A DNA stretch of 64,000 nt from Candidatus Tumulicola sp. (GTDB lineage: Bacteria > Vulcanimicrobiota > Vulcanimicrobiia > Vulcanimicrobiales > Vulcanimicrobiaceae), in contig DASXDT010000005.1 of NCBI GenBank assembly GCA_036490475.1, positions 372,001-436,000 of the forward strand. The letters are read 5' to 3'. The stretch's first letter is position 1, and each line of letters starts with the position of its first letter. The translations under genes and the position numbers were made by a program. Below the pieces are notes generated by a model. The model saw nothing but the letters and a program-made list of their open reading frames with translations. It did no database searches and was not told the DNA's origin. Positions 1 through 64,000 of this stretch are shown here, one piece after another.

Positions 1-20
1 CCCCGCGTGCCGCCACCTCG

Positions 21-392
21 TCAGGCAGGGGATTCGGGCTTGTTGGCTGTTCGCTTACCCGAGCGCGAGAGCTTCAGGTATTCAGCGGCCTCTAGCGTGA
101 TTAGTCCTTCACCTACGAAGGATTCCAATTCGGGAATGAGTGCTTCAATTTTGTCGGCGTCATCGACGACTTCGATGAGGACCGGCAGATTTGGAAGCCA
201 CGAAAATATCTTTGCGAGGTGAATCTCACGATGTTGCCCGAAACCCTCAATACCGCGAAAGACTGTGGCGCCGGCCACGTGCTTGGAACGCAACAGCTCG
301 ACTACTGCTGTGTACATCGGTTCAATCCCATGGCGGTCCGTCTCGTCGACGAAGATGCGCAGCAATCGGCCTTGCTTGAACCCGTCCATCAC
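21..392 (-). CDS. DUF190 (PII-like fold) protein
   Basis: A 123-residue protein of the DUF190 family. It opens with the typical LLRIFVDE strand and continues through GATVFRGIEGFG and LPVLIEVVDD to a C-terminal helix. DUF190 proteins are small cytosolic PII-like proteins often encoded beside the fluoride channel CrcB; their ligand is not established. No riboswitch is visible upstream (393-530), unlike the second DUF190 protein at 9066, whose N-terminal half closely resembles this one. The start is ATG with an AGG-rich stretch just before it; a second ATG follows immediately. Placement next to the fluoride-riboswitch cluster suggests a role in the same response. Family assignment is strong; function is inference. 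Confidence 0.85.
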   Translation of the reverse strand: MMDGFKQGRLLRIFVDETDRHGIEPMYTAVVELLRSKHVAGATVFRGIEGFGQHREIHLAKIFSWLPNLPVLIEVVDDADKIEALIPELESFVGEGLITLEAAEYLKLSRSGKRTANKPESPA

Positions 393-529
393 CTAACCTC
401 GTTCCGCTCGTATGATACACCCTGGGCAGCTTCTTGTCACTCAGAGCACGTGCTGAGCTCCGGTCACATTCGAGTCTGCAGACATTGCGGCCTTGGGGAG
501 GCGCGAGGTGGGCTTATCTTCCCAGGACG

Positions 530-1147
530 TTAGTCGGCTAAGCTATTCAGGTGCTCTGTGTCGTTCATACGTTCGAGCCGAGTTCCCATTTCGGTCAACA
601 CAAGCTCGTTTAATGCGCATGGTGCTTGAGCGAGCTTCCAGTAGGACGCGAGTGGCGCGCTGAGCGCATAGAGTAACAACACGCGGATGACGGTGTCATG
701 CGTAACGAATACGACGCGATTGCCCGGAAAGAACGAACGCATAAGTCGTAACGCGTCAGCTGCTCGAACGCCGACGTCCTGCAGGCTTTCACCTCCGGGA
801 AACCTCACCTCGTCCGGGGCGCTATACCAGCGAGCCAAAGCATCGGGATCTCGACGGCTGAGTTCTTCAACCGTTTGCCATTGCCATTCGCCGTAGTCAA
901 TATCCGTGAGGCATTCGGCTACTTTCGATTCGAGTCCGCATAGTTCTGAAATCTTAGCAGCAGTCGCAATGCAGCGCCGTAGAGGACTTGCGTAAATAGC
1001 GCTCGGCGTGCCGGCCGCCACAACTGCCCGCGCGAGCGCGGTAGCTTGCTGCAGCCCTCGTTCTGTAAGCTCGACATCGGTGCGCCCGCGAAATCGCTCG
1101 GGCGAAATTCCTTCGACCTCACCGTGTCTCGCGAGAAGAACGGTCAC
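530..1147 (-). CDS. Histidine phosphatase (phosphoglycerate mutase-like)
   Basis: A branch-1 histidine phosphatase of about 205 residues. The catalytic LARHGE motif lies near the N-terminus, the ASPLRRC motif with a second arginine follows, then GEWQWQTVEEL and the late FVTHDTVIR histidine. These fit the cobalamin-phosphatase/phosphoglycerate-mutase-like group, so the substrate is a phosphomonoester of unknown identity. The frame stays open upstream to 1237, but that stretch lacks family similarity and would overlap the divergent transporter gene. I therefore chose the GTG at 1147, directly before VLLARHGE. There is no strong ribosome binding site at that start. It lies between the first DUF190 gene and the transporter and is not obviously under a riboswitch. 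Confidence 0.85.
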   Translation of the reverse strand: MTVLLARHGEVEGISPERFRGRTDVELTERGLQQATALARAVVAAGTPSAIYASPLRRCIATAAKISELCGLESKVAECLTDIDYGEWQWQTVEELSRRDPDALARWYSAPDEVRFPGGESLQDVGVRAADALRLMRSFFPGNRVVFVTHDTVIRVLLLYALSAPLASYWKLAQAPCALNELVLTEMGTRLERMNDTEHLNSLAD

Positions 1148-1227
1148 GCCAAAAGTTGCAGAACGTTGAGGTTGCGGAGACGTAAAATAGCGAGGAAGTC
1201 TCGACCTGCTCGGCTCGGGAGTACTGC

Positions 1228-2472
1228 TTGAAATCAACGAAACGGGCCCTCCGATTCATCATTGTTTTGGGCGTCGTCAGCCTCTTTGCTGACTTTACGT
1301 ACGAAGGCTCGCGGAGCATTGCAGGCCCGTACTTAGGACTCCTCGGCGCGAGTGCAGTGCTCATCAGCATCGTTGCTGGCTTCGGAGAACTGCTGGGCTA
1401 CGGTCTACGGCTCGTCTCTGGGCCATTGGCGCAGCGGACAGGTCGTTTTTGGCTTATCACGATCGCAGGATATGTTCTTCAGATGAGCTCCGTTCCGCTC
1501 TTGGCACTCGCAACCAATTGGCAAACTGCTGCAGTGCTCATCGTCCTCGAGCGAGTCGGTAAAGCGGTGCGCAATCCCCCACGCGACGTCATGATTTCGT
1601 ACGCCGCCAAGGAAGTTGGTTATGGCTACGGCTTTGGAGTGCACGAGGCGCTCGACCAGCTCGGAGCGTTGATTGGTCCGCTGCTTGTGGCGCTGGTCCT
1701 AGCGACGCATCATGCGTTTCGGGCGGCGTTCGTCGTCTTAGCGGCTCCGGCAGTCGTTACGATCGTTGCCGTCATCGCGGCGCGTGTTATTTATCCGCGA
1801 CCGCACGACTTTGAAAGGCCCGAACGAACCCCTGTCGCTCGCGCTCGACGCGACCCGGCGCTCATTCTGTATCTGTCGGGAGCGATACTGGTGGCGGCCG
1901 GTTTTGCCGACTACCCTCTCATCGCGTTTCACTTTCAGCGGCATCTCGGTATGACCACATGGCTTCCGATCGCCTATGCTATCGCGATGGCGACGAGCGG
2001 ACTAGGGTCACTGCTCTTCGGACGCCTCTTTGACCGTACCGGGCTCACTATATTAGTTCCGTTGACGATTCTAAGCGCAATATCGGCGCCGCTCGTCTTT
2101 CTGGGTGGCTTCTGGCCTGCAATTGTCGGTGCGGCACTTTGGGGCATCGGCATGGGCGTTCACGAATCGATCATTCCGGCAGCCGTCGCTCGAATGGTCC
2201 ACCCAGAGAATCGCGCGACGGCGTACGGCGTGTTCACCGGCCTTTACGGCGTGGCTTGGTTTCTTGGAAGTATTGCAATCGGCGTTCTCTATTCCAGGTC
2301 CTTACCGTTACTGGTCGCGTTCTGCGTACTCGTCCAGCTCGCCGCAATTCCGTTCTTCATCGTCGTGGCACGAATTATCGACCGGCGCTCACGCGGAGAG
2401 GACCGGAATGGCGGCGGCCGAATCAGCTCGGTAGGCGATGGAGCGCCGCCTAAACCGCCGCATCGTGGCTGA
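1228..2472 (+). CDS. MFS transporter whose 3' end is inside a riboswitch
   Basis: A 414-residue major facilitator protein with about twelve membrane segments. The inter-helix motif appears as RVGKAVRNPPRD and its second-half counterpart as LFGRLFDRTG. The start is TTG at 1228, supported by GGGAG six bases upstream. The transported substrate cannot be read from the sequence; the neighbourhood suggests an ion or toxin exporter. The last 13 or so codons are also the fluoride riboswitch that begins at 2434. The stop codon TGA (2470-2472) is the UGA inside the conserved CUGAUGGC segment of that RNA, so the C-terminal tail (GDGAPPKPPHRG) may be an accident of overlap. Ribosomes reaching the stop could unfold the aptamer. 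Confidence 0.85.
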   Translation: MKSTKRALRFIIVLGVVSLFADFTYEGSRSIAGPYLGLLGASAVLISIVAGFGELLGYGLRLVSGPLAQRTGRFWLITIAGYVLQMSSVPLLALATNWQTAAVLIVLERVGKAVRNPPRDVMISYAAKEVGYGYGFGVHEALDQLGALIGPLLVALVLATHHAFRAAFVVLAAPAVVTIVAVIAARVIYPRPHDFERPERTPVARARRDPALILYLSGAILVAAGFADYPLIAFHFQRHLGMTTWLPIAYAIAMATSGLGSLLFGRLFDRTGLTILVPLTILSAISAPLVFLGGFWPAIVGAALWGIGMGVHESIIPAAVARMVHPENRATAYGVFTGLYGVAWFLGSIAIGVLYSRSLPLLVAFCVLVQLAAIPFFIVVARIIDRRSRGEDRNGGGRISSVGDGAPPKPPHRG

Positions 2473-2484
2473 TGGCTCCTGTTC
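2434..2484 (+). promoter_or_regulatory. Fluoride riboswitch 1
   Basis: It matches the crcB-motif layout: GGCG-AU, P1 strand GGAGC, pseudoknot partner CGCC, AAACC, stem GCC...GGC, UGAUG, P1 strand GCUCC. GGCG pairs with CGCC and GGAGC with GCUCC. It overlaps the end of the transporter gene and precedes the GTPase gene. Downstream GGAG (about 2489-2492) can pair with the CUCC of P1, giving an alternative hairpin. Confidence 0.93.
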
Positions 2485-2505
2485 GAATGGAGACCTCGCT
2501 ACGAC

Positions 2506-4224
2506 GTGAGCGCCAAAATACGGCCGCCCGATTCGCTCCTCAACGCTGTGCAGTCACTGGCCGATCTCGCCTACGAACTGCACGATCCGTCGTCCGAACA
2601 TCTCGCGCTCGACCTCGCAGAGCAAATCCCCGGCTCGGCGATCAATGTCGTCATTGCAGGGCAGTTCAAACGCGGGAAAAGTTCGTTAATCAACGCGTTT
2701 CTGCGCTGTGATCTTTTGCCTACCGGTGCACTCCCCCTGACAGGGGTCACGACGGCTATACGATACGGTGAATGTCTGCTGATCGAAGTCCGGATGCATG
2801 GAGAGCCGCAGGCGCGCCGCATTGCGCCGGCGGATCTTGCGCTTTTCGTAACGGAAAAGTTTAATGCAAGAAACGCTCTTGGTGTCGAGCGAGTCGACGT
2901 CTATTTCCCAGCAGACATCTTGCGCGGCATTTCGCTGTTCGATACGCCTGGAGTAGGCTCCGTATACGAACATAATACGGCAACAGCATTGGCGACCTTG
3001 CCGCGCGCGGACGCGGCAATATTAGTCGTCGGACCGGAACCTCCAATCTCGCTTGAGGAACTCGAGTACGCGCGTAAGGTGCTGGCATCGTCGGAAAAGT
3101 TGTTCGTCGTCGTGAACAAGTCCGATTTAGCTGGCGACGCCTTGGACGAAGTGTTAGATTTCACGCGTATCCAGCTGCGTCAGACCGTTTCTTGCGAGAC
3201 CGACGTGTTGTCTGTCAGCGCGACGAAAGCTCGAACAGCGCAGATTGCTGAGTCGGAAGATCCCGAGTTCACCCGCCTCGAAGCGGCACTGCGCTCATTC
3301 GTCGCCCAATCCTGGCCACAGACGCGTTTAGTATCGCTTCGACGTCGATCCCTTCGTATAGTCGAACGCTTGGACGTCGTTGCGTCCTTGCGGCTCTCGA
3401 TGTTGAACATGCCCACCGAGGAACGACTGCATCGGCGAGACGCACTCGAGCAATCCTTGCAGCTACTTGACGACCGCTCCCGATTGCTCGAATTGGCGAT
3501 GAACGACGACGTTCGACAGCTGCGCGCAGAACTCGACGAATCCCTCGATGGTCTGTATGGCTTTGCTCTCCCGGCATTCCGCGCAAACGCGGAAGGAATG
3601 GCCGCTCTGCCGCGCGATGCTCGTGAAGGCGCGTTCGGAAAGATGCTTGAGGCCATTCTCAACGAATGGCGTCAGGAAACCCGGGCACTGGCCGATGCTG
3701 CACTGCGAATTTCTGCCGATACGTACGCACGTATGGCCTACGAAATCGAAGCGTCGATGTGGAAAGCGGGCCTGGAAGCCGCGAGCCTCGACGCCAGTTC
3801 GCTGGTCTTGGACGACGTGCATTTCGAGCCGCCCAATCTCGAACTCATCACGTCTTTCGTACCGACGACCGCCCTCGAGTTGCTCGCCGGGGCGGTCATA
3901 GGCGCGCTACCGCCAGTGCTTCGAATGCCATTGTTACGACGGCGCTATGAGCGTCTGCTGGAGCAAGAGTTAGATGCGGCGAAGGGCAAATTCCGCCACG
4001 GCATTGCGAATGAATTGGAATTGTGGCGGCGTTGCACGCGAGATGCTATCCGTTCGTCGCTCCGGACCGCGCGCGAGATCGTGCTAAGCGCCTTCGAACA
4101 ACCTACGACGGATCGTCCCGACGACGAAGCCGTTCGGCGCATGGAAACCGTTCGATGCAAGCTCGAGACGTTGCGAGAATGGATTGGAACCTTCGATATC
4201 TCGATTGCAGAGGCTGCGCCATGA
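2506..4224 (+). CDS. Dynamin-like GTPase
   Basis: A 572-residue protein with an N-terminal GTPase domain of the dynamin superfamily. The P-loop is GQFKRGKSSLIN near residues 52-63; the switch threonine region follows (LTGVTT), then DTPGVGS (G3) and NKSDL (G4). Residues after about 270 are mostly helical, as in bacterial dynamin-like proteins, with a hydrophobic stretch near residues 450-470 that may act as a membrane paddle. Bacterial relatives remodel or repair membranes and often work in pairs. The GTG start at 2506 is the only sensible one; the nearest GGAG is 13 bases away, which is long. It follows fluoride riboswitch 1 and overlaps the next gene by ATGA, so both should be co-expressed. 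Its role in fluoride stress is inference. Confidence 0.85.
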   Translation: MSAKIRPPDSLLNAVQSLADLAYELHDPSSEHLALDLAEQIPGSAINVVIAGQFKRGKSSLINAFLRCDLLPTGALPLTGVTTAIRYGECLLIEVRMHGEPQARRIAPADLALFVTEKFNARNALGVERVDVYFPADILRGISLFDTPGVGSVYEHNTATALATLPRADAAILVVGPEPPISLEELEYARKVLASSEKLFVVVNKSDLAGDALDEVLDFTRIQLRQTVSCETDVLSVSATKARTAQIAESEDPEFTRLEAALRSFVAQSWPQTRLVSLRRRSLRIVERLDVVASLRLSMLNMPTEERLHRRDALEQSLQLLDDRSRLLELAMNDDVRQLRAELDESLDGLYGFALPAFRANAEGMAALPRDAREGAFGKMLEAILNEWRQETRALADAALRISADTYARMAYEIEASMWKAGLEAASLDASSLVLDDVHFEPPNLELITSFVPTTALELLAGAVIGALPPVLRMPLLRRRYERLLEQELDAAKGKFRHGIANELELWRRCTRDAIRSSLRTAREIVLSAFEQPTTDRPDDEAVRRMETVRCKLETLREWIGTFDISIAEAAP

Positions 4225-4799
4225 AACCGGAGAGCGTAGCCCGGCTTCGTGACGCCGAGCGCGCTGCGGCGCGCGTCCTCGACCACGGCTGCATCGAAGA
4301 CCTAACCGAAGTCGAGCGGTTTCTCGCGCGACCGCTGCGCGAAGCTGAAACAGAGTTGCGAGAAGCCCTTGAATCGCTCGGCAGTCTCGATCCGTTCCTT
4401 CGGCGCAATGTGGTGCTGCAAGCAGCCGAGCAAACGATAGGACGGTGCTGGGAAAAGGTCTTTGCGAACGTGGCGCTCCGTTTCTGTGCGCGCTTTTCAA
4501 TTTACATCGACGCAGTTGTAGCTGCTGAAGAACGCTTTTTGGCCGAAAACGGGACGGAACATCCGTGCCGGGTGAAGCCCCGCCGCATAGCGGCCCCACG
4601 TATCGTAACTCCGGATGTTCCCCATGTCACAATCGATGTCGGCGAAACAGAATCGATCGTCACAAGGTGTCTTGTGCAAGTCGAACGGGATCTCAGGGAA
4701 GCGATCGCCGCCGAAGTCGAGGATGCCCGACGACACCTGATGGATCGAGCTATCCTCAACTTAGCCCGCACGCACATTGCGACGCTCTTAGGCGCTTGA
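4221..4799 (+). CDS. Unknown helical protein coupled to the dynamin-like GTPase
   Basis: A 192-residue protein of no family I recognise. It is rich in charged heptad-like helices (residues 1-60 and 145-185), with no signal peptide or membrane segment. Its ATG overlaps the TGA of the GTPase gene (ATGA at 4221-4224), a translational coupling that implies matched amounts and probably a physical partnership; partner subunits are common for bacterial dynamin-like proteins. Its 3' end overlaps the convergent MutS-like gene by 12 bases. Function unknown. Confidence 0.75.
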   Translation: MKPESVARLRDAERAAARVLDHGCIEDLTEVERFLARPLREAETELREALESLGSLDPFLRRNVVLQAAEQTIGRCWEKVFANVALRFCARFSIYIDAVVAAEERFLAENGTEHPCRVKPRRIAAPRIVTPDVPHVTIDVGETESIVTRCLVQVERDLREAIAAEVEDARRHLMDRAILNLARTHIATLLGA

Positions 4800-6290
4800 G
4801 CTAGCCTCACCAAAAATCACTCGATAGACATCGGCGCCGTAACTCGTTCGCTCCGGGGCAGCTTCGACGAGTTTGAACGTTCGCGTCCCGTCGTCCAGCC
4901 GCTCTGCGCGCAGAAAAAGGACGTCCGGTTTTCCGAAGTATGCACGTGCGAACTCGTACTGATGGCTCACAAAGAACACGCGAACCTTTGCCTCCAGAAG
5001 CGCCGTTACAATCTGGCGGGCGACCTCAGCGCCTTCACGCTCGTTCGTGGATGAAAAGGATTCGTTGAAGAGCATGACCGTGTGTGGCCCCACAGTATCG
5101 ATAATGTCGCTTAGACGATGCAGCTCTTCATCCAGCTTACCGCTCGTCATTGCAGCGTCCTCTTCGCGTCGGTAATGCGTGAACAGACCAGTGCAAAGGG
5201 AGGCCTGTGCTGAGGAAGCCGAGACGAACATGCCGCACTGCATCATGAGATAGAAGAGCCCCACGCTACGCAAGAACGTGGACTTGCCGCCCTGGTTGGC
5301 CCCCGTGATGATTGCGAGATCTTTACCACCGGCATCGACTGTGTTAGTAACCACGCTGCTACCCGTGTTCAACACCAAACACGGATCGTACAGTTTCTTT
5401 ATTTGGAAGACATCATCTTCGGCAGCACGTACTTGCGGAAAGCAAATGGGAACGTCCAGCTCGCGCAATCGAACAAGCAAGTTCAGGCATCCAACGTAAA
5501 ACGCCAGTTCTGCCCGCAAGACGAAAAAAAAGCTCACCAGATGATCGCAAGATTGCGAGATCGCGTTGGCAACTAAGTTCAGTCCCCGATCGCGTAGCTC
5601 GGACAATGCTCGCAACCCCGCTTCGTCTCGCTCGTGAATGTGAAACGTATATCGGTTTCGATCTGCGGTGTCGAACCAACGCGCGAACCAGCCCCCGTCC
5701 GTTCTTGCAGGTCCGCGAAGCACGTAGTCCCCGGCCTTATTTCCTTCGCCGAGATGAGCGCTCATTTCCAGGCCACTTCGAAACGACATTTCGTAAAGAT
5801 ACCGTTCGACGGAAGAAAGATAGTCGTCGGCCAGTTCTGCGTGCAGCATCGTAAAGAGCGTCCGAAACGCCTCGGAAGTGAAATCGTTAAGATGGTCGTC
5901 GGCAATCGCGCGTAAGCTACGCAATGATTTCGCTAGGAACTGCAGCAACCCGCTGCAGCGGTATAGCAAGGAGCTCGGCGATCGGCCGAGCGAAAAGAAC
6001 CCTTTGTGGGCTCCTTCAACCACGCTATCGGCCAGCGCAAAGATAGCTCGCACAACGTCTTCTCGGTCGATACAATCTTTAAGGGCGCACTGCCGGTACT
6101 CAATCGCTGCAACGTCGGTTAATGATTGCATAATCACCTTCGGGAGCACGGACGCGACGATGGCATCGCCGGCAGACATTGCGGCGAAAAGCGTGCGCAA
6201 GTCCAGATCAGCTATAGACGCGGTAGAAGAGAGCGAGGGTGTCGTCTCTGCGCTGATGTCTCGGTCGGCGAACAGCAGATGAGGTTTCAC
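4788..6290 (-). CDS. MutS-like ABC ATPase (second of pair)
   Basis: A 500-residue protein with a MutS-family ATPase domain at the C-terminus. The Walker A is TGANQGGKSTFLRSVG near residue 330, the signature region follows, and the Walker B reads VMLFNESFSST. The N-terminal 320 residues are helical and resemble MutS lever/core regions; a mismatch-recognition domain I is not seen. Such proteins are separate from canonical mismatch repair and their job is unknown. Its start overlaps the stop of the upstream MutS-like gene by four bases, so the pair may form a heterodimeric ATPase. It is the last gene of the operon led by fluoride riboswitch 2. Confidence 0.85.
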   Translation of the reverse strand: MKPHLLFADRDISAETTPSLSSTASIADLDLRTLFAAMSAGDAIVASVLPKVIMQSLTDVAAIEYRQCALKDCIDREDVVRAIFALADSVVEGAHKGFFSLGRSPSSLLYRCSGLLQFLAKSLRSLRAIADDHLNDFTSEAFRTLFTMLHAELADDYLSSVERYLYEMSFRSGLEMSAHLGEGNKAGDYVLRGPARTDGGWFARWFDTADRNRYTFHIHERDEAGLRALSELRDRGLNLVANAISQSCDHLVSFFFVLRAELAFYVGCLNLLVRLRELDVPICFPQVRAAEDDVFQIKKLYDPCLVLNTGSSVVTNTVDAGGKDLAIITGANQGGKSTFLRSVGLFYLMMQCGMFVSASSAQASLCTGLFTHYRREEDAAMTSGKLDEELHRLSDIIDTVGPHTVMLFNESFSSTNEREGAEVARQIVTALLEAKVRVFFVSHQYEFARAYFGKPDVLFLRAERLDDGTRTFKLVEAAPERTSYGADVYRVIFGEASSSA

Positions 6291-7813
6291 GATGGGAGTC
6301 GCTTCTTGAGAGATGCGTACGTCAAGCCGTACTTCTCGGCAATCGATTCGGCATATGAACGGCCGCCAGCGGGAGCTCGTCGAAGTTTAAACGTTCGAGC
6401 TTCGGTGTGCCCGTCGACGACTTCGCTTACCAAGCTAACGACAGACGGCCCTAGCCTCGACAATTCAATCAAGAATGTCACGCAGACGCACAGCGCGTCC
6501 AGGGCAATAATACGATCGAAGGTCTTCGTCGCCAGAGTAATCGCGTCTTCGACGGTGGTCGAGCTGAAGATCTCGTTCATGATAATGATGCTGCGTGACG
6601 TAGCGACCGCAAGAAGATCGCGTACCCGAATAAGATCGTCCTGCAATTTGCCGCGCAGCGTCTCGGCGCTTTCCACACGCTCGAAATGGGTGAAGATACG
6701 GTCAAAAATAAAGAGCCTCGCGCTGGAGCCGGGTACCGGTAGTCCCAACATGGCCAAATGATGCAACTGCCCAAACGTTCTCGCGAACGTCGTTTTACCA
6801 CCTTGGTTCGGCCCAGATATAACGAAGACTCGCTCGCATTCTTCTAGATGGAAGTCGTTGCAGACGATCGAGCCTTCAGTATTGGCTAAGCTAGTGGCTA
6901 GAGCTAGGTCAAACGTATCGGTCGCATACAGGGCTTTATCTGACTCGGCGAGATCGGGGTAGCAGAGATTCAGGCCGCTGATAGCGGCTAGTTCTGATAC
7001 GTGTTCGAGGTAGGCAAGATAAAAGCGGACTTCGCGATCGAATCGCTGGACTAAGGGGTCGTTGAAATCCCCGTGTTCTGCGGCAAACGTCCGTAAGGCG
7101 CCGAATTCGATTGGAAACAACGTGGCGACGCCGGCAAGGATCTGCTCTTCTACGTGGTTCAGATACGGCCGCTCGTAGAAAGTCGTTAGATGAGCTGTGA
7201 CGTTTCCTTGTCGGAACTTTTCAAAGATGGCCGTGATTTCGGCGGTATAATCCGGTTGCGATTCGTATCGTCTGACCGTGACTGACCCGCTGCCGACGGT
7301 CAGATTATACTGGATTGCGCCGAGCGCTTCTGCGACGCGCTGCCCGCCGTCCGATAGGCTGGTAAATCCGTTAGAGGTCACATACTGATCGAGGTATTTC
7401 ATGAGCATGGACAAGCCTTGGGATTGCGGATTGGCAAGGGCAAGCGATGCTGCTAGCTTGCGTACGCAACCGCAATACGTCTCGACCGACCGAGCGAACC
7501 ATCGTGCGGTTTGGTCGGCATTTCGCAATTCGTCGGCTTGCCGAAGTTGCTCGCGCATGCTCGTCATTCCGGCGCAAAACTCGGCCACGATACTGCGTAC
7601 ATCCTCGCGCTCGAGATCGCGTGCGATTTCCTGACGATATCGTATTGCCGCACTCGAGGTCAGACTTTCGTAAAAGAAGGGCGTGACATCGAACTCGGGT
7701 GCGCGCTTTGCGACTGCGACGACGATCTGATCCAAGTTGAGATCTCGAAAATATGCCGGTTCCTCGGTGGCTACCACGACGTCATCGAGTGAAAGAATGC
7801 TGTGAAACTCCAT
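6287..7813 (-). CDS. MutS-like ABC ATPase (first of pair)
   Basis: A MutS-related ATPase of about 508 residues. Walker A is SGPNQGGKTTFARTFG and Walker B is SIIIMNEIFSSTT, both in the C-terminal third; as in its neighbour, mismatch-binding domain I appears absent. The frame is open to 7846, but the ATG at 7813 sits five bases after the stop of the preceding gene, which suits coupled translation. The two ATPases differ in sequence although they share their layout, so they are old paralogs rather than a recent duplication. My recollection is that mutS-like genes were among those reported downstream of crcB-motif RNAs, which fits this arrangement. Confidence 0.85.
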   Translation of the reverse strand: MEFHSILSLDDVVVATEEPAYFRDLNLDQIVVAVAKRAPEFDVTPFFYESLTSSAAIRYRQEIARDLEREDVRSIVAEFCAGMTSMREQLRQADELRNADQTARWFARSVETYCGCVRKLAASLALANPQSQGLSMLMKYLDQYVTSNGFTSLSDGGQRVAEALGAIQYNLTVGSGSVTVRRYESQPDYTAEITAIFEKFRQGNVTAHLTTFYERPYLNHVEEQILAGVATLFPIEFGALRTFAAEHGDFNDPLVQRFDREVRFYLAYLEHVSELAAISGLNLCYPDLAESDKALYATDTFDLALATSLANTEGSIVCNDFHLEECERVFVISGPNQGGKTTFARTFGQLHHLAMLGLPVPGSSARLFIFDRIFTHFERVESAETLRGKLQDDLIRVRDLLAVATSRSIIIMNEIFSSTTVEDAITLATKTFDRIIALDALCVCVTFLIELSRLGPSVVSLVSEVVDGHTEARTFKLRRAPAGGRSYAESIAEKYGLTYASLKKRLPS

Positions 7814-7818
7814 TGCCG

Positions 7819-8493
7819 TTAGGCGTAGCGCGGCTGCGCGAAGCAACGGCAGCCTGGATGGAACGGCGGAATCCAGTGAAGACTTCGCTCACGCTGGCCC
7901 CAGCGCTCGCGACACAAGGTGCACGAACCATCGTATCCATGGACGTCAAAGCTCGCGCACCGAATATGGGTTAAAAGGCGCTCGCGATCGGCGAGCCGCC
8001 ACAACCAGTTTCCGATGATTTCCACGAGCGCGAGATCTGTGACGAGCTCCTCGGGCGATGCAACCGCGGCGAAACGATACTTTTCTGGGCCTGTTCTCGC
8101 GGTCCATCCATGTTCCATTAAGGCTTTCAGTCCGGATCGATACGTCGAAGCTCGCATATCTAGACTCCACGCCGTGGCCCGCGCGACAATCATGCGATTG
8201 AGGTCACCGGCACGTGAACGTACCAACCGCGCCGCAATCGAAAGCGATCGCCAACGCGATAAATCCAAGTGTGCCGATGGTCGGAGGGCGAACATCCATA
8301 GATGCGGGCGCTCACCCGAGGCAACGCAATAATCTCTGTACCGTGCGAGAGGCTCCCGCCAAAGGTCGAGCCCGATTAAACAGGCGGCGACATCCGTGCT
8401 ACTGTATGCACCGGGTGAGCGCGCGAGTGTCGTGCGTTCTTCCTGAGGAATATCGGGAAATACGTTTGCGATCGTGGCGTGCGGTTCTTGCAA
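7819..8493 (-). CDS. Unknown protein with C-terminal CxxC / HPGCRC motif
   Basis: A 224-residue protein with no known name. It is clearly homologous to the C-terminal part of the DUF190 fusion at 9066: both have a DxAACLxGLxLWRxPLARYRD block, a TDLALVxxIxxWLxRLxDR block, and end in CxxCRxRWG then PPFHPGCRCFA. The paired cysteines and histidine look like a metal site, probably zinc. The start is TTG at 8493, with AGGAG seven bases upstream. That ribosome site lies in a hairpin with the 3' P1 strand of fluoride riboswitch 2 (GGCTCCT pairs with AGGAGCC). It leads an operon with the two MutS-like ATPases. Confidence 0.8.
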   Translation of the reverse strand: MQEPHATIANVFPDIPQEERTTLARSPGAYSSTDVAACLIGLDLWREPLARYRDYCVASGERPHLWMFALRPSAHLDLSRWRSLSIAARLVRSRAGDLNRMIVARATAWSLDMRASTYRSGLKALMEHGWTARTGPEKYRFAAVASPEELVTDLALVEIIGNWLWRLADRERLLTHIRCASFDVHGYDGSCTLCRERWGQRERSLHWIPPFHPGCRCFAQPRYA

Positions 8494-8524
8494 CGCAAGG
8501 CTCCTCTCTCTCGTTTCTTAGAGT

Positions 8525-8576
8525 ATAGGAGCCATCAGCCGATTCGATCGGCGGTTGCGGGCGGCGCTCCATCGCC
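8525..8576 (-). promoter_or_regulatory. Fluoride riboswitch 2
   Basis: On the minus strand it reads GGCG-AU-GGAGC-GC-CGCC, then CAACC, a GCC...GGC stem with a nine-base loop, UGAUG and GCUCC. All crcB-motif pairings are complete. The downstream AGGAGCC, which contains the ribosome site of the gene starting at 8493, is exactly complementary to the GGCTCCT at its 3' end, so aptamer and sequestering hairpin exclude each other. Confidence 0.95.
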
Positions 8577-8982
8577 TGAACTGTGCCTTTGCCGACGCAC
8601 GCATCGTCTCCTCGTTATACAGTGGTGCTCGATAGGACGCAGAACCGCGTGAGTTGAAGGCCCGCCTGAGAGCAGTGCGAGATTTTCAAAACGGCAGTTT
8701 ATGCCGCTGTTATTGAGCGGTTTCGCTCGCGGCATGTAGCAGGCACAACCACCTTTCGCGGAGTCCAACAGGTCGGCAGAGGGCATAACCCGCATAGAGC
8801 AGCCCTTCACTGGCGTCGCCAACATTGCCGATCATCGACGAGGTTGTCGACCTACCCGAAAGGATTGCATCAGTGCTTTCACACGGCCGGGAAGCGGTCA
8901 CAGACGGGCCCGTCGCCGTTGAACAGGTGCAGTTTTTGAGCATCCCAAAACCTTAGGGTACGCACGATCTAAAACAAGTCCG
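8577..8982. other. Divergent promoter region between riboswitches 2 and 3
   Basis: About 400 bases separate two back-to-back fluoride riboswitches. No reading frame here looks like a protein. The region must hold both promoters, but I cannot pick convincing -35/-10 pairs by eye. Confidence 0.5.
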
Positions 8983-9040
8983 GGCGATGGAGCGCCGCCG
9001 ATGTAACCGCCGGGCAGACTGGCTGATGGCTCCTACATAA
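8983..9040 (+). promoter_or_regulatory. Fluoride riboswitch 3 with SD-sequestering hairpin
   Basis: It reads GGCG-AU-GGAGC-GC-CGCC, then AACC, GCC...GGC, UGAUG, GCUCC, UAC. Immediately after, GCTCCT and CATAAA (9030-9041) can pair with TTTATG and AGGAGC (about 9048-9059) to form a long hairpin that buries the ribosome site of the gene at 9066. This is the clearest expression platform in the window: fluoride-bound P1 takes the CUCC strand and frees the ribosome site. Confidence 0.95.
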
Positions 9041-9065
9041 ATCGCAGTTTATGAGGAGCAGTTAA

Positions 9066-10109
9066 TTGAACGTCCGGCAGCGCGTCACCCTGATGCGAAT
9101 TTACCTGAGCGAAGACGTGCGCCATGGGAAGGATTTACTCTACGTAGCCATCGTCGAGGAATTGCGTTCTCAGGGTTTTGCTGGCGCTACCGTATTGAGA
9201 GGCATCGAAGGGTACGGCGGTTCCGGCGAAATTCGTTCGTCGCGGGCACGAGATACCCCCAAACGCCTGCCCGTCGTCATCGAAGTAATCGATAGCGACC
9301 ACAAAGTGCGCTCCGCCATTCCAACGCTGCGAGCTATGATGTCGAGCGGCCTCATTACGACAGAGCGCGTTCGTATAAAAGTTCTAACTTTGAATCCAGG
9401 ATTCGAAAACCAACACGACTTAGCCGCTCGAGGACGCCGGGAACCCGACGCGACGGTGTTCGAACTCTTTCATGAGCTTGCGCGCCACGACAGAAAACTT
9501 ATAAATGACGCGGTCGGTTCCGCGCATGCCGGCTCGGATATTGCAGCCTGCCTTCTAGGGCTGAACTTGTGGCGTGGGCCGTTGGCCAGGTACCGCGATC
9601 ATTTGCTCGTAACGCGCGAACGACCGCCACTCTGGGCTTTCACCCTAGGACCGTCCGCAGAGTGGAACGCTGCGCTATGGTTGACTCTCCCTATGGTCGC
9701 CCGGCTCGTCCGGACTCGTGTGGGGCGTGTTGACGAGTCCATTCGTACCCGGCCCACGGTCGATAGTACCGGACTCACTGCGGCCCTTCTCCGCGACGGT
9801 TTGCGCCATCTCAGTCAGAGCGCGTACCTCCGCAAGGGTCCAGAGGACATTCACGACTTCGCACCAATTGCACTACCGAGCGCCATCGCAACCGATCTCG
9901 CATTGGTCGACGTGATAGCGCACTGGCTTCTTAGACTTTCCGACCGGCACCATCTCTTAGCGAAATCAAGCGCCGAGCAATTCGAGATCGGCGGGTATAA
10001 AGGAGGTTGCGGTTCCTGTCGCACTCGCTGGGGATCGCAAACTCGTGACGAGCAAGCGGTTCCCCCATTTCATCCCGGCTGCCGGTGCTTCGCTAGTGCA
10101 AAGCGATGA
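9066..10109 (+). CDS. DUF190 domain fused to the CxxC/HPGCRC unknown domain
   Basis: A 347-residue two-domain protein. Residues 1-115 are DUF190, closely resembling the stand-alone protein at 21-392 (ATVLRGIEGYG, LPVVIEVIDSD). Residues 145-347 are the unknown domain also found alone at 7819-8493, ending in CGSCRTRWG and PPFHPGCRCFA. The start is TTG at 9066, with AGGAG seven bases upstream held in the riboswitch hairpin. The fusion ties the CrcB-associated DUF190 family to a new domain in a shared fluoride response, so the two probably act together even when encoded apart. The paired cysteines suggest a bound metal. Function unknown. Confidence 0.85.
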   Translation: MNVRQRVTLMRIYLSEDVRHGKDLLYVAIVEELRSQGFAGATVLRGIEGYGGSGEIRSSRARDTPKRLPVVIEVIDSDHKVRSAIPTLRAMMSSGLITTERVRIKVLTLNPGFENQHDLAARGRREPDATVFELFHELARHDRKLINDAVGSAHAGSDIAACLLGLNLWRGPLARYRDHLLVTRERPPLWAFTLGPSAEWNAALWLTLPMVARLVRTRVGRVDESIRTRPTVDSTGLTAALLRDGLRHLSQSAYLRKGPEDIHDFAPIALPSAIATDLALVDVIAHWLLRLSDRHHLLAKSSAEQFEIGGYKGGCGSCRTRWGSQTRDEQAVPPFHPGCRCFASAKR

Positions 10110-10186
10110 AAAAGGCGCACGTTCGAATTGCGGTAAACCCAGTCGTTTGCTTCGCTGCGTCCGGGTCGATCGCAGGCGAAGCGATA

Positions 10187-10663
10187 CTATGGTGCGTTTT
10201 CCCGACTTTCGGCGAGGAAACGACCTCGCATGGAAGCCTCGAGCATATCCGCGTGCGGTAGGTGCAGCCGGACGTCGCTGTGCTCGAAGGGTAACCATTC
10301 GACAGCGAAAATCCCGTCGTGACGCATTTGGGGATGCACTGCTTGGTTCGTAATCTGCGCGTAAAAGCAAACTTCCAGATAAGCCCCGCCCCAGCGTTCT
10401 GTTCGCCGCTCCGCGACGAAGGCAATCTCGCTAGTTATGACATCATAGCCGGTCTCTTCGCGAACCTCGCGAACGGCCGCCGCCTGTAACGTCTCTCCCA
10501 TTCGCGGCGTTCCGCCAGGCAGGTTCAGAACCGTAAGCGCCCGCTTCCGCTCGCGTACGATCAGCAATTCGCCTGGCGCTCGCGAGACGGCGGCCGACAC
10601 TCTAACGCGGTAGGTCTCAGCTTCGTTCAAGCCACTGTCGGCTGGCAAAGAAAAAGCTCCCAT
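10187..10663 (-). CDS. NUDIX hydrolase
   Basis: A hydrolase of nucleoside-diphosphate-linked compounds, about 158 residues, with a complete NUDIX box (GGTPRMGE...REVREETGYD: G-x5-E-x7-REVREETG). The substrate cannot be told from sequence. The frame runs back into riboswitch 4, so the start is downstream: ATG at 10663, with GAGG ten bases before it. An alternative is the TTG at 10648 (codon 6), which would use GGGAG as ribosome site. That GGGAGC pairs with the GCTCC of the riboswitch and is followed by TTTTTC, so the hairpin could block translation and also terminate transcription. NUDIX sanitation of nucleotides under fluoride stress is a guess. Confidence 0.85.
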   Translation of the reverse strand: MGAFSLPADSGLNEAETYRVRVSAAVSRAPGELLIVRERKRALTVLNLPGGTPRMGETLQAAAVREVREETGYDVITSEIAFVAERRTERWGGAYLEVCFYAQITNQAVHPQMRHDGIFAVEWLPFEHSDVRLHLPHADMLEASMRGRFLAESRENAP

Positions 10664-10683
10664 TCGACATCCTCGCTTTCGAA

Positions 10684-10732
10684 TAGGAGCCATCAGCCGT
10701 TGGCCGGCGGTTTGGGGCGGCGCTCCATCGCC
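10684..10732 (-). promoter_or_regulatory. Fluoride riboswitch 4
   Basis: On the minus strand it reads GGCG-AU-GGAGC-GC-CGCC, AAACC, GCC...GGC, UGAUG, GCUCC. Downstream, GCTCC-ATTCGA pairs with TCGAAT-GGAGC and is followed by a T-run (TTTTTC), giving a hairpin that resembles an intrinsic terminator and covers the start region of the NUDIX gene. Confidence 0.94.
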
Positions 10733-10835
10733 TCGAATACTTAAGAATTCACCTCATTTCTACCCAATCCTTCGCGATATATGCTTGCGCGCGACAGCGC
10801 TTTGCGTCATCCTAAGCATAGGCCTAAATCGGCCA

Positions 10836-10888
10836 GGCGTTGGGGCTCGCCGCGCACTAGACCGCTCGTCAGGATGATGGCTCCTACC
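10836..10888 (+). promoter_or_regulatory. Fluoride riboswitch 5 (divergent copy)
   Basis: GGCG (10836-10839) can pair with CGCC (10848-10851). GGGGC pairs with GCUCC with one G-U pair. The conserved 3' part AUGAUGGCUCCUAC is intact, but the AU after GGCG is UU and the middle stem is weak. It is therefore a diverged but plausible crcB-motif RNA. A GGAG at 10896-10899 can pair with its CUCC and serves the GTG at 10908. Only about 100 bases separate it from the opposing riboswitch 4. Confidence 0.7.
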
Positions 10889-10907
10889 ACCTTTGGAGAT
10901 CCACGCT

Positions 10908-11342
10908 GTGGAAGTTCCTCGTCCCTCAAGGTGGGCGTCTCTCACCGAGCGAGTCCGGCGCTGGCTGGATAGAAAAGCGTGCCAAGATGCCGAATCCATC
11001 GCGGCGTTAGAAGTCGAGTGTGCCGGTCTGCGCGAACGCTTGTCCGAAAGCGAACGGCGTGGGCGCGACCGGAGTGAAAGGCTTTATGAGTTGCAACGTC
11101 TGTATTCGGCCGAGCACTTTGAATATCAAGAGGCGTCGCGCAACCTCAATATCGAGCGTCTTCGCAATGCCGGAATGTTTGGCGATCGAGACATTCTCAT
11201 TTCGCGTTCCAAGGAGCTCCAACGTCGCATTCGATACCTGAAGGAGCGACTACGAAAATACGAAGAGGTCGTGGATATCCATGAAGATGAAGCGCCAATT
11301 GTCATTGAAAGTGAGGCACCAGGAGCCTCACCGGCACGATAG
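10908..11342 (+). CDS. Coiled-coil protein of unknown function
   Basis: A soluble protein of about 144 residues dominated by charged coiled-coil segments (leucine/arginine/glutamate heptads around residues 20-70 and 95-125) with an acidic tail. I recognise no family. The GTG at 10908 is preferred over the TTG at 10893 because GGAG at 10896-10899 lies nine bases before it and would be the site sequestered by riboswitch 5. It lies between riboswitch 5 and the divergent riboswitch 6 ahead of the hydrogenase-like operon, so it may share a transcript with that operon. A scaffold or assembly role for the complex is possible but unproven. Confidence 0.65.
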   Translation: MEVPRPSRWASLTERVRRWLDRKACQDAESIAALEVECAGLRERLSESERRGRDRSERLYELQRLYSAEHFEYQEASRNLNIERLRNAGMFGDRDILISRSKELQRRIRYLKERLRKYEEVVDIHEDEAPIVIESEAPGASPAR

Positions 11343-11356
11343 AAAGTGACCGCAAC

Positions 11357-11418
11357 GGCGGAGGAGTTCGCCGGCGAGTGCAACTCGCGAAAAGCCATTC
11401 GGCCAATGACTCCTGACG
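11357..11418 (+). promoter_or_regulatory. Candidate variant fluoride-type riboswitch with extra hairpin
   Basis: GGCG (11357-11360) can pair with CGCC (11369-11372), and GGAGU (11363-11367) with ACUCC (11409-11413). AAAAGCC-AUUC-GGC follows the order of the crcB motif, then CAAUG. It differs from the consensus in three ways: GA replaces AU after GGCG, CAAUG replaces UGAUG, and a GCGAG-UGCAA-CUCGC hairpin is inserted after the pseudoknot. GGGAG at 11442-11446, the ribosome site of the next gene, can pair with its CUCC. It may be a degenerate copy or a variant with a changed ligand. Confidence 0.5.
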
Positions 11419-11452
11419 AACGAATACGCTGGCGTTACGTTGGGAGAACTGT

Positions 11453-12409
11453 TTGACCCTCACCCCTACCGCGGTCCAGGCGGCACAGGTGCTGACCTTA
11501 GTGCTGTTGTCTCCGTTACTGACTGGGTTCATCGCCCGGCTAGAGGCTGTGGTCGCCGGCAAGCGGGGGCCATCGTTCGTTCAGCCCTACCGCGATATTG
11601 TAAAGCTCTTTCACAAGCAGTCCCTGGTACCCGAGCCATCGTCCTGGGTTTTTCGGACGGCTCCATACGTAGCGTGCGGCGCGTATGCGACAATCGCGAC
11701 ATTGATTCCGGTGTTGACGACGTATCCGCTGCCAGGCGCCACCTTCGGCGACATCCTTGCCGGCGCGTTTCTGTTCGCGTTAGCGGGATTCGTTACCGCG
11801 TTGGCAGCGATCGACTCCGGTTCGCAGTATGCCGACATCGGTAGCAGTCGTGCGACAATGGTCGGCATCCTCGTCGAGCCGACGCTTATCTTTGTTTTCT
11901 TTTCGGTCGCATTCATAACTGGAACAGATCTGCCGTATGCGATGAACGCCGCGTTGCGCCATTCTGCGGCAAATGTGCTTCGCCCGGCCCACGTCCTGGC
12001 TACTGCTGCATTCTTCATGATGATGCTTGTCGACACCGGCCGCATACCTATCGAAAGTTCCTCCGCAACCGTGGAATTCGGGATGATCGATGACGCGCGC
12101 TGGTTCGAGCACTCAGGTCCCTGGATGGCGCTCTTTCGGTGGGGCTCATCCATGAAGCAGTTTCTGCTGTACGTCGTCTTTGTAAACGTGCTGCTGCTTC
12201 CCATGGGGCTTTCGTCAGATGGAAATGTCGGCTCCGTCGCATGGGCTGTTGTCACGCTCCTACTAAAAATGCTCCTCATTGCTGTCGTGGTGGTCGTCAT
12301 AGAAACGTCATTTGCGAAACTGCGACTCTACAAGATTACGGAATTCATTGCGACCGGCTTGCTGGTGGCAGTTTTAGCCGTTTTTGCCTACGTGGTTGGG
12401 GTCGGATGA
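11453..12409 (+). CDS. hyfC: Hydrogenase-4/complex I-like membrane subunit (HyfC/NuoH type)
   Basis: A 318-residue protein with about eight membrane helices, of the NuoH/HycD/HyfC family. This subunit normally joins the redox arm to the proton pumps. Family blocks are present: GKRGPSFVQPYRDIVKLFHK in the first loop and DTGRIPIES...VEFGMIDD in the later acidic loop. The start is TTG at 11453 with GGGAG six bases upstream. It is the first gene of a tightly packed operon in which the first five of six genes each overlap the next by four bases. Whether the complex is a hydrogenase is doubtful because the soluble subunits have lost their cofactor ligands. Confidence 0.9.
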   Translation: MTLTPTAVQAAQVLTLVLLSPLLTGFIARLEAVVAGKRGPSFVQPYRDIVKLFHKQSLVPEPSSWVFRTAPYVACGAYATIATLIPVLTTYPLPGATFGDILAGAFLFALAGFVTALAAIDSGSQYADIGSSRATMVGILVEPTLIFVFFSVAFITGTDLPYAMNAALRHSAANVLRPAHVLATAAFFMMMLVDTGRIPIESSSATVEFGMIDDARWFEHSGPWMALFRWGSSMKQFLLYVVFVNVLLLPMGLSSDGNVGSVAWAVVTLLLKMLLIAVVVVVIETSFAKLRLYKITEFIATGLLVAVLAVFAYVVGVG

Positions 12410-13077
12410 GTCTGCACGAGCTCACTGTGCCACAAGCGATGGCGGGCACGATCGCCATGCTGTTACTGCTCGTGCAGCTAGCATTGTTCCGGTCGGTCGT
12501 CATCCCGGAATTCATCCGGCTCTACGCAGTCCAGTCGTGGCTCGTTGCGGCGATTTGTCTCGGCGCCGGTATCACCGAGCACGCCTGGGATCTGATCGTC
12601 CTGGCTATCCTGACCGCCCTGTTTAAGGGACTGCTTCTTCCTGGATACATGCGCGCGCTAGTTCGAGGCATTTCGATGCGAATCGAACTGCCCGCCCGAG
12701 TAAACGTTCTGTTGTCCTTGATTATCGCGGGAGCGTTGATCGGGGTCTCGATTTTAACAGCAGTGCAGTTGCCGCTGCTGGGCGGCATCTTCTTAGCAAA
12801 TGCCGACCTTGCAACAACGCTTTCAATAGTTTTCACGGGATTTCTTCTTGCGATCTTACGGCCAAATGCGGTGGCGCAAGTCATCGCCTTTCTGACGCTC
12901 GAGAATGGCTTATTTTTCGGTACGATCACCCTTGCTCCGGGTCTGCCGTTTATCATCGGCGTCTTGCTGTTGATTGACGTGCTCGCGGCGGTCGTCGTAT
13001 TCGCCATTTTGGTTCGAGCGTTGGTGGGGTCGCAGGCCGCCGCATCCGTTTCGCTCTTTGAAAGGCTGCGAGGGTGA
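12406..13077 (+). CDS. hyfE: HyfE-like membrane subunit
   Basis: A 223-residue, about seven-helix membrane protein similar in length and layout to HyfE of hydrogenase 4 (NuoK-like C-terminal half, for example LRPNAVAQVIAFLTLENGLF, where the glutamate is the NuoK-type channel residue). The ATG at 12406 overlaps the stop of hyfC; the frame upstream of it is not coding. It forms part of the proton- or ion-translocating membrane arm. Confidence 0.85.
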   Translation: MSLHELTVPQAMAGTIAMLLLLVQLALFRSVVIPEFIRLYAVQSWLVAAICLGAGITEHAWDLIVLAILTALFKGLLLPGYMRALVRGISMRIELPARVNVLLSLIIAGALIGVSILTAVQLPLLGGIFLANADLATTLSIVFTGFLLAILRPNAVAQVIAFLTLENGLFFGTITLAPGLPFIIGVLLLIDVLAAVVVFAILVRALVGSQAAASVSLFERLRG

Positions 13078-14519
13078 GCGCGCTATCGTGGGTTATTGTT
13101 GCGATTCCCTTGGGATTGGCATTGGCCGTTCTCGTGGTGCCCTCGCGCGCCGGTCGTTATGCGACTGCCATCGGATCGATTACGTGCGCCGCATGCATCG
13201 GGGTGCTGCTTGTGCGCATCGCCGGCGGGGAAGGCCGTTTGGACGCTCTCTCGGCGCTGTTTCTCGCTCCAGTCGCGATCGTCTACGGGTCAGTAGGACT
13301 GTATTGCCTGTGGTATGTGCGCGCAGAGCCGATCGGCGCGAACGGAGAGGAGCGCTACCGTCGCGAGTTTCTTGCGCTGACGAATGCGTTCGCTTGCGCC
13401 GAAATCGTCGTACCCCTTTTGAGCAATATGGCCGCGCTGTGGGTGGCGCTCGAAGTGACCACGATCCTAGCGGCATTACTCGTGCGTTTGCAAGGCTCAG
13501 ACGCGGCTCTCGAAGCGGCGTGGAAATACCTGTTAGTTGCGTCTTGTGGTTTGGCACTCGGTTTGATCGGGGTCGTTGTACTCTACGCGTCGGGTACGGG
13601 TGCTCTTGGGAGTCATTACGCCCCGCTGTGGTCTTCCTTTATGGCGGTGTCGTCGAAACTCGATTCGAACGCATTGCGACTCGCTTTCATATTCGCGCTG
13701 ATCGGCTTTGGAACCAAGATGGGTCTGGCTCCGATGCACACCTGGCTTCCCGACGCACATGGCGCGGGCCCAACGCCGACGAGCGCGATGTTGTCCGGCG
13801 TGTTGCTATCGGATGCGTTATACGTGATTCTCCGCTTCGCGGCAATTGCGAACGCCGCGCTCGGAACGGGCATGACGCAGCGCTCATTCTTCATCGTTGG
13901 ACTGCTGTCGTTGTTTGTTGGTGCGTTCTTCTTGCTACGCCAACGTGACATTAAACGAATGCTCGCCTATTCGAGTATCGAGCACATGGGCATCATCGCA
14001 TGCGGCCTCGCATTTGGGGCACCCTTGGCGTTGGCTGGGGCGTTGTTACACGTCGTCAATCATGCCGCAGCCAAGGCACTGGCGTTCTATGGGGCTGGCC
14101 GGTTGGCGGCACGGTACGATACGCGAGAAATAGAACGCATTCGCGGCGCAGCTACGATCTTGCCCATATCGGGAACGTTGTTTGCAATGGCGGCGCTGGC
14201 CCTGGCGGGAATGCCCCCATTCGGTCCATTTCGTAGCGAGCTAATGATCCTCTCCGGAGGTTTCTCCGGATTGGCGTGGCCGGTCGCCATCGTCGTTGTC
14301 GGATTATTGCTGGTTGCTTTCGCCGGTATTACGCGTTGGACGATCGCGATGACGGCCGGTGCGGCGCCGCAAGGCGTGCAGCGCGGTGATCGTGATCCGG
14401 CTGCGATCGCGGCGATGGTAGCAGTGTTTACGGTGGTTCTCGTAATAGGACTCTACGTTCCAACTCCGCTCGCCGTGCTCATCGCCAATGCTGGAGCCAT
14501 CGTACGAGGACATCCGTGA
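13074..14519 (+). CDS. hyfF: HyfF-like antiporter-type subunit (NuoM/NuoN family)
   Basis: A 481-residue subunit of the Mrp/NuoLMN antiporter family with about fourteen helices. Channel residues of the family are kept: the glutamate in WVALEVTT, the broken-helix region GLAPMHTWLPDAH, the lysine in HAAAKALAFY, and SSIEHMGII. The start is GTG at 13074, overlapping the previous stop. Preservation of these residues contrasts with the lost cofactor ligands of the next two subunits, so ion movement may still be selected. Confidence 0.88.
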   Translation: MSALSWVIVAIPLGLALAVLVVPSRAGRYATAIGSITCAACIGVLLVRIAGGEGRLDALSALFLAPVAIVYGSVGLYCLWYVRAEPIGANGEERYRREFLALTNAFACAEIVVPLLSNMAALWVALEVTTILAALLVRLQGSDAALEAAWKYLLVASCGLALGLIGVVVLYASGTGALGSHYAPLWSSFMAVSSKLDSNALRLAFIFALIGFGTKMGLAPMHTWLPDAHGAGPTPTSAMLSGVLLSDALYVILRFAAIANAALGTGMTQRSFFIVGLLSLFVGAFFLLRQRDIKRMLAYSSIEHMGIIACGLAFGAPLALAGALLHVVNHAAAKALAFYGAGRLAARYDTREIERIRGAATILPISGTLFAMAALALAGMPPFGPFRSELMILSGGFSGLAWPVAIVVVGLLLVAFAGITRWTIAMTAGAAPQGVQRGDRDPAAIAAMVAVFTVVLVIGLYVPTPLAVLIANAGAIVRGHP

Positions 14520-15898
14520 AGGCCTCAGACGCACTCCTTGAGACGCGCAATGCGCTCGCTGCCGGTGCGCGCTTTGCGTGGCTGTTCTTCGAAGCGGTTG
14601 GGGGCGCCACGCGCGCCCATTACGTGGTCGATGATGCCGGCAAGCTGCACGATTGTGCCGGTGACGTCGAAGGAACGTTACGGTCGCTAGCCTCCGCCAC
14701 GCCTGCCGCAGAATGGTACGAGCGCGAAGCCATCGAGCGCTTCGACATTTCGTTTTCGGAGCTTCCGCTGGCGGCAACGCTGAGCTACCCGGTTGCGGCC
14801 GAGGAGCTTCGCAGCTATTCCGCTTCTGCCGAGGTCTCCACGGTGCTCTATGGTCCCGTGCGTTCGGGAATCGTTGAATCCGCGCGTTGGAATGTCGGCA
14901 CGGCTGGCGAAGATTTCATCGACGTCTGTCCATCGATGTTTTTCAAGCATCGCGGGCTGGAAGAACGTTTCGAGGGCACGCCGCTGCAGCTGGCGCCCTA
15001 CGTGGCCGAGTACGTCTCGGGAGCAACGGCATCGAGCCACGCAGCCGTGTTCAGCCGTGCGGTCGAGGCAGCGCTCGGCATTCGCGTTCCCGATCGTGCG
15101 CGTGCCGCGCGAGCCGTACTTGTCGAGCTCGAGCGGATTCACCAGCATCTTGACTCGTTGGCAAAACTCGCCGATGATGGCTCGCTGTCGGTTGGAGCTG
15201 CCATGACATTTGCGGCGAAGGAGCGCGTTCACCGTTTGCTCTGTGAAGCCACCGGTAACCGATTCGCGCGTGGAACGATCTGCGTCGGAGGAACGCGATT
15301 CGACGCGCTCTCGCGCCTGGCCGACGCGTGCGAACGTGCGCTGGACGAGGTCCAACAGCAGGCGACGCAGACCGTCGCGGGATTGGTATCGACGCCGTCG
15401 CTCATAGATCGCCTTATCGGAACCGGTCGATTGGACGAGTCGACGATTCGTGCATACGGTGCCGTCGGTCCGGTGGCGCGCGGCAGCCACGTTTCTAGCG
15501 ACGTCCGCGCCTGTGACGGCTACCTTTACACGCCGCTTGATGGTGAGGAGACGCGAGAGCAAACCGGCGATGCCGCGGCCCGCGCTCTGGTACGAGTCGG
15601 GGAAATAACACGTTCGTTCCAGCTCATCCGCAACGCCCTCGATGCTGACCCTGCCGGGCCCAGTGTAGTGGCGTATACTCCACAAGACGGATCCGCTATC
15701 GCGCGGGTCGAGTCACCGCAGGGCGAGCTATTGTATTTCGTCCGCATCGAGAGCGGTATTCTGTCGCGTGTTGCGATCCGATCTGCGTCCTTTGCGAATT
15801 GGCCAGCGTTCGTGCCTTCTCTGCCCGGAAACATCTTTACCGACTTTTCGTTTATCGAGCACTCCTTTGGAGCGATCCAGGCAGAGGTCGATCGATGA
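14516..15898 (+). CDS. hyfG: HyfG-like large subunit lacking all NiFe cysteines
   Basis: A 460-residue NuoCD/HyfG-type protein. The NuoC-like part ends in WYEREAIERFDISF, and the large-subunit part keeps the family framework (RARAARAVLVELERIHQHL, the GRLD and VGPVARGS blocks). In true [NiFe] hydrogenases the L1 motif is CxxC...H and the L2 motif is DPCxxC. Here L1 aligns as V-S168-G-A-T171-ASS-H175, and L2, at the extreme C-terminus, aligns as G-A-I454-Q-A-E457. All four metal cysteines are replaced while the flanking sequence aligns without gaps. NuoD of complex I also lacks NiFe, but here the partner small subunit has lost its cluster too. The GTG start overlaps the hyfF stop. Confidence 0.9.
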   Translation: MKASDALLETRNALAAGARFAWLFFEAVGGATRAHYVVDDAGKLHDCAGDVEGTLRSLASATPAAEWYEREAIERFDISFSELPLAATLSYPVAAEELRSYSASAEVSTVLYGPVRSGIVESARWNVGTAGEDFIDVCPSMFFKHRGLEERFEGTPLQLAPYVAEYVSGATASSHAAVFSRAVEAALGIRVPDRARAARAVLVELERIHQHLDSLAKLADDGSLSVGAAMTFAAKERVHRLLCEATGNRFARGTICVGGTRFDALSRLADACERALDEVQQQATQTVAGLVSTPSLIDRLIGTGRLDESTIRAYGAVGPVARGSHVSSDVRACDGYLYTPLDGEETREQTGDAAARALVRVGEITRSFQLIRNALDADPAGPSVVAYTPQDGSAIARVESPQGELLYFVRIESGILSRVAIRSASFANWPAFVPSLPGNIFTDFSFIEHSFGAIQAEVDR

Positions 15899-16638
15899 GC
15901 TGGCTGATGCGCGGTATACGAGGTGGTATTCTCACGACGCGCTATCCGTCCGGCGGCGACGAGATGCCGCAAGCGTACCGCGGCGCGATCGAAGCGTTGC
16001 CGGCAGACGTCGACGTCCAGCGTCGTGCCGCTGCGGCCTGCCTATCTGGAGCAATCATACCGAGCGAGGGCCGTGCCGTCATCGACCCAACACGCTGTTT
16101 TCAATGCGGAGAATGCGCACGCGCCTTTCCGGAGGCGTTCCAAACGACTTCCACGTTCGAGCTCGCGCTGACGGGCGGCGATCCGCATTCGATCCAAGAA
16201 CGGCTCGCCAAACGGGTGCGCACATTAGGACGATCGATTCATCTTCGTCATGTCGACGCAGGCAGCGACGGTTCTGAAGAGCAGGAGCTTGCAGCAATTT
16301 TCAATCCATACTACGACGCAAATCGCTTGGGAATCTTTCTCACGGCGACGCCCCGACATGCCGATGTGCTCGTCGTGACCGGTGCTGTGACGCAATCCAT
16401 GCGCGAGCCATTGCTGCGGACGTTCGACGCAATGCCGAATCCCAAAGTCGTCATCGCACTCGGAACCACGGCGTGCTCCGGCGGAATCTTTGCCGCCGCA
16501 GGCGGCGCGCCCGTCCCGGTACGCGCGGTGCTCGACGTCGATGTCATGATCCCAGGAGCACCACCTGCGCCGCTCTCGATTCTTCACGGCCTCTGGGTCG
16601 CGCTCGGTCGCTCAGATGCACGAGGAACGTTCTTGTGA
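15895..16638 (+). CDS. hyfI: Ferredoxin-like/HyfI small subunit fusion with lost proximal cluster
   Basis: A 247-residue protein. Residues 1-95 resemble HyfH/HycF (TTRYP entry motif, then one ferredoxin motif) and residues 105-247 are the NuoB/HyfI small subunit. In the small subunit all four proximal-cluster cysteines are gone: positions aligned to CNGC are D125 and E128, the third is T192 and the fourth is A222 (PGAPPAP). Cys194 remains nearby. In the ferredoxin part Cys68, Cys71 and Cys74 are present but the fourth is phenylalanine; Cys49, the equivalent of the CP cysteine of the missing first motif, could complete one [4Fe-4S] cluster in the usual crossed fashion. The ATG overlaps the previous stop. 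Confidence 0.88.
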   Translation: MSWLMRGIRGGILTTRYPSGGDEMPQAYRGAIEALPADVDVQRRAAAACLSGAIIPSEGRAVIDPTRCFQCGECARAFPEAFQTTSTFELALTGGDPHSIQERLAKRVRTLGRSIHLRHVDAGSDGSEEQELAAIFNPYYDANRLGIFLTATPRHADVLVVTGAVTQSMREPLLRTFDAMPNPKVVIALGTTACSGGIFAAAGGAPVPVRAVLDVDVMIPGAPPAPLSILHGLWVALGRSDARGTFL

Positions 16639-18614
16639 TTGCTTTGCTCGTCGCCTTTGCGCTGTGCATTGTCGGCATCATTCTCGTCGTCGCGATACGC
16701 GGACCGCTCGGTCGGGCGATCGGCTTTATGTTCCTTGGCGCCGCTGGGATCGCATCGCTCATATCGGCTGCGACCGCCCTTCATTCGAGTAGATCGTATG
16801 CGTCTGGCCCGCCGGATGCACACCTGCTGCTACGCATGGACGCAGTTTCGGGATTCTATATCGGTCTAATCGGAGCAATTGCCGTAATCGTTGCGGTGTT
16901 TGCGTTGGGCGGCCGCAGTGCCGACGAACGAGGCGCTGGTCACACGGCTGCGGCAAGTTCCTGCGCTGTCCTACTGGCGTCGTTAGTAACGTGCGCGGCC
17001 GGCGACGTCTTTTTGTTTCTTTTCGGCTGGGAATTGCTCGCATTGGCGTTTTTCTGGTCAATTGGATATGCAGGGACGGACGAATCCGCGCCGCGATCTG
17101 CGTACGTTACACTCGTCGTTACACATGTTGCAGGCGGCTGCCTACTTGCCGCGTTATTGACGCTCGCCCACGCTGCGGGCAGTTTCGAGGTCGGAGACGC
17201 GATTGCGGCCGGAACCCACTTTGTGGGCGCCTCCGGCGGCTTCATACTTGTACTACTCGTTATTGGGTTCGGCGCGAAGTTCGGCATGCTCCCGCTACAG
17301 GGTTGGATGCCCTACGGTTATCGAAGTGCGCCGAGTGCGGTTGCGGCGTTGATGGCTGGCGGTGCACTCAACGTAGGCTTTTACGGCATATCACGTTTCG
17401 TGCTTGCGTTCCCCCAGGCGCCTCTGTGGTTAGCCATCGCAGTGATTGCCGTCGGTTCTGTCGGCGCATTTTTTGGCATTTCATGGGCTGCTGGGCAACG
17501 AGACATGCGCGCGCTCGCTGCCTACTCAAGCGTCGAAAACAGCGGCATCATCTTTGCTGCCTTCGGCGTCGCGATAGCGGGTCGGGCGCTTCACGATCCG
17601 ATGCTGATGGGATTCGCGCTGGCAGCAGCCTCAGTGCAAATCGTTGCGCACGCCGTGGCCAAGAGCACCCTATTTCTGACCATTGCTTCAGTGAATGATG
17701 CGCGTTCAAGCACCGACCTGGATAAGCTCGGAGGCTTAGCGCGCGTACTTCCGTTGACAACCCTTTCCGCAATATTGTCCGGCATGTCGCTAGCAGCGCT
17801 TCCGCCGCTTGCTGGCTTTGTCGGCGAGTGGCTCGTGCTTGAATCGCTCATGCAAGCGTTTCGTACCGGAAACGTTGCTTCCGAAGTCATTTTCGCACTC
17901 GCCGGCGCAATCATTGGCGTTGCGGCTGGCATTGCGATCGTGACGTTCACGAAGTTTGTCGGCATTGGTCTGCTTGGCGCTTCACGCTCAGTAACGCTAC
18001 AGAGGGGTTTCGTTGTTCGAGCTCCGCTGCGCGGGGTGGGGTTGCTTCTCGGCTGTGCGGCGATTGTCGGAACCGGCGTGTTCGCTCGATCCTTACTTTC
18101 CACCATTGCACCGAGCATTGACTCGGCTTCGCACAGCGATGCAGTTGCCGCGATGATCGGAGTTTTCCCGTTAGTCGCGCCTGCCTTCGGTGGCTTTTCG
18201 TCGGTCTCGCCTGGGGGAATGGGCCTAGTGCTGGCAGGGTTCACGATCATGTTTTGGATCGTTTCAAAGCTATTTTCGCGGCCGGCGTCGTCAGCGACCC
18301 CCGCTTGGACATCGGGCGAGCCGTACCGCTCTTGGACGCAGTACGGCGGCACAGGTTATGCCAATCCAACCCGGGTCATTTTGGACGTCGTTACACGAAC
18401 AACGCGAGCCGTCAATCCAGAGATACGTACGTACGACAGCTCGGTTCGGCCGTTTTTCGAGCTGGCATGGTATCGCTGGCTTTTTACACCTCTGTTGTGG
18501 ATTGCATCCGCCGTACGAGCGACGCAGTCAGGCAGCATCGGTGCCTACTTGGCCTACATTCTGACGTTTACAATCTTAATGCTATTACTATTTCCCTCGA
18601 TCCGCCATTGGTAG
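16635..18614 (+). CDS. hyfB: HyfB-like antiporter-type subunit (NuoL family)
   Basis: A subunit of about 659 residues of the NuoL/HyfB family with about sixteen helices. Family channel residues are intact: glutamate in LFLFGWELLAL, the AKFGMLPLQGWMPYG region, lysine in HAVAKSTLFL and SSVENSGII. The GTG at 16635 overlaps the hyfI stop (GTGA); the longer frame upstream overlaps hyfI and is spurious. It closes the core of the complex; the UspA gene follows after seven bases. Confidence 0.88.
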   Translation: MIALLVAFALCIVGIILVVAIRGPLGRAIGFMFLGAAGIASLISAATALHSSRSYASGPPDAHLLLRMDAVSGFYIGLIGAIAVIVAVFALGGRSADERGAGHTAAASSCAVLLASLVTCAAGDVFLFLFGWELLALAFFWSIGYAGTDESAPRSAYVTLVVTHVAGGCLLAALLTLAHAAGSFEVGDAIAAGTHFVGASGGFILVLLVIGFGAKFGMLPLQGWMPYGYRSAPSAVAALMAGGALNVGFYGISRFVLAFPQAPLWLAIAVIAVGSVGAFFGISWAAGQRDMRALAAYSSVENSGIIFAAFGVAIAGRALHDPMLMGFALAAASVQIVAHAVAKSTLFLTIASVNDARSSTDLDKLGGLARVLPLTTLSAILSGMSLAALPPLAGFVGEWLVLESLMQAFRTGNVASEVIFALAGAIIGVAAGIAIVTFTKFVGIGLLGASRSVTLQRGFVVRAPLRGVGLLLGCAAIVGTGVFARSLLSTIAPSIDSASHSDAVAAMIGVFPLVAPAFGGFSSVSPGGMGLVLAGFTIMFWIVSKLFSRPASSATPAWTSGEPYRSWTQYGGTGYANPTRVILDVVTRTTRAVNPEIRTYDSSVRPFFELAWYRWLFTPLLWIASAVRATQSGSIGAYLAYILTFTILMLLLFPSIRHW

Positions 18615-18621
18615 GTGTTGT

Positions 18622-19065
18622 ATGTTTTCACACATTATCGTAGCTTGGGACGGTTCCGAGTGTGCTCGTCGAGCTTTCGAGTACGCAATCGAGATTGCGA
18701 AACGGTTCGAGTCGCGTTTGCAGCTCGTTTCCGTTGCGCAGCCGGCTGCTTATGCTGAAACATCCGCAGAAGTGGAAAACGATAGAGCCAAAGCGCACCG
18801 ATTTTACGAAGGCAGTGCGGCCTCGCTCATCGACCTGAGCCGTGAACGAGGTGTCGGGACAGAATTGCTGATCGTCGAAGGCGGCCATCCGGCTGAGGGC
18901 GTGGTCGACACTGCCTCGAAGATTGGAGCTGATCTCATTGTCGTGGGCCGCCGCGGGCTCTCAAGCGGAATCACGCGTTTCCTGATAGGGAGTATCTCCG
19001 ACCGAATCGCGCGTTATGCGCACTGCCCAGTATTGTTAATTGACAACCCGCAGAAACGATCATGA
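18622..19065 (+). CDS. Universal stress protein (UspA family)
   Basis: A 147-residue single Usp domain with the ATP-binding pattern GRRGLSSGITRFLIGSIS (G-x2-G-x9-G-S). It begins seven bases after the hyfB stop, so it belongs to the hydrogenase-like operon. Universal stress proteins bind ATP or AMP and adjust energy-stress responses. I recall that uspA-like genes have been reported among those downstream of fluoride riboswitches. The start is ATG with AGGTGTTGT before it. Confidence 0.9.
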   Translation: MFSHIIVAWDGSECARRAFEYAIEIAKRFESRLQLVSVAQPAAYAETSAEVENDRAKAHRFYEGSAASLIDLSRERGVGTELLIVEGGHPAEGVVDTASKIGADLIVVGRRGLSSGITRFLIGSISDRIARYAHCPVLLIDNPQKRS

Positions 19066-19969
19066 GTGTTCCGGCGCAAGCAAATGTCATCCACAATCAG
19101 AACGACGGATACTACTCAGCCGCGTAGCCGAACGTCTCCCGGGCACCGGTTCGGTTACCTCCGTGGAGACGGAAAGAAAGACGTGGCTCCCCAAACAAAC
19201 GGGCGTTCGTGAGAAACAAGACTGCCCACTGAGGCTGTCACAAGATTGCTCAGTCATGCTGTTCAGGCGGCGAAAGCCCAGCGGGCACTCGGGTTGCAAT
19301 AACGTTTGGAATATGAGCGCATCTTAACGAATCACTTGACACTGCACGGCGAATTTTATGGTATGTCCCGACGCGAAGCTTTTGCGGGCGAGCTCAGCGG
19401 GCTGAACGCCGCAGGCGACGTCGTACTTGATCGCGCGCATACCAAACTGCTCGACTGCTCCTGCATCGAAGTACCATCCGCGAATTCGTCGAAAAAGATA
19501 CGCCGATATGGCGAAGAAGGAACAGTCCAATGCTCAGCGCATCCCGAAATCGAAGATAAGGTAACCGTGGGAACGCGTTTCGCTCCATGTCACCGGTTTG
19601 GTGAAAAGGAAGGTGGGCACACGCCGCCTTGGCGGCATGTTTAAGGGGGCGGCTTCTCCAGCGCGAAAGCTCTGAGTATGAGGTAGTCCGTCAGTAGTAG
19701 TTCGTCGCAGTTCGACGCGGCCACCGAGTGTCAGATGGTTCTGCACTCTTATCCTATGATTTAATCTGCTTGCTGGTCGCCAGTTGGGGAGAATCGACCC
19801 GACTGGTGACCAACGCTTTACTCATTCCCCGAAAATGGAGCGCACCACAACGATCGCGACGCGCGAGCAAAACCGCAGCCGTCGAGCACGAGCACTACGG
19901 CCTCGGGCCGGCCAACTGCGGAGGTCCAGACCGCGAGGTCCGCACATCGCTACCGGCGTAGGGCCACCG
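19066..19969. other. Non-coding or decayed stretch
   Basis: About 900 bases without a convincing gene. Short frames on both strands show no family features. A CCGCCTTGGCGGCATG inverted repeat lies near 19625-19640. Confidence 0.5.
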
Positions 19970-20637
19970 ATGACGAACGATCAGGTCCGAGCAAACGCTT
20001 TAGGCTATTGCTACGAACGGAATAAAAGCAGCCCGGGCAATTACATCCAAACTAGTGAAATTGTCGCCGCGACCGGATTTGGGCTCGCGGAGATACTCGA
20101 AGCGCAGCAATATCTGGTCGACAAGGGACTTCTCGCCTCGCGCGAACATGGGCAGCAGATTCGGAGCTTGGGACATGGCCTCGTAGCGATGATGGCTCGG
20201 ATTACCGCTGATGGATTGACTTCGTCGAACATCCTGAGGACTTTCACGGATCCCGCTTACCCGCAGCCCTAATCAACATCTTTGCACAAGGCGACGTATC
20301 GAACGTTCACGTTGCCGGCGGCAATCAGCAGAACGTCCACGCGCACAATATCGGTGCTCCGGTTGTGCAATCGTCCACGTCGTACCCGCCGTTTCCACTC
20401 GAGCAGTTACGTACGGAGTTAGCGCCGGATGCCATAGCAGTCGGCCTCGTCGAAGAACTTGCTCGGGAATTGCAGAGGCCGATGCGTGCGTGGGGCAAGA
20501 TTTTGTCGCTCATTGAGACGTTTAACAATACTGTGTCGGTAACAACGGGTACTGCGACGATGGTTCAATGGTTTTTGCACAACCCCTCGATCCCAGAGCA
20601 TGTCGTTCAAACGATTCGCTCGATTACTGGCGGTTGA
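19970..20637 (+). pseudogene. Winged-helix / effector-associated-like protein with frameshift
   Basis: Two frames join into one protein of about 220 residues. The first part (from ATG 19970) is a winged-helix-like domain ending in RITADG; one base is missing near 20214-20217 (GGATTGAC where GGAATTGAC would give GIDF). The reading then continues as DFVEHPEDF, a glycine/asparagine linker (GDVSNVHVAGGNQQNV) and a helical C-terminal domain to 20637. The ITADGIDF...linker pattern is typical of wHTH proteins linked to signalling effectors. It is either a real pseudogene or a sequencing error. The C-terminal half is repeated in decayed form at 33350-33640. Confidence 0.7.
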
Positions 20638-21700
20638 CCCATACTCGAAACCGACGGAGCAGCCGTGCAATGATGCAGTCCTTCTTGCCCGATGGACTTC
20701 TCCCACCAGCAAACTATAATCACGGAACTAGCGAAGCGATGGTGGAGATCTTCCTGCGCATCGGATGAGGATGAGAAGTGCATGGTCACTATCTGAGAAG
20801 AGGCGCTCCTTCGAACTGACGGTGCGAGCGGTCCGCGGTGCCGTTCGAGACCTGACATCCAGTCGAAGGCTGTGCACCGAGACTGGCGCCAAACGGCGGT
20901 CCCAGAGCAGTCGTGCAGCAACGTCATAGGTCGCAAAGAGTGGGACCACACTTGCATCTCCCTCGATTAGGTTAAGTGCTTCCAGCATTGGTTGTCCGCT
21001 TCGGTGCGAGACCCGCAACGAGCACGAGTCGGCGCAGATATCGAACAGCCACTCCCTGCAACCACTGACTTCCACTTTTTTCACCCTTCGTAAAATTGAC
21101 GAGTGCTGCTGAGCGGCTTCATAATAATTAGCTCGAGTTAAATAGTGCCCTGGAATTTAATTACGCCCACAGCATTGATCCCGGTTGAGGAATTTTCTCC
21201 GCGGCGAAAGCCAATCCCGACGCCAGGCGCCAGTGACCTGTTCGAATCAGGCCCCGAATTTTATAGTCCAGGAAGTTCCGCCAGGTTCGTTCCTTCAGTC
21301 GTTTGGATTGTCTCGAGCGCATTTCTTGCAAGCTCGTGCCCTCCGTCATCGTGTTCGGCTGATATACAATAATGCATCAGGATCAGTAAGGCCGAAAAAG
21401 CACCACGCACCGACCGCTGGCATTGCTCAGTAAAAGGGATTCGTTGAGACGCTTGAACTCCAACGTCTCTTGTATCTTGCGCAAAGACCTGCAAGCAGCG
21501 ACAAAGCTGCTTGCTGAGTGGTGGATATATGCGAGCTCTTGCGGCTAAACGTTGAGCCTGCCGAAGCATCTTGCGTGCTCGATCGAACATTCCAGCATGG
21601 CAATACCAGTTTCCGCACTCGACGACCGCCGCGATCTGAAACGGCGACATCGCCACGTTTCAGCGGTAGCGAGTTCTCTTATCGCGTCCACAGGCAGGTC
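20340..21700. repeat. Diverged repeat copy A (partner at 33350-34230)
   Basis: From the helical C-terminal part of the winged-helix gene to near the ilvD end, the sequence matches 33350-34230 in the same orientation with many differences and gaps. Shared blocks include CACTCGAGCAGTTACGTACG and CTTGCGTGCTCGATCGAACA. Both copies have decayed reading frames. Confidence 0.7.
21261..21656 (-). pseudogene. TPR-regulator-like fragment
   Basis: An open frame of about 131 codons encodes a helical stretch (VECGNWYCHAGMFDRARKML...) that resembles the TPR-like middle of the regulators at 31115 and 36446. It lacks the N-terminal HTH and the C-terminal end. The repeat copy at 33840-34230 is broken by frameshifts. 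It is probably a relic of a third regulator. Confidence 0.4.
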
Positions 21701-21721
21701 TCGAAAGCGTCGATCCGTAGC

Positions 21722-23422
21722 TTAGGTCTTATGAAGCCGCATCTCTGGGCTGCCGCCTGTCAATGCGCCAAAGGCGGCCGAACCGACTTGCGCCGCGTAC
21801 TTTGCAAGGACTCCGGCGCTACAACGCGGCGCCGGTGCAGTCCAGCTGGCTGAACGTAACAGAAGCTCATCAGGAGATAGATCTACGTTGAGCTCGCGTG
21901 CCTCGACATCAATCGTAATGAGATCGCCGTTACGCAGAAGGGCAATAGGGCCGGCACAAGCGGCCTCGGGCGCCACGTGGCCCACCATAAGCCCGTGCGT
22001 GCCTCCAGAGAAGCGTCCATCGGTTACGAGTGCCACCTTGTTCATCAAACCGGCACCAACGATCGCACTAGTTACGCCCAGCATTTCACGCATTCCGGGT
22101 CCGCCCTTCGGGCCTTCGTACATGATGACCATGACGTCACCGCTTTGGATAGTTCCATGCATGACTGCCGCCATCGCGTCCTCTTCACATGTGAAGACTC
22201 GCGCCGGGCCACAATGGTAAGAGTGCTCGCGTCCAGCAATCTTGAGCACCGCTCCATCCGGAGCAACGTTGCCTTTCAGGATCGCGAGGCCGCCGCGCGG
22301 TCTAAACGGGCGTGCCACTGTAGCCACGACGGTTTGTTTTGGCGACTCCGTCGCAAGTGCCACCGTGTCCTCGAGCGTCCTCCCATCGGCCATTCGGACC
22401 GAGCCGTGCAACAAGTTCGCATTCAGCAATCGTCGCGCAATCAGCGCCGTTCCTCCGGCGCGGTCGACGTCGAGAGCGACATGTTTTCCGCCGGGCCTGA
22501 GATCTGCAATAATTGGCGTCCGCCGGCTAATCGCGTCGAAGTCATCGATCACTAAATTAACTCCAGCTTCATGCGCGATCGCCAGTAGATGAAGCACCGC
22601 ATTGGTCGAACCTCCGGTCGCGGCCACGACTGCGATCGCGTTCTCAAAGGCCTTGCGCGTGAGGAGGTTCCGCGGTCGTACGTCGCGCGCCAACAGATCT
22701 AGAACTGTAGCGGCAGCCGTCTGCGCCCACCCCAAGCGACGATCATCAGTAGCGCCGGCAGTGGCGCTACCCATGGGGGCCAGGCCGAGATGTTCGATTG
22801 CCGTCGCCATTGTGTTTGCCGTGAACTGACCTCCGCAAGCACCGGGTCCGGGACATGCGCTATCTTCAATCTTGGCCAACTCTTTGTCATCGATGGTTCC
22901 GATAGCGTGTGCTCCGATCGCCTCAAAGACATCGATGATGGTAATATCGCGGCCGCGATGACGTCCAGGAGCGATAGGCCCACCGTACAACATCACTGAA
23001 GGCACGTTGAGGCGCGCAAGCGCCATCGCGGCGCCTGGAATTGTTTTGTCGCAACCGACAAGCGCCACAATGCCATCAAACATGTAGCCCAGTCCCATTA
23101 GCTCGATCGAATCGGCGATGACTTCGCGACTCACCAATGAAGACTTCATTGCTGCGGTCCCCATTGCAATACCATCGCTGATGGCAATCGTATTGAATTC
23201 CATTGGTGTACCACCCGCTGCTCGGACGCCGCGTTTCACATGCTCGCTAAGGTGTCGGAGGTGAAAACCGCACGGCATGGTTTCAGTCCATGTGTTCGCG
23301 ATGCCGATAATCGGTCTTCGCAGGTCATCGTCGGTGAAGCCAATTGCCTTGAACATGGCACGCGCAGCCGCTCGTTCTACCCCTTGCGTGATCGTTGCGC
23401 TGCGCGCGTTGAGCTGCGTCAC
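21722..23422 (-). CDS. ilvD: Dihydroxy-acid dehydratase
   Basis: A 566-residue Fe-S dehydratase converting dihydroxy-isovalerate and dihydroxy-methylvalerate to the 2-keto acids of valine and isoleucine. Cluster and active-site motifs GCDKT and [16 protein letters not shown] are present, as are [12 protein letters not shown] near the C-terminus and the Mg-binding region. The length is normal. The GTG start overlaps the ilvA stop (GTGA at 23419-23422), so the two are translationally coupled. It is the last gene of the ilvB-N-C-A-D operon. Confidence 0.96.
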
Positions 23423-24747
23423 GCGGATCCCACCGCGGGGAGTGTTGCTAAAATGCCAAGGTCGTTGAGTTGCCGTACGATCGCGTACATGTCGTCAGGC
23501 TTCCGTAACTCGACAGTAAGGTCCAGCTGCATGCACTTGGCTAGCACATTAGGAAACGTCCTGCGGTGAGATACTTCGAGCACGTTGGCGCCATTGCGCG
23601 CGACAACCTCGGAGACTCCAGCCAGGCCACCAGGAACGTCGAGCACTTCTGCGCGCAAGCACACGACGCGCCGTTCCCGCAAGCGCACGCGCGAAATGAC
23701 ATATGCAAGAAGCCCTGTGTCAATGTTGCCGCCTGAGAGTATAAGTCCAACGCGCGCGCTACGGAAACTGGCGCGGTGTTGGAGAAGTGCAGCGACGCCC
23801 AAGGCCCCAGCTCCCTCCGTAACCGTTTTCTCGTCCTCCAGGAGTAGGTGTACTGCAAATTCGAGCGCATCTTCATCGACAAGGAGGACATCGTCTATAA
23901 GGGCTTTGGCCATTGATAGATTCAAGTCGCCGACTCGCGCCACTGCGACGCCTTCAGCCAGCGTAGCGCCGCCTACGGGCGACGGCAGGTTGTTTAAGGC
24001 ATTGTGCAATGCTGGATAAAGTGTGGTCTGAACGCCGATGACGCGAATGTGGGGATTAAGTGCTTTCGCGATCAGAGCGACACCACTGATAAGTCCACCG
24101 CCTCCCACTTGAACTAGTAGCACGTCAAGATTCGGAAAGGCTTGCAGTAGCTCAAGCCCTACCGTTCCTGCCCCCGCAACAATCACCGGATCGTCGAAAG
24201 GGGAGATAAACGACTTGCCGTTACTCTCAGCGATTTTGACCGCCTTCGTGGTTGCTTCTGAGACGGTCGACCCGTGCAGTAAGACCCGTCCACCGTATGC
24301 CTCGGTGCTGCGTATTTTACAGTAGGGGGTGCCATGGGGCATGACAATCGTGCTACTCGTACCTAGCTGCGAGGCGCTAAATGCCACGCCCTGCGCGTGA
24401 TTACCGGCCGAAGCGGTGACGATCCCGTTTCGCCTTTCGCCGCGGGTCAAACTCGACAGCTTAACATGGGCGCCGCGCATTTTAAAGGATCCGGTGTGTT
24501 GCGTATTCTCATACTTCAGTACGACGTCCGCACCCGCGAGCCGTGAAAGTGCTTCCGACGGTAAGCACGGGGTCTTGAGCGCTACGCCTTCGAGCACGCT
24601 CGCTGCGCGTCTAACGTCATCTGCCGTGGGCCAATCGCTAGACAATTTGTCGTATTGCTCCTTGACTAGACCTCCGTTGCCCGGAGGGAACGCTCTCTGA
24701 TTGCTGCTCTCAGTCGACTTGAGCGCGCCGTTACGCGGATTTAGCAT
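23419..24747 (-). CDS. ilvA: Threonine ammonia-lyase
   Basis: A 442-residue PLP enzyme making 2-oxobutanoate from threonine for isoleucine. The PLP lysine is in GSFKMRGA, the glycine-rich phosphate loop is VGGGGLISG, and a single ACT-like regulatory domain forms the last 80 residues ([21 protein letters not shown]). That architecture resembles the shorter threonine dehydratases with one regulatory domain. The N-terminal 35 residues are unlike the family, so a later start is possible. It overlaps ilvC by seven bases. Confidence 0.93.
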
Positions 24748-25727
24748 ACCCGGAACTTTAGATCTTCGTCCTGGCGCGTCGCCTCAGTACGTTCGCGCAG
24801 CCAGGGCATAAACGAACGTAATCGCGCGCCAACCTGTTCGATCTCATGTTTCCGAGCAGACTGTCCATAATCGAGAAGGCGTGGCTTACCATTGCTGTGC
24901 TCCGTCGCCCATTCACGGGCGAACGTGCCATCTTGGATCTGCAAGAGCAGGTCACGCATCGCCTTACGTGATGACTCTCCGATGACGCGCTGACCACACG
25001 AATAGTCACCGAAGCGAGCGGTGTTGCTGATGCAGTCGCGCATACCCTCGATACCCTGCGCATGTATTAAGTCGACGATTAGTTTGAGTTCGTGGACGCA
25101 TTCGAAGTAGGCCATTTCCGGCGAATAGCCAGCCCCGACGAGGGTCTCGAATCCCGCAACCACCAGCGACGTAAGACCTCCGCAGAGCACGGCTTGCTCA
25201 CCGAAGAGATCCGTTTCGGTTTCTTCGCGAAATGTAGTCTCTACGATGCCGGCGTGGCCGGCACCGATTGCAGAAGCATACGCAAGCGCCACATCGCTCG
25301 AATTCCCGCTAGGATCCTGGTGAATAGCGATTAAGCACGGTACACCCCGTCCCTTTTCGTACTCAGAGCGCACCAACGGCCCCGGTGCTTTGGGCGCTAC
25401 CATGAAAACATTGATGTCGGATGGAGCAACAATCGATCCGAAGTGAATCGCAAATCCATGTGCGAACGCAAGGTACGTCCCTGACCTGAGGGACTCGACG
25501 ATTGAATCTAGGAAGACCGCGGGTTGTTCTTCGTCGGGAATGAGGACCATTACGACATCGCCAAAGGATGCGGCTTCCTCGATTGAGATAACGCGTAGAC
25601 CATCAGCGCGTGCGGCATTTGCCGAAGGGGCGGCGCTTCGCAAGCCGATGACGACTTCGAATCCGGAATCGCGGAGGTTCAACGCATGAGCGCGACCTTG
25701 GCTTCCGTACCCGATTACTGCGATCAC
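24741..25727 (-). CDS. ilvC: Ketol-acid reductoisomerase
   Basis: A 328-residue class I ketol-acid reductoisomerase with the Rossmann motif GYGSQGRAHALNL, the VAPKAPG region, and ETETDLFGEQAVLCGG carrying metal-binding acids. The protein starts at GTG directly before IAVIGYGSQG; an in-frame stop lies eight codons upstream, so the usual N-terminal segment of about 15-20 residues is absent. It may tolerate this or the start may have been lost. It sits 37 bases after ilvN in the operon. Confidence 0.92.
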   Translation of the reverse strand: MIAVIGYGSQGRAHALNLRDSGFEVVIGLRSAAPSANAARADGLRVISIEEAASFGDVVMVLIPDEEQPAVFLDSIVESLRSGTYLAFAHGFAIHFGSIVAPSDINVFMVAPKAPGPLVRSEYEKGRGVPCLIAIHQDPSGNSSDVALAYASAIGAGHAGIVETTFREETETDLFGEQAVLCGGLTSLVVAGFETLVGAGYSPEMAYFECVHELKLIVDLIHAQGIEGMRDCISNTARFGDYSCGQRVIGESSRKAMRDLLLQIQDGTFAREWATEHSNGKPRLLDYGQSARKHEIEQVGARLRSFMPWLRERTEATRQDEDLKFRVC

Positions 25728-25764
25728 TTTGCGCGTAGCACCTTTGGATTAGCGGTGGAACTTC

Positions 25765-25986
25765 TCACGGGGAATACCTCGTATCGTAAGCGATAATTTT
25801 TTCGATCTGCGAGTCGAGCAGCCGCAACGAGTCATCACTGCCACGCAGCTCGATGTGTACGTGATAGTAAGATAGGTCGCCATTATACTCAGCGGTCACG
25901 AATGTATAGGTACACCGACAACGTTCGGCGAGGTTGATGATCCGCGCCAGGGTTCGCGCGTCAGCTAGCTTCAGCAAGCGCTTCAT
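25765..25986 (-). CDS. ilvN: Acetolactate synthase small subunit, minimal ACT type (IlvM-like)
   Basis: A 73-residue single ACT domain (MKRLLKLADARTLARIINLAERCRCTYTF...). It is far shorter than typical IlvN (about 160 residues) and is comparable to E. coli IlvM. It lacks the C-terminal domain. The ATG overlaps the ilvB stop (25983-25986). It should be the regulatory partner of the large subunit; whether valine feedback is kept cannot be read. Confidence 0.8.
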   Translation of the reverse strand: MKRLLKLADARTLARIINLAERCRCTYTFVTAEYNGDLSYYHVHIELRGSDDSLRLLDSQIEKIIAYDTRYSP

Positions 25987-27707
25987 GCTGGCGACCCGTC
26001 CATCATATGGCCGACGCTCGTTCCGGCCGGAATTATGGGCCAGACGTTTTCGTGAGGATAACACGAACAGTGCAGTAAGGCCGCCCGGGGTTCGCGGATA
26101 AAGCGACCCATGGCTTCGGCGAGATTCGAGCGCGCGTCAACACGTTTCGAATTGATATCGTAGGCCCGAGCGAGGAGCGTAAAATCGGGGTTCTCGGGCA
26201 GCTGCGTTTCGGAATAGCGGCAGTCAAAGAAGAGTTCTTGCCACTGGCGCACCATTCCAAGGTGAGCGTTGTCGATGAGCAGAATTTTCACGGGAAGGTT
26301 GTATCGCCGCAGCGTTGCCAGCTCTGCCATTGACATTTGAAAGCCACCGTCGCCAACGACCGCGAACACCGGTCTGTTTGGGTGCGCGATCTGCGCACCA
26401 ATGGCTGCCGGTAGGCCGAACCCCATGGAACCCAGGCCGCCGGATGAGATGAACGATGTCATATCACGAGGTGAAACTCTTTGCGCAGCCCACATTTGAT
26501 GCTGCCCCACGTCTGTAGTCACGATTGCGTCGGTAGGTAATGCCGCAAAGAATGAATCAAGCGCATCGGTTGCCGATAAATAGCGGTCCTGACTAGCATC
26601 GATTGGCAGTGATGCACTTGGAGCGAGCGTCAGGCGCAGCCATTCCGAGCCGACGTGCATTACAGTCGTCCGCAGGCGGGCGTTGAGTTGTTCGATAGTT
26701 CCGCGCAAGTCTCCATGCAGCGCAATATCCACGCGAACGGTTTTTCCAAACTCGCTGGCGTCAATGTCGGCATGGATAATGTCGCGCGCATTCGGTGCGA
26801 AGGTTTGAGGATCGCCCGTAATCCGGTCATCGAAGCGCATGCCGAGCGCAACTAGGCAATCCGTTTGCTCGATCGCAAGATTTGCACGCCTCGTACCATG
26901 CATGCCGGCCATTCCGAGAAAAAGGGGGTCGCAAGGATCCGAGCATCCGAGCCCATGAAGCGTAGCACAGTGCGGTACTCCGAGGAGACGTAACAAGGCG
27001 CGATAGGCAGCCGTGGCACCGCTCCAGCGGGCGCCTCCGCCCACCATAATCAGGGGCCGCGTTGCACGTCGCAGCGCCTCAACAGCCGCCTTAACGCTTA
27101 CGGCATGCGCTTGTCGAAGATCTCCCTGCTGCGCCGCGGTATCGTTTCGGCTCGTGCCCGCGTAATCGGTGGACGCGTCCCTTGTAAATGCACGCCGTTC
27201 AAGACGCGCTTTTAGCACATCCGACGGCAGATCCACGAGTGCGGTCCCCGGCCGTGGCCCACGCGCGCTCTTAAAAGCTGCACGTAGCGCCGGTTCAATA
27301 TCCTGAACGTTTCGGACCACCTCACTGCGTTTGGTGATTGCTTGCGTGATGCCGACGATGTCAATCTCTTGAAAGGCGTCAGTACCCATCATGCTGCTTC
27401 GGACTTGACCCGTGATCGCCACTAGTGGAACGTTGTCAAGAAGCGCATCCGCGATCCCGGTAACTAGGTTCGTCGCTCCGGGACCAGATGTGGCCATGCA
27501 AACGCCAGTACGTCCGGTTGTGCGCGCATAACCGCTTGCCGCAAACGCAGCTGCCGCTTCGTGTCGCACAAGAATATGCCGCACGTCGTGACTATACAGA
27601 GCGTCGTACAACGGCATAATCGCGCCCCCGGGATACCCGAAGATGACTTCAACGCCCTCATCAGCAAGAACATCGAGCGCAATTTCAGCGCCGGTTCGAG
27701 TTTTCAA
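25983..27707 (-). CDS. ilvB: Acetolactate synthase large subunit
   Basis: A 574-residue ThDP enzyme forming acetolactate and acetohydroxybutyrate, the first common step of valine, leucine and isoleucine synthesis. Seen are the catalytic glutamate region VRHEAAAAFAASGYAR, the FAD-binding middle domain and the ThDP motif GDGGFQMSMAELATLRRYNLPVKI. The start is TTG at 27707 with GGAGG about ten bases upstream, immediately after the attenuator hairpin. Confidence 0.95.
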   Translation of the reverse strand: MKTRTGAEIALDVLADEGVEVIFGYPGGAIMPLYDALYSHDVRHILVRHEAAAAFAASGYARTTGRTGVCMATSGPGATNLVTGIADALLDNVPLVAITGQVRSSMMGTDAFQEIDIVGITQAITKRSEVVRNVQDIEPALRAAFKSARGPRPGTALVDLPSDVLKARLERRAFTRDASTDYAGTSRNDTAAQQGDLRQAHAVSVKAAVEALRRATRPLIMVGGGARWSGATAAYRALLRLLGVPHCATLHGLGCSDPCDPLFLGMAGMHGTRRANLAIEQTDCLVALGMRFDDRITGDPQTFAPNARDIIHADIDASEFGKTVRVDIALHGDLRGTIEQLNARLRTTVMHVGSEWLRLTLAPSASLPIDASQDRYLSATDALDSFFAALPTDAIVTTDVGQHQMWAAQRVSPRDMTSFISSGGLGSMGFGLPAAIGAQIAHPNRPVFAVVGDGGFQMSMAELATLRRYNLPVKILLIDNAHLGMVRQWQELFFDCRYSETQLPENPDFTLLARAYDINSKRVDARSNLAEAMGRFIREPRAALLHCSCYPHENVWPIIPAGTSVGHMMDGSPA

Positions 27708-27724
27708 AAACCTTAAACCTCCAT

Positions 27725-27760
27725 AAAAAAGAAGAGCCTCCGCATCGGCGGAGGCTCTTC
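27725..27760 (-). terminator. ilv attenuator terminator
   Basis: On the minus strand a perfect 13-base stem, GAAGAGCCTCCGC / GCGGAGGCTCTTC with a CGAT loop, is followed by TTTTTT. It lies between the leader peptide and ilvB. Its CGCCGAT (27744-27750) is exactly complementary to ATCGGCG within the leader peptide gene (27799-27805), giving an antiterminator. Confidence 0.93.
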
Positions 27761-27779
27761 TGCTTGCTCTTCGTTATGC

Positions 27780-27860
27780 TTACGCAGTAGCCAACCGTCG
27801 CCGATCCTTGCAGCAACGAATAATTATGGCGACGTAAACGACTTGCGGGACGGTAAACAT
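27780..27860 (-). CDS. ilv leader peptide (attenuator)
   Basis: A 26-codon frame from ATG 27860 to TAA 27780. It is rich in the operon's end products: Val4, Val7, Val8, Val10, then Ile12, Ile13 and Ile14. The antiterminator strand ATCGGCG lies a few codons after the isoleucine run, so ribosome stalling there leaves it free to pair with the terminator arm, while full translation covers it. No ribosome site precedes the ATG; the predicted -10 box ends seven bases before it, so the message is probably leaderless. Confidence 0.88.
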   Translation of the reverse strand: MFTVPQVVYVAIIIRCCKDRRRLATA

Positions 27861-27867
27861 TTGCGCA

Positions 27868-27896
27868 ACCTTATCACACGATGCTAGGTGTGTCAA
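27868..27896 (-). promoter_or_regulatory. ilv operon promoter
   Basis: TTGACA (27891-27896) and TAAGGT (27868-27873) are separated by 17 bases on the minus strand. Transcription should begin around 27860-27861, at or next to the leader peptide ATG. Confidence 0.8.
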
Positions 27897-27899
27897 CCG

Positions 27900-28370
27900 C
27901 ACTTACGCTCATGAACGGAGAGAAGTTGCAGTACGGTTCCGTTGAGGCGCGCGTTGCGAAGGTCATGCAGTAAGCGTAGCGGACAAACCGACAAGGGTTG
28001 TTCACGCGTTAAGAGCGGGCATATCAAGGTTGTCCAATACCCCTCGTCGCCAGAACATCATTTGGGGAAGCCCGGTTCGCGGACGATCTCCGCAATCGGC
28101 GTGCGGGTCGGCTCGGCGCAACGCAGTGCACTGATAATTTGTGCGTCGACTATCCTGACTTAGGCAATGGCGCTCCTCTCCCTTGATCGGGATTTCGCCA
28201 TCATTTCCACCAACCCGTGGCGAAAGATCTTGGTAGAACAACCATGTTGGGAAAGGCATCCGCATGCGAAGTTAAGGATCACGAACCGACGTAGCAGCTT
28301 TCAGTCTCAGTAAATTGCGAACAAAGACCGATTCAGGCTGATCCTTGCGATAGTCAGCCGTTCCAGAGCA
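27900..28370. other. Intergenic, possibly with a PIN-domain relic
   Basis: No intact gene. On the plus strand around 28165-28240, MALLSLDRDFAIIS recalls the C-terminal part of VapC-like PIN toxins, but upstream frames are broken. Confidence 0.3.
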
Positions 28371-29444
28371 CTATTCCGGAACGTCGGGGCTGATAGCGGA
28401 GCCAATTGGCTGCTCCAAGTTGGTAAGGCTGGCGATTGGACTGCCACCAGCCGGGAAGTTAAAGATGTTCGCTCGGGAATTTACCGAGTCGGGCCCAAGC
28501 AGCCGCGAGCCTTTGATCGTTGCTTGGGGAATATCGCACAGGTTAACCTTGCAGCTCATGACGACCGAGCTAGTAACTTTATACGTTGTCGGATCAACGA
28601 GATAGAACGTCGGCGGAAGAGTGACCTGGTCGCCCACCACCATTGTCTTTGTCTTACCTGACCACGCCACAGTGCCGGGGCCGAGAATGGTCGCGCCTCC
28701 GAGTGTGATCGGCGTCGCCTGCCCGTTGCTCGTGTCGAGTGCGACGAGGCCCGCGCGATAGCTTCGGGTTATGCCAGAAACCCACACGGTGGACGTGTTG
28801 TTAACATAACCGACGAAAAAATCCTGATAGAGGCCGGCGTTGAATTCGGTCGGGCTTCCGGTGCCTCCGGGGTAAACGATAACGTTACCGCCGGCACTAG
28901 AGCTAGGCCCATACAAGTTTGAAACAGCGAGATCTCCCGTCTTCCTGTTGATCGCGCAACCGCCGGGGTAGCCATCAGGATCTTTCAGCGCTTTTATGAA
29001 CGCGCCGCTGTGTGAGTACACATCGATGGTAGCGGTTTGGAGGTTTGCGATGTATACGTTTCCTTTTCTATCGCTACACATGCCTGAGGGATTGCCGAAT
29101 TGTTCCGGCGGCGAAGCGAGCTGGCCGATGTACGTACCTGTCGGATAGGCATACATTTGGACTGCGTTCGCTTCGCCGTCGCTGATAAAGGCCGTTTTGG
29201 TGTAGCCACAGCAGTTCGGCTTGATCGCGTGCGTATGTAGACGGACGCTGCCATGGTGTACTGCGACCTTCGCGAGAAGTACCGAAGTCGAGAAAACCTT
29301 CCCGTTAAAGAGCGCCTTTATAACACTGGGCTGCCCGGCCGCTGCAGGAGCTAACTCCGAACTAGCGCCGCTGCCGCAGCTTGTCAGAAGCGCAACGGCG
29401 GCAGTAAGGCAGACTGCATACTTGGTCGGTTGAGAGATATTCAT
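28371..29444 (-). CDS. Secreted beta-propeller lipoprotein (NHL/SMP-30-like) 1
   Basis: A lipoprotein of about 357 residues. The N-terminus is a signal peptide with lipobox LLTSC, followed by repeated propeller-like blades (AFISDGEANAVQMYAYPTG, PSGMCSDRKGNVYIANLQT, GGCAINRKTGDLAVSNLYG). The frame is open far upstream, but ATG 29444 begins the signal peptide with AAAGGGA before it. Relatives lie at 29909 and 35140. Such propellers bind ligands or catalyse lactone hydrolysis; no catalytic set is evident, so the role at the cell surface is unknown. Confidence 0.75.
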   Translation of the reverse strand: MNISQPTKYAVCLTAAVALLTSCGSGASSELAPAAAGQPSVIKALFNGKVFSTSVLLAKVAVHHGSVRLHTHAIKPNCCGYTKTAFISDGEANAVQMYAYPTGTYIGQLASPPEQFGNPSGMCSDRKGNVYIANLQTATIDVYSHSGAFIKALKDPDGYPGGCAINRKTGDLAVSNLYGPSSSAGGNVIVYPGGTGSPTEFNAGLYQDFFVGYVNNTSTVWVSGITRSYRAGLVALDTSNGQATPITLGGATILGPGTVAWSGKTKTMVVGDQVTLPPTFYLVDPTTYKVTSSVVMSCKVNLCDIPQATIKGSRLLGPDSVNSRANIFNFPAGGSPIASLTNLEQPIGSAISPDVPE

Positions 29445-29908
29445 AGTGCTGTCCCTTTCTAGCATTTCAAGTCTGCCGCGGCCAAAGGAAAGGACGCGAA
29501 AACACCTAGTCCTCAAAATGCAAGCTGTGGTTATGCTTTTTAAAAGATCGTAGAAGCCGTGAAAATCCGTACTAGAGTTGCAACCGTTGGAAGCACGAGC
29601 ACGGGCGTGCCTTATTAACGCGCAAGTCTCTCGGCCTGAAAGGTCCCACGGTCTCGCGGCTCTTGGCGGCGTTGCTGGAAGATCGCGTTCGAAGCCATAC
29701 AGTTCACGGTGCTCAGTCCGGATTTTTGAAGTCCTTTCCACTTATAGCCCACGCCTCACGCTTCTTAGTAGGAAATGAACATTTACTCAAAACCAACGCG
29801 GTCAAACGACAAGCGTGGCTGCAATCGTGCGGAGGAAAGCGGCCGGTACAAGCGCCCGACGCCCTCCATGAATCAATTTTGGATGTCCAAAAGGACTGTC
29901 TGTCAAGG
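29445..29908. other. Intergenic between lipoproteins 1 and 2
   Basis: About 460 bases with no supportable gene on either strand; it should contain the promoter of lipoprotein 1. Confidence 0.4.
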
Positions 29909-30979
29909 CTATCTCGTCTGGTCTCCAGCACTGAGGACCACACCTTCGGGGACCCAACCGGAAGGTAGCACGACCCGTTTCCCAGGTTGCGGGCTTCCAC
30001 CCACTGGATATGCCCACGTATCGACCACGTCATTGTTAACATCAGCGCCGACGACGCCCTTCGCTCCTGTCTTCAGAAACGGTTGCACCACCTGAATACC
30101 GTACTGTCCACTAAGAGTGGTTGCAATGCCATTCCCCGTTAGGGTTCTACCCGAGAGTGTTGCCTGGTACAGGACAGGCGCACCCGACTCGCTCTGTTGA
30201 TCGCCCACTATGAAGTTTTTGCCATCGAACATTACTGCGCCGGCACGGCTGATGGTAAGCTTTTTCATTATTAGTGAGACCAATGAAGAGCCGCCCATCG
30301 GAAGTTCATCGACGGCGGTCGTGAACGGTGGATAATATTCACCAGGTTCTTCAGCCTGGACCAAACAGTTGCCCTTCTTGTCATAGCCGGGAAAGTAGAC
30401 GTACCAATTATTCGGTTCCGAGTACGTGGTCGACTTGCCGTTGTGGAAGACTACCAACTGTCCCTTGCTAGTAGCCCCGCTGATTATGCCCACCGCTAGA
30501 TCGCCATTAACCGGATTAATCGCGCAGCCGACTGGAGATTCGTTCGGGATATCGAACGTCGCGATCGGCGATACGCCTCCATGCGCATATTCTAGGACAT
30601 TGCCAGGATACGAGTTGGCGATGTAGACGTTCTGAGCCTTATCTACACACATGCCTGCAGGTCGCTCCAGTCCCGTTATTGTTCCGATCAAGGTCTTCGA
30701 TGGGTACTTGTACATGCGTACGACGCTGCTATACCAGTCCGAGACGTACAAAAGCTCGCTCTTCGCGACGTTTTTCGCCATCGATGATTCGAGCTGACCG
30801 CTGCTGATCCCAAGTTGAACCCCGGCGAAGCGACCTGCTTTCGCTTGATCTCCGGTGATCGCGCTCTGTACGGCTATGGGGGTTGGTGGTTCGCTCCCGG
30901 CTCCATTGCTGCAGCCCCCAAGCATCCCCGCAACCAGCAGCGAGCCCAGTAAGCATTCCCTTGACCGTGACTCCTTCAT
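29909..30979 (-). CDS. Secreted beta-propeller lipoprotein 2
   Basis: A 356-residue protein with signal peptide and lipobox LGGC, then blades of the same type as its neighbours (LLYVSDWYSSVVRMYKYPS, PAGMCVDKAQNVYIANSYPG, VGCAINPVNGDLAVGIISG). It lies downstream of the regulator at 31115 on the same strand, an order repeated at 35140-38080. The regulator probably controls it or responds to the same cue. Function unknown. Confidence 0.75.
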   Translation of the reverse strand: MKESRSRECLLGSLLVAGMLGGCSNGAGSEPPTPIAVQSAITGDQAKAGRFAGVQLGISSGQLESSMAKNVAKSELLYVSDWYSSVVRMYKYPSKTLIGTITGLERPAGMCVDKAQNVYIANSYPGNVLEYAHGGVSPIATFDIPNESPVGCAINPVNGDLAVGIISGATSKGQLVVFHNGKSTTYSEPNNWYVYFPGYDKKGNCLVQAEEPGEYYPPFTTAVDELPMGGSSLVSLIMKKLTISRAGAVMFDGKNFIVGDQQSESGAPVLYQATLSGRTLTGNGIATTLSGQYGIQVVQPFLKTGAKGVVGADVNNDVVDTWAYPVGGSPQPGKRVVLPSGWVPEGVVLSAGDQTR

Positions 30980-31114
30980 GAATTAATACTCCCTACTTCC
31001 AAGACCGGCGACGCGGAAACCTCGCCCTAAGCGGACGCTCCGCGATTGTATAAACGTCGTAAGGACGGCGTCAAGGGTAAGGTGAGAAATTGGAGGGCTG
31101 TGAGAAAACAACTC

Positions 31115-32749
31115 TCACCGAGCAATCTCGTCTCTCAGGTCGCGAGCCTCCTTGGCATAGCGAGAGTCGCTCATAATGGAAGCCGCGGCCTTGTACGCGT
31201 TGTATACGTCCATACGACTTCCACTATGCTCTTGGATATCTATGCATGCCCGGATTCGTTCTTGGGCTAACGGCTTATCGCCGATCGCATCAGCGCCAGA
31301 TGCGATGAGGCATTGCAAGGCCCCATCTAGACGCGTCAGGCCAGTCGCGGAGGCAATTGGCTGAGCCGCACCTGCAACTTTGAGACTTGCCTTGAGGCGG
31401 CCACTCTTCGCGAAGTATTCAGCAAGCAGTATTCGAAAGAATATCCAGTGATGGCTACGCTCGGTGAACCTATCGTTGAGCCCGATGAGCAGTGTTCCGA
31501 CATGAGGCCATAACGGGGTGTTGAGCAAAGCAGCAGCGACGGAGAGACGAACCCAGCCTTCGAGATAATGACCCCCAAAATCTTTGGACAAGCTCGAAGC
31601 CTGCTTCGAATATGCCAGAGCTTCTTCCGCGTTACCAACCATTGAATTTACAGTCATGAGATCAGCCACGGCAAGCACAATACTGGAAAGAGACTTGCTA
31701 TTGCGAGCCAGTTCGAGAGCCTCGCGGTATGCATCAATTCGGCGAGCGATATCGTTACGCTCGGATACATCGGGCGCAATCCACTGGTGTCGACACTCGA
31801 GGCGAACCGCATAGCTTTTGAGAGGAGACGAAGCTGGCAAAGCAGAGGCACATTCCAGGGCGCGCATCGCCAAAGTCTTCGAACGATTGAAATTGCCGAC
31901 AACCTCGTATTGGGCGCTACACTCCATCAAAGATTCTACGATCACTGCTGTACGCGAAGGGTCGAGCACGAGCGCGGCCGCGGGGGCATCATTCAACGCA
32001 TCCTGTGCGATCTCCAGTGCTTCCGCCGAATGTGGTCCGTCAAAGGTTAGTCTGGCGAGACCAACCTTTATCTCGCAACGAGCCAGCGCAGCTTCGAGAG
32101 CGTCTAGCTGGCTGGGGAAGTTCAATAGTACTGCGGCATCATCAAGCGACGACCGAGCTTGAAGTGGGCTACCGCATTCTCGGTGAACAGCTGCAGCGAT
32201 GCATAGGGCTCTTATTTTGGCTGACGCGGATGCACGCACCGCAATGTCTTCACAAAGTCGCAGGGCTCCCGCAAAATCGCCGATCCAGAATCGCTGTTCG
32301 GCCACACCCAATCGCGCATTAGCAAGATCGCTCGCGACTTGGACTACAGGACGGGGCGACGATCCGGCTTTCGAAATTATCGCTGTGATTCGCAGACACA
32401 GGCGAGCCTTGTCGCGATAATATTGTTGAACGGACAAACCTAGCTTGCTCGCCGCCACTCGATACGTTTCCCGACGAGCGTAGAATTGCTCGAACAACAG
32501 TCTGTTCCTCCGAGCGCGTTGTACTCGCCCCGTCGAAAGATCCTCGCGCTCGCATTCAACGGCCGCGGCTCGAATAGCGGTTCTGATACGCACCAGCGCA
32601 TTGTTCGCGCTGTGGGTATCTTTAGTCGACTGCGTATCGAAGTATCCTTTAGTAATTGGGTTTCGTTGCAGCTCTTCAGGATGGTCTAAGTTGCGAAAAA
32701 GATGCTGCGTTGCGGCTCGAATAGATCTTGTAATATTTGCGCGGGGCAT
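31115..32749 (-). CDS. HTH-TPR regulator paralog 1
   Basis: A protein of about 544 residues. The N-terminal 120 residues carry a helix-turn-helix-like segment (TYRVAASKLGLSVQQYYRDKARL); the rest is helical repeats resembling TPRs (for example VGNFNRSKTLAMRALECA, VGNAEEALAYSKQASSL). There is no kinase or receiver domain. Start ATG 32749 has AGAGGT just upstream and equals the start of its paralog at 36446-38080, with which it shares most residues. It resembles large TPR transcription activators, but the family name is not certain. It is likely local control of the adjacent lipoprotein gene. Confidence 0.75.
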   Translation of the reverse strand: MPRANITRSIRAATQHLFRNLDHPEELQRNPITKGYFDTQSTKDTHSANNALVRIRTAIRAAAVECEREDLSTGRVQRARRNRLLFEQFYARRETYRVAASKLGLSVQQYYRDKARLCLRITAIISKAGSSPRPVVQVASDLANARLGVAEQRFWIGDFAGALRLCEDIAVRASASAKIRALCIAAAVHRECGSPLQARSSLDDAAVLLNFPSQLDALEAALARCEIKVGLARLTFDGPHSAEALEIAQDALNDAPAAALVLDPSRTAVIVESLMECSAQYEVVGNFNRSKTLAMRALECASALPASSPLKSYAVRLECRHQWIAPDVSERNDIARRIDAYREALELARNSKSLSSIVLAVADLMTVNSMVGNAEEALAYSKQASSLSKDFGGHYLEGWVRLSVAAALLNTPLWPHVGTLLIGLNDRFTERSHHWIFFRILLAEYFAKSGRLKASLKVAGAAQPIASATGLTRLDGALQCLIASGADAIGDKPLAQERIRACIDIQEHSGSRMDVYNAYKAAASIMSDSRYAKEARDLRDEIAR

Positions 32750-33340
32750 CTCTACCTCTTGATTTCTGTCACACTTTACTGACCAGTTCATTCCCTCGTA
32801 AAGGGACGATTAGGATCGAGCCACCTGTTCCATTCTTGCGACCTTCAGCTCCAGCCAATCCGCGTATAGAGTTCACCGAAGCGGTATCGCTTACATCCAG
32901 GTACCGCGAACCGTTCCATCCTTCCCCAGTTTGAAGCAGAATCGCCGTGGTGTAAGGCAACACTGAAGCATAGCCAAGCGACCGGCGTCGCTGCTACGTC
33001 AGTTCAGACGCTTCGCACGCGCGGAAAAGAATGCGGCGTTCTGATTTGCCAACGGCGTCGATGAGTCCGTGATGCGAATCGAAGTCTCGCGATCGACGCT
33101 CGCGCGGTCGACTCGAAGGATCGACCCGAAACTCGTCACCACCCAACGGCCGGCATCGTGCGCGTGTCCGCAACTCAGCAAATCTTTGCGCGGAGCGTAC
33201 GAACGGTTCTGGCTACGTCATGGTACGCGAATGCTAAACTTCCCTTCCGGCAGTTCGGACGGCGTTCTTCGTGCACGCTGGACATGCTCGGGCATGTTGC
33301 GCCATGTCGCAATCGCTCGCGCGGCGCACTCACACACGAG
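32750..33340. other. Duplicated upstream region of regulator 1
   Basis: No intact gene. It is similar to 38081-38690. Minus-strand fragments (YTTAILLQTGEGWNGSRYLDVSDTASVNS and its counterpart) are shared, which suggests either a decayed propeller gene end or conserved regulatory DNA. Confidence 0.45.
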
Positions 33341-34230
33341 TAGGCAACGGTAGAAGAACGTCCACGTCGTACCCGCCGTTTCCACTCGAGCAGTTACGTA
33401 CGGAGTTAGCGCCGGATCCCATAGCAGTCTGCCTCGTCGAAGAGCTTGATCGGGAATTGCAGAGGCCGATGCGTGCGCGGGGCAAGATTTTGTCGCTCAT
33501 CGAGACGTTTAACAATACTGCGTCGGTAACAACGGCTACTGCAACGATGGTTCAATGGTTTTGCACAACCCCTCGATCCCAGAGCATGTCGTTCAAACCA
33601 TTCCCTCGATTACTGGCGGTTGACCCATACTCGAAACCGACGAAGCAGCCGCGCCATGTTGCAGACCCGCTTGCCCGTTGGACTCCACTCGCGAGCGAAA
33701 CTATAATCGCCGAACCAGCTCAGCGAGAGAGTAGAGATCTTGCCTGTGCATCAAAATGATGATGAGAACTGCATAGTTCCTATGGGAGGAGGCGCTCCTT
33801 CGAACCGATGAGTGCGAGCGGTCCGCGGATTGCCATTCGAGGCTCTTACGTCATCTTGTCCGGCTAATACGCATAATGCATCAGAATCAATAAGGCCAAC
33901 AAAGCGCCACGCACCGAAACCGCAAGCATTCTTCGGCAAAACGGATTCGTTGGGATGCCCGAACTCCGAGTTGTCTCTAGCATCTTGCGCACAGTTCACG
34001 CGAGCAGCGACTAGGCCACTTGCTGAGTGCCGGATGTATGCGAACCTCTCACGGCGTCGAGCCTGCCGAAGCTCTTGCGTGCTCGATCGAACACTCCAGC
34101 ATTGGCAATACCAATTTGCGCGCTCTAGGCGCGGCGACGTGGAACGGCAGAATTGCCACGCTTCAAGGGTAGCGAGTCTCTTATCGCATCCAGAGATGCG
34201 CCTAGAAAACGTCAACCCAATAACTTCGGC
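33340..34230. repeat. Diverged repeat copy B (relic of the region at 20340-21700)
   Basis: The helical C-terminal domain of the winged-helix gene is recognisable (YPPFPLEQLRTELAPD) but frameshifted after ATMVQWF by loss of one T. The rest parallels 20640-21700 with many small gaps. Nothing here looks expressed. Confidence 0.7.
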
Positions 34231-35139
34231 CATACGAAGCTCGTCGATGCTTCTCGATACATCTCGCCGTCGAGGAGGGCACAACAACTCCGCTGACTTG
34301 CGCTATCCTGTAACTGTCATCTTGGGGCCTTTCGAACGCCATTGCGCCCGAGTTAATGTTGGTTCACGACGGAGTTGAAGATCGCTGGCGTAGGCGGCCT
34401 CTATCGGCGGCGCCGATACCGGCCTTATGGTCTTCGGCTGTATTCGGCTCGCACGTCGGAGCGTTGATCCTCGAAGTGCAGTCTATTTTCCCTTCCTCTG
34501 CTTTACTGAGAGAAACTAGTCCTCGCCCCAGCCCGCGCGGTCCCGATCTACTGTGCTCGCGTCGGCCCTGGGACGCCACCATATTCCCCGATAGCGGAAG
34601 GCAGACGCTGCCGCCGCTGCCTCCGATGAGGTAGTTTAAGTTATGCGCGACTTTGAAGATGTTCGAACGGCGCCGCCAAGCCGCCTGATGCTTCAAGCAA
34701 ATGCTGTCCGCAAGGGAGCCGGCGTCGAGTCGTTCTTCGTGAAGGAGATGACAACATCTACTTTTCTAACCACGGCGCCGATAATGTCAATATTAACCAC
34801 TAGGCTCAGGCGGCTTTCCAACTAAAACTCCATGCCGCCTAACCTACGTTCAAGGCGTAGCGCATAGCACGAAGAGCGGTGAATGAGACGACTGCCACGA
34901 TCCGTCAAAGGTGATCGTGGCCGCTGTCATCGTTCGGCGCTATGGTGCGCGTTGCTCTTTCCTAGGAGTATTTTCGTTAAGCCAACAGCAACGAGTGCAC
35001 GTCAGCCGGCCTACCCGAAGATCCGCTACGTCTGTGACAAATGAAGGTTCTGGGTCACGTCCAAAATATGCGCCAGTTCGCACTCCGTTTTCAACCTTAG
35101 CGCAAGCTTTTTGGGAGTGGGCACGCAACCGAAAGTGCC
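34231..35139. other. Decayed intergenic region
   Basis: About 900 bases with no supportable gene. Fragments such as SNIFKVAHNLNYLIGGSGG (minus) and DDNIYFSNHGADNVNIN (plus) recall propeller-lipoprotein pieces, so this may be gene debris. Confidence 0.4.
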
Positions 35140-36222
35140 CTAGAACTCGTAAGGCGTAGTCGCGAACCCTGACACGTTGTTGAATCCGTTCGCGATGATG
35201 TATTGGTATTTCCCCGATGGCCATGCGAAGCGGAGAACCTGATTATACTGAGTCCAATCCGAAGAGAACAGGAGCTTCGCCTTATAATTCAGCGCGAAGT
35301 TGAACGGTTCGCCGCCGTCCGGCATGGTGATCGATTCGGACGGTTTCGTCTTTCCCGGCGGAAACACAAGAATTGCAGACGGATAGACCTGTTGTGCCAC
35401 AAGGATATCTCCGACCGGATCAACTTGAATGCCACCCCCAAATTGGAACGCGAGCTTGAGTTCCGTACCGGTTTTAGCGTTTGGTCTATATTTCTTCACA
35501 AAACTGTACGGAACGTTACCTTCGAGGACGTCGTACATCACGTAGAGGTTCTGCTGCTTATCGAACGCGACGGACAGTGGCGCGCCGCCATCGAAATCGG
35601 ACAGGCGATACTCCTTCTTTGGGTTACCTTTAGGGTACACGGCAACCCAACCGTTGTAATCTCCATTGAAGTCCGCAGTGTATATCGTTCCATCTTTGGC
35701 AACAGCGACATCGCTCGGGGCATCGATATCGGTGGTAAAAGTGTTCGTCGGTGATGTCGCGCCTGGCGCATACATCTGCAGCTCACCAGGAATTGTCTTA
35801 TCCCCGTCCTGCGCGCTCTCATCGGCGACGTATAAGTTTCCTTTTCGATCGGTTGTAAGGCCGCCGGGATACGCAACTCCGTCGGTGATCGTCGCGATCG
35901 GCTTTTGGCTCTTGCCTTCCTGTTGAAAGACGTCAATCGTGTTCTCGCCTAGATTGGAAACGTAAACGATTTTCGAACCGGACTCCATAGGGTACGGGCG
36001 CCCCCCGTTCACATCTTTCGACGCGTGCAGCGAACCGAAAGGTATCGAAGCGCCGTATGCACCAAGCGGATACATGTGCATATTAAGCATCGGTATGCGC
36101 GACGCAGACGAAGGAGAACTTGGGCCGGTAGTTAGTTGCGGGGCTGAGCCAGCGCCAGCACAACCTGCGAATAGCGTCGCGACGATTGCGACGCCTGCAG
36201 TACGCGAAAATCTGATGGTCAT
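35140..36222 (-). CDS. Secreted beta-propeller lipoprotein 3
   Basis: A lipoprotein of about 360 residues with lipobox LFAGC, then NHL-like blades (KIVYVSNLGENTIDVFQQEG, PGGLTTDRKGNLYVADESA, PSDVAVAKDGTIYTADFNG). Start ATG 36222 begins the signal peptide; AAAGGA lies about ten bases upstream. The longer open frame up to 36456 overlaps the regulator and is not coding. It is paired with regulator 2 as lipoprotein 2 is with regulator 1. Confidence 0.78.
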   Translation of the reverse strand: MTIRFSRTAGVAIVATLFAGCAGAGSAPQLTTGPSSPSSASRIPMLNMHMYPLGAYGASIPFGSLHASKDVNGGRPYPMESGSKIVYVSNLGENTIDVFQQEGKSQKPIATITDGVAYPGGLTTDRKGNLYVADESAQDGDKTIPGELQMYAPGATSPTNTFTTDIDAPSDVAVAKDGTIYTADFNGDYNGWVAVYPKGNPKKEYRLSDFDGGAPLSVAFDKQQNLYVMYDVLEGNVPYSFVKKYRPNAKTGTELKLAFQFGGGIQVDPVGDILVAQQVYPSAILVFPPGKTKPSESITMPDGGEPFNFALNYKAKLLFSSDWTQYNQVLRFAWPSGKYQYIIANGFNNVSGFATTPYEF

Positions 36223-36445
36223 AAGAGCGCGGTCCTTTCGAACGGAATATAAGTTCGCTATTTGCATGAGAGGGACCAGCCCGCTTGTCCTACTCAAGAA
36301 GAGAACAACAAAAAGAAAATGCCTCCCTAGGCAGCGATGCGGAACTTCACTCGACTGAGGCATATGTGCCTCGACATTGTACAAACGTCGCAAGGACGGC
36401 GTCAAGCGCAATGTGAGAAAGCGGGATACTGTGAGAAAATGACTC

Positions 36446-38080
36446 TCACCGATCAATCTCCTCTCTCAGGTCGCGGGCCTCATTGGCGTAGCGGGAGTCG
36501 CCCATAATGGAAGCCGCAGCCTTATACGCGTTGTAAATTTCCAGAAGACTGCCACTTTGCTTTTGAATATCTATGCTTGCGCAAATCCTCTCTCGAGCTA
36601 AGGCCTTCTGACCCATCGCGTCAGCGCTCGAGGCCATGACACATTGCAAGGCTCCATCTAAACGCGTCTGGCCAGCGCTGGATGCGATCGGCTGAGTTTC
36701 GCTTGCAACCTTGAGGCTGGCTTCGAGGCAGCCGCTCTTTGCTAAGAAATCGGCAAGTAGTATTCGATAGAATATCCAACGGTGGCTTCGTTCGGTGAAC
36801 GTGCCATTCAGTCCAATCAGGAGTGTTCCAGCAAAGCACCGGTGCGGGGTGTCGATCAACGCTGCGGCAACACACAGGCGAACCCACCCTTTGAGGTACT
36901 GGCCTCCAAAATCTGCGGACAAACTCAGAGCTTGCTTCGAATACTCCGATGCCGCTTCTACGTTACCAATCAACGCATTTATGGTCACGAGATCAGTCAA
37001 CGCAAGTACGATGCTAGGAAGAGAACTGCTTTGACGAGCCAGTTCGAGGGCGTAGCGGTATGCGTCAACTCTGCGGACCACTTCGCTACGCCCAGGCACG
37101 TCGCGCGCAATCCATTGGTGTCGACATGCGAGACGAATCGCATAGCTTTTAAGGGGGGACGATGCTGGCAAAGAAGAGGCGCATTCCAGCGCCCGTTTCG
37201 CCAGTCTATTCGAACGAATGAAATTTCCAACAATCTCGTGTTGTGCGCTGCACTCGATCAAACATTCTACGATCACTGCTGTACGCGAAGGGTCGAGCAC
37301 GAGCGTGGCCGCGGGGGCACCATTCAACGCATCGTTCGCAATCTCCAGGGCATCCGCCGAACGTGGCCCTTCAAAGGCTAGTCTGGCCAAGCCAACCTTC
37401 ACCTCGCAACGAGCGAGTGCGGCTTCGATAGCGTCTAGCTGGTCGGAGAATTTCAGTAGTACTTGGGCATCATCAAGCGACGACCGAGCTCGTAGTGGGT
37501 TACCGCATTCTCGGTGAACAGCTGCAGCGATACATAAGGCTCTTATTTTGGCTGATGCGGATGCACGTGCCGCAATGTCTTCACAAAGTCGCAGGGCTCC
37601 CGCAAACTCGCCGACCCAGAAGCGCTGTTCGGCCACACCCAGTCGCGCATTAGCAACATCGCTCCCGCCTTGGAGTATAGGGCGGGGCGACACGACGGCT
37701 TTCGAAATGATTGCTGTGATTCGCAGACACAGCCGAGCCTTGTCGCGATAATATTGTTGAACGGACAAACCTAGATTGTGCGCCGCCTCGCGGTACGTCT
37801 CCTGACGAGTATAGAACTGCTCGAACAACAGTCTGTCTCTCCGAGCGCGTTGTACTCGTCCCATCGAGAGATCCTCGCGCTCGCATTGAACGGCAGCAGC
37901 TCGAATAGCGGTCCGTATACTTCCCAGCGCGTCGTTCGGCCTTTGGGTATCCGTGGTCGCCTGCGTATCGAAGTATCCTTTAGTAATTGGATTTCGTTGC
38001 AGCTCTTCAGCATGGTCCAGGTTGCGAAAAAGATGCTGCGTTGCGGCTCGAATGGATCTTGCAAGATTTGCGCGGGGCAT
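36446..38080 (-). CDS. HTH-TPR regulator paralog 2
   Basis: A 544-residue paralog of the regulator at 31115, with the same N-terminal MPRANLARSIRAATQHLFRN, the same HTH-like segment (TYREAAHNLGLSVQQYYRDK) and TPR-like repeats. It shares the same start with AGAGGT upstream. The two copies differ by scattered substitutions but no frameshift, so both are probably functional. It reads toward lipoprotein 3. Confidence 0.76.
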   Translation of the reverse strand: MPRANLARSIRAATQHLFRNLDHAEELQRNPITKGYFDTQATTDTQRPNDALGSIRTAIRAAAVQCEREDLSMGRVQRARRDRLLFEQFYTRQETYREAAHNLGLSVQQYYRDKARLCLRITAIISKAVVSPRPILQGGSDVANARLGVAEQRFWVGEFAGALRLCEDIAARASASAKIRALCIAAAVHRECGNPLRARSSLDDAQVLLKFSDQLDAIEAALARCEVKVGLARLAFEGPRSADALEIANDALNGAPAATLVLDPSRTAVIVECLIECSAQHEIVGNFIRSNRLAKRALECASSLPASSPLKSYAIRLACRHQWIARDVPGRSEVVRRVDAYRYALELARQSSSLPSIVLALTDLVTINALIGNVEAASEYSKQALSLSADFGGQYLKGWVRLCVAAALIDTPHRCFAGTLLIGLNGTFTERSHRWIFYRILLADFLAKSGCLEASLKVASETQPIASSAGQTRLDGALQCVMASSADAMGQKALARERICASIDIQKQSGSLLEIYNAYKAAASIMGDSRYANEARDLREEIDR

Positions 38081-38922
38081 CTCTACCTCTTGATTCCTGT
38101 CGCGTTTACAGAGGAACGGTTAGAATTGACGCACCTGTTCGATTCTTGCGTCCTTAGGTTCCAGCGAAGCCGCGTTTTAGAGTTCACCGAAGCGGTATCG
38201 CTTACATCTACTATGCAGTGGACCGTTTCGTCCTTACCCAGCTGAAGCAGAGTCGCTGTGGGGTAAGCCAGCATTGAAGCATAGCCAAGCGACCGGCCTC
38301 GCTGCTATGTCAGTTCAGATGCTTTGCACGCGTGGGAAATAATGCAGCGCCCTGATTTGCCGATCATGTCCATGGTCCGCGATGCGAATCGACTTCTAGC
38401 GCGATCCGCGCTCGCACGCGGTCGACTCGAAGGATCGAGCCCGAAACGCGTCGCCACCCAACGACTGGACATTGTGCGCCTGTCCGCAACTCAGCAACTC
38501 TTCGCGCGGAGCGTACGAGCTGTTGGGTACGTCATGTGCGCGAATGCCAATGTACCCTGCCGGCCAGCTCCGGGCCGTTCGGATGGCCTTCCTCGTGCAC
38601 GCTGGACATGCTCGGTGATGTTGCGCCATGTCGCAATCGCTCGCGGCGCACTCACACACGTGTATGCAACCGTAGAAGAACCTCCACTCTTTCGGTCTTC
38701 GCTGGTAGACTCACGAATTTCTAAAAGCATTCGAGCGACAAAGGGACCTCCGATATCGCCTATGCTTTAGCAGATTGATTGCTTCGCGTCGTTGAACTGA
38801 GGACTACCACAGTCTGCGGTCCTCGTGTCTGGAGGTCGACCACAACTCCCATACGACATGCGCTAACTCGCTGTTTTGTAAGTAACGCCATTCCGCACGA
38901 TCAAAAAGGAGCGGCGACTCCA
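38081..38922. other. Duplicated upstream region of regulator 2 and junction to recombinase module
   Basis: The first 600 bases match 32750-33340. The remaining 230 bases hold only a weak GAGGAC...GTCCTC inverted repeat (38799-38824). No gene seen. Confidence 0.45.
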
Positions 38923-40770
38923 TTATAACTCTGCGATACGCGTAAAGCGAAACGTGCTAAAATCTTCGTCGCTCAGGGACGTCGTCGATAGAAACGGCAA
39001 TGGCTTCGCATGCCGGTCTTCCTCGGGCAATGTCGTACCGGCATAGTCGGCGGCAACACGATCGGCGATGGTGATTGTCGCGAGATCTATGCCGTCGAGA
39101 TCACGATGTAACCGCAGCATTTTATCCCAGCTTGGACTTGATCCTAGCGCGGCCCACTTCAAAGCCGTCTCCAACGAGATGCCAAGGAGGCGCGCGAGCA
39201 TCGGCGCCTCGATATTGCGCAGCAGTCCCAGCATCGCGCTCGTTCTAATATCCCGCCATTTTAGTTCTGGCGGGATCGCGCTTCGCATTGCCGTTATCCT
39301 CAACGGCCGACCGGCGAACTCCGAACTCGCAAACAAGTAGGGGTTTGCTGGATCGCGTTGCGGGCGCTTGGAAAATTGACGTCGCAACAAATCCGGAACA
39401 GGCTCCGGTAACTGAAGCCAGACATCCCCGAATCGTATCGTCTTGAAATCAACGCCGATTTGAGAACGGTGGATTTCAGCAATTCTGCTGAGCATCTGTG
39501 CATAAAAGCCGCCGAAGATGAGCACTAGACGGGTCCGAATGCTCAGGCTCTCGTCAGTTAACGCGCGACCCAGCACCTGCGATATTCTCTGTTGGTCCGT
39601 TGGCTCGCGGGCTGGCGCGCTGGCCCGGCTGCGGGCCACTGTGAGTCGGTCGCTACGCCTGCGCGATCGATTAAGCCATCGGACGAACGGACGTAACTGA
39701 GCTCGCTTTCCGAAGCTGCCGGCCTTGACAAAATCATTGTATTGCCCTTGAGTAAGGCCTGAAAGCAACGCTCCGGACGCCCGCAGGTATTGCGAAAGTG
39801 CAACAAGCGCTCGCAAGCATACGCGGCTGTTTCCAAACGTAGGATCGACTCGCTCTTCGTGCTTGGCCCTTCGTCTGGTCAACGGTAGCAGCCAGAACGA
39901 AACATACTCAACGATAACACGACGATCAGCCGGCTGAATCTCACTCGTTTGCTCGCGTACACGCTGCAAAAAGCGATCAAAGTCAAGGTGCAATGGTAAC
40001 AATAGTCCGCATTGCACGAGCGCGCTTCGTAACATCCCTATGGCTCGTCGCCGAGGCCAGGTGTTTAGCGTGGCGTAACTCATAGGCAGTTGACACAACC
40101 CTTCAAGGATATCTGCGTTGCGTTGCGTCCACTCTCCAACAACTCGCGCAATTTTCGGTGCGAGCCAGAGGTCCAACAATGGCGCCAGGTGCGGATAGGG
40201 CTTGAGTATTTCGATTAACAGGTCTCGCCCAGGGTGGTAGCACTTGTCGCAACGATCGCCCGCGCCGGGCGGCCCTGGAATCCCTACTTCATTGCAAACC
40301 GAACAAAGGATCCGCGAGCGCGAGTCCCCGCCGCAGCGCTTGCATAATCTCTCGCGCTTAAGCCAGGCGAGTTCTCCGCACGAGGCGCATCGTCTCCGGC
40401 GTGCCTTATACGGCACTGCGCGGCAGTCCAGGCACAAGGACCGACGCTTACCGATTGGCTGCTTGCACCGCACGCATGGAAACCAATCCGTATATCGCGC
40501 GCGATAGCAGCGGCCGCACAGATCGACGACGTTTTGCCGCTTCGTTCTTTTGCCACAGTCGCGACAAACGATGGGCGGTCGAGGATAAATCTTGCGATAG
40601 CATCGTTCGCAACGCCTGTCGCTAAACTGCCTGCGCTGCTCGCCGCAGTCGCGGCACTTCACCGTCTCGGGGCTGCGCCGGTGCGAGTTGTTATAACACT
40701 GTTTGCACAAGCCCTTCGCGCAATGCGGAAGGCGCTGCTCGCAGTCCGTGCAAATGATGAAAGGCCTCAT
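38923..40770 (-). CDS. Zinc-ribbon protein with inactive tyrosine-recombinase-like domain
   Basis: A 615-residue protein. The first 180 residues contain about ten CxxC pairs (CTDCEQR, CKQCY, CRDCGE, CERCY, CGRCY and so on), that is, a row of zinc ribbons. The C-terminal 250 residues resemble a tyrosine recombinase core (LIFGGFYAQMLSRIAEI; WRDIRTSAMLGLL; LARLLGISLETALKW), but the HxxR histidine and the tyrosine nucleophile are missing. It directly abuts the XRE gene and is probably an accessory DNA-binding subunit of the transposition or integration machinery, comparable in role to non-catalytic Tn554-type partners. That comparison is inference. Confidence 0.7.
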   Translation of the reverse strand: MRPFIICTDCEQRLPHCAKGLCKQCYNNSHRRSPETVKCRDCGEQRRQFSDRRCERCYRKIYPRPPIVCRDCGKRTKRQNVVDLCGRCYRARYTDWFPCVRCKQPIGKRRSLCLDCRAVPYKARRRRCASCGELAWLKRERLCKRCGGDSRSRILCSVCNEVGIPGPPGAGDRCDKCYHPGRDLLIEILKPYPHLAPLLDLWLAPKIARVVGEWTQRNADILEGLCQLPMSYATLNTWPRRRAIGMLRSALVQCGLLLPLHLDFDRFLQRVREQTSEIQPADRRVIVEYVSFWLLPLTRRRAKHEERVDPTFGNSRVCLRALVALSQYLRASGALLSGLTQGQYNDFVKAGSFGKRAQLRPFVRWLNRSRRRSDRLTVARSRASAPAREPTDQQRISQVLGRALTDESLSIRTRLVLIFGGFYAQMLSRIAEIHRSQIGVDFKTIRFGDVWLQLPEPVPDLLRRQFSKRPQRDPANPYLFASSEFAGRPLRITAMRSAIPPELKWRDIRTSAMLGLLRNIEAPMLARLLGISLETALKWAALGSSPSWDKMLRLHRDLDGIDLATITIADRVAADYAGTTLPEEDRHAKPLPFLSTTSLSDEDFSTFRFTRIAEL

Positions 40771-41073
40771 CTAGGTCAATCGAACTCGAGTTACCGGAAT
40801 CGCCGGCTGGGTTTTCTTCTTTACGCGCGGCTTCGGCGCCACTGCGTCTTCACTTCCAACACCGATGATGTCGCCGGTCGTACAATCAAAAATGGCGCAA
40901 AGCGCCATTAGCGTAGCCATTGACAGTCGCTCCGGCAAACGCTTGACCAATCGAAAAACCTGTTCGCGCGAAAGATCGACGCCCTGCTCGGCCAACTTCG
41001 GACGCAGGACCGACGTCTCGTTCCAGCCGCGTTCTGCCATGAGTTGCGGCAGTCTCCAGTGCATCTGTTTCAT
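40771..41073 (-). CDS. XRE-family HTH regulator
   Basis: A protein of about 100 residues with a Cro/CI-type helix-turn-helix (VDLSREQVFRLVKRLPERLSMATLMALCAIFDC) and a basic tail. The ATG at 41073 overlaps the recombinase stop (ATGA). It is located between the recombinase and the zinc-ribbon gene and likely controls the module or acts as an excisionase-like factor. Confidence 0.85.
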   Translation of the reverse strand: MKQMHWRLPQLMAERGWNETSVLRPKLAEQGVDLSREQVFRLVKRLPERLSMATLMALCAIFDCTTGDIIGVGSEDAVAPKPRVKKKTQPAIPVTRVRLT

Positions 41074-42275
41074 GGCTTCCAATACTCATCCGGAATGGCA
41101 TCGGCGACGGCCGCAATGTCCGCGGGATCAATGAGCGGCTTGAGCATCTGCGCGTGCGCGTGGCGCATCACCGCGTTGAGAAATGGATCGCCCAACGAAC
41201 TCGTATACGTCGCCATCGACCCAAGGTGCGTGTGGCCGACCTGCAACTGAATGAATTTTGCGGGATAACCGGCTTCGATCAGATGCGTCATGTAACTATG
41301 CCGGAAGCAGTGGATCTTGAACTCCGGACCGATGCCCAACTCGTCGCGGATCTTCGCCCAAATGTCGTCAAGCGCCGTAAGGCTGAGGAAACTCTTGCCG
41401 TTCTTCTCGCTCGGGAAAAGTGCCGTGGACGCGGAATCTCCCAGCAAGCGGGGACGAACGAAGTGCACGTACTCGTGCAGCACGCGCACGACCCAATCGA
41501 ACTTCGGCACGGTACGAACGAACCGGGTCTTGGGGCCGCTGCCGTTGCTGCCTTTACCGTGCCGTATCCAGATGCCGGCATATTGTCCGTAGTCTGGAAA
41601 TTCGGCCGACGGCGAGAAATCATGCGGGTTGACAAGCAAACGACCTTCGGTATTACGGATCCCGTAGGCGTAAAATAATTTGAAAATTGCGGCATCTCGA
41701 GCGGCAGGCGCTTTAGATTTGCCTTTAGCCGCCTCGATGCGGTCGTCTAGATAATCGAAAATCTGCGTGAGCATCGCTCGTGAAAACGGCAATCGCTTCG
41801 TTTGGCGACTTTGAGAATCGGCGCTGCGTTTGATCGAGTTGAGCGAATCGAAGATCACGATCGGACCACGCCCAAACTGTTGCTGGCATTGCAGCGTCCA
41901 TGGGGCATGAGGATCCGGGTAGTCGGTGTCGCAGACGTACTCGCAGAAACGACGTACCTGTCCTTGATATCCGCCAGCCGTGGTGAGCTCGAGCTCGCGG
42001 CCACCCTCTAGTGACGGCAGCCGCCAGAGCTCGTCGATCCAAATTTCGCCCATGGCGCGCGTCCATTGCCACGGATACGGCGCTTCGAAATGCGCGTCGG
42101 CCCAGCGCGAAAACCGTTGCACGACTCCAATGGTGAAGCTGGCATCGTAGCCCCGGGAGCCGCATCGCGCGGCGAAGCCGCGAATCATCGATTGGAAGAC
42201 TGCTTCGCCGGCCACGGCGAGGCTGATCGGCACGACCGGCGCGACGATTCTTAGTGCAGTGGCGGTACGTCCCAT
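41070..42275 (-). CDS. Tyrosine site-specific recombinase
   Basis: A 401-residue integrase-family recombinase with a SAM-like N-terminal binding domain and a catalytic domain. Catalytic residues are visible: arginine in LFYAYGIRNTEG, HCFRHSYMTH (HxxR), VGHTHLGSMATYT with the second histidine and the tyrosine. It heads a three-gene minus-strand operon with the XRE and zinc-ribbon genes. The upstream region carries palindromes and repeats that may be its sites. Confidence 0.93.
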   Translation of the reverse strand: MGRTATALRIVAPVVPISLAVAGEAVFQSMIRGFAARCGSRGYDASFTIGVVQRFSRWADAHFEAPYPWQWTRAMGEIWIDELWRLPSLEGGRELELTTAGGYQGQVRRFCEYVCDTDYPDPHAPWTLQCQQQFGRGPIVIFDSLNSIKRSADSQSRQTKRLPFSRAMLTQIFDYLDDRIEAAKGKSKAPAARDAAIFKLFYAYGIRNTEGRLLVNPHDFSPSAEFPDYGQYAGIWIRHGKGSNGSGPKTRFVRTVPKFDWVVRVLHEYVHFVRPRLLGDSASTALFPSEKNGKSFLSLTALDDIWAKIRDELGIGPEFKIHCFRHSYMTHLIEAGYPAKFIQLQVGHTHLGSMATYTSSLGDPFLNAVMRHAHAQMLKPLIDPADIAAVADAIPDEYWKP

Positions 42276-42314
42276 AAAACACCCCTAACGCCGGCCCGCA
42301 GGCCTCGCTCTACT

Positions 42315-42397
42315 GTTGCATCTATCGAACATACGTTCGATAGTCGGGCGACGTTGCCTTGTTGCACCCGATGCAACACGTGATTGTTAGATGCAAC
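42315..42397. repeat. GATGCAAC repeats and a 22-base palindrome upstream of the recombinase
   Basis: The palindrome CTATCGAAC-ATAC-GTTCGATAG (42322-42343) is perfect in its 9-base arms. GTTGCATC (42315-42322), GTTGCA...GATGCAAC (42361-42377) and GATGCAAC (42390-42397) form an array, and another GATGCAAC occurs at 42907-42914. They are likely operator or recombinase-binding sites. Confidence 0.7.
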
Positions 42398-43007
42398 GGG
42401 CGCCCGAGGGCGCCGCTGCGAGCGAAAGGGAGCGGCGAGAGGGACAGCGCCTGAACGCGCGCTGTCAGTCCGCCTCGTGTACGACCCTGCTAGGCCGCCT
42501 GGAGCCCGCGTATGGGCATTAACAACTGACTGAGCTTGCGCAGAAGCGACGTCATGTTGTTGCATTTGAATAACCGAGGGAAGTCCGCAAATTTCGGATA
42601 TCCCTTCGTTCGGATGTTCACGACTGTCGTAAGAATATCCGAAGCGTTAGCCATTAGAACCGTTCGGATATTCGCAGATCGAATTCTCCGATACTCGGGA
42701 GACACGTAAACTCTACGTTGACATGCTTGACGCGACTCCGATTGTGAACTCTGAGTTTGGATACTTACGCGTTGCGCCGCCATAAGCGTTGCAACAAGAT
42801 CCAGGAACCGTGAGGTTTCGGGACAATGGCGCAAAATTATCACGATGATTTTACCAATGATGCGCGAAGATTAACGTAAAGTCTTTTACGTTTTCCTGTG
42901 ACACTGGATGCAACAGATGGCCTTAACCACACGCTACTTACTTTCGGCAGGTGGACCTGGAACTACTGCTTTCAGGAAACTGGAAACAGTAGTCTAATTC
43001 TCTAACG
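42398..43007. promoter_or_regulatory. Divergent regulatory region with TTCGGATATTC repeats
   Basis: Between the divergent recombinase genes are four copies of TTCGGATATTC or close variants: 42593-42603, 42609-42619, 42633-42643 (inverted) and 42663-42673. A 117-codon minus-strand frame crosses them but looks non-coding. No other gene is seen. Confidence 0.65.
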
Positions 43008-44453
43008 ATGCAGCCTACAGCGTGGCTTTATCTGGTCGTGTCGACGTCTCGTCAAGCTGAAACGCTTGGGGAACAAGAAGCGTGGGCGACCGCAGCCGCA
43101 AATGCACACGGCTGGGCGATAACCCGCACGTTTCAGGGAACGGCAAGTGGTAGAACCGGCCCACGCAAACTGATTCAAGATCTGCTGCAACAACTCCGGA
43201 CAACACACACGGCACAGCGTCCGGCTCGCGTCTTGATGACGCGGCTGGATCGCGTTGGACGGGGCGACACCCTGCAAATACTGGTCGCTATCGATGAGAT
43301 TATGCGTCTTGGCGCAACGATTCACACGCGCGAAGACGGCGATGTGATCATCCGCACCTCGTCGGATATTATCAAGCCATTCTTCCGAGCTCTTACAGGC
43401 GGCCTAGAGAACGAAGCGCGCGCCGACAAGGCTCGAGCCGGCCACGCCAGGCGAAAATCAGCTGGATTGCACGACGGCCACGCTCCTTACGGGGTCGTTC
43501 TCATCGAGGGGCGGCCCCGTCCGTTCGAACCCGCCGCCACAATCGTCAGAACGATATTCAAGCTGCGGGCGCAGGGCCTTGGTCTTCGTACAATCCGCAA
43601 ACGCATATTGGAGCAACATCCGCCCCCGAAATCGCTAAAGCACGGGCGGACCAAGACAATATCGTGGGACAAATCGACAATCGCGATGATGTTGAAATGC
43701 TCGACGTATCGCGACGTTGTGGTTCCCGCCGACCTATTCGATCGCATTTCCGTAGTACAGCAACCGGATCCACTATTTGTAAAATCGGGCGAGGGAACAT
43801 GGCCATTGGCTGGGGCAATCGTCTGTTCGTGCGGTCGAAAATTGTCCGGGCGAATGTCCGGCAGATCACCTGCCAGGCACCGCTATTATGTCTGCTACGA
43901 TCACTCGGACGGCAGACAGCCGCATTTTCGCGCGGAGTACGTTGAGGCCGCATTCGCTACGATCCTCGAACAACTCGTGGCATCGAGCGAACTTCAACGG
44001 ACGTATAAATCACCAAGGATCTTCGCCAGAGCCATGCGCGAGCGCGTACGCGACCTTGAAGCCGCACTGCGTGATGCCGAAAGCCGGCGCCGCAACGTGC
44101 TTGGTCATGCGGAGCTATTACCACCCTCGTCGGAATCCGCTACTGCGCTATTCGACCACTTGAATGACGTAAGTACTCGTAAACTCCGGTTGGAACAGGA
44201 CCTCGCGGAGGCGCAGCGCGACCTCGCTCAAGCTGACGTCCTGCGACGACAAGCTGCCGATGCCGGCGAGATCCTTCGCACCCTGCCGGCGATGTGGGCG
44301 ACGTTGGGACTCGACGATCAGCGCAATGTCGCACGGGTGCTGTCAGAAATCCTCGGCGGCATTCGTCTTGAAGCGATCTCGACGAGCAGAGACATTAAAT
44401 TCGCGGACCCACCGGCCGCACTCACAACTGTCTACGTCTGCTTGCAGATGTAA
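43008..44453 (+). CDS. Large serine recombinase
   Basis: A 481-residue resolvase/invertase-family recombinase with a C-terminal extension. The nucleophile is the serine in YLVVSTSRQ, arginines follow in LMTRLDRVGRG, then a recombinase domain (KARAGHARRKSAGLHDGHAPYG), a zinc ribbon (VCSCGRKLSG...YYVCYDH, the last cysteine pair weak) and a coiled coil (residues 350-420). Large serine recombinases integrate phages and islands. The stop codon TAA lies inside sequence belonging to the opposing response-regulator gene, placing the attachment junction at the gene's end. Confidence 0.92.
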   Translation: MQPTAWLYLVVSTSRQAETLGEQEAWATAAANAHGWAITRTFQGTASGRTGPRKLIQDLLQQLRTTHTAQRPARVLMTRLDRVGRGDTLQILVAIDEIMRLGATIHTREDGDVIIRTSSDIIKPFFRALTGGLENEARADKARAGHARRKSAGLHDGHAPYGVVLIEGRPRPFEPAATIVRTIFKLRAQGLGLRTIRKRILEQHPPPKSLKHGRTKTISWDKSTIAMMLKCSTYRDVVVPADLFDRISVVQQPDPLFVKSGEGTWPLAGAIVCSCGRKLSGRMSGRSPARHRYYVCYDHSDGRQPHFRAEYVEAAFATILEQLVASSELQRTYKSPRIFARAMRERVRDLEAALRDAESRRRNVLGHAELLPPSSESATALFDHLNDVSTRKLRLEQDLAEAQRDLAQADVLRRQAADAGEILRTLPAMWATLGLDDQRNVARVLSEILGGIRLEAISTSRDIKFADPPAALTTVYVCLQM

Positions 44454-44749
44454 TCGTCGACGCCGAGTTCGAATCCGACGACACGGTCGACTTCGTCGCA
44501 ACGGCCGGTCAACATCACGATCGGAAGACTCGGTCGTTCGCGTTTGAGCGTGCGCGCGACTTCGAAGCCGTCGATACCGGGCAATCCGATGTCGAGGATC
44601 AAGAGATCGGCCAACGTGCGCGCTCGCCGTAACGCTGCCGGCCCGTCGGGTGCGGCAGCAACGAGAAAGCCTTCGCGCTCGAGATGATGCGCGACGATGT
44701 CGCGAATGGCGGTTTCGTCTTCGGCGACGACGATCGTTTGCACGGGCAC
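44432..44749 (-). pseudogene. Response regulator truncated by integration
   Basis: A complete receiver domain N-terminus of the OmpR type: acidic pocket AEDE, phospho-acceptor aspartate in LLILDIGLPG, the switch threonine in MLTGR, and GVDDYI. It ends ten residues after the GVDD block, so the last helix and the DNA-binding domain are missing. Start GTG 44749 or 44743. The missing part should lie at the other end of the element. Confidence 0.8.
44440..44465. other. Putative attachment junction of the integrated element
   Basis: The response-regulator frame runs normally up to GVDDYI (minus strand GACGATTACATC) and then stops after CKQT instead of the usual KPF and effector domain. The serine recombinase ends at the same point. 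I infer that recombination joined element and chromosome here; the exact core cannot be fixed without the other end. Confidence 0.6.
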
Positions 44750-44780
44750 GATAGCGACAGTGCCCGTTACCGCTTACGAG

Positions 44781-45230
44781 TTAGACATCTGCCAGTGGCC
44801 CGAATTCTGCCGCGTGCAAGCGTAGCGTGCGATAGATCGTCGACGCCGCAAAGCCTAAGCGTTCGAGCTTACGCGCCAATGCGGGATACGAAGCTGCCGG
44901 CTGGCGTCGCTGCAATGACGCCAGCGCGATCGAGCAGCGATCCGATTCGCTGCGTTCGAGTTCGCCAACGGCCTGCGTGGCCGCGTCGCGCTCGATCCCC
45001 TTTCGGACTAACTCGCCAACGAGTCGAGCGTCACCCAGCGCGGCACGCTTGGTCTCGACGTACAACCGCGCGTACAGATGGTCGTCGACGAAACCATCGC
45101 GCTTACAGCGTTCGACGGCTTCGCGGACGCCGTCGCCCGGAAAGCCTCTGCTCTCCAGGCGTTGCCATAACTGTGCTTCGGTAAGTCGACGGCGCGCGAG
45201 TAGGCCGAGCGCACACGCGTACGGCGTCAC
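44781..45230 (-). CDS. recX: RecA regulator RecX
   Basis: A 149-residue RecX/OraA protein with three repeats of the small three-helix module ([56 protein letters not shown]). RecX modulates RecA filaments. It follows recA by six bases on the same strand, the common arrangement. Confidence 0.92.
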
Positions 45231-45236
45231 GAACGC

Positions 45237-46268
45237 CTATGCTTCGACGGCCGCGGTCCCGTTCGGCGAAGCCACCTTCAAGAGCGCTTCGCGGATCTTG
45301 GTTTCCAGCTCTTGAGCCATATCCGAATGCTCTTCTAAGAATGCCTTCGCGTTTTCGCGGCCTTGACCGATACGTTGATCGCCGTACGTATACCACGAAC
45401 CGCTCTTGCCCACGAGGTTTTGATCCAATGCGACGTCGAGAATCGAGCCCATCTTGGAAATTCCGCGGCCGTACGTGATATCGAACTCGGCCTGCCGGAA
45501 CGGCGGCGCGACCTTATTTTTGGCCACTTTCACGCGCGTGCGCGCGCCAACGACGTCTTGACCGATCTTGATGGTTTCGAGCTTACGAACGTCGAGACGA
45601 ATCGACGCGTAGAATTTGAGTGCGCGACCGCCCGACGTCGTTTCGGGGCTTCCAAACATGACGCCGATTTTCTCGCGCAACTGATTGATGAAGATCATCA
45701 CGGCTTTACTGCGCGAAATCGCCGACGTGAGTTTGCGGAGCGCTTGCGACATCAGGCGCGCTTGCAGACCGACGTGCGTGTCGCCCATATCGCCCTCGAG
45801 TTCGGCCTTCGTAACGAGTGCTGCGACCGAGTCGACCACGATCACGTCGACCGCATTACTGCGGGTGAGCATCTCGGCAATGTCGAGAGCCTGTTCGCCG
45901 GTGTCGGGCTGCGAAACCAATAGGTTGTCGAGATCGACGCCCAATGCAGCCGCATAGTTGGGATCTAATGCGTGTTCGACGTCGATAAAGGCCGCCGTCC
46001 CACCGTTCCGTTGTGCTTCCGCGATTGCATGCAGCGCCAACGTGGTCTTACCGCTGGATTCGGGACCGTAGATTTCGACGATTCGTCCGCGCGGAAGTCC
46101 GCCGACGCCAAGTGCCAAATCGAGTGCGATCGATCCGGTCGGAATGACCTCGAAGGCCATGCGCTCTTGGAAATCTCCCATGCGCATAATCGAGCCTTTG
46201 CCGAACTGACGCTCGATCTGCGCGAGCGCACTATTGAGTGCAACGTTCCGTTCGTCCGATGATGCCAT
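45237..46268 (-). CDS. recA: Recombinase RecA
   Basis: A 343-residue RecA with Walker [10 protein letters not shown], the DNA-binding loop region ([17 protein letters not shown]), Walker [11 protein letters not shown] and an intact length. AGGAGGA precedes the ATG by about five bases. No SOS box of a known type is recognised upstream. It is clearly vertical core gene content. Confidence 0.98.
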
Positions 46269-46366
46269 GCTGATCCTCCTACGTTAGTGTTGTCGCAATA
46301 TGGGGCGGCGCTTAACCAGATTCGCATTGGATAGTGCCACCTGGGTGGCATTGAGGACGCAGACCG

Positions 46367-47296
46367 TCATGAATGTGCTCCGGCCGGTGCCTCATCGAAC
46401 AACGCCTCGATGAACTCTGCGGGAACGAAAGGCGCGAGCGCGTCGGCCGTCTCTCCGAGGCCGATGAACTTGACGGGAATTTCCAGTTCGTCGACGATGG
46501 CGACCAATACACCGCCTTTGGCCGTCGAATCCAACTTGGTGACGATCAGACCGGTGAGTGGCGCGGCGGCGTGAAACAATTTGGCCTGCGAAATCGCATT
46601 TTGTCCGGTCGTTCCATCGAGCACCAAGAGCGTTTCTGCCGGAGGCTCGCCGACTTCGCGCTCGACGACGCGGCGAATTTTTTTCAGCTCTTCCATCAGG
46701 TTGATCTTGGTTTGCAAGCGTCCCGCCGTGTCGATCAACACGACGTCGACGTTACGCGCTTTTCCGGCGCGAACGCCGTCGAACACGACCGAGGCCGGAT
46801 CGGCGCCTTCGGCTCCGCGGATTAATTCGCTGCCGCTGCGATTGGCCCAAATCGCCAACTGTTCGGCCGCTGCGGCGCGAAAGGTATCGCCGGCAACTAA
46901 TAGCACGCGTTTGCCTTGTTTGCGTAGGCGCAGCGCCAATTTTCCGATCGTGGTCGTTTTGCCGCTGCCGTTGACCCCAACCACCAGAACGACCGCCGGC
47001 TTTCCGCCCAACTGTAGTTCGGCCGACGGAAGCGTGAGAAAGCGTTCGACGTCTTTTTGGAAGCGCGCGACCACACGATCGGTGGTTTTCCACGCTTCTT
47101 GTTTTGCGACGGTTTGCAAACCGGATACGATTTTCTGCGTCGTGGGCACGCCGAAATCGGCGACGATCAACGTTTCCTCGAGCTCGTCCCAAAACTCGGG
47201 CGTCAACGGCGTACCCGGCCGGCCCAGCCGCTGTACCGCTGTAAATGCTTCGCGCGCCTTGCCGAGCGATACGCGAAGTCGCGAGAACCAGGTCAC
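46367..47296 (-). CDS. ftsY: Signal recognition particle receptor FtsY
   Basis: A 309-residue SRP GTPase with the NG domains only and no long acidic A domain: G1 GVNGSGKTTTIGKLA, DTAGRLQTKINLMEEL, and TKLDSTAKGG. It docks ribosome-SRP complexes at the membrane for co-translational insertion. GTG start. Confidence 0.96.
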   Translation of the reverse strand: MTWFSRLRVSLGKAREAFTAVQRLGRPGTPLTPEFWDELEETLIVADFGVPTTQKIVSGLQTVAKQEAWKTTDRVVARFQKDVERFLTLPSAELQLGGKPAVVLVVGVNGSGKTTTIGKLALRLRKQGKRVLLVAGDTFRAAAAEQLAIWANRSGSELIRGAEGADPASVVFDGVRAGKARNVDVVLIDTAGRLQTKINLMEELKKIRRVVEREVGEPPAETLLVLDGTTGQNAISQAKLFHAAAPLTGLIVTKLDSTAKGGVLVAIVDELEIPVKFIGLGETADALAPFVPAEFIEALFDEAPAGAHS

Positions 47297-47356
47297 GGCC
47301 GTCCGTCTTCTTGGCTAACTATCGAACTCCTGTTCGCTAGTTTTGATCTTTTTGGT

Positions 47357-48574
47357 TCAGCAGCGGGCGGCGCGAACCGCAAATACGAGCGCTTGGCCAT
47401 AGAGACACGCTTTGTCACGCAGTGTGCGCACGGCGTCGTCTTTTTGCAGCGCGTCGGCGAAGCGTGGGAAGCGCGCCAACTGCTCGAACAGCACGGCGTA
47501 GCGAGCCGGCCGGCGCTCCATGAAGCGCATCAGCTGCACGCGGTGGACCAGCCGGTGAACGAACTGCGAACCGACCCGTCCGGCATAGCGTGCCGCTGCC
47601 CGCACCGGATCGGACCGGTCCGCATTCAGCGCTTCCGCCGCCAGCCGGCCGCTCATCGCGGCTTCGTAGATGCCTTCACCGTTGGTGGCGTCCACCAACC
47701 CGGCAGCCGTGCCGCCGAGCAACACGTTGCTGTCGCAAAAACGCGGCCGTGGATCGCCGCCGTATAGCAAGTGGCCTTCTTCTTTCACCGAGACGACGGT
47801 GCGGTGCGAGTACAGCCGCGCGCGCACGCGCTCGGTAAATGCGTCAAGTTCTTCGCGCAGTTCGAGCCCGGGAAGTTTGCCGACGAGCCCGAGGCCGATC
47901 GCCAAGTGATCGCGTTTAGGGAACATCCACGCGACGATCTGCCGTCCGTCGCGGGCGGCATAGTAGTGCAGTTCCAACGTCCTGTACGCGATGTCGACGG
48001 CCGGCGCGTCGAGATAGACCCGATATTGGAGCGTCGTCATGAGACCGTCGCGCCAGCGGTCGTATTCTAACCGTGAAGCCGATTCCGATTCGGTACGCAC
48101 GCGATCGAGATTCACCGTGGCGCCGGATGCGAGGAAGACGTTCCGTGCCGCGATCGTGCGACGTTCTCCGGCACGAAGATCGGCATATTCGACGACGGCG
48201 CGTTTACCATCGCTTTGGATGGTCCGAAAGAGCGACTGAGTTCGGATATCGGCGCCCTCACGTGCCGCTAAGGCGGCCATCGTCCCGTCCAGCTCTTCGC
48301 GCGTCGTGGTGTGGCCCGGTCCAAACATGACTTCGTGCTCGCGGCCGTTCGTATCGAACAAGGCCAGGCGCGGCGTATCGAAGTGGACGATCTCCCGCGG
48401 CAGATCGAACTCTTCGCAAAATCCCGGACGTAGACCGGCGGCGCAAACCCGCTTGGCTCCGACGACGGCGTCCTTCTCGAGGACGACCGTTTCGAGCCCC
48501 GATCGGGCGGCTTCGCGTGCTGCAGTGGCCCCGGCCGGCCCGCAACCGACGACGAGAAGATCTACCGTTTCCAC
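47357..48574 (-). CDS. Geranylgeranyl reductase family FAD oxidoreductase
   Basis: A 405-residue flavoprotein with the Rossmann motif [17 protein letters not shown], the PxYxWxFP-like sequence [17 protein letters not shown] and the C-terminal [20 protein letters not shown]. Family members reduce geranylgeranyl chains of lipids, quinones or chlorophyll. Substrate undetermined; isoprenoid saturation would fit the nearby carotenoid genes. It is divergent from hppA. Confidence 0.85.
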
Positions 48575-48725
48575 AAGCGCGACGTTCGTCGTCGGCGTGC
48601 GCGGTCCGCCAGCTTGGCCGCGTTCGAAAAGGACTCACTCGCGACATCGCAGTAAGCAGGCCGGTCGGCTCGCCCTCGAGCCTGACCCATACACTTTACC
48701 CCCGCTCTACTTTTTAAGGACAGGA

Positions 48726-50834
48726 ATGACGGCAGATACGGCGATCGCGGCCGGTTTGATCGGCGGCGCCCTTGCGGTACTCTACGGAATCGCGCTGACC
48801 TTCTGGGTGCTCCGGCAACCGGCAGGCAACGAAAGGATGCGCGAAATCGCCGGGGCGATCCAGGAAGGCGCCATGGCCTTCCTCCAGCGGCAATACATGA
48901 CGATCGGCATTGTGGCCATCGTGCTCGCCATCGTAATTTGGTTCGCACCAACGCTCGGTCGCGAAGCCGCGATCGGGTTTTTGATCGGCGCCATTTTATC
49001 GGGCGCGGCCGGATTCATCGGTATGATCGTGTCGGTACGTGCCAACGTCCGCACGGCCGAAGCGGCCCGAGGCGGCATCAAACCGGCGCTCAACGTGGCC
49101 TTCCGCGGAGGCGCCGTCACCGGCATGCTGGTTGTCGGCCTCGGCCTTCTGGCGGTTTCCGGTTACTACTGGATTCTGCTGCAAGTCAACGGCGGCGATC
49201 AAAGCACATCGCTGAACGCGATGGTCGGTCTCGCTTTTGGCTGTTCGCTGATTTCGGTGTTCGCGCGTCTCGGCGGCGGCATTTATACGAAGGCCGCCGA
49301 CGTCGGTGCCGATCTGGTCGGTAAGGTCGAAGCCGGCATCCCCGAAGACGATCCGCGCAATCCGGCCGTTATCGCCGACAACGTCGGTGACAACGTCGGC
49401 GACTGCGCCGGTATGGCCGCCGATTTGTTCGAGACCTACTGCGTCACGACGGTGGCCGCAATGTTGCTCGGCAATCTCGTTTTCGGCGCGACCGTGCCGA
49501 ACGCGACCACCTTCCCGCTGTTGATCGGCGCGCTGTCGATCGTGGCTTCGATCGTGGGCACGCTGTTCGTCGGTGGCGGTAACATTAAAAAAGATCGCAT
49601 CATGGGCTCGCTGTACCGCGGTATGGCCGTCGCCGGCGTGCTCTCGATCGTCGGCTTCTGGTTCATCTCCCAATACGCGTTCGGCAGCGCCGGCAGCATC
49701 TCTCCGCTTTCAGTATTCGTCTGTGCGGTCGTCGGTGTGGTTATCACCGGTGCGATTACATTCATCACCGAGTACTATACGGGCACGCAGTTCCCGCCGG
49801 TACAAAACATCGCGAAAGCATCCGTGACCGGTCACGCGACCAACATGATCGCAGGCTTGGCCGTTTCGATGCAGGGCACGGCGTTGCCGGCCATCGTTCT
49901 CGTCCTCGGCATTTTGGTGAGCTACGCGTTCGCCAATCTCTACGGCGTCGCGGTTGCCGTTATGTCCATGCTTTCGCTAGCGGGTATCGTCGTCGCGATC
50001 GACTCGTTCGGACCGATCACCGATAACGCTGGTGGTATCGCCGAAATGGCCGAACTACCCGAAGAAGTTCGCAATGTGACCGATCCGCTCGATGCGGTCG
50101 GCAACACCACCAAGGCCGTCACGAAAGGCTACGCCATCGGTTCGGCCGCGCTGGCCGCCGTCGTGCTCTTCGCAGCGTTCTTGCAAGAACTCATCAAAAT
50201 CAAGTGTCCGGGTGCGACCGTCGGGTCGTGCGTCGACGACGTACGCAACTTGTTCGCGATCGGCAATCCGTACGTTTTGTGCGGGTTGTTCATCGGCGGT
50301 CTCTTGCCGTACTTGTTCGCATCGCTGTCGATGGAAGCGGTCGGGCGCGCCGGCGGCGCGGTCGTCGAAGAAGTCCGCAGACAGTTCCGCGAGAATCCCG
50401 GCATCATGGAAGGAACCGTTCGTCCGAACTACGCGACGACGGTCGACATCGTGACGCGTCACGCGCTCAAGGAAATGATCGTGCCCGCGCTGATTCCGGT
50501 CGGCGTACCGGTCGTCGTCGTCTTGCTGGCCGTATTCGGCGTACTGCCGGGTAGCACGGGGGCACAGATGATGGGCGGCATCTTGGTCGGTTCGATCGTC
50601 ACGGGCTTGTTCGTCGCCATCTCGATGACGACGGGCGGCGGCGCGTGGGACAACGCCAAAAAGTACATCGAAGACGGACACTTCGGCGGCAAAGGTTCGA
50701 TCGCGCACCAAGCGGCCGTCACCGGCGACACCGTGGGCGATCCGTACAAAGATACGGCCGGTCCGGCGATCAACCCAATGATCAAAGTGCTGAACATCGT
50801 AGCCTTGCTGCTGGTCGGTTTCCTGGTCCGGTAG
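48726..50834 (+). CDS. hppA: K+-independent proton-pumping pyrophosphatase
   Basis: A membrane pyrophosphatase of about 702 residues with sixteen or so helices. The PPi site carries the signature [21 protein letters not shown] and [19 protein letters not shown]. The GNTTKA motif has lysine at the position that is alanine in K+-dependent enzymes, so it should be K+-independent. The frame extends upstream, but ATG 48726 with AAGGACAGGA fits the N-terminus. It hydrolyses PPi to pump protons across the inner membrane. Pyrophosphatases are fluoride-sensitive, but no riboswitch is seen here. Confidence 0.96.
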
Positions 50835-50854
50835 CTCCTCGCGTACGTGAACGT

Positions 50855-50889
50855 TAGCGTTGAGGGCGCGCAGAGCGTCCTCAACGTTG
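50855..50889 (+). terminator. Probable hppA terminator
   Basis: ACGTTGAGG-G-CGC...GCG-T-CCTCAACGT forms a long stem 24 bases after the hppA stop. It lacks a clean T-run (TTGCTTGCC follows), so efficiency is uncertain. Confidence 0.6.
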
Positions 50890-50948
50890 CTTGCCGTCCG
50901 TAAGTACCGTGTGCTTTTGCGCCCGATAGGTATCGTCTTGGCCGCGCT

Positions 50949-52373
50949 TTGTATCGCCGCCACTCCGCCACCTCGAACACCCATGCACCTTCGCTAAGCA
51001 GTAGAGCGAACGTGCTTGGAAATCTCGAGGGCCAGTATTACATCGCCGGAACTCCGCGGATTTCGCAACCGCTGGCCGGCGAGATGCGTGCCGATCGCGT
51101 TTCCGGCGTAAGCATCGCAGTCATCGACGACTATAGGATTTCGTGGACGAGCGCCGCCGGCTTTCGCGACGTGTCCGGAAAAGCGCCGGTGACCGAAAAT
51201 ACACTGTTTCAAGCTGCGTCCATGAGCAAAGCAGTGGCGGCCGCCGGTATTCTGCGGCTCTTCGAAGTCAAGCATCTGTCTCTCGACGCCGACGTTAACA
51301 CGCTGCTTCGTTCCTGGCACGTTCCCATGGTGCCGAACGTTTCGGGCACGGTTACGATGCGCCGGCTGCTAAGTCACAACGCCGGCGTTAACGTTCACGG
51401 TTTCCAGGGCTACGATCGTGACGCAACCCTACCCACGCTTTTACAGGTACTCGATGGCAGTTCGCCGGCAACTAGTGAAGCGATTCGGGTCACCAGCGTT
51501 CCAGGCTCCAAAACCGAATATTCCGGCGGCGGAACGACGATCGCTCAGCAGGTAGCAATCGATCTCAGCGGCGAGCCATTTGCGACGTTCATGCAGCAAA
51601 CGGTTCTCGCGCCCCTCAATATGCGGGCCAGCACGTTCGACCAGCCGCTGCCAACAGCGTCGCAAGCAAACGCAGCCAACGGTTACTACTCCGACGGCAA
51701 GGCGGTGCATCGAGGCTGGCACGTGTACCCGACGATGGCGGCCGCCGGGTTGTGGACGACGCCGACCGATCTTGCCAGCTTCGTCATCGCAATTCAAGAT
51801 GCGTTGCGCGGTCGAGGTAAACCACCCATCGACGCAACCGTCGCTCGCGAGATGACGACCAAAGCATCACAAATATTTGCGTTAGGTCCGGCCGTAGGAT
51901 CGGGCTTCTTCTGGCATGACGGGGCGAACGAGGGTTTTCAGGGTACGTTCATCGGCCTCACCACGGGCGGCCGGGGAGTTGTCGTCATGACAAACTCGGA
52001 TAACGGCATTCTGCTTGCCAACGAGATCGTTCATTCAGTCGCCAGAGTGTATCGCTGGCCGGTTCTGCAGCCCGAGCCTAAGACGGCTCTTTCGTTGAAG
52101 CAAGCGCAAATGCGGTCCGTGACCGGAAGCTACGTAGCGAAAGCGAGCGGGTTCGACGTTAGTATGCAAGTAACGATCGAGCGGAATGCAGGCGCGTCCG
52201 CGCTTTTCTTGCGCAGCTCCCTCGATAAGATACCGACGAAGCTCTATGCCGAGGGACCGTTACGCTTTTTCACCCTTAACGGCGCATCGCTCGTATTCGT
52301 TCGTGACGCCGCCGGCCACGCGATCTCGCTGCAAACCGCCGGCATGACGTTGCGCCGCCGGCCGGGACCCTAA
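50949..52373 (+). CDS. Beta-lactamase/class C PBP-like serine hydrolase
   Basis: A serine hydrolase of 450-470 residues: catalytic SxxK as SMSK, the tyrosine motif as YSGGG, and the third motif HDGANEGF in place of KTG. A C-terminal lipocalin-like domain follows (VTGSYVAKASGFDVSMQV). Such enzymes act outside the cytoplasm as esterases or peptidases. The open frame has no signal peptide at its N-terminus. A convincing one (MLLRPIGIVLAALCIAAT from GTG 50911) is in another frame directly upstream; a single base change around 50950-50995 would join them. Either the gene is frameshifted or a later start (GTG 51012) is used. Confidence 0.75.
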   Translation: MYRRHSATSNTHAPSLSSRANVLGNLEGQYYIAGTPRISQPLAGEMRADRVSGVSIAVIDDYRISWTSAAGFRDVSGKAPVTENTLFQAASMSKAVAAAGILRLFEVKHLSLDADVNTLLRSWHVPMVPNVSGTVTMRRLLSHNAGVNVHGFQGYDRDATLPTLLQVLDGSSPATSEAIRVTSVPGSKTEYSGGGTTIAQQVAIDLSGEPFATFMQQTVLAPLNMRASTFDQPLPTASQANAANGYYSDGKAVHRGWHVYPTMAAAGLWTTPTDLASFVIAIQDALRGRGKPPIDATVAREMTTKASQIFALGPAVGSGFFWHDGANEGFQGTFIGLTTGGRGVVVMTNSDNGILLANEIVHSVARVYRWPVLQPEPKTALSLKQAQMRSVTGSYVAKASGFDVSMQVTIERNAGASALFLRSSLDKIPTKLYAEGPLRFFTLNGASLVFVRDAAGHAISLQTAGMTLRRRPGP

Positions 52374-52391
52374 CCCTGCGGACGGGTTTTT
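52372..52391 (+). terminator. Terminator after serine hydrolase
   Basis: AACCC-TGCGGAC-GGGTT followed by TTT, one base after the stop codon. Confidence 0.65.
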
Positions 52392-52448
52392 CACGAAACT
52401 TTAGCCTTTTATCCCTGTCGGGCCAATGCGCTTCAGGCCCATTTGTGC

Positions 52449-52454
52449 CTACAA
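52449..52454 (+). promoter_or_regulatory. -10 box of a probably leaderless M48 gene
   Basis: TACAAT ends seven bases before the ATG at 52462 and no ribosome site precedes that ATG. No clear -35 box is seen. The spacing parallels the ilv leader peptide. Confidence 0.5.
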
Positions 52455-52461
52455 TACCTTC

Positions 52462-53634
52462 ATGACGCGGGCACTACCACGTAGCTTGCGCGGCGCATTG
52501 TGCGTCGCTGTTTTCGCTTTAGCCGGCAGCCTTCCGGCGGCCGCCGATTCGCAGCAGAACCAGCAGCAAGATCAGATGGAAATGCAGATCGGGCAGCAAG
52601 AATGGACGCAGTTGTCGCAACGCGGCGAGGTCGTTCAATCGTCGGAGTATTATCCGGAGCTGCAGCAGGTCGCACAGCGCGTCGCCGCCGTCGCGGATCC
52701 GCAGTACTTTACGCCCTTTCATTTCGTTCTCGTTAACGAGAACTCGCCGAACGCAATGGCGGCGCCGGGCGGAAACGTCTACGTAACTACTTCGTTGATG
52801 CGTTTCGCGCAGAACCAAGACGAACTCGCCGCGGTCCTATGCCACGAGGTGTCACACGATATCCACCACGATGTCGTGAACGAACAGCAGAAAGATCAGC
52901 GGTTGCAGTCGCTGTCGAATTTCGCAAACATCTTCGCGCCCTTCGGCATCCTGGGAGCGGCGGCAACGGGTGCCGTCGGTTTAGGTGCCGGCGCTCAATC
53001 CAAGAGTTACTCCCGCCAAGCCGAATCGAACGCCGACCATATGGGCGCCTACACGTGTGCGCAGGCCGGCTTCAACCCATACGGCATGGTGTGGTTGTTC
53101 CAACGCATGGAATCGATGCCGAAGCAACCTTCGGGCGGGATGTCGAGCATGGAAATGTTTTCCGACCATCCTACCGACGGCCACCGTGTCGCCGATCTAG
53201 AAAACCTATTTAAGAGCGACCCCGCGACGTTCGGCCACTTCGATCCAAACGAATCGACAGCCGAAATGTCGCACGCGACCGGCGGCCGAATTACGCCGGT
53301 GCAGGGTTACGCCCACGCGCCGAGTCGACCGCAAATCGGACAATCGGCAGCGCCAAACGCGCAATACCCGCAGCAATATAACGCCCCGCCGCCGCAACAA
53401 AATGGACAGCCGCAACAGTACGGCGCTCCGCCGCAACAATACGGCGGTCCGCCGCAACAACCGCAGCAGTACGGCGCGCCGCCGCAACAGTACGGCGCTC
53501 CGCCGCAGCAGTACGGCGCGCCGGTACCGACTCAGCCTCCGGCGACGCCCTCGCCGGGAACTTCCGGTGGCGCCGGCGGCGATGCCAACTTGCCGGCGAC
53601 TTCTTCTCGATATTTTCGCGCAATCATGATATAA
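52462..53634 (+). CDS. Secreted M48 metalloprotease with Q-rich repeat tail
   Basis: A protein of about 390 residues with a signal peptide (ALCVAVFALAGSLPAAADS), the zinc motif HEVSH (LAAVLCHEVSHDIHHD), the third ligand in ESNADHMGAYTCAQAG, and then a tail from about residue 280 made of QYGAPPQ-type repeats. BepA-like M48 proteases maintain envelope proteins. The tail is low-complexity (proline, glutamine, tyrosine, glycine) and unusual for the family. Its last 100 bases overlap the convergent gene at 53532-54086. Confidence 0.88.
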   Translation: MTRALPRSLRGALCVAVFALAGSLPAAADSQQNQQQDQMEMQIGQQEWTQLSQRGEVVQSSEYYPELQQVAQRVAAVADPQYFTPFHFVLVNENSPNAMAAPGGNVYVTTSLMRFAQNQDELAAVLCHEVSHDIHHDVVNEQQKDQRLQSLSNFANIFAPFGILGAAATGAVGLGAGAQSKSYSRQAESNADHMGAYTCAQAGFNPYGMVWLFQRMESMPKQPSGGMSSMEMFSDHPTDGHRVADLENLFKSDPATFGHFDPNESTAEMSHATGGRITPVQGYAHAPSRPQIGQSAAPNAQYPQQYNAPPPQQNGQPQQYGAPPQQYGGPPQQPQQYGAPPQQYGAPPQQYGAPVPTQPPATPSPGTSGGAGGDANLPATSSRYFRAIMI

Positions 53635-54086
53635 CTCACGACGATAAACGAGATAGCGAACGCGAGGGCTCCGTCGCCGACCGCGCCCGTCAGAGAACTA
53701 TGATGCGGCATCAGCAAACGAACCGCGCTCCGCAGTCCGAACGCGACGAGGAATATGGCGATCGTGATCCACGACGATCCCAAATACATGACGCCGGGTC
53801 GATCCGTCGGCCGAACGTCCGTGTGAATTCCGCGAAGAATCCCGAACGGGACCCCCACGATCGCGCCGACGATCATTCCGACCGCGACTTCCCAAGCCGG
53901 CGTCGGCTGCATTTGCTCCGAACTGTAGATGACGAGAACCGCGACGAAGACGAGAATTAGCGGCTGCATCCACATGCGGGTGACGCTGATTCGTTGCGGA
54001 CGGATCGAACGCACCGCCAGGAGCGCAACCACAATGACGAACGGAATCAGCTGCATCCACGGCGACGGCGTATAGTCGGATTGCAT
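53532..54086 (-). CDS. CcdC/DUF1453-like membrane protein
   Basis: A protein of about 184 residues with five predicted helices and the family-like RMWMQPLILVFVAVLVIYS region. CcdC-type proteins have been linked to cytochrome c maturation in Bacillus, but the function is poorly known. ATG 54086 is chosen because the upstream frame runs through the rplL terminator and gene. Confidence 0.7.
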   Translation of the reverse strand: MQSDYTPSPWMQLIPFVIVVALLAVRSIRPQRISVTRMWMQPLILVFVAVLVIYSSEQMQPTPAWEVAVGMIVGAIVGVPFGILRGIHTDVRPTDRPGVMYLGSSWITIAIFLVAFGLRSAVRLLMPHHSSLTGAVGDGALAFAISFIVVSYIMIARKYREEVAGKLASPPAPPEVPGEGVAGG

Positions 54087-54112
54087 CGAGCGGAGCGCTC
54101 CTTTCAAACAAT

Positions 54113-54137
54113 AAAAAACGGGAGCGATCGCTCCCGT
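54113..54137 (-). terminator. rplJ-rplL operon terminator
   Basis: ACGGGAGCGATCGCTCCCGT is a perfect 20-base palindrome followed on the minus strand by TTTTT. It lies 25 bases after the rplL stop. Confidence 0.9.
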
Positions 54138-54162
54138 TTCTATCGTGACGCGGAAGCGAGAA

Positions 54163-54528
54163 CTACTTGATCTGGACTTTCGCGCCGGCCTCTTCGAGTT
54201 TCTTCTTGATCGTCTCGGCTTCGTCTTTGGCGATGCCTTCCTTGACTGCCTTGGGCGCACTTTCGACGAACGCCTTGGCTTCGGTAAGTCCGAGGCTGGT
54301 CAGTTCGCGAACGGCCTTAATCACTTTGATTTTTTCCGGTCCGGCTTCGGCGAGGATCACGTCGAACTCGGTCTGTTCGGCGGCCGGTGCAGCGGCGGCT
54401 GCGGCCGGAGCGGCGGCAGCCGGGGCAGCGGCGGATACGCCGTACTTCTCTTCGAGCTGCTTGACGAGGTCGGCGAGTTCGAGGACGGTCAGTTTATCGA
54501 TTTGATCGATCAGTTCGGCTAATGCCAT
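54163..54528 (-). CDS. rplL: Ribosomal protein L7/L12
   Basis: A 121-residue stalk protein with an N-terminal dimerisation helix, an alanine-rich hinge ([15 protein letters not shown]) and the C-terminal factor-binding domain ([24 protein letters not shown]). It follows rplJ by 15 bases. Confidence 0.98.
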
Positions 54529-54543
54529 GACTGCAGGGTCTCC

Positions 54544-55071
54544 TTAAGCGTTGGATGCCGCGGCTTTTTGCTCGCGGATTGCATTGAGCGCGCGGACGAG
54601 GCCGCTTTGATTGCCGCTGAGGACGGTCAAGAGACCGCGGATCGGCGAGGCGATGGAGCCGACGAGGCGAGCCAGTAGCTCGACGCGAGGCGGAAGTTTG
54701 GACAGTATGTCGACCTCGGCCGCACTAGCGATCCGTCCGTCGATCCACGCAGCCTTAACCGAGAGCTTTTTCGTGGCTTCGGAAAAGGTGCGCAGCGCTT
54801 TGGCGGGCGCAACCGGATCGGATCCGGCAAATACGATACCGGTTGGGCCAGAGAGGTACGCGTCGAGTTCTTTTGCAACGTCGGCGCCCGCGATGCGGAA
54901 CAGCGTGTTCTTGACGACGGCGTACGAGTTGCCGTCCTTGCGCAGCTCGCCGCGCAGTCTCGTGATATCCTCGACCGTGAGGCCTTGATAATCCGTCAAG
55001 AACAAATTCGGAGAGCCGGCGAGGCGCTCGCGCAGCTCTTGTACTGAAGTTTCTTTACGTGCGGTTGGCAT
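54544..55071 (-). CDS. rplJ: Ribosomal protein L10
   Basis: A 175-residue L10, base of the L12 stalk (NLFLTDYQGLTVEDITRLRGELR; YAVVKNTLFRIA; GPTGIVF). It is preceded by a structured leader. Operon with rplL. Confidence 0.97.
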   Translation of the reverse strand: MPTARKETSVQELRERLAGSPNLFLTDYQGLTVEDITRLRGELRKDGNSYAVVKNTLFRIAGADVAKELDAYLSGPTGIVFAGSDPVAPAKALRTFSEATKKLSVKAAWIDGRIASAAEVDILSKLPPRVELLARLVGSIASPIRGLLTVLSGNQSGLVRALNAIREQKAAASNA

Positions 55072-55097
55072 GAGCCGTCTTTCTGGACCGAAGAAAC

Positions 55098-55250
55098 AAA
55101 AAAGCGCTCCTCCAATCGGAGGGCGCCAACGGAAGCACCACCCGAATTTTGGGTGTGGTGCGCGGTCGTGCGTCCTCGGCAGGTGTTCGGTCGTCTACTA
55201 GCACAGAGCAAGCGTACGGCCGGACGATTAAGGCGCTCGCGCCACCTACG
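55098..55250 (-). promoter_or_regulatory. rplJ leader with attenuator hairpin
   Basis: On the minus strand a GCACCA...TGGTGC stem (55135-55161) is followed by a CGC-CCTCC-GATT-GGAGG-GCG hairpin and TTTTTT (55098-55127) shortly before rplJ. The position suits an L10 autoregulatory leader with a transcription attenuator. Confidence 0.7.
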
Positions 55251-55321
55251 GTCTTTGGAGCCCTCGGTACTGTAACATACGTCGCGTGATGCCGCAAGAC
55301 GTATTGACGAAAGGACGAACC

Positions 55322-56032
55322 ATGTCGACCTCATGTCGCAACCTTCGCCGCGAACAATTTTTAGGGCTCACCGGAGCCGGTTTAGGATTGGCCGCAATCA
55401 GCGTGGCTAGCCCGGCGAAAGGCGCGGGCGGGCCGCCGCCGTCGGCTGCCGATACACCGCAAGAAGCGCTAGCACTACTGCGCGCCGGCAACAAACGGTT
55501 TTACGAGGGAACGGGCCACACGGAATCGCTCACCGCGCGGCGCGTCGAGTTAACCGAAGGGCAAGCCCCGTTCGCTGCAATTCTCGGCTGCTCCGATTCG
55601 CGCGTGCCGGGCGACACGGTTTTCGACGTCGTCCCTGGCCATATTTTTAGCGTCCGGATCGCCGGCAACTATCTTACGGAAGGGGGGCTCGGTTCGCTCG
55701 AGTATGGCGTGGCGGTGTTGAAAACGCCCCTAATTCTCGTGCTTGGGCACTCGGCATGCGGCGCGGTCGACGCAACGATCAAGTACGTCCGTGACGGAGC
55801 TGCCGTGCCGGGTCAAATCATGAGTATCGTGCGTGCGATAGAACCCGCGGCCAAAGAATCGCGCCAAGAACCGGGGGATTGGCTGCATAATGCGACCGCG
55901 CGCAACGTGCGCGATAACATGGCGGCGATCAAGCAGCGTTCGTCGATAATTGCAGACGCCGTCCAAGCAAAGCAGGTCGCTATTGCGGGCGGCGTCTACG
56001 ACTTGCATTCGGGAAAGGTGACGTTCTTCTAA
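55322..56032 (+). CDS. Tat-exported beta-carbonic anhydrase
   Basis: A protein of about 236 residues. The N-terminus is a twin-arginine signal (LRREQFLGL...GLGLAAISVASPAKG). The zinc ligands of beta-carbonic anhydrases follow: GCSDSRVPG (Cys, and the Asp-Arg dyad) and GHSACGAV (His, Cys). It interconverts CO2 and bicarbonate in the periplasm. ATG 55322 has AAAGGA eight bases upstream. It lies on the opposite strand between rplA and rplJ, splitting a gene order that is usually contiguous. Confidence 0.93.
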   Translation: MSTSCRNLRREQFLGLTGAGLGLAAISVASPAKGAGGPPPSAADTPQEALALLRAGNKRFYEGTGHTESLTARRVELTEGQAPFAAILGCSDSRVPGDTVFDVVPGHIFSVRIAGNYLTEGGLGSLEYGVAVLKTPLILVLGHSACGAVDATIKYVRDGAAVPGQIMSIVRAIEPAAKESRQEPGDWLHNATARNVRDNMAAIKQRSSIIADAVQAKQVAIAGGVYDLHSGKVTFF

Positions 56033-56047
56033 AACGTCACCTCCAAA

Positions 56048-56749
56048 TTAAGCGGTCGCTTTGATGCGGTTGGGATCGACGCGAACGCCCGGTCCCATCG
56101 TGCTGGTCAGCGTCACGCTGCGCAAATAGGTTCCTTTGGCAGCCGCCGGCTTGGCGCGCACGATCGCATCGAGCAGCGTCGATACGTTTTCGAGCAAGTT
56201 CGCTTCGTCGAAGTTGGCCTTGCCGACGATCGTGTGAATGATGCCGCTCTTATCCAACCGGAACTCGACCTTACCAGCCTTGATGTCGCGGATGGCGGCG
56301 CCGATGTTGGCGGTCACCGTACCGGCTTTTGGGTTCGGCATTTTCTGCGCGAGAATACGGCCGAGCTCGCGCCCTACTTGCGCCATCATATCCGGCGTCG
56401 CAACGGCGATATCGAACTCGGTAAAGCCGCCCTTAACGCGATCGATTAAATCCTGATCGCCGACGATGTCCGCGCCGGCCTCTTGCGCCGCCTTGGCGCT
56501 ATCGCCTTTGGCAAACGCGATCACGTTGACAACCTTGCCCGTCCCGTGCGGCAGCAAGACCGTGCCGCGCACGTTCTGATCGCTCTTCTTCGGGTCGACG
56601 CCTAAGCGAATGTGCGCCTCGACGGTTTCGTTGAACTTGGCGTTGGCGTTCTTCTTCACCAGTGCGACGGCGTCGGATGCGGTGAACGCTTCCTTTTGGT
56701 CGAACTCGGTCGTCAGCTTCTTGAAGCGTTTTCCGTGATGTTGCGGCAT
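56048..56749 (-). CDS. rplA: Ribosomal protein L1
   Basis: A 233-residue L1 with the FNETVEAHIRLGVDPKKSDQNVRGTVLLPHGTG and TVTLTSTMGPGVRVD blocks. Its ATG directly follows rplK, sharing one base with the rplK stop. Confidence 0.98.
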   Translation of the reverse strand: MPQHHGKRFKKLTTEFDQKEAFTASDAVALVKKNANAKFNETVEAHIRLGVDPKKSDQNVRGTVLLPHGTGKVVNVIAFAKGDSAKAAQEAGADIVGDQDLIDRVKGGFTEFDIAVATPDMMAQVGRELGRILAQKMPNPKAGTVTANIGAAIRDIKAGKVEFRLDKSGIIHTIVGKANFDEANLLENVSTLLDAIVRAKPAAAKGTYLRSVTLTSTMGPGVRVDPNRIKATA

Positions 56750-57174
56750 TAGGCTTCGACCTCCACGCCCATCGAACGGGCCGTTCCGGCGATGATGTTC
56801 TTGGCGGCGTCGATATCGTTGGCGTTGATGTCGGGCATCTTTACGTTTGCGATGTCTTCGAGTTGCTTTTGCGTCAGCTTACCGACCTTGTTGCGGTTCG
56901 GCTCTTTGCTGCCCGATTCGATCTTCAGCGCCTGCTTGATCAAGAACGACGCCGGCGGCGTCTTGGTAACGAACGTAAACGTCCGGTCTTCGAACACCGT
57001 GATCTCGACGGGAATGATCATGCCTGCCTGCGATGCGGTACGTTCGTTGTACTGCTTGCAGAAGTCCATGATGTTGAGCGAGTACGGTCCCAGGGCGGGA
57101 CCGATCGGGGGAGCCGGCGTCGCTTTGCCGGCGGGAATCTGCAGGCCGATTTTGCCTACGACTCGTTTTGCCAC
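56749..57174 (-). CDS. rplK: Ribosomal protein L11
   Basis: A 141-residue L11 with the N-terminal [20 protein letters not shown] and the C-terminal RNA-binding [25 protein letters not shown] (split here for brevity). Normal length. Confidence 0.98.
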
Positions 57175-57277
57175 GTACGTTTCTCCTTAACGATGCGCCC
57201 TTCAGCGCTTCTGCCCCTCAAAACGTCCGCGAGCCGGGGTCGTTCCCGCGAACACATCTGTAGCGGCCCGTGCGGCG

Positions 57278-58060
57278 CTAGACTTTCTCGACTTGGAAGA
57301 ACTCCAGCTCGACCGGTGTTTCGCGGCCGAAGATCGAGATGAGCGCGCGCAGGCGTTCTTTCTCGGGCGTGATCTCGTCGACGACGCCGGTGAAGTCGAA
57401 GAACGGTCCCGATGTGACCTTGACGCGATCGCCTTTCTTGAAGTCGATCTTGAGTTTGGGCGCCTCGATACCCATCTGCTTGAGAATCGTCTTGACTTCT
57501 TTATCCGGCAGCGGCACGGGCTTTTCGCCCGGTCCGGGGCTGCCGACGAAGCCGGTAACGCCTTGCGTGTTGCGCACCACGTACCACGACTGGTCGTCCA
57601 TCGTCATTTCGACGAGGACGTAACCCGGAAAGACTTTCTTCGGGGTGATCTTGCGCTTGCCGTCTTTAAACTCGACTTCGTCTTCCATCGGGACGAGCAC
57701 GCGAAAGATCTTGTCTTGCATGTTCATCGAGTGAATGCGGCGCTCGAGATTGGCTTTGACCTTGTTCTCGTACCCCGAGTACGTGTGCACGACGAACCAG
57801 TTGCGGTCGTCCTTGGCACGCGGCGAAATCGAGACGGGTTCGGCGGCCTCAGGATCGTCGACGGTGGCGTTAGCGCCGGCGTCGTCAGCGGCGTCGGCAG
57901 CAACATCGCCCGTGGCCTCGACGGTCTCCGCGGTTGTAGTCACCTCGGCGACGGTATCGTCAGACGCTCCGGCGAGGTCGCCCATCTGTGCGTCGTCTAC
58001 GGGCTGTTCCGAGCGAACGTCCGTCGGTTCTGCGAACGGATCGTGTCCGATTTCAAACAT
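57278..58060 (-). CDS. nusG: Transcription factor NusG with acidic N-terminal extension
   Basis: A 260-residue NusG. The NGN domain begins near residue 85 (WFVVHTYSGYENKVKANLERR), with FPGYVLVEM and GVTGFVGSPG, and the KOW motif follows (FKKGDRVKVTSGPFFDFTG). The first 80 residues are acidic, alanine- and threonine-rich, and not part of the standard protein. Role: elongation, Rho and ribosome coupling. Confidence 0.95.
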   Translation of the reverse strand: MFEIGHDPFAEPTDVRSEQPVDDAQMGDLAGASDDTVAEVTTTAETVEATGDVAADAADDAGANATVDDPEAAEPVSISPRAKDDRNWFVVHTYSGYENKVKANLERRIHSMNMQDKIFRVLVPMEDEVEFKDGKRKITPKKVFPGYVLVEMTMDDQSWYVVRNTQGVTGFVGSPGPGEKPVPLPDKEVKTILKQMGIEAPKLKIDFKKGDRVKVTSGPFFDFTGVVDEITPEKERLRALISIFGRETPVELEFFQVEKV

Positions 58061-58075
58061 CGTTGTTGTGGCTTA

Positions 58076-58294
58076 CTATCCGATCGTGGGGTGAATCCAG
58101 GTAAATAGGGCGCCGAAGAGTTGGTCCAAGGCGAACGTGAACAAGCCGACGCCGACGACCAGCGCGATCGTCAGCACGGTAGCAGAGATCCACTCTTCGC
58201 GAGTCGGCCACGTGACGCGGCGCATCTCGGTGATGACGCCACGTACGAAGTCTTGACCCGCGATGCGTGAGGCTGCTTTTCTTTGATCGTTCAC
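58076..58294 (-). CDS. secE: Preprotein translocase SecE
   Basis: A 72-residue single-helix SecE: the amphipathic GVITEMRRVTWPTREEW motif, then one membrane helix (VLTIALVVGVGLFTFALDQLF). It has the usual position between tRNA-Trp and nusG. Confidence 0.95.
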   Translation of the reverse strand: MNDQRKAASRIAGQDFVRGVITEMRRVTWPTREEWISATVLTIALVVGVGLFTFALDQLFGALFTWIHPTIG

Positions 58295-58316
58295 CAGAGC
58301 ATGTCTCCTGAAAAAC

Positions 58317-58392
58317 TGGCAGGGCGGACAGGACTCGAACCTGCAACCGGCGATTTTGGAGACCGCTGCGCTACCAATTGCGCCACCGCCCT
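58317..58392 (-). tRNA. tRNA-Trp(CCA)
   Basis: A complete cloverleaf on the minus strand: acceptor AGGGCGG/CCGCCCT, anticodon loop CTCCAAA, T-loop TTCGAGT, discriminator G and an encoded CCA end. Confidence 0.96.
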
Positions 58393-58406
58393 ACGTGCGC
58401 CGTAGA

Positions 58407-58571
58407 CTACTTCGTCTCGCGGTGCGCGCGGTGGCACCGGCACCAGCGGCAATACTTGTTGCGCTCGAGCCGGTCGGTCGTCTTGGACTTGTTTTTCTGC
58501 GTGTTGTAATTTCGGCGCTTGCACTCGGTGCATGCCATTACGATCATTACGCGTGTTTCTTTTTTCGCCAT
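58407..58571 (-). CDS. rpmG: Ribosomal protein L33
   Basis: A 54-residue L33, short enough to be missed easily. [17 protein letters not shown] and YCRWC show the zinc-binding type (two CxxC pairs). It begins at ATG 58571 and ends at TAG 58407, just before the tRNA-Trp gene. Confidence 0.95.
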
Positions 58572-58652
58572 CCGTCCATCTCAAAACAGAACAAAACGGA
58601 CCGCGGGGTCCGTTCGACCACCCATGCTAACACATGCCGCGCGGCGCCGCAA

Positions 58653-58731
58653 TGGTGCGCCCGGCCAGAATCGAACTGGCAACCTTGGGCTTAGGAGTCC
58701 CCTGCTCTATCCAGTTTTGAGCTACGGGCGC
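58653..58731 (-). tRNA. tRNA-Arg(CCT)
   Basis: A cloverleaf with acceptor GCGCCCG/CGGGCGC, D stem GCTC/GAGC, T arm GCCAG-TTCGATT-CTGGC and encoded CCA; the anticodon loop is CTCCTAA. The anticodon stem GGGGA/GCCCA pairs only in its three central G-C pairs, with mismatches at both ends. The stop codon of the next gene lies inside its 5' part. Confidence 0.88.
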
Positions 58732-59642
58732 ACGAGGGCGGCTGACTTCTCAGAGACCCTACGGCGCGCCTGGTAGCGAGCCACGATCAGCCGGTCGAAC
58801 GCCTCGAGCGACTCGACCGGGGTCACGCGCGGATTTTGCAGTTCGGTGGCCACACGCGTCCCGAGAGGTCCGCCCATCCACACCTCGACGGCGTCCGGCA
58901 ACCCCGCCGCAAGCTCCTCGCAATAGGCTCGAGCCAGGGCCGGCCGCGGCAGCGCCCCCGATATGCCTGCCACGACCGCGCGTGCCCGCGTGGCGGTCGC
59001 GGCCGCAACCGCCTCGGAGGCCGGAACGCGGGTCCCGAGATCGATCGTCCGGATACCTCGCGCGCCGGCCAGCATTGCGGCCAACGCGGTGCCGAAGCCG
59101 TGCGGTTCGAATGGCGGGGTCACGAACAGAATCGGCCGGGCGGTTCCGCTCGTGCCGGAAGAGCCGATCGCGCTCCGGACGAGATCGGACAGCAAATGTT
59201 CTTGCCACACCTCGGCCCGTCCGCACGCCCACTCTTCCCCGATGCGCCGAAGCGCTGGGGCAAAAATCTCAAGAACGAGCTCGCGGGCCGGCACGAGACT
59301 CGCTGCCGCCCTCAAAATTTGCACCGCTCGGGCAGCGTCGCCCGCGCGCGCCGCATCGACCAACCGCTCGACGGTACGCCCGGCGCCTTCCTGACGCTCG
59401 TTCGGGCCGCCGATGAGGGCGCGGATTTCGTCGTCCTGTAGCCGGGCGAGGGTTCGGATCGGATGGCCGAGCCGCGTCGCGGCACCGGCCAGCGCAAGCC
59501 GTGCAACGTCTTGCTCGGAGTAGGTTCGAGCACCGGTTGCGTCGCGAGCGGGAGCGACCATCTGGTATCGGCGCTCCCACACCCGGATCACGTCGGGCGA
59601 GAGATGCGTCAGGCGGCTGACAGCTGCGATCGAGTAGTTCAC
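58722..59642 (-). CDS. CarH/LitR-like B12-dependent photoreceptor regulator
   Basis: A 306-residue MerR-type repressor fused to a cobalamin domain. The N-terminal winged helix is AAVSRLTHLSPDVIRVWERRY. The middle helical bundle carries the W-x9-EH motif of CarH (W-ACGRAEVWQ-EH). The B12 domain has EPHGFG (ExHxxG, lower-ligand histidine). In CarH, adenosylcobalamin keeps the repressor tetrameric in the dark, and light breaks it up to switch on carotenoid genes. Its stop codon lies within the tRNA-Arg gene; its start overlaps the glycosyltransferase stop by four bases, so regulator and pathway share an operon. Confidence 0.9.
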   Translation of the reverse strand: MNYSIAAVSRLTHLSPDVIRVWERRYQMVAPARDATGARTYSEQDVARLALAGAATRLGHPIRTLARLQDDEIRALIGGPNERQEGAGRTVERLVDAARAGDAARAVQILRAAASLVPARELVLEIFAPALRRIGEEWACGRAEVWQEHLLSDLVRSAIGSSGTSGTARPILFVTPPFEPHGFGTALAAMLAGARGIRTIDLGTRVPASEAVAAATATRARAVVAGISGALPRPALARAYCEELAAGLPDAVEVWMGGPLGTRVATELQNPRVTPVESLEAFDRLIVARYQARRRVSEKSAALVRP

Positions 59643-60715
59643 GTGACCGGCCGACCCCGCCAGCGCAAGGCACCGCGCCGGCCGAGCACCAGCGCTCGAA
59701 TCGCCCCGATGGTGGCCACCGCATGCGATACCGGCGCGAGCGCGACCGACAGCGGCGACTCACGCATGCGCGCGGTCTGCAGCGCGCGGGCGGCGACGAT
59801 TGCGGTCAATGCGACGGCCGCCGGAAGCCGGGCGCGGCGGGCGAAAAGCGGCGCAATCGTAAGCAGAGCGTGCCATGCTGCGTAGGTCGCGCAAACGCCG
59901 GCACCGGAACCGAAGAGTGAGCGCCCGAGGCCGTCCCAGCCGGCGCGCATCGACTCGTACCCGTCGACCGCAAGAACGTGGGCGCCCGAAGCCAGGGCAA
60001 CGCGATAGCCGCGCATCCCTAACCGCCGCGCCAGCGCGACGTCCTCGACGATCGTGCCGATCCCGGCGTGTCCGCCGCACTCAACGTACGCACGCCGGTC
60101 GACCAGCAGCGCTTGTCCTGTGGCTGCGGTGCAGCGCGGATCGCGCCAACGCCACATCGGAAGCGCCTGTAACAGCAACTCCGGCACTAACGGCGCGAGG
60201 AGCGAATCGGCGACGGTGCGCGCTCGCACTCGTGGCCACGCTGAAACCGCATCCGCATCACATTCGCGGGCGCGTACCAGCAGCGCTCCTGCCGCGCCCG
60301 CTTCGAACGTTACGTCGGCGTCCGTGAACAATAAGAACGGAATATCGCAGCGGTTCGCGCGCTGCGCGGCAGCAGAGAGCGCCGCGCTCTTCGATCCGTC
60401 CGCCCCCGGCGCCAGACGCGCGAGCCACACGCGCGGATTCGCGTCCGCGAGACGTTCTAAAACGATCTGCGTTGCGTCTCGCGACCGGTCGTCGCAGACC
60501 GCGACGGCTTCGATTTCGGGCTGCGCCAACAATCCATCGATGCACGCTGTAACGGTTTGCTCCTCATCGCGAACGGCGAGGCACGCCACGATCGAACGGT
60601 CGCGACCGCGCGCCGCACGCAAGAGTGGGAAAAAGCGCAGGTTCACGCATTCCACTGCCAAACCGGCGATCGCGACGATCGCGCCCACCCACGCCGTTAT
60701 CGTAACCACCTTCAT
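59639..60715 (-). CDS. CrtQ-like membrane glycosyltransferase (GT2)
   Basis: A 358-residue GT2 enzyme with an N-terminal membrane anchor, the nucleotide-sugar motifs SIVACLAVRDEE and LFTDADVTF (DxD), the IVEDVALARRLGMRGY block (ED), and two C-terminal helices. CrtQ in staphyloxanthin synthesis glycosylates a carotenoid acid; hopanoid HpnI is a possible alternative. The acyltransferase and desaturase neighbours favour the carotenoid role. Confidence 0.8.
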   Translation of the reverse strand: MKVVTITAWVGAIVAIAGLAVECVNLRFFPLLRAARGRDRSIVACLAVRDEEQTVTACIDGLLAQPEIEAVAVCDDRSRDATQIVLERLADANPRVWLARLAPGADGSKSAALSAAAQRANRCDIPFLLFTDADVTFEAGAAGALLVRARECDADAVSAWPRVRARTVADSLLAPLVPELLLQALPMWRWRDPRCTAATGQALLVDRRAYVECGGHAGIGTIVEDVALARRLGMRGYRVALASGAHVLAVDGYESMRAGWDGLGRSLFGSGAGVCATYAAWHALLTIAPLFARRARLPAAVALTAIVAARALQTARMRESPLSVALAPVSHAVATIGAIRALVLGRRGALRWRGRPVT

Positions 60716-61422
60716 CGGACGAAGCGGTTACCGGCGATTGCCGCCAAGCGCGCGCTAACGACGTCGGGACCACCCGATGCCGGATACAGCGACCGGCGGC
60801 CGTGCAACGCGCGTCCGGCAGCGAGGTCGGCATCGATCCGCTGCAAGGATGCACGGACAGTCGCTAGTACCGTCGATCCGGCATTCCTGTCGCACGCGTC
60901 GATCGGCGGCGCGAATTCGACGAACGCATCGGGACGTTGCGCTTCGACGAATGCTAAACGCACCGCGCACGCTACGACCGGCTTGCCGGCCGCACGCGCG
61001 GCGTGCAGATAACCTGGATGGAATCGCCTTGGGTCGCCGTTTTCCAAGCACCCTTGCGGATAAATCCAGACGCCACCGCCGCCCGACGCACTGCGAGCCG
61101 CAACATCGATCGAGCGAACGCAGTCGCGCGGAGAGTCGGCATCGATCGAAAACGCTCCGCCGTATCGAAAGAACCAATATCTGCGCAACTGTTCTTCGGT
61201 CATCATCACGAAGAACGGAACGGCGGGTGCGATCGCGCGTTGCACTGCGTACGGAAGAAAGCCGTCCCACCACGACGCGTGATTGGCGACTGCGACGAAT
61301 CCCCCGTCGGGAACGGCGACGTCCTCGCGTACCCAGACGCCGCGGAACGAACGACGCAATAACCATTGCAAATAGCGACCGAATGTGATATCGAATCCGC
61401 GCAACGGGCGCGCCTCGATCAT
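60712..61422 (-). CDS. 1-acylglycerol-phosphate acyltransferase-like (PlsC domain)
   Basis: A 236-residue acyltransferase with the catalytic NHASWWDG (HxxxxD) and the substrate motif VWIYPQGCLENGD. There is no long membrane segment. It overlaps both neighbours by four bases. In this setting it may acylate the sugar of a glycosylated carotenoid, as CrtO does in staphylococci. Confidence 0.82.
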   Translation of the reverse strand: MIEARPLRGFDITFGRYLQWLLRRSFRGVWVREDVAVPDGGFVAVANHASWWDGFLPYAVQRAIAPAVPFFVMMTEEQLRRYWFFRYGGAFSIDADSPRDCVRSIDVAARSASGGGGVWIYPQGCLENGDPRRFHPGYLHAARAAGKPVVACAVRLAFVEAQRPDAFVEFAPPIDACDRNAGSTVLATVRASLQRIDADLAAGRALHGRRSLYPASGGPDVVSARLAAIAGNRFVR

Positions 61423-62849
61423 GCGGCGTCGCCCATCAGCCGGCGAGCGGCCATTCGGCCCGAAAGCAAGACCATCGGCACGCCGGATCCCGGATGCGTT
61501 CCGCTGCCGGCAAACACGACGTTATCGAACCGCGGATGCCGAATCGACGGGCGAAACGCCCCCATTTGGTCGAGCGTGTGATCCGGGCCGAACGCGGCTC
61601 CGTGCGCCAGTCGCAACTCGCCGGCAAACTCACGCGGGCCGCGGGTTCGAACGAACTCGATATCGTCCCTAAGCGCACCCACTTGCCGTTCGATCGCCGG
61701 CAGTACCGCGTCAAAGAGCGCGGCTTCATCGAACTCCGGAAGCGCCAGCGCGTTGGGAACCGGCGCGAGCAACGTTAGCGCACTGCAACCCGGGGGTGCC
61801 ACGCCGGTATCGTCGACCGCCGGATTACACGCATAGACGAGCGGCTCTTTGGGTATTTCGCCGGCATCCAGCTCCGCATACGAACGCCATGGATCGGACG
61901 GTAGAAACACGCTGTGATGAGGTAACGCGACCGCACGGCGCACGGCCACGTACCACAACATCGCGGAATGACCGTACTTCACCCGTTTCGTCCGCGACGT
62001 GCCGAACAACGATGTTATCGCCGTTTCACGATCGGCCGTCACCACGACGCCGTCGGCCTCGACCGTGCGGTTCTTTAAGACGACGGCCTGCGCGCTACGC
62101 CCGGCCGTGCGCACTTCGCTGACCACGGAGTCGAACTCGAAACTCACGCCTGCGGCGGTGCACGCTTCAACCAAGGCGTCGACCACGGCTGCCGTGCCGC
62201 CTTCGCAATACCAAACACCGCCGACGGCTTCTTCGACTGCAAGCATCGCGTAAAGTGCCGGTGCCCGACGTGGCGACGTACCGAGATAGAGCGGTTGGAA
62301 AGTCAACGCATCCACGACGTGCGACGACCTAAAATATCGCTGCGCGAACGAACGAAGCCCTCCGACCGCCCACGGCGAAAATCGCCCCGGTGCGAGGAGC
62401 GTGCGGACGAACGAACCGGTCGTGTGATCGACGTCGAGAATATTGGCACGCGAACGAACGTACAAATCGTGCACCCGCGCGAGGTAACGAAGCGCCGGCG
62501 CGTTGTGCAACGGACCTTCGAAGCGTGCGATCTGCGCTAAGAGTTCCGCCAGATCCGACGACAGATCGAACCGCTCGCCATCCGGCCAAAACACGCGATA
62601 ACCGGGTTCTAAACGGCGCATACCAAGCCGTTTGAAACCGGCTTCTCCCAAGGTCGCGCGCAGCACGTCGGTCATAACCAGGAGCGTGGGACCGGCGTCG
62701 AACCGATACGCCCCATACTGCAAACGTTGCGCGCGGCCGCCGGCCGTCGACAGCGCCTCGAGGACGGTTACCTTGGCTCCGCGCCGCGTGAGTTCGAGCG
62801 CGGCAGACAAACCGGCCAGACCGGCACCGACGACCGCCACGGATTTCAC
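61419..62849 (-). CDS. crtI: Phytoene desaturase family (CrtI)
   Basis: A flavoprotein of about 476 residues with N-terminal VAVVGAGLAGLSAALEL, the desaturase block GGRAQRLQYGAYRFDAGPTLL and the C-terminal FAGSGTHPGSGVPMVLLSG. It desaturates phytoene or a C30 analogue. The start is GTG 62849, because the frame upstream has no family sequence; only 24 bases separate it from the divergent gene start. Confidence 0.92.
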   Translation of the reverse strand: MKSVAVVGAGLAGLSAALELTRRGAKVTVLEALSTAGGRAQRLQYGAYRFDAGPTLLVMTDVLRATLGEAGFKRLGMRRLEPGYRVFWPDGERFDLSSDLAELLAQIARFEGPLHNAPALRYLARVHDLYVRSRANILDVDHTTGSFVRTLLAPGRFSPWAVGGLRSFAQRYFRSSHVVDALTFQPLYLGTSPRRAPALYAMLAVEEAVGGVWYCEGGTAAVVDALVEACTAAGVSFEFDSVVSEVRTAGRSAQAVVLKNRTVEADGVVVTADRETAITSLFGTSRTKRVKYGHSAMLWYVAVRRAVALPHHSVFLPSDPWRSYAELDAGEIPKEPLVYACNPAVDDTGVAPPGCSALTLLAPVPNALALPEFDEAALFDAVLPAIERQVGALRDDIEFVRTRGPREFAGELRLAHGAAFGPDHTLDQMGAFRPSIRHPRFDNVVFAGSGTHPGSGVPMVLLSGRMAARRLMGDAA

Positions 62850-62873
62850 GCCCGCGCACCGAAGGCGCGCTCG

Positions 62874-63314
62874 ATGGCGTGGCTGATTACGCTGCACGTC
62901 GCATCGGCGGTGCTGTGGCTCGGAAACTTCGCGATTACCGGCGTCTGGGCGTTGCGCGCGTTTACGAGCCGCGATCGCAACCTCGCCGCATTTGCAGCGC
63001 GCGAAATTGTATTTACCGACGCGGTCTTCACGCTCGTCTTCGGTAGTGCGGTCGTCGTAACAGGATTGTTGCTCGCGCAGGCATTGCACCTCGACGTCGC
63101 GGCCACGCGTTGGCTGCGGGAGGCGCTGATCGCGGTGGCCGTTTCGGGCATCGTCTGGATCGCGGTGCTGGTTCCGATCGAAATCCGTCTCCTAATTTCG
63201 ACGCGCCGCGGTAATCCGGCGCGCAATCTGTTCGTCGCGTGGAACGTCGTCGGCTGGACGGTAACGGCCGTGCTATTTGCGGTCATTTACTTGATGATCG
63301 CCAAGCCGGTATAG
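62874..63314 (+). CDS. DUF2269-like four-helix membrane protein
   Basis: A protein of about 146 residues with four helices and a conserved early histidine and glycine (LHVASAVLWLGNFAITG), resembling predicted integral membrane proteins of the DUF2269/CopD-like type. It sits between crtI and crtB on the opposite strand. Function unknown. Confidence 0.75.
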   Translation: MAWLITLHVASAVLWLGNFAITGVWALRAFTSRDRNLAAFAAREIVFTDAVFTLVFGSAVVVTGLLLAQALHLDVAATRWLREALIAVAVSGIVWIAVLVPIEIRLLISTRRGNPARNLFVAWNVVGWTVTAVLFAVIYLMIAKPV

Positions 63315-64000
63315 GCGCTAACGACGCACTTCGCAGCCAAGCCCCACTTGGCGGCACCACCCACGAACGCCCGTCCCGCTCGGTCGAACCCGCGCCGCTC
63401 GATTCGCGCGAGAATACCCTCGTAAAACGTCGCCGCCATCAGCAGCGCGGCCCGCGATCCGTCGTTTGGAACGCGGCGAACCAACGCACGCCCGGCGGCG
63501 TACTGCCGTCGCGCGTGGGCCGCGACCGCACGCATCGCTTCGGTACCGCCGGCGCCCGGGAACTCGCGAAGCGGCAGATAGTTTCTCCCCTGTCGCTCGT
63601 CGTCGTCGACGTCGCGCAGCACGTTGGTGAGTTGCATGGCGACGCCCAATCGCTCGCCCAGCGCCAATGCATCGGCCCCGGTTGCTCCGAGGATCGGAAC
63701 CACGCTTCGCCCGACGGTTCCGGCCACCGCGCGTGCGTACGTTTCGAGATCGTTCATGGTCGCGATGTCGACCGTTCCGAGGTCGCTTTCGCATCCATCG
63801 ATCAGTTCGAGCAACGGCCGTCGATCGATTGCGTAGCGCATATATGCGCGCGCTAACGCGTCAAACCACGGCTCCTCGCACGCATCCGGACCGCCATGCA
63901 ACGATTCCACCGCCGTACGAAAAGTCTGTATTCGCGCTCGCCGCGTTGCGTTGGAGGCATGTCCTTCGTCGGCAGCGTCGTCGACGCAACGGAAAAAGGC
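63287..64000 (-). CDS. crtB: Phytoene synthase (CrtB), 5' end outside window
   Basis: A squalene/phytoene synthase, open to the right edge so the N-terminus is missing. The first aspartate-rich motif is CVDDAADE and the second NVLRDVDDDERQGR; LGVAMQLTNVLRD is typical. It condenses two prenyl diphosphates to phytoene or diapophytoene. Its 3' end overlaps the membrane protein gene by 28 bases. Confidence 0.94.
   Translation of the reverse strand, partial: AFFRCVDDAADEGHASNATRRARIQTFRTAVESLHGGPDACEEPWFDALARAYMRYAIDRRPLLELIDGCESDLGTVDIATMNDLETYARAVAGTVGRSVVPILGATGADALALGERLGVAMQLTNVLRDVDDDERQGRNYLPLREFPGAGGTEAMRAVAAHARRQYAAGRALVRRVPNDGSRAALLMAATFYEGILARIERRGFDRAGRAFVGGAAKWGLAAKCVVSAYTGLAIIK

Follow-up and report, generated by a model that had tools for sequence, protein, structure and literature searches.

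The window, i.e., the whole stretch of 64,000 nucleotides of Candidatus Tumulicola sp. DNA that was analyzed, contains a hydrogenase-4-like operon that begins with a HyfC/NuoH-like gene and is followed by a gene for a universal stress protein (Table 1). The paired NiFe-binding CxxC motifs of hydrogenases are absent, by eye, from the NuoC/D-like subunit (14516-15898), and therefore the complex encoded by the operon is probably not a hydrogenase. Five normal fluoride riboswitches that score above the Rfam cut-off occur within 12 kb of the leader of this operon, four in the window and one just outside. The cluster, which includes two further weak sites, spans C5:367-383 kb of the 3.3-Mb genome. 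The four riboswitches in the window precede, respectively, a dynamin-like GTPase gene, an unnamed ORF, a DUF190 gene and a NUDIX gene. There are two divergent pairs, 8519(-)/8974(+) and 10677(-)/10827(+), and the aptamer at 10677-10741 is of the A.U type described below. A sub-threshold fluoride-like site of 26.6 bits, with U6 and U38, is found at 10827-10893 (+) upstream of a coiled-coil ORF (10893-11342); in relatives, normal A.U aptamers precede the same coiled-coil gene. Another sub-threshold site of 27.1 bits (L006, C5:367166-367224, +) lies about 4.8 kb before the window. Its critical U41 reads C, and it is possibly decayed. Two adjacent MutS-domain-V proteins without other recognized MutS domains are encoded inside the fluoride island at 4788-7846 (-).

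Table 1. Features of the leader and of the surrounding fluoride island (window positions; aptamer residues in T. petrophila numbering)
Feature	Positions	Strand	Evidence or remark
Normal fluoride riboswitch	2425-2488		Rfam, above cut-off
Normal fluoride riboswitch	8519-8585	-	Rfam, above cut-off
Normal fluoride riboswitch	8974-9042	+	Rfam, above cut-off
Normal fluoride riboswitch	10677-10741	-	Rfam, above cut-off
Pseudoknot 5' strand GGCG	11357-11360	+	Sequence, Rfam alignment, covariation (helix 1)
G6 (canonical A6), pairs with C38	11361	+	Sequence, 6/38 table
A7 (canonical U7)	11362	+	G6-A7 at 11361-11362 replaces AU
P1 5' strand GGAGU	11363-11367	+	Sequence, Rfam alignment
Pseudoknot 3' strand CGCC	11369-11372	+	Sequence, Rfam alignment, covariation
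J1/3 inserted hairpin GCGAGU-GCA-ACUCGC (6 bp, 15 nt)	11374-11388	+	Insert stem test, covariation, fold prediction
P3 hairpin GCC-AUUC-GGC	11394-11403 (GCC 11394-11396, GGC 11401-11403)	+	Sequence, Rfam alignment, covariation
C38 A39 A40 U41 G42 (canonical UGAUG)	11404-11408	+	A40, U41 and G42 retained
P1 3' strand ACUCC (11409-11413), then U48, linchpin partner of A40	11409-11414	+	Sequence
Putative anti-Shine-Dalgarno strand CUCCUGACG	11410-11418	+	Overlaps P1 3' strand; alternative-pairing test, fold prediction
Ribosome-binding strand CGUUGGGAG	11438-11446	+	9 bp with 11410-11418, two of them G.U
First regulated gene, HyfC/NuoH-like, UUG start	11453-12409	+	Pfam NADHdh, E = 6.4e-31
Rest of hydrogenase-4-like operon (HyfE-, HyfF-, NuoC/D-, NuoB+ferredoxin- and HyfB-like)	12406-18614	+
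Universal stress protein gene	18622-19065	+	Pfam Usp, E = 6.1e-32

An earlier note on this DNA had placed a pseudoknot, P1, an inserted hairpin and a further stem at 11357-11418, and all of these elements match the sequence base for base, coordinates included. The pseudoknot can be lengthened by pairing of C11356 with G11373. P1 (GGAGU/ACUCC) crosses the pseudoknot and is nearly invariant in the sub-type, hence its weak covariation. P3 adjoins position 38, as in RF01734. A40, U41, G42 and U48 are all present in the window and are kept in the variant leaders read, except for a change of G42 to A in L071. The leader thus shares with the crcB motif (RF01734; T. petrophila 4ENC, B. cereus crcB) the pseudoknot, P1, P3, A40-U41-G42, U48 and the order of the elements, as well as the gene neighborhood, and in both the switching strand overlaps the aptamer. 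It differs from that motif by G6.C38 in place of A6.U38, A7 in place of U7, A39 in place of G39, the addition of the 15-nt J1/3 hairpin, and its low score.

RF01734 was the sole match when 201 bases were compared with all Rfam families (21.2 bits, E = 5.7e-4, full length), and the Rfam alignment reads the hairpin as a 14-nt insertion. As this score is under the gathering cut-off of the family, 34 bits, the leader is classed as a variant rather than as a thresholded member. Orthologous leaders of the same type reach 35.4 to 35.7 bits, as do several relatives with both the hairpin and U7; the low score of the window copy is explained by the hairpin combined with A7 and other changes. Gene context also agrees with membership, with the hyf-like operon in the window and crcB, DUF190 and antiporter genes in relatives. 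Chance resemblance was ruled out by the Rfam E value together with the covariation described below.

The known structure has a reversed Watson-Crick pair between A6 and U38 and a Hoogsteen linchpin between A40 and U48, with fluoride held by Mg2+ ions sitting on the RNA (PMC11586693, PMC10687018); the U41A mutation abolishes the response (PMC11077080). The earlier note had taken GA and CAAUG as an altered ligand site. The differences are there, but they mostly amount to a compensated swap of A6.U38 for G6.C38, and U41 and the A40.U48 pair, both reported as critical, are unchanged. A reversed G.C pair is nearly isosteric with a reversed A.U pair, as known from the Levitt pair of tRNA.

The long-range 6.38 pair, present as G.C in the window, is coupled over 108 sequences of the host phylum, probably Vulcanimicrobiota, which were collected by a structural scan that required P1 and the pseudoknot and left positions 6 and 38 free. 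We counted 73 A.U, 32 G.C, 2 A.C and 1 G.U combinations, i.e., mixed pairs in 3 of 108; five further sequences had other combinations, several of them false scan matches. Because the Rfam model scores both positions as unpaired, mixed types would be expected to be easier to find than G.C. The Fisher p value of 7e-24 for the coupling overstates the case, as the sequences are related and the counts are not independent events. On a tree of the downstream antiporters, in which most G.C rows from other phyla were chosen by a pattern fixing G6 and C38, the two positions switch jointly in 4.7 of 5 supported independent comparisons; the corresponding sign test, the sole one that allows for kinship, is borderline (~0.06). 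U.A aptamers occur in other phyla as well, adjacent to some of these loci (L090, L120, L161, L162, L194 and L195). These comparisons show that positions 6 and 38, commonly depicted as an invariant A.U, covary as a pair would, between A.U, G.C and U.A. The 16 collected G.C aptamers with A7 all have A39 (16/16), in too few lineages to claim an A7-A39 dependence.

Among 98 related genomes, the hyfC-like gene has 10 orthologues with 74 to 86% identity besides the copy in the window, and the variant leader type is found in 10 of these 11 close copies (window and 9/10 orthologues). Only L027 has an ordinary A.U aptamer. In that genome (G017, C51:117696-117946), a G.C hairpin aptamer (L065) belongs to a divergent gene some 110 bp away, an arrangement that looks as though the leaders had swapped places. 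A covariance model built from the ten variant leaders found further members before other genes. In an alignment of 31 leaders, fitted to the proposed structure so that its pairing counts favor that structure, pairing in the pseudoknot, the inserted hairpin and P3 was kept in 93.8% of cells, versus 77.9% in shuffles and 24 to 47% in slid controls. Covariation scored 0.397; shuffles gave 0.145 ± 0.016, and no slid control exceeded 0.074. Seven pairs had both partners changed. Such two-sided changes occurred at all three modeled pairs of the inserted helix and in three pairs of the pseudoknot, in which 96.1% of cells were paired; the value for P3 was 96.8%. In an alignment-free test on 35 G.C aptamers, the stem scores of the insert summed to 440.5, versus 309.9 ± 12.4 for shuffles. 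The predicted overall fold of the window leader surpassed shuffles only moderately (z = -1.98, 7/200 as good). A lack of conservation or covariation in related leaders had been named in the earlier note as evidence that would speak against its proposal; the 31 leaders show conserved pairings with compensatory changes.

In the host phylum, J1/3 is 15 to 25 nt long in all 32 G.C aptamers, leaving room for a hairpin, and at most 12 nt long in 70 of the 73 A.U aptamers. In GTDB genomes, the G6.C38 pattern matches at least 119 DNA stretches, for a rough chance expectation of about eight if equal base frequencies are assumed. Among the matches listed are Acidobacteria, Myxococcales, Binataceae, Planctomycetota, Alicyclobacillaceae, Castellaniella, Thermomicrobiaceae and others. 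The inserted hairpin is missing from most of the matches listed and is not tied to G.C outside the host phylum; L078 and L229 are A.U aptamers with a hairpin. Such hairpin-less aptamers (Acidobacteria, Myxococcales, Binataceae and others) share with the window leader G6.C38, mostly A39, the core and the genes, but lack the J1/3 hairpin and keep U7 in nearly all cases. Of 16 loci tested against Rfam, nine have a G.C aptamer that scores above the cut-off. This indicates that G6.C38 as such is already within the Rfam family and that the identity of A and U at 6.38 is not required. Searches of the literature brought up no account of a fluoride aptamer with G6.C38 or with a J1/3 hairpin, a weak result as their coverage misses most of the subscription literature.

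A ribosome-binding site lies within the strand CGUUGGGAG, six bases upstream of the UUG start codon of the hyfC-like gene. Predicted without pseudoknots, the fold of the window leader includes the pseudoknot helix together with the inserted hairpin, P3 and a helix between CUCCUGACG and CGUUGGGAG. Relatives keep the alternative pairing through other sequences, e.g., CUCCUGACAAU/AUUGUCAGGAG and CUCCUAACG/CGUUAGGAG. Over 35 G.C leaders, scores for pairing between the P1 3' strand and the sequence downstream of it summed to 588, versus 259 ± 32 for shuffles, and the pairing was significant singly (p < 0.05) in 16 of the leaders; in hyf leaders the partner strand contains the ribosome-binding site. 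As P1 and the CUCCUGACG/CGUUGGGAG helix are mutually exclusive, stabilization of P1 by the ligand would free the ribosome-binding site.

These pairings point to the following mechanism. The aptamer would fold through the pseudoknot, P1 and P3, with G6.C38 taking the place of the reversed Watson-Crick A6.U38, presumably in the same reversed geometry, by the exchange known from the tRNA Levitt pair. The J1/3 hairpin would project outward from the core. Fluoride bound on backbone-bound Mg2+ would stabilize the A40.U48 linchpin as well as the pseudoknot and thereby keep ACUCC in P1. In the absence of fluoride, CUCCUGACG would pair with CGUUGGGAG and mask the site at which ribosomes bind before the hyfC-like gene. 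Fluoride would thus turn on translation of the hydrogenase-4-like operon, and the window leader is probably a translational ON switch. The fluoride riboswitches of Pseudomonas syringae and Burkholderia pseudomallei have been named translational (PMC13273304). The window leader would share with them the control of access to the ribosome-binding site, but is of another aptamer sub-type. Unlike them, L058 and L060, which are of the window's sub-type and lie before crcB, carry a comparable helix and, after it, a stretch of T residues, which looks like a terminator.

Within 1.8 kb of the G.C leaders of the host phylum we found hyfC in 12 of 32 cases, and crcB, DUF190 and antiporter genes in 10 of 32 each. 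The A.U leaders of this phylum precede the same families, i.e., crcB/DUF190, CPA antiporters and hyf operons. crcB encodes a fluoride channel. The contexts of the crcB motif in its original description include formate hydrogen lyase and mutS genes (PMC2864571). As both aptamer groups occur before the same genes, fluoride is likely the ligand of the G.C sub-type. A different ligand, i.e., another halide, an oxyanion or Li+/Na+, might be suspected from the four positions near the binding pocket that deviate from the textbook consensus, from the added hairpin, and from the Na+/H+-type antiporters that some G.C members precede. Yet the sub-type also precedes crcB channel genes, A.U and G.C leaders alternate before the same gene families, and U41, G42 and the A40.U48 linchpin are retained, which makes this reading, raised in the earlier note as another anion, very unlikely. 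That note had also considered a relic. Decay of a fluoride riboswitch would fit the low Rfam score of the window copy and the presence of two other off-consensus sites in the island, but it is contradicted by conservation in relatives: ten species share the same deviations, compensatory changes are seen in the pseudoknot as well as in the inserted hairpin and P3, and the ribosome-binding site keeps a pairing partner although the strands differ in sequence. We regard a relic as scarcely credible.

Two further readings concern the role of the hairpin. Its constant place and nearly always paired state could suggest a second input, e.g., a protein- or RNA-binding site. However, stem, loop and length vary freely between species (loops GCGA, AUCA, GCA and others), and we consider such a function highly improbable. 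A site with a conserved loop was rejected, as the G.C inserts compared have no shared loop or binding sequence. The G.C pair and the hairpin may adjust the affinity or the speed of folding, so that one island responds to fluoride in a graded way; the earlier note had listed a tuned copy among its options. This would be a refinement of the fluoride-riboswitch explanation rather than an alternative to it. Both sub-types coexist in one genome before different genes, and a stronger pair together with a linker hairpin would plausibly alter folding. Outside the host phylum, however, G.C aptamers without the hairpin precede ordinary fluoride genes, and lineage drift explains the pattern equally well. 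That a stable natural sub-type with G6.C38 and a J1/3 hairpin differs in fluoride affinity or folding rate from the normal type beside it, for a graded response, is thus a tentative proposal that we hold to be rather less probable than its opposite.

Judged from sequence comparisons, the window leader is very probably a working fluoride riboswitch of the G.C sub-type with an extra J1/3 hairpin, i.e., a variant of a known switch and not a new kind of sensor. This agrees with the main proposal of the earlier note, that of a fluoride-type riboswitch in variant form, with an added hairpin, before a complex-I/hydrogenase-4-like operon. The G.C variant appears ordinary in its predicted ligand and somewhat unusual in anatomy. 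For annotators, it matters that the hairpin-bearing group falls at or below the Rfam cut-off. The covariation of 6/38 backs the crystal-structure contact from evolution alone, and the finding strengthens the link between hydrogenase-4-like complexes and fluoride stress.

Follow-up and report, generated by a model that had tools for sequence, protein, structure and literature searches.

A Fluoride Riboswitch-Linked Relative of Hydrogenase-4 Predicted To Keep Ion Channels without the Usual Electron Path

Introduction

Ehr complexes are group 4 hydrogenase homologs that have antiporter-like subunits and no NiFe ligands (PMC6349859; PMC10284858), and the published ones are believed to link redox reactions in the cytoplasm with the movement of charge. 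The complex described here shares these features and can also be compared with the Hyf/Hyc complexes of Escherichia coli, including formate hydrogenlyase (FHL; PDB 7z0s), with the Mrp cation/H+ antiporters and with complex I (NuoBCDH).

An association between the fluoride riboswitch and genes annotated as “formate hydrogen lyase” has already been published, and the literature takes their product as a real fermentative enzyme (PMC2864571; PMC11139923). Fluoride lowers the pH of the cytoplasm, and among riboswitch-linked classes Na+/H+ antiporters rank directly behind the exporters in frequency (PMC11139923). Isolated antiporter modules of complex I are reported to conduct protons (PMC11496545).

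Results and Discussion

Within the window, the 64,000-nucleotide stretch of DNA that we analysed, six genes at positions 11453 to 18614 of the forward strand form the operon hyfC-E-F-G-(Fd)I-B:

11453-12409, +, hyfC: NuoH-like membrane subunit, TTG start (PF00146, 6e-31; FHL subunit 4, 4e-43)
12406-13077, +, hyfE: small NuoK-like membrane subunit (NCBIfam NF008556, 1.7e-12, under its cut-off)
13074-14519, +, hyfF: antiporter-like subunit (PF00361, 5e-50; hydrogenase 4 subunit F, 9e-114)
14516-15898, +, hyfG: large subunit, with a NuoC-like N terminus and a NuoD/HycE-like body
15895-16638, +, hyfI: small subunit, with a ferredoxin domain fused at the N terminus
16629-18614, +, hyfB: antiporter-like subunit (PF00361, 9e-44; hydrogenase 4 subunit B, 2e-100), its precise GTG start presumed

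Orthologs of hyfE occupy the equivalent position in related loci. In both structure and sequence, HyfC, HyfG, HyfI and HyfB are matched best by E. coli Hyf/Hyc, and the ferredoxin domain of HyfI matches HycF of FHL. The AlphaFold model of HyfG (pLDDT 88.1) has the FHL subunit HycE as its top PDB match (TMq 0.87), while that of HyfI (pLDDT 87.9) is matched best by FHL 7z0s_G and MBH 6cfw_J. Since formate hydrogenlyase and MBH come nearest among the solved structures, we place the complex, within the complex I superfamily, on the side of hydrogenase-4/FHL; the original prediction had instead proposed a derivation from complex I itself. It nevertheless differs from Hyf/FHL in lacking the NiFe site, the proximal cluster, a formate dehydrogenase and HyfD, in having hyfB last instead of first and in the fusion of the HycF-like domain to HyfI. 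No formate dehydrogenase gene was found among the genes searched around the operon or annotated at related plasmid loci, NADH-module genes (NuoEFG) are absent from the operon and its annotated counterparts, and the operon contains no MrpB/E/F/G-type genes. A separate NuoD is encoded in the same genome.

The original prediction stated that all NiFe and proximal-cluster ligands had been lost and that at most one [4Fe-4S] site survived. Profile alignment to E. coli HycE (7z0s) and multiple alignments place S168, T171, I454 and E457 of HyfG at the positions of the four NiFe cysteines, exactly as predicted, and all four are replaced at each of 13 orthologous loci. These loci come from 13 independent genomes of one Ca. 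Eremiobacterota family, which rules out a sequencing or assembly artefact. In HyfI, the residues aligned with the proximal [4Fe-4S] cysteines of MbhJ (6cfw) and HycG are D125, E128, T192 and A222; here the predicted loss is complete in 9 of the 13 orthologs and amounts to three of the four cysteines in the remaining 4, with L046 to L049 retaining a lone Cys at position 128. As there is at most one Cys, a four-Cys proximal cluster is impossible in any ortholog. The substitutions are fixed in this clade, in that neither a NiFe set nor a four-Cys proximal set occurs at any of the 13 loci, and no close relative of the clade keeps the cysteines. An acidic run, D121-E131, occupies the former cluster site.

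One of the two ferredoxin cluster ligand sets is also missing in the window clade. The other, C49, C68, C71 and C74, is the surviving site that had been foreseen, invariant in 13/13 orthologs and likewise in the other clade members examined. At the place of the GPxHP motif of complex I chains HyfG reads GPVRSG, and the residue aligned to the conserved His of that motif, which belongs to the quinone site, is not a His. The earlier claim that there is no electron path at all holds for the usual path, which is absent, but goes too far in that one [4Fe-4S] site is conserved.

Compared with Ehr, the complex has lost further carriers, namely the proximal cluster and one ferredoxin cluster of two, and the intact cluster chain expected of Ehr (from the literature, there being no formal definition) is absent; its operon further differs in its predicted fluoride riboswitch control. 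Homologous quinone-module and antiporter subunits are common to this complex and complex I, and HyfG shares with NuoD a C-terminal ExDR in place of CxxC, whereas the N2 ligands, the GPxHP His and the NADH module of complex I are missing. Like Mrp, the complex lacks a complete redox chain and has NuoL/NuoM-like subunits with the same Glu, Lys and His residues as well as a NuoK-like one, but it also has NuoH-, NuoC/D- and NuoB-like subunits (HyfC, HyfG and HyfI), which Mrp lacks.

The antiporter-type subunits were predicted to keep their channel glutamates and lysines, and they do. HyfB retains E136, K218, H342, K346 and E401 and HyfF retains E127, K215, H222, H330, K334 and E389, giving both the TM5 Glu, TM7/TM8 Lys and TM12 charge found in Mrp antiporter subunits, and HyfC retains R133, E142 and E208. 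The HyfB and HyfC residues are also conserved across the double-loss group, as are E127, K215, H330, K334 and E389 of HyfF. Open reading frames are present in all orthologs, and in close pairs the subunits show an omega (dN/dS) of 0.09 to 0.25, which indicates purifying selection and not the elevated nonsynonymous rates of a decaying operon.

A survey of aptamer co-occurrence bore out the suspected connection with fluoride: of 30 members of one clade, 29 have an aptamer directly before hyfC or before a NUDIX-hyfC unit, against none of 17 relatives outside it. This fluoride clade spans Eremiobacterota, Mycobacterium, Burkholderiales and an archaeon. The NiFe ligands are incomplete in every member examined and, judged from these sequences, the proteins cannot hold NiFe. 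Mapped on a tree built without HyfI, the electron carriers were shed in the order NiFe, one ferredoxin cluster and proximal cluster, the last at the ancestor of Mycobacterium and the window clade. The proximal cluster is retained in Burkholderiales, the archaeon and type 2 Eremiobacterota, and Burkholderiales keep two ferredoxin clusters besides. Residues specific to the fluoride clade are Y126, P161 and H180 of HyfC, S122, K144 and F432 of HyfG and F150 and T152 of HyfI. The NiFe maturation gene hypD is present in this genome, but among the 13 genomes with the complex it was undetected in 8, and these 8 include genomes estimated to be 95 to 100% complete. A scan of genome contigs for HyfG, using narrow patterns, returned only the window family and one archaeal relative.

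The “formate hydrogen lyase” of the published fluoride (crcB motif) regulon shares with our operon the 5′ untranslated region aptamer and an island with crcB, mutS-like, Usp and NUDIX genes. Those genes very likely belong to the same clade as the window complex, and the link between riboswitch and formate hydrogen lyase reported in 2010 (Weinberg 2010) most likely concerns this clade.

The RNAs ahead of the operon, described originally as riboswitch-like, are fluoride riboswitches. The window contains four RF01734 aptamers above the curated cut-off and weak ones at 10827 and 11348, and every fluoride riboswitch found in the genome sits in a single ∼16-kb island next to the operon, which includes the following features:

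2425-2488, +: fluoride riboswitch of the dynamin-like gene (48.9 bits)
2506-4224, +: dynamin-family GTPase (PF00350, 1e-17)
4788-8493, −: three genes, for an uncharacterised protein (7819-8493) and two MutS domain V proteins (6287-7846 and 4788-6290; PF00488)
8519-8585, −: fluoride riboswitch ahead of the genes at 8493-4788 (48.1 bits)
8974-9042, +: fluoride riboswitch of the DUF190 gene (48.7 bits)
9066-10109, +: DUF190 protein with an additional C-terminal domain (PF02641, 2e-30)
10187-10663, −: NUDIX hydrolase (PF00293, 1e-16), its start placed at the second ATG, presumably, outside the aptamer
10677-10741, −: fluoride riboswitch of the NUDIX gene (53.2 bits)
11348-11422, +: divergent fluoride aptamer, ending 31 bases before the hyfC start (RF01734, 21.2 bits, E 0.057, below the gathering score)
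11405-11446, +: proposed expression platform
18622-19065, +: universal stress protein, Usp (PF00582, 6e-32)

The Usp gene follows hyfB in the window and in seven related loci. CrcB is present in the island and in the genome; CrcB, DUF190, NUDIX and Usp are among the island neighbours, as are enolase, pyrophosphatase and CrcB in other phyla.

In the hyfC aptamer, the consensus AU is replaced in the first loop. Scored against a covariance model of the clade's own aptamers it reaches 36.1 bits (E 3e-7), and orthologs carry an aptamer at the equivalent place. Its position across the clade led us to reject the idea that the leader RNAs resemble fluoride aptamers merely by chance. In the alternative fold that we propose, the GGGAG ribosome-binding site (RBS) is base-paired to the pseudoknot's CUCC strand, so the aptamer is predicted to be one that can mask this site. 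The minimum free energy structure of the platform region has a z of −2.2, and the CUCC/RBS duplex outscores 197 of 200 shuffles in the window and all 200 in L039, L040, L042, L046 and L049, with both sides of the pairing changed between orthologs. The duplex is not above shuffles in L041, L043, L045, L048, L050 and others, which may use a different platform or start codon; for L041, the distance between aptamer and hyfC start may be shorter than we assumed. No signal exceeding shuffles came from scans for promoters and terminators.

A fluoride-linked complex that would have ion channels and lack the usual electron path is thus well supported. As for its function, we lean modestly toward a redox-independent, Mrp-like H+/cation exchanger that serves under fluoride stress, because the ligand loss is fixed in all 13 orthologs under low dN/dS with the channel residues kept, because the electron carriers were shed stepwise, and because the aptamer distribution and the fluoride island neighbours tie the operon to fluoride. 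The acidification caused by fluoride, the riboswitch-linked Na+/H+ antiporters (PMC11139923) and the proton conduction reported for isolated modules (PMC11496545) point the same way, and the genomes without detected hypD agree with it. Rising fluoride would fold the aptamer, the CUCC strand would free the ribosome-binding site and the complex would be made. HyfB, HyfF, HyfE and HyfC may then act as an Mrp-type secondary exchanger, moving protons out against a cation; this would correct the acidification from HF entry and help to maintain the membrane potential on which F− export by CrcB/Fluc depends. For HyfC, HyfG and HyfI could serve as a structural cap or as a gate, and the last [4Fe-4S] cluster could be structural or regulatory.

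Several observations argue against this exchanger. A purely Mrp-like machine would need no HyfC, HyfG or HyfI, yet selection has conserved each of them; the invariant ligands of the remaining [4Fe-4S] cluster hint at a redox or sensing role; and the hyfC aptamer of the window is divergent and falls below the Rfam cut-off. Redox coupling may also be ancestral to the function of the family, since other clade members keep the proximal cluster.

The “formate hydrogenlyase” listed in the fluoride regulon is thus probably an ion exchanger and not a hydrogen-making enzyme. If this is right, a frequent member of that regulon has been misread since 2010 as a fermentative formate hydrogenlyase. The complex would then be a fluoride-induced complex I relative from which evolution has stripped the electron carriers singly while retaining the ion path, a natural dissected system for asking how much complex I ion translocation runs when no electrons are transferred, and a new candidate for the way in which cells keep pH and ions in balance under fluoride stress.

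Alternatively, electrons could enter through the remaining ferredoxin-type cluster, pass to an unspecified nearby acceptor and drive ion translocation. The invariance of C49, C68, C71 and C74, the fuller cluster sets of related clade members, above all Burkholderiales, and the purifying selection on HyfG and HyfI would fit such a redox-driven pump. We nevertheless think it unlikely, given that the window clade lacks the ligands for a second cluster and for NiFe, that the position of the GPxHP His is not a His and that neither a formate dehydrogenase nor an NADH-module gene occurs in the operon or its annotated counterparts.

A fluoride transporter or fluoride-gated channel, with F− (perhaps as Mg-F) bound either by HyfC or in the acidic HyfI/HyfG pocket left empty and its binding coupled to the movement of H+, would account for the predicted tight riboswitch control, the clade-unique residues of HyfC, HyfG and HyfI and the acidic run at the old cluster site. 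However, CrcB is already at hand in island and genome, anion movement is not known for any complex I-type subunit and the role of the clade-specific residues is putative, all of which makes this reading improbable. We give just as little weight to a fully redox-independent complex I-type machine in which F− or Mg-fluoride, held in the emptied cluster or NiFe pocket, would gate H+/cation exchange.

Very unlikely, too, is a regulated assembly or signalling platform, whose cluster or pocket would sense redox, pH or fluoride and whose membrane arm would relay that state, for example via the adjacent Usp. It would suit a Usp gene directly downstream in several loci and soluble domains conserved though stripped of electron carriers, but it leaves the complete conservation of buried channel Lys and Glu residues in two antiporter subunits unexplained.

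A true hydrogenase-4/formate hydrogenlyase aiding fermentation when fluoride is a stress, the assumption made in the fluoride literature (PMC2864571; PMC11139923), agrees with the Hyf/FHL-like gene order and folds but is scarcely credible: the NiFe ligands and proximal cluster are all missing, the NiFe set is incomplete throughout the fluoride clade examined, a formate dehydrogenase gene was not found nearby and hypD was undetected in 8/13 genomes, so that this enzyme is refuted for the window clade, short of NiFe being held by ligands without precedent. Decay of an operon left with no function beyond its historical linkage to the fluoride island, which the successive loss of metal ligands might suggest, is strongly disfavoured by the low dN/dS, the intact reading frames and invariant channel residues of all orthologs and the conserved aptamer position and aptamer-to-RBS pairing.

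One further gene with a weak aptamer of its own lies between the NUDIX riboswitch and the hyfC aptamer:

10827-10893, +: weak fluoride aptamer ahead of the 149-amino-acid gene (26.6 bits, E 0.001, below the gathering score; 29.1 bits with the clade's own model)
10893-11342, +: 149-amino-acid protein with no assigned family and an uncertain start, flanked by the two weak aptamers

Homologs of this protein were found in the islands of L039, L041, L042, L046 and L049.

Conservation of the ligand losses

The original prediction held that a hydrogenase-4-like complex encoded in the window had lost every NiFe and proximal-cluster ligand while keeping its ion channels.

11453-18614, + strand: hyfC, hyfE, hyfF, hyfG, hyfI, and hyfB homologs (six genes)

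Profile alignment to solved structures demonstrated both losses in the window, placing HyfG S168, T171, I454, and E457 at the NiFe cysteines of E. coli HycE and HyfI D125, E128, T192, and A222 at the proximal-cluster cysteines of MbhJ and HycG. AlphaFold gave confident models of the two subunits (mean pLDDT of 88), whose best match is formate hydrogenlyase (FHL), with a TMq of 0.87 for HyfG and 7z0s_G and 6cfw_J as top matches for HyfI; the modeled folds thus outlast the loss of the metals.

Orthologs were sought in 149 genomes of the phylum, and 12 were found (HyfG identity of 58 to 67%), which form the window clade together with the window operon. Fixation of the substitutions in this clade holds for the NiFe site, whose four cysteines are absent in 13 of 13 loci, but only in part for the proximal site, where all four are absent in nine loci and one, at position 128, is kept in the other four (L046-L049). 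The four ferredoxin-type cysteines of HyfI are invariant across the 13 loci. Decay of the operon through a raised nonsynonymous rate was not seen, dN/dS being 0.09 to 0.25 among three same-genus loci, and the channel residues are indeed retained: HyfB E136, K218, H342, K346, and E401, HyfF E127, K215, H222, H330, K334, and E389, and HyfC R133, E142, and E208 are present in every aligned row of the double-loss group.

A wider clade associated with fluoride riboswitches

We gathered related loci from genomes and plasmids, mainly through protein similarity, and built trees of HyfG alone and of HyfC, HyfF, HyfG, and HyfB, omitting HyfI, by quick searches with SH-aLRT as the sole support. In both trees (SH-aLRT of 99 and 100, respectively), the window group, Mycobacterium branderi, Burkholderiales, a Euryarchaeota genome, and a second Eremiobacterota type (type 2) form one clade, with the gene order hyfC-E-F-G-I-B and an N-terminal ferredoxin domain in HyfI; in the 17 loci outside, hyfB is mostly the first gene. 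The proposed co-occurrence with fluoride riboswitches is recovered, a fluoride aptamer lying upstream of hyfC in 29 of 30 clade members (window counted) versus 0 of 17 outside, in a non-blind count whose members share descent and include type 2 loci picked with riboswitch positions known beforehand. In L115, the sole exception, an additional hyfB sits upstream, close to the contig start. In Mycobacterium, the aptamer precedes a NUDIX-hyfC unit. On one contig (G048:C148, L090/L041), energy-converting-hydrogenase-related (Ehr) operons of the window type and type 2 adjoin, each with its own aptamer.

Electron carriers in this fluoride clade are stripped stepwise. Burkholderiales have an incomplete NiFe site, with the proximal cysteines and the two ferredoxin cluster motifs still in place; in the archaeon and type 2, the proximal cysteines remain along with a single ferredoxin set; and Mycobacterium, with one of four NiFe-motif cysteines left, and its sister, the window clade (SH-aLRT of 100), have one ferredoxin set only. 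Judging by NuoI, we take this set to be the cluster neighboring the proximal one. Allomeiothermus silvanus (L101, plasmid pMESIL01), with a hyfB-first operon and no fluoride riboswitch, has independently lost both the NiFe and the proximal ligands and falls outside the clade, so double loss happened at least twice.

Proposed fluoride control and function

Seven fluoride aptamers pass the search threshold in the window genome, all within C5:367166 to 382893; the operon starts at C5:383453.

11348-11422: further fluoride aptamer, 21.2 bits (under the Rfam cut-off), 36.1 bits with our own model

That model was built from aptamers of related loci, window excluded, and its E-values are rough. CUCC in the 3' strand of this aptamer can pair with GGGAG, the ribosome-binding site ahead of the TTG start. 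This pairing is stronger than in 197 of 200 shuffles for the window and stronger than in all 200 for each of five orthologs; both strands differ between orthologs. Pairing beyond shuffles suggests translational control of hyfC, in which predicted fluoride binding would free the ribosome-binding site.

Formate hydrogen lyase is listed in the fluoride regulon by Weinberg 2010 (PMC2864571) and in a review (PMC11139923) that reads it as fermentation. We infer that these genes of Weinberg, and those of Baker 2012, are the fluoride clade. hypD is not detectable in 8 of the 13 genomes carrying the window-clade complex, and the surroundings of the operon showed no formate dehydrogenase. Eremiobacterota group 4 homologs (L021-L024, L026-L030, and L032-L037) have all NiFe and proximal cysteines and may carry NiFe, yet hypD was not detected in most of their genomes, being present only in G117, G091, and G092. 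The window complex would be a putative redox-independent H+/cation exchanger countering HF-driven acidification, with ion and direction putative; that fluoride acidifies cells and that antiporters are the commonest riboswitch-linked class after exporters (PMC11139923) supports the need for one. The family as a whole may have some redox role, since type 2 members keep the proximal cluster.

The island neighbors encode CrcB, DUF190 copies, NUDIX, MutS-domain-V proteins, a dynamin-like GTPase, and a universal stress protein. The MutS-domain-V pair (4788-7846) and the GTPase (2506-4224) lie under fluoride riboswitches; genes like these are found again in islands of other Eremiobacterota, and a dynamin gene in Burkholderia islands. 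The C-terminal domain (∼240 amino acids) of the DUF190 protein (9066-10109) and the product of 7819-8493 match the same DNA in related loci and thus have an unnamed domain in common. A 149-amino-acid protein of no known family (10893-11342), between two weak fluoride aptamers, is conserved near the operon in several genomes.
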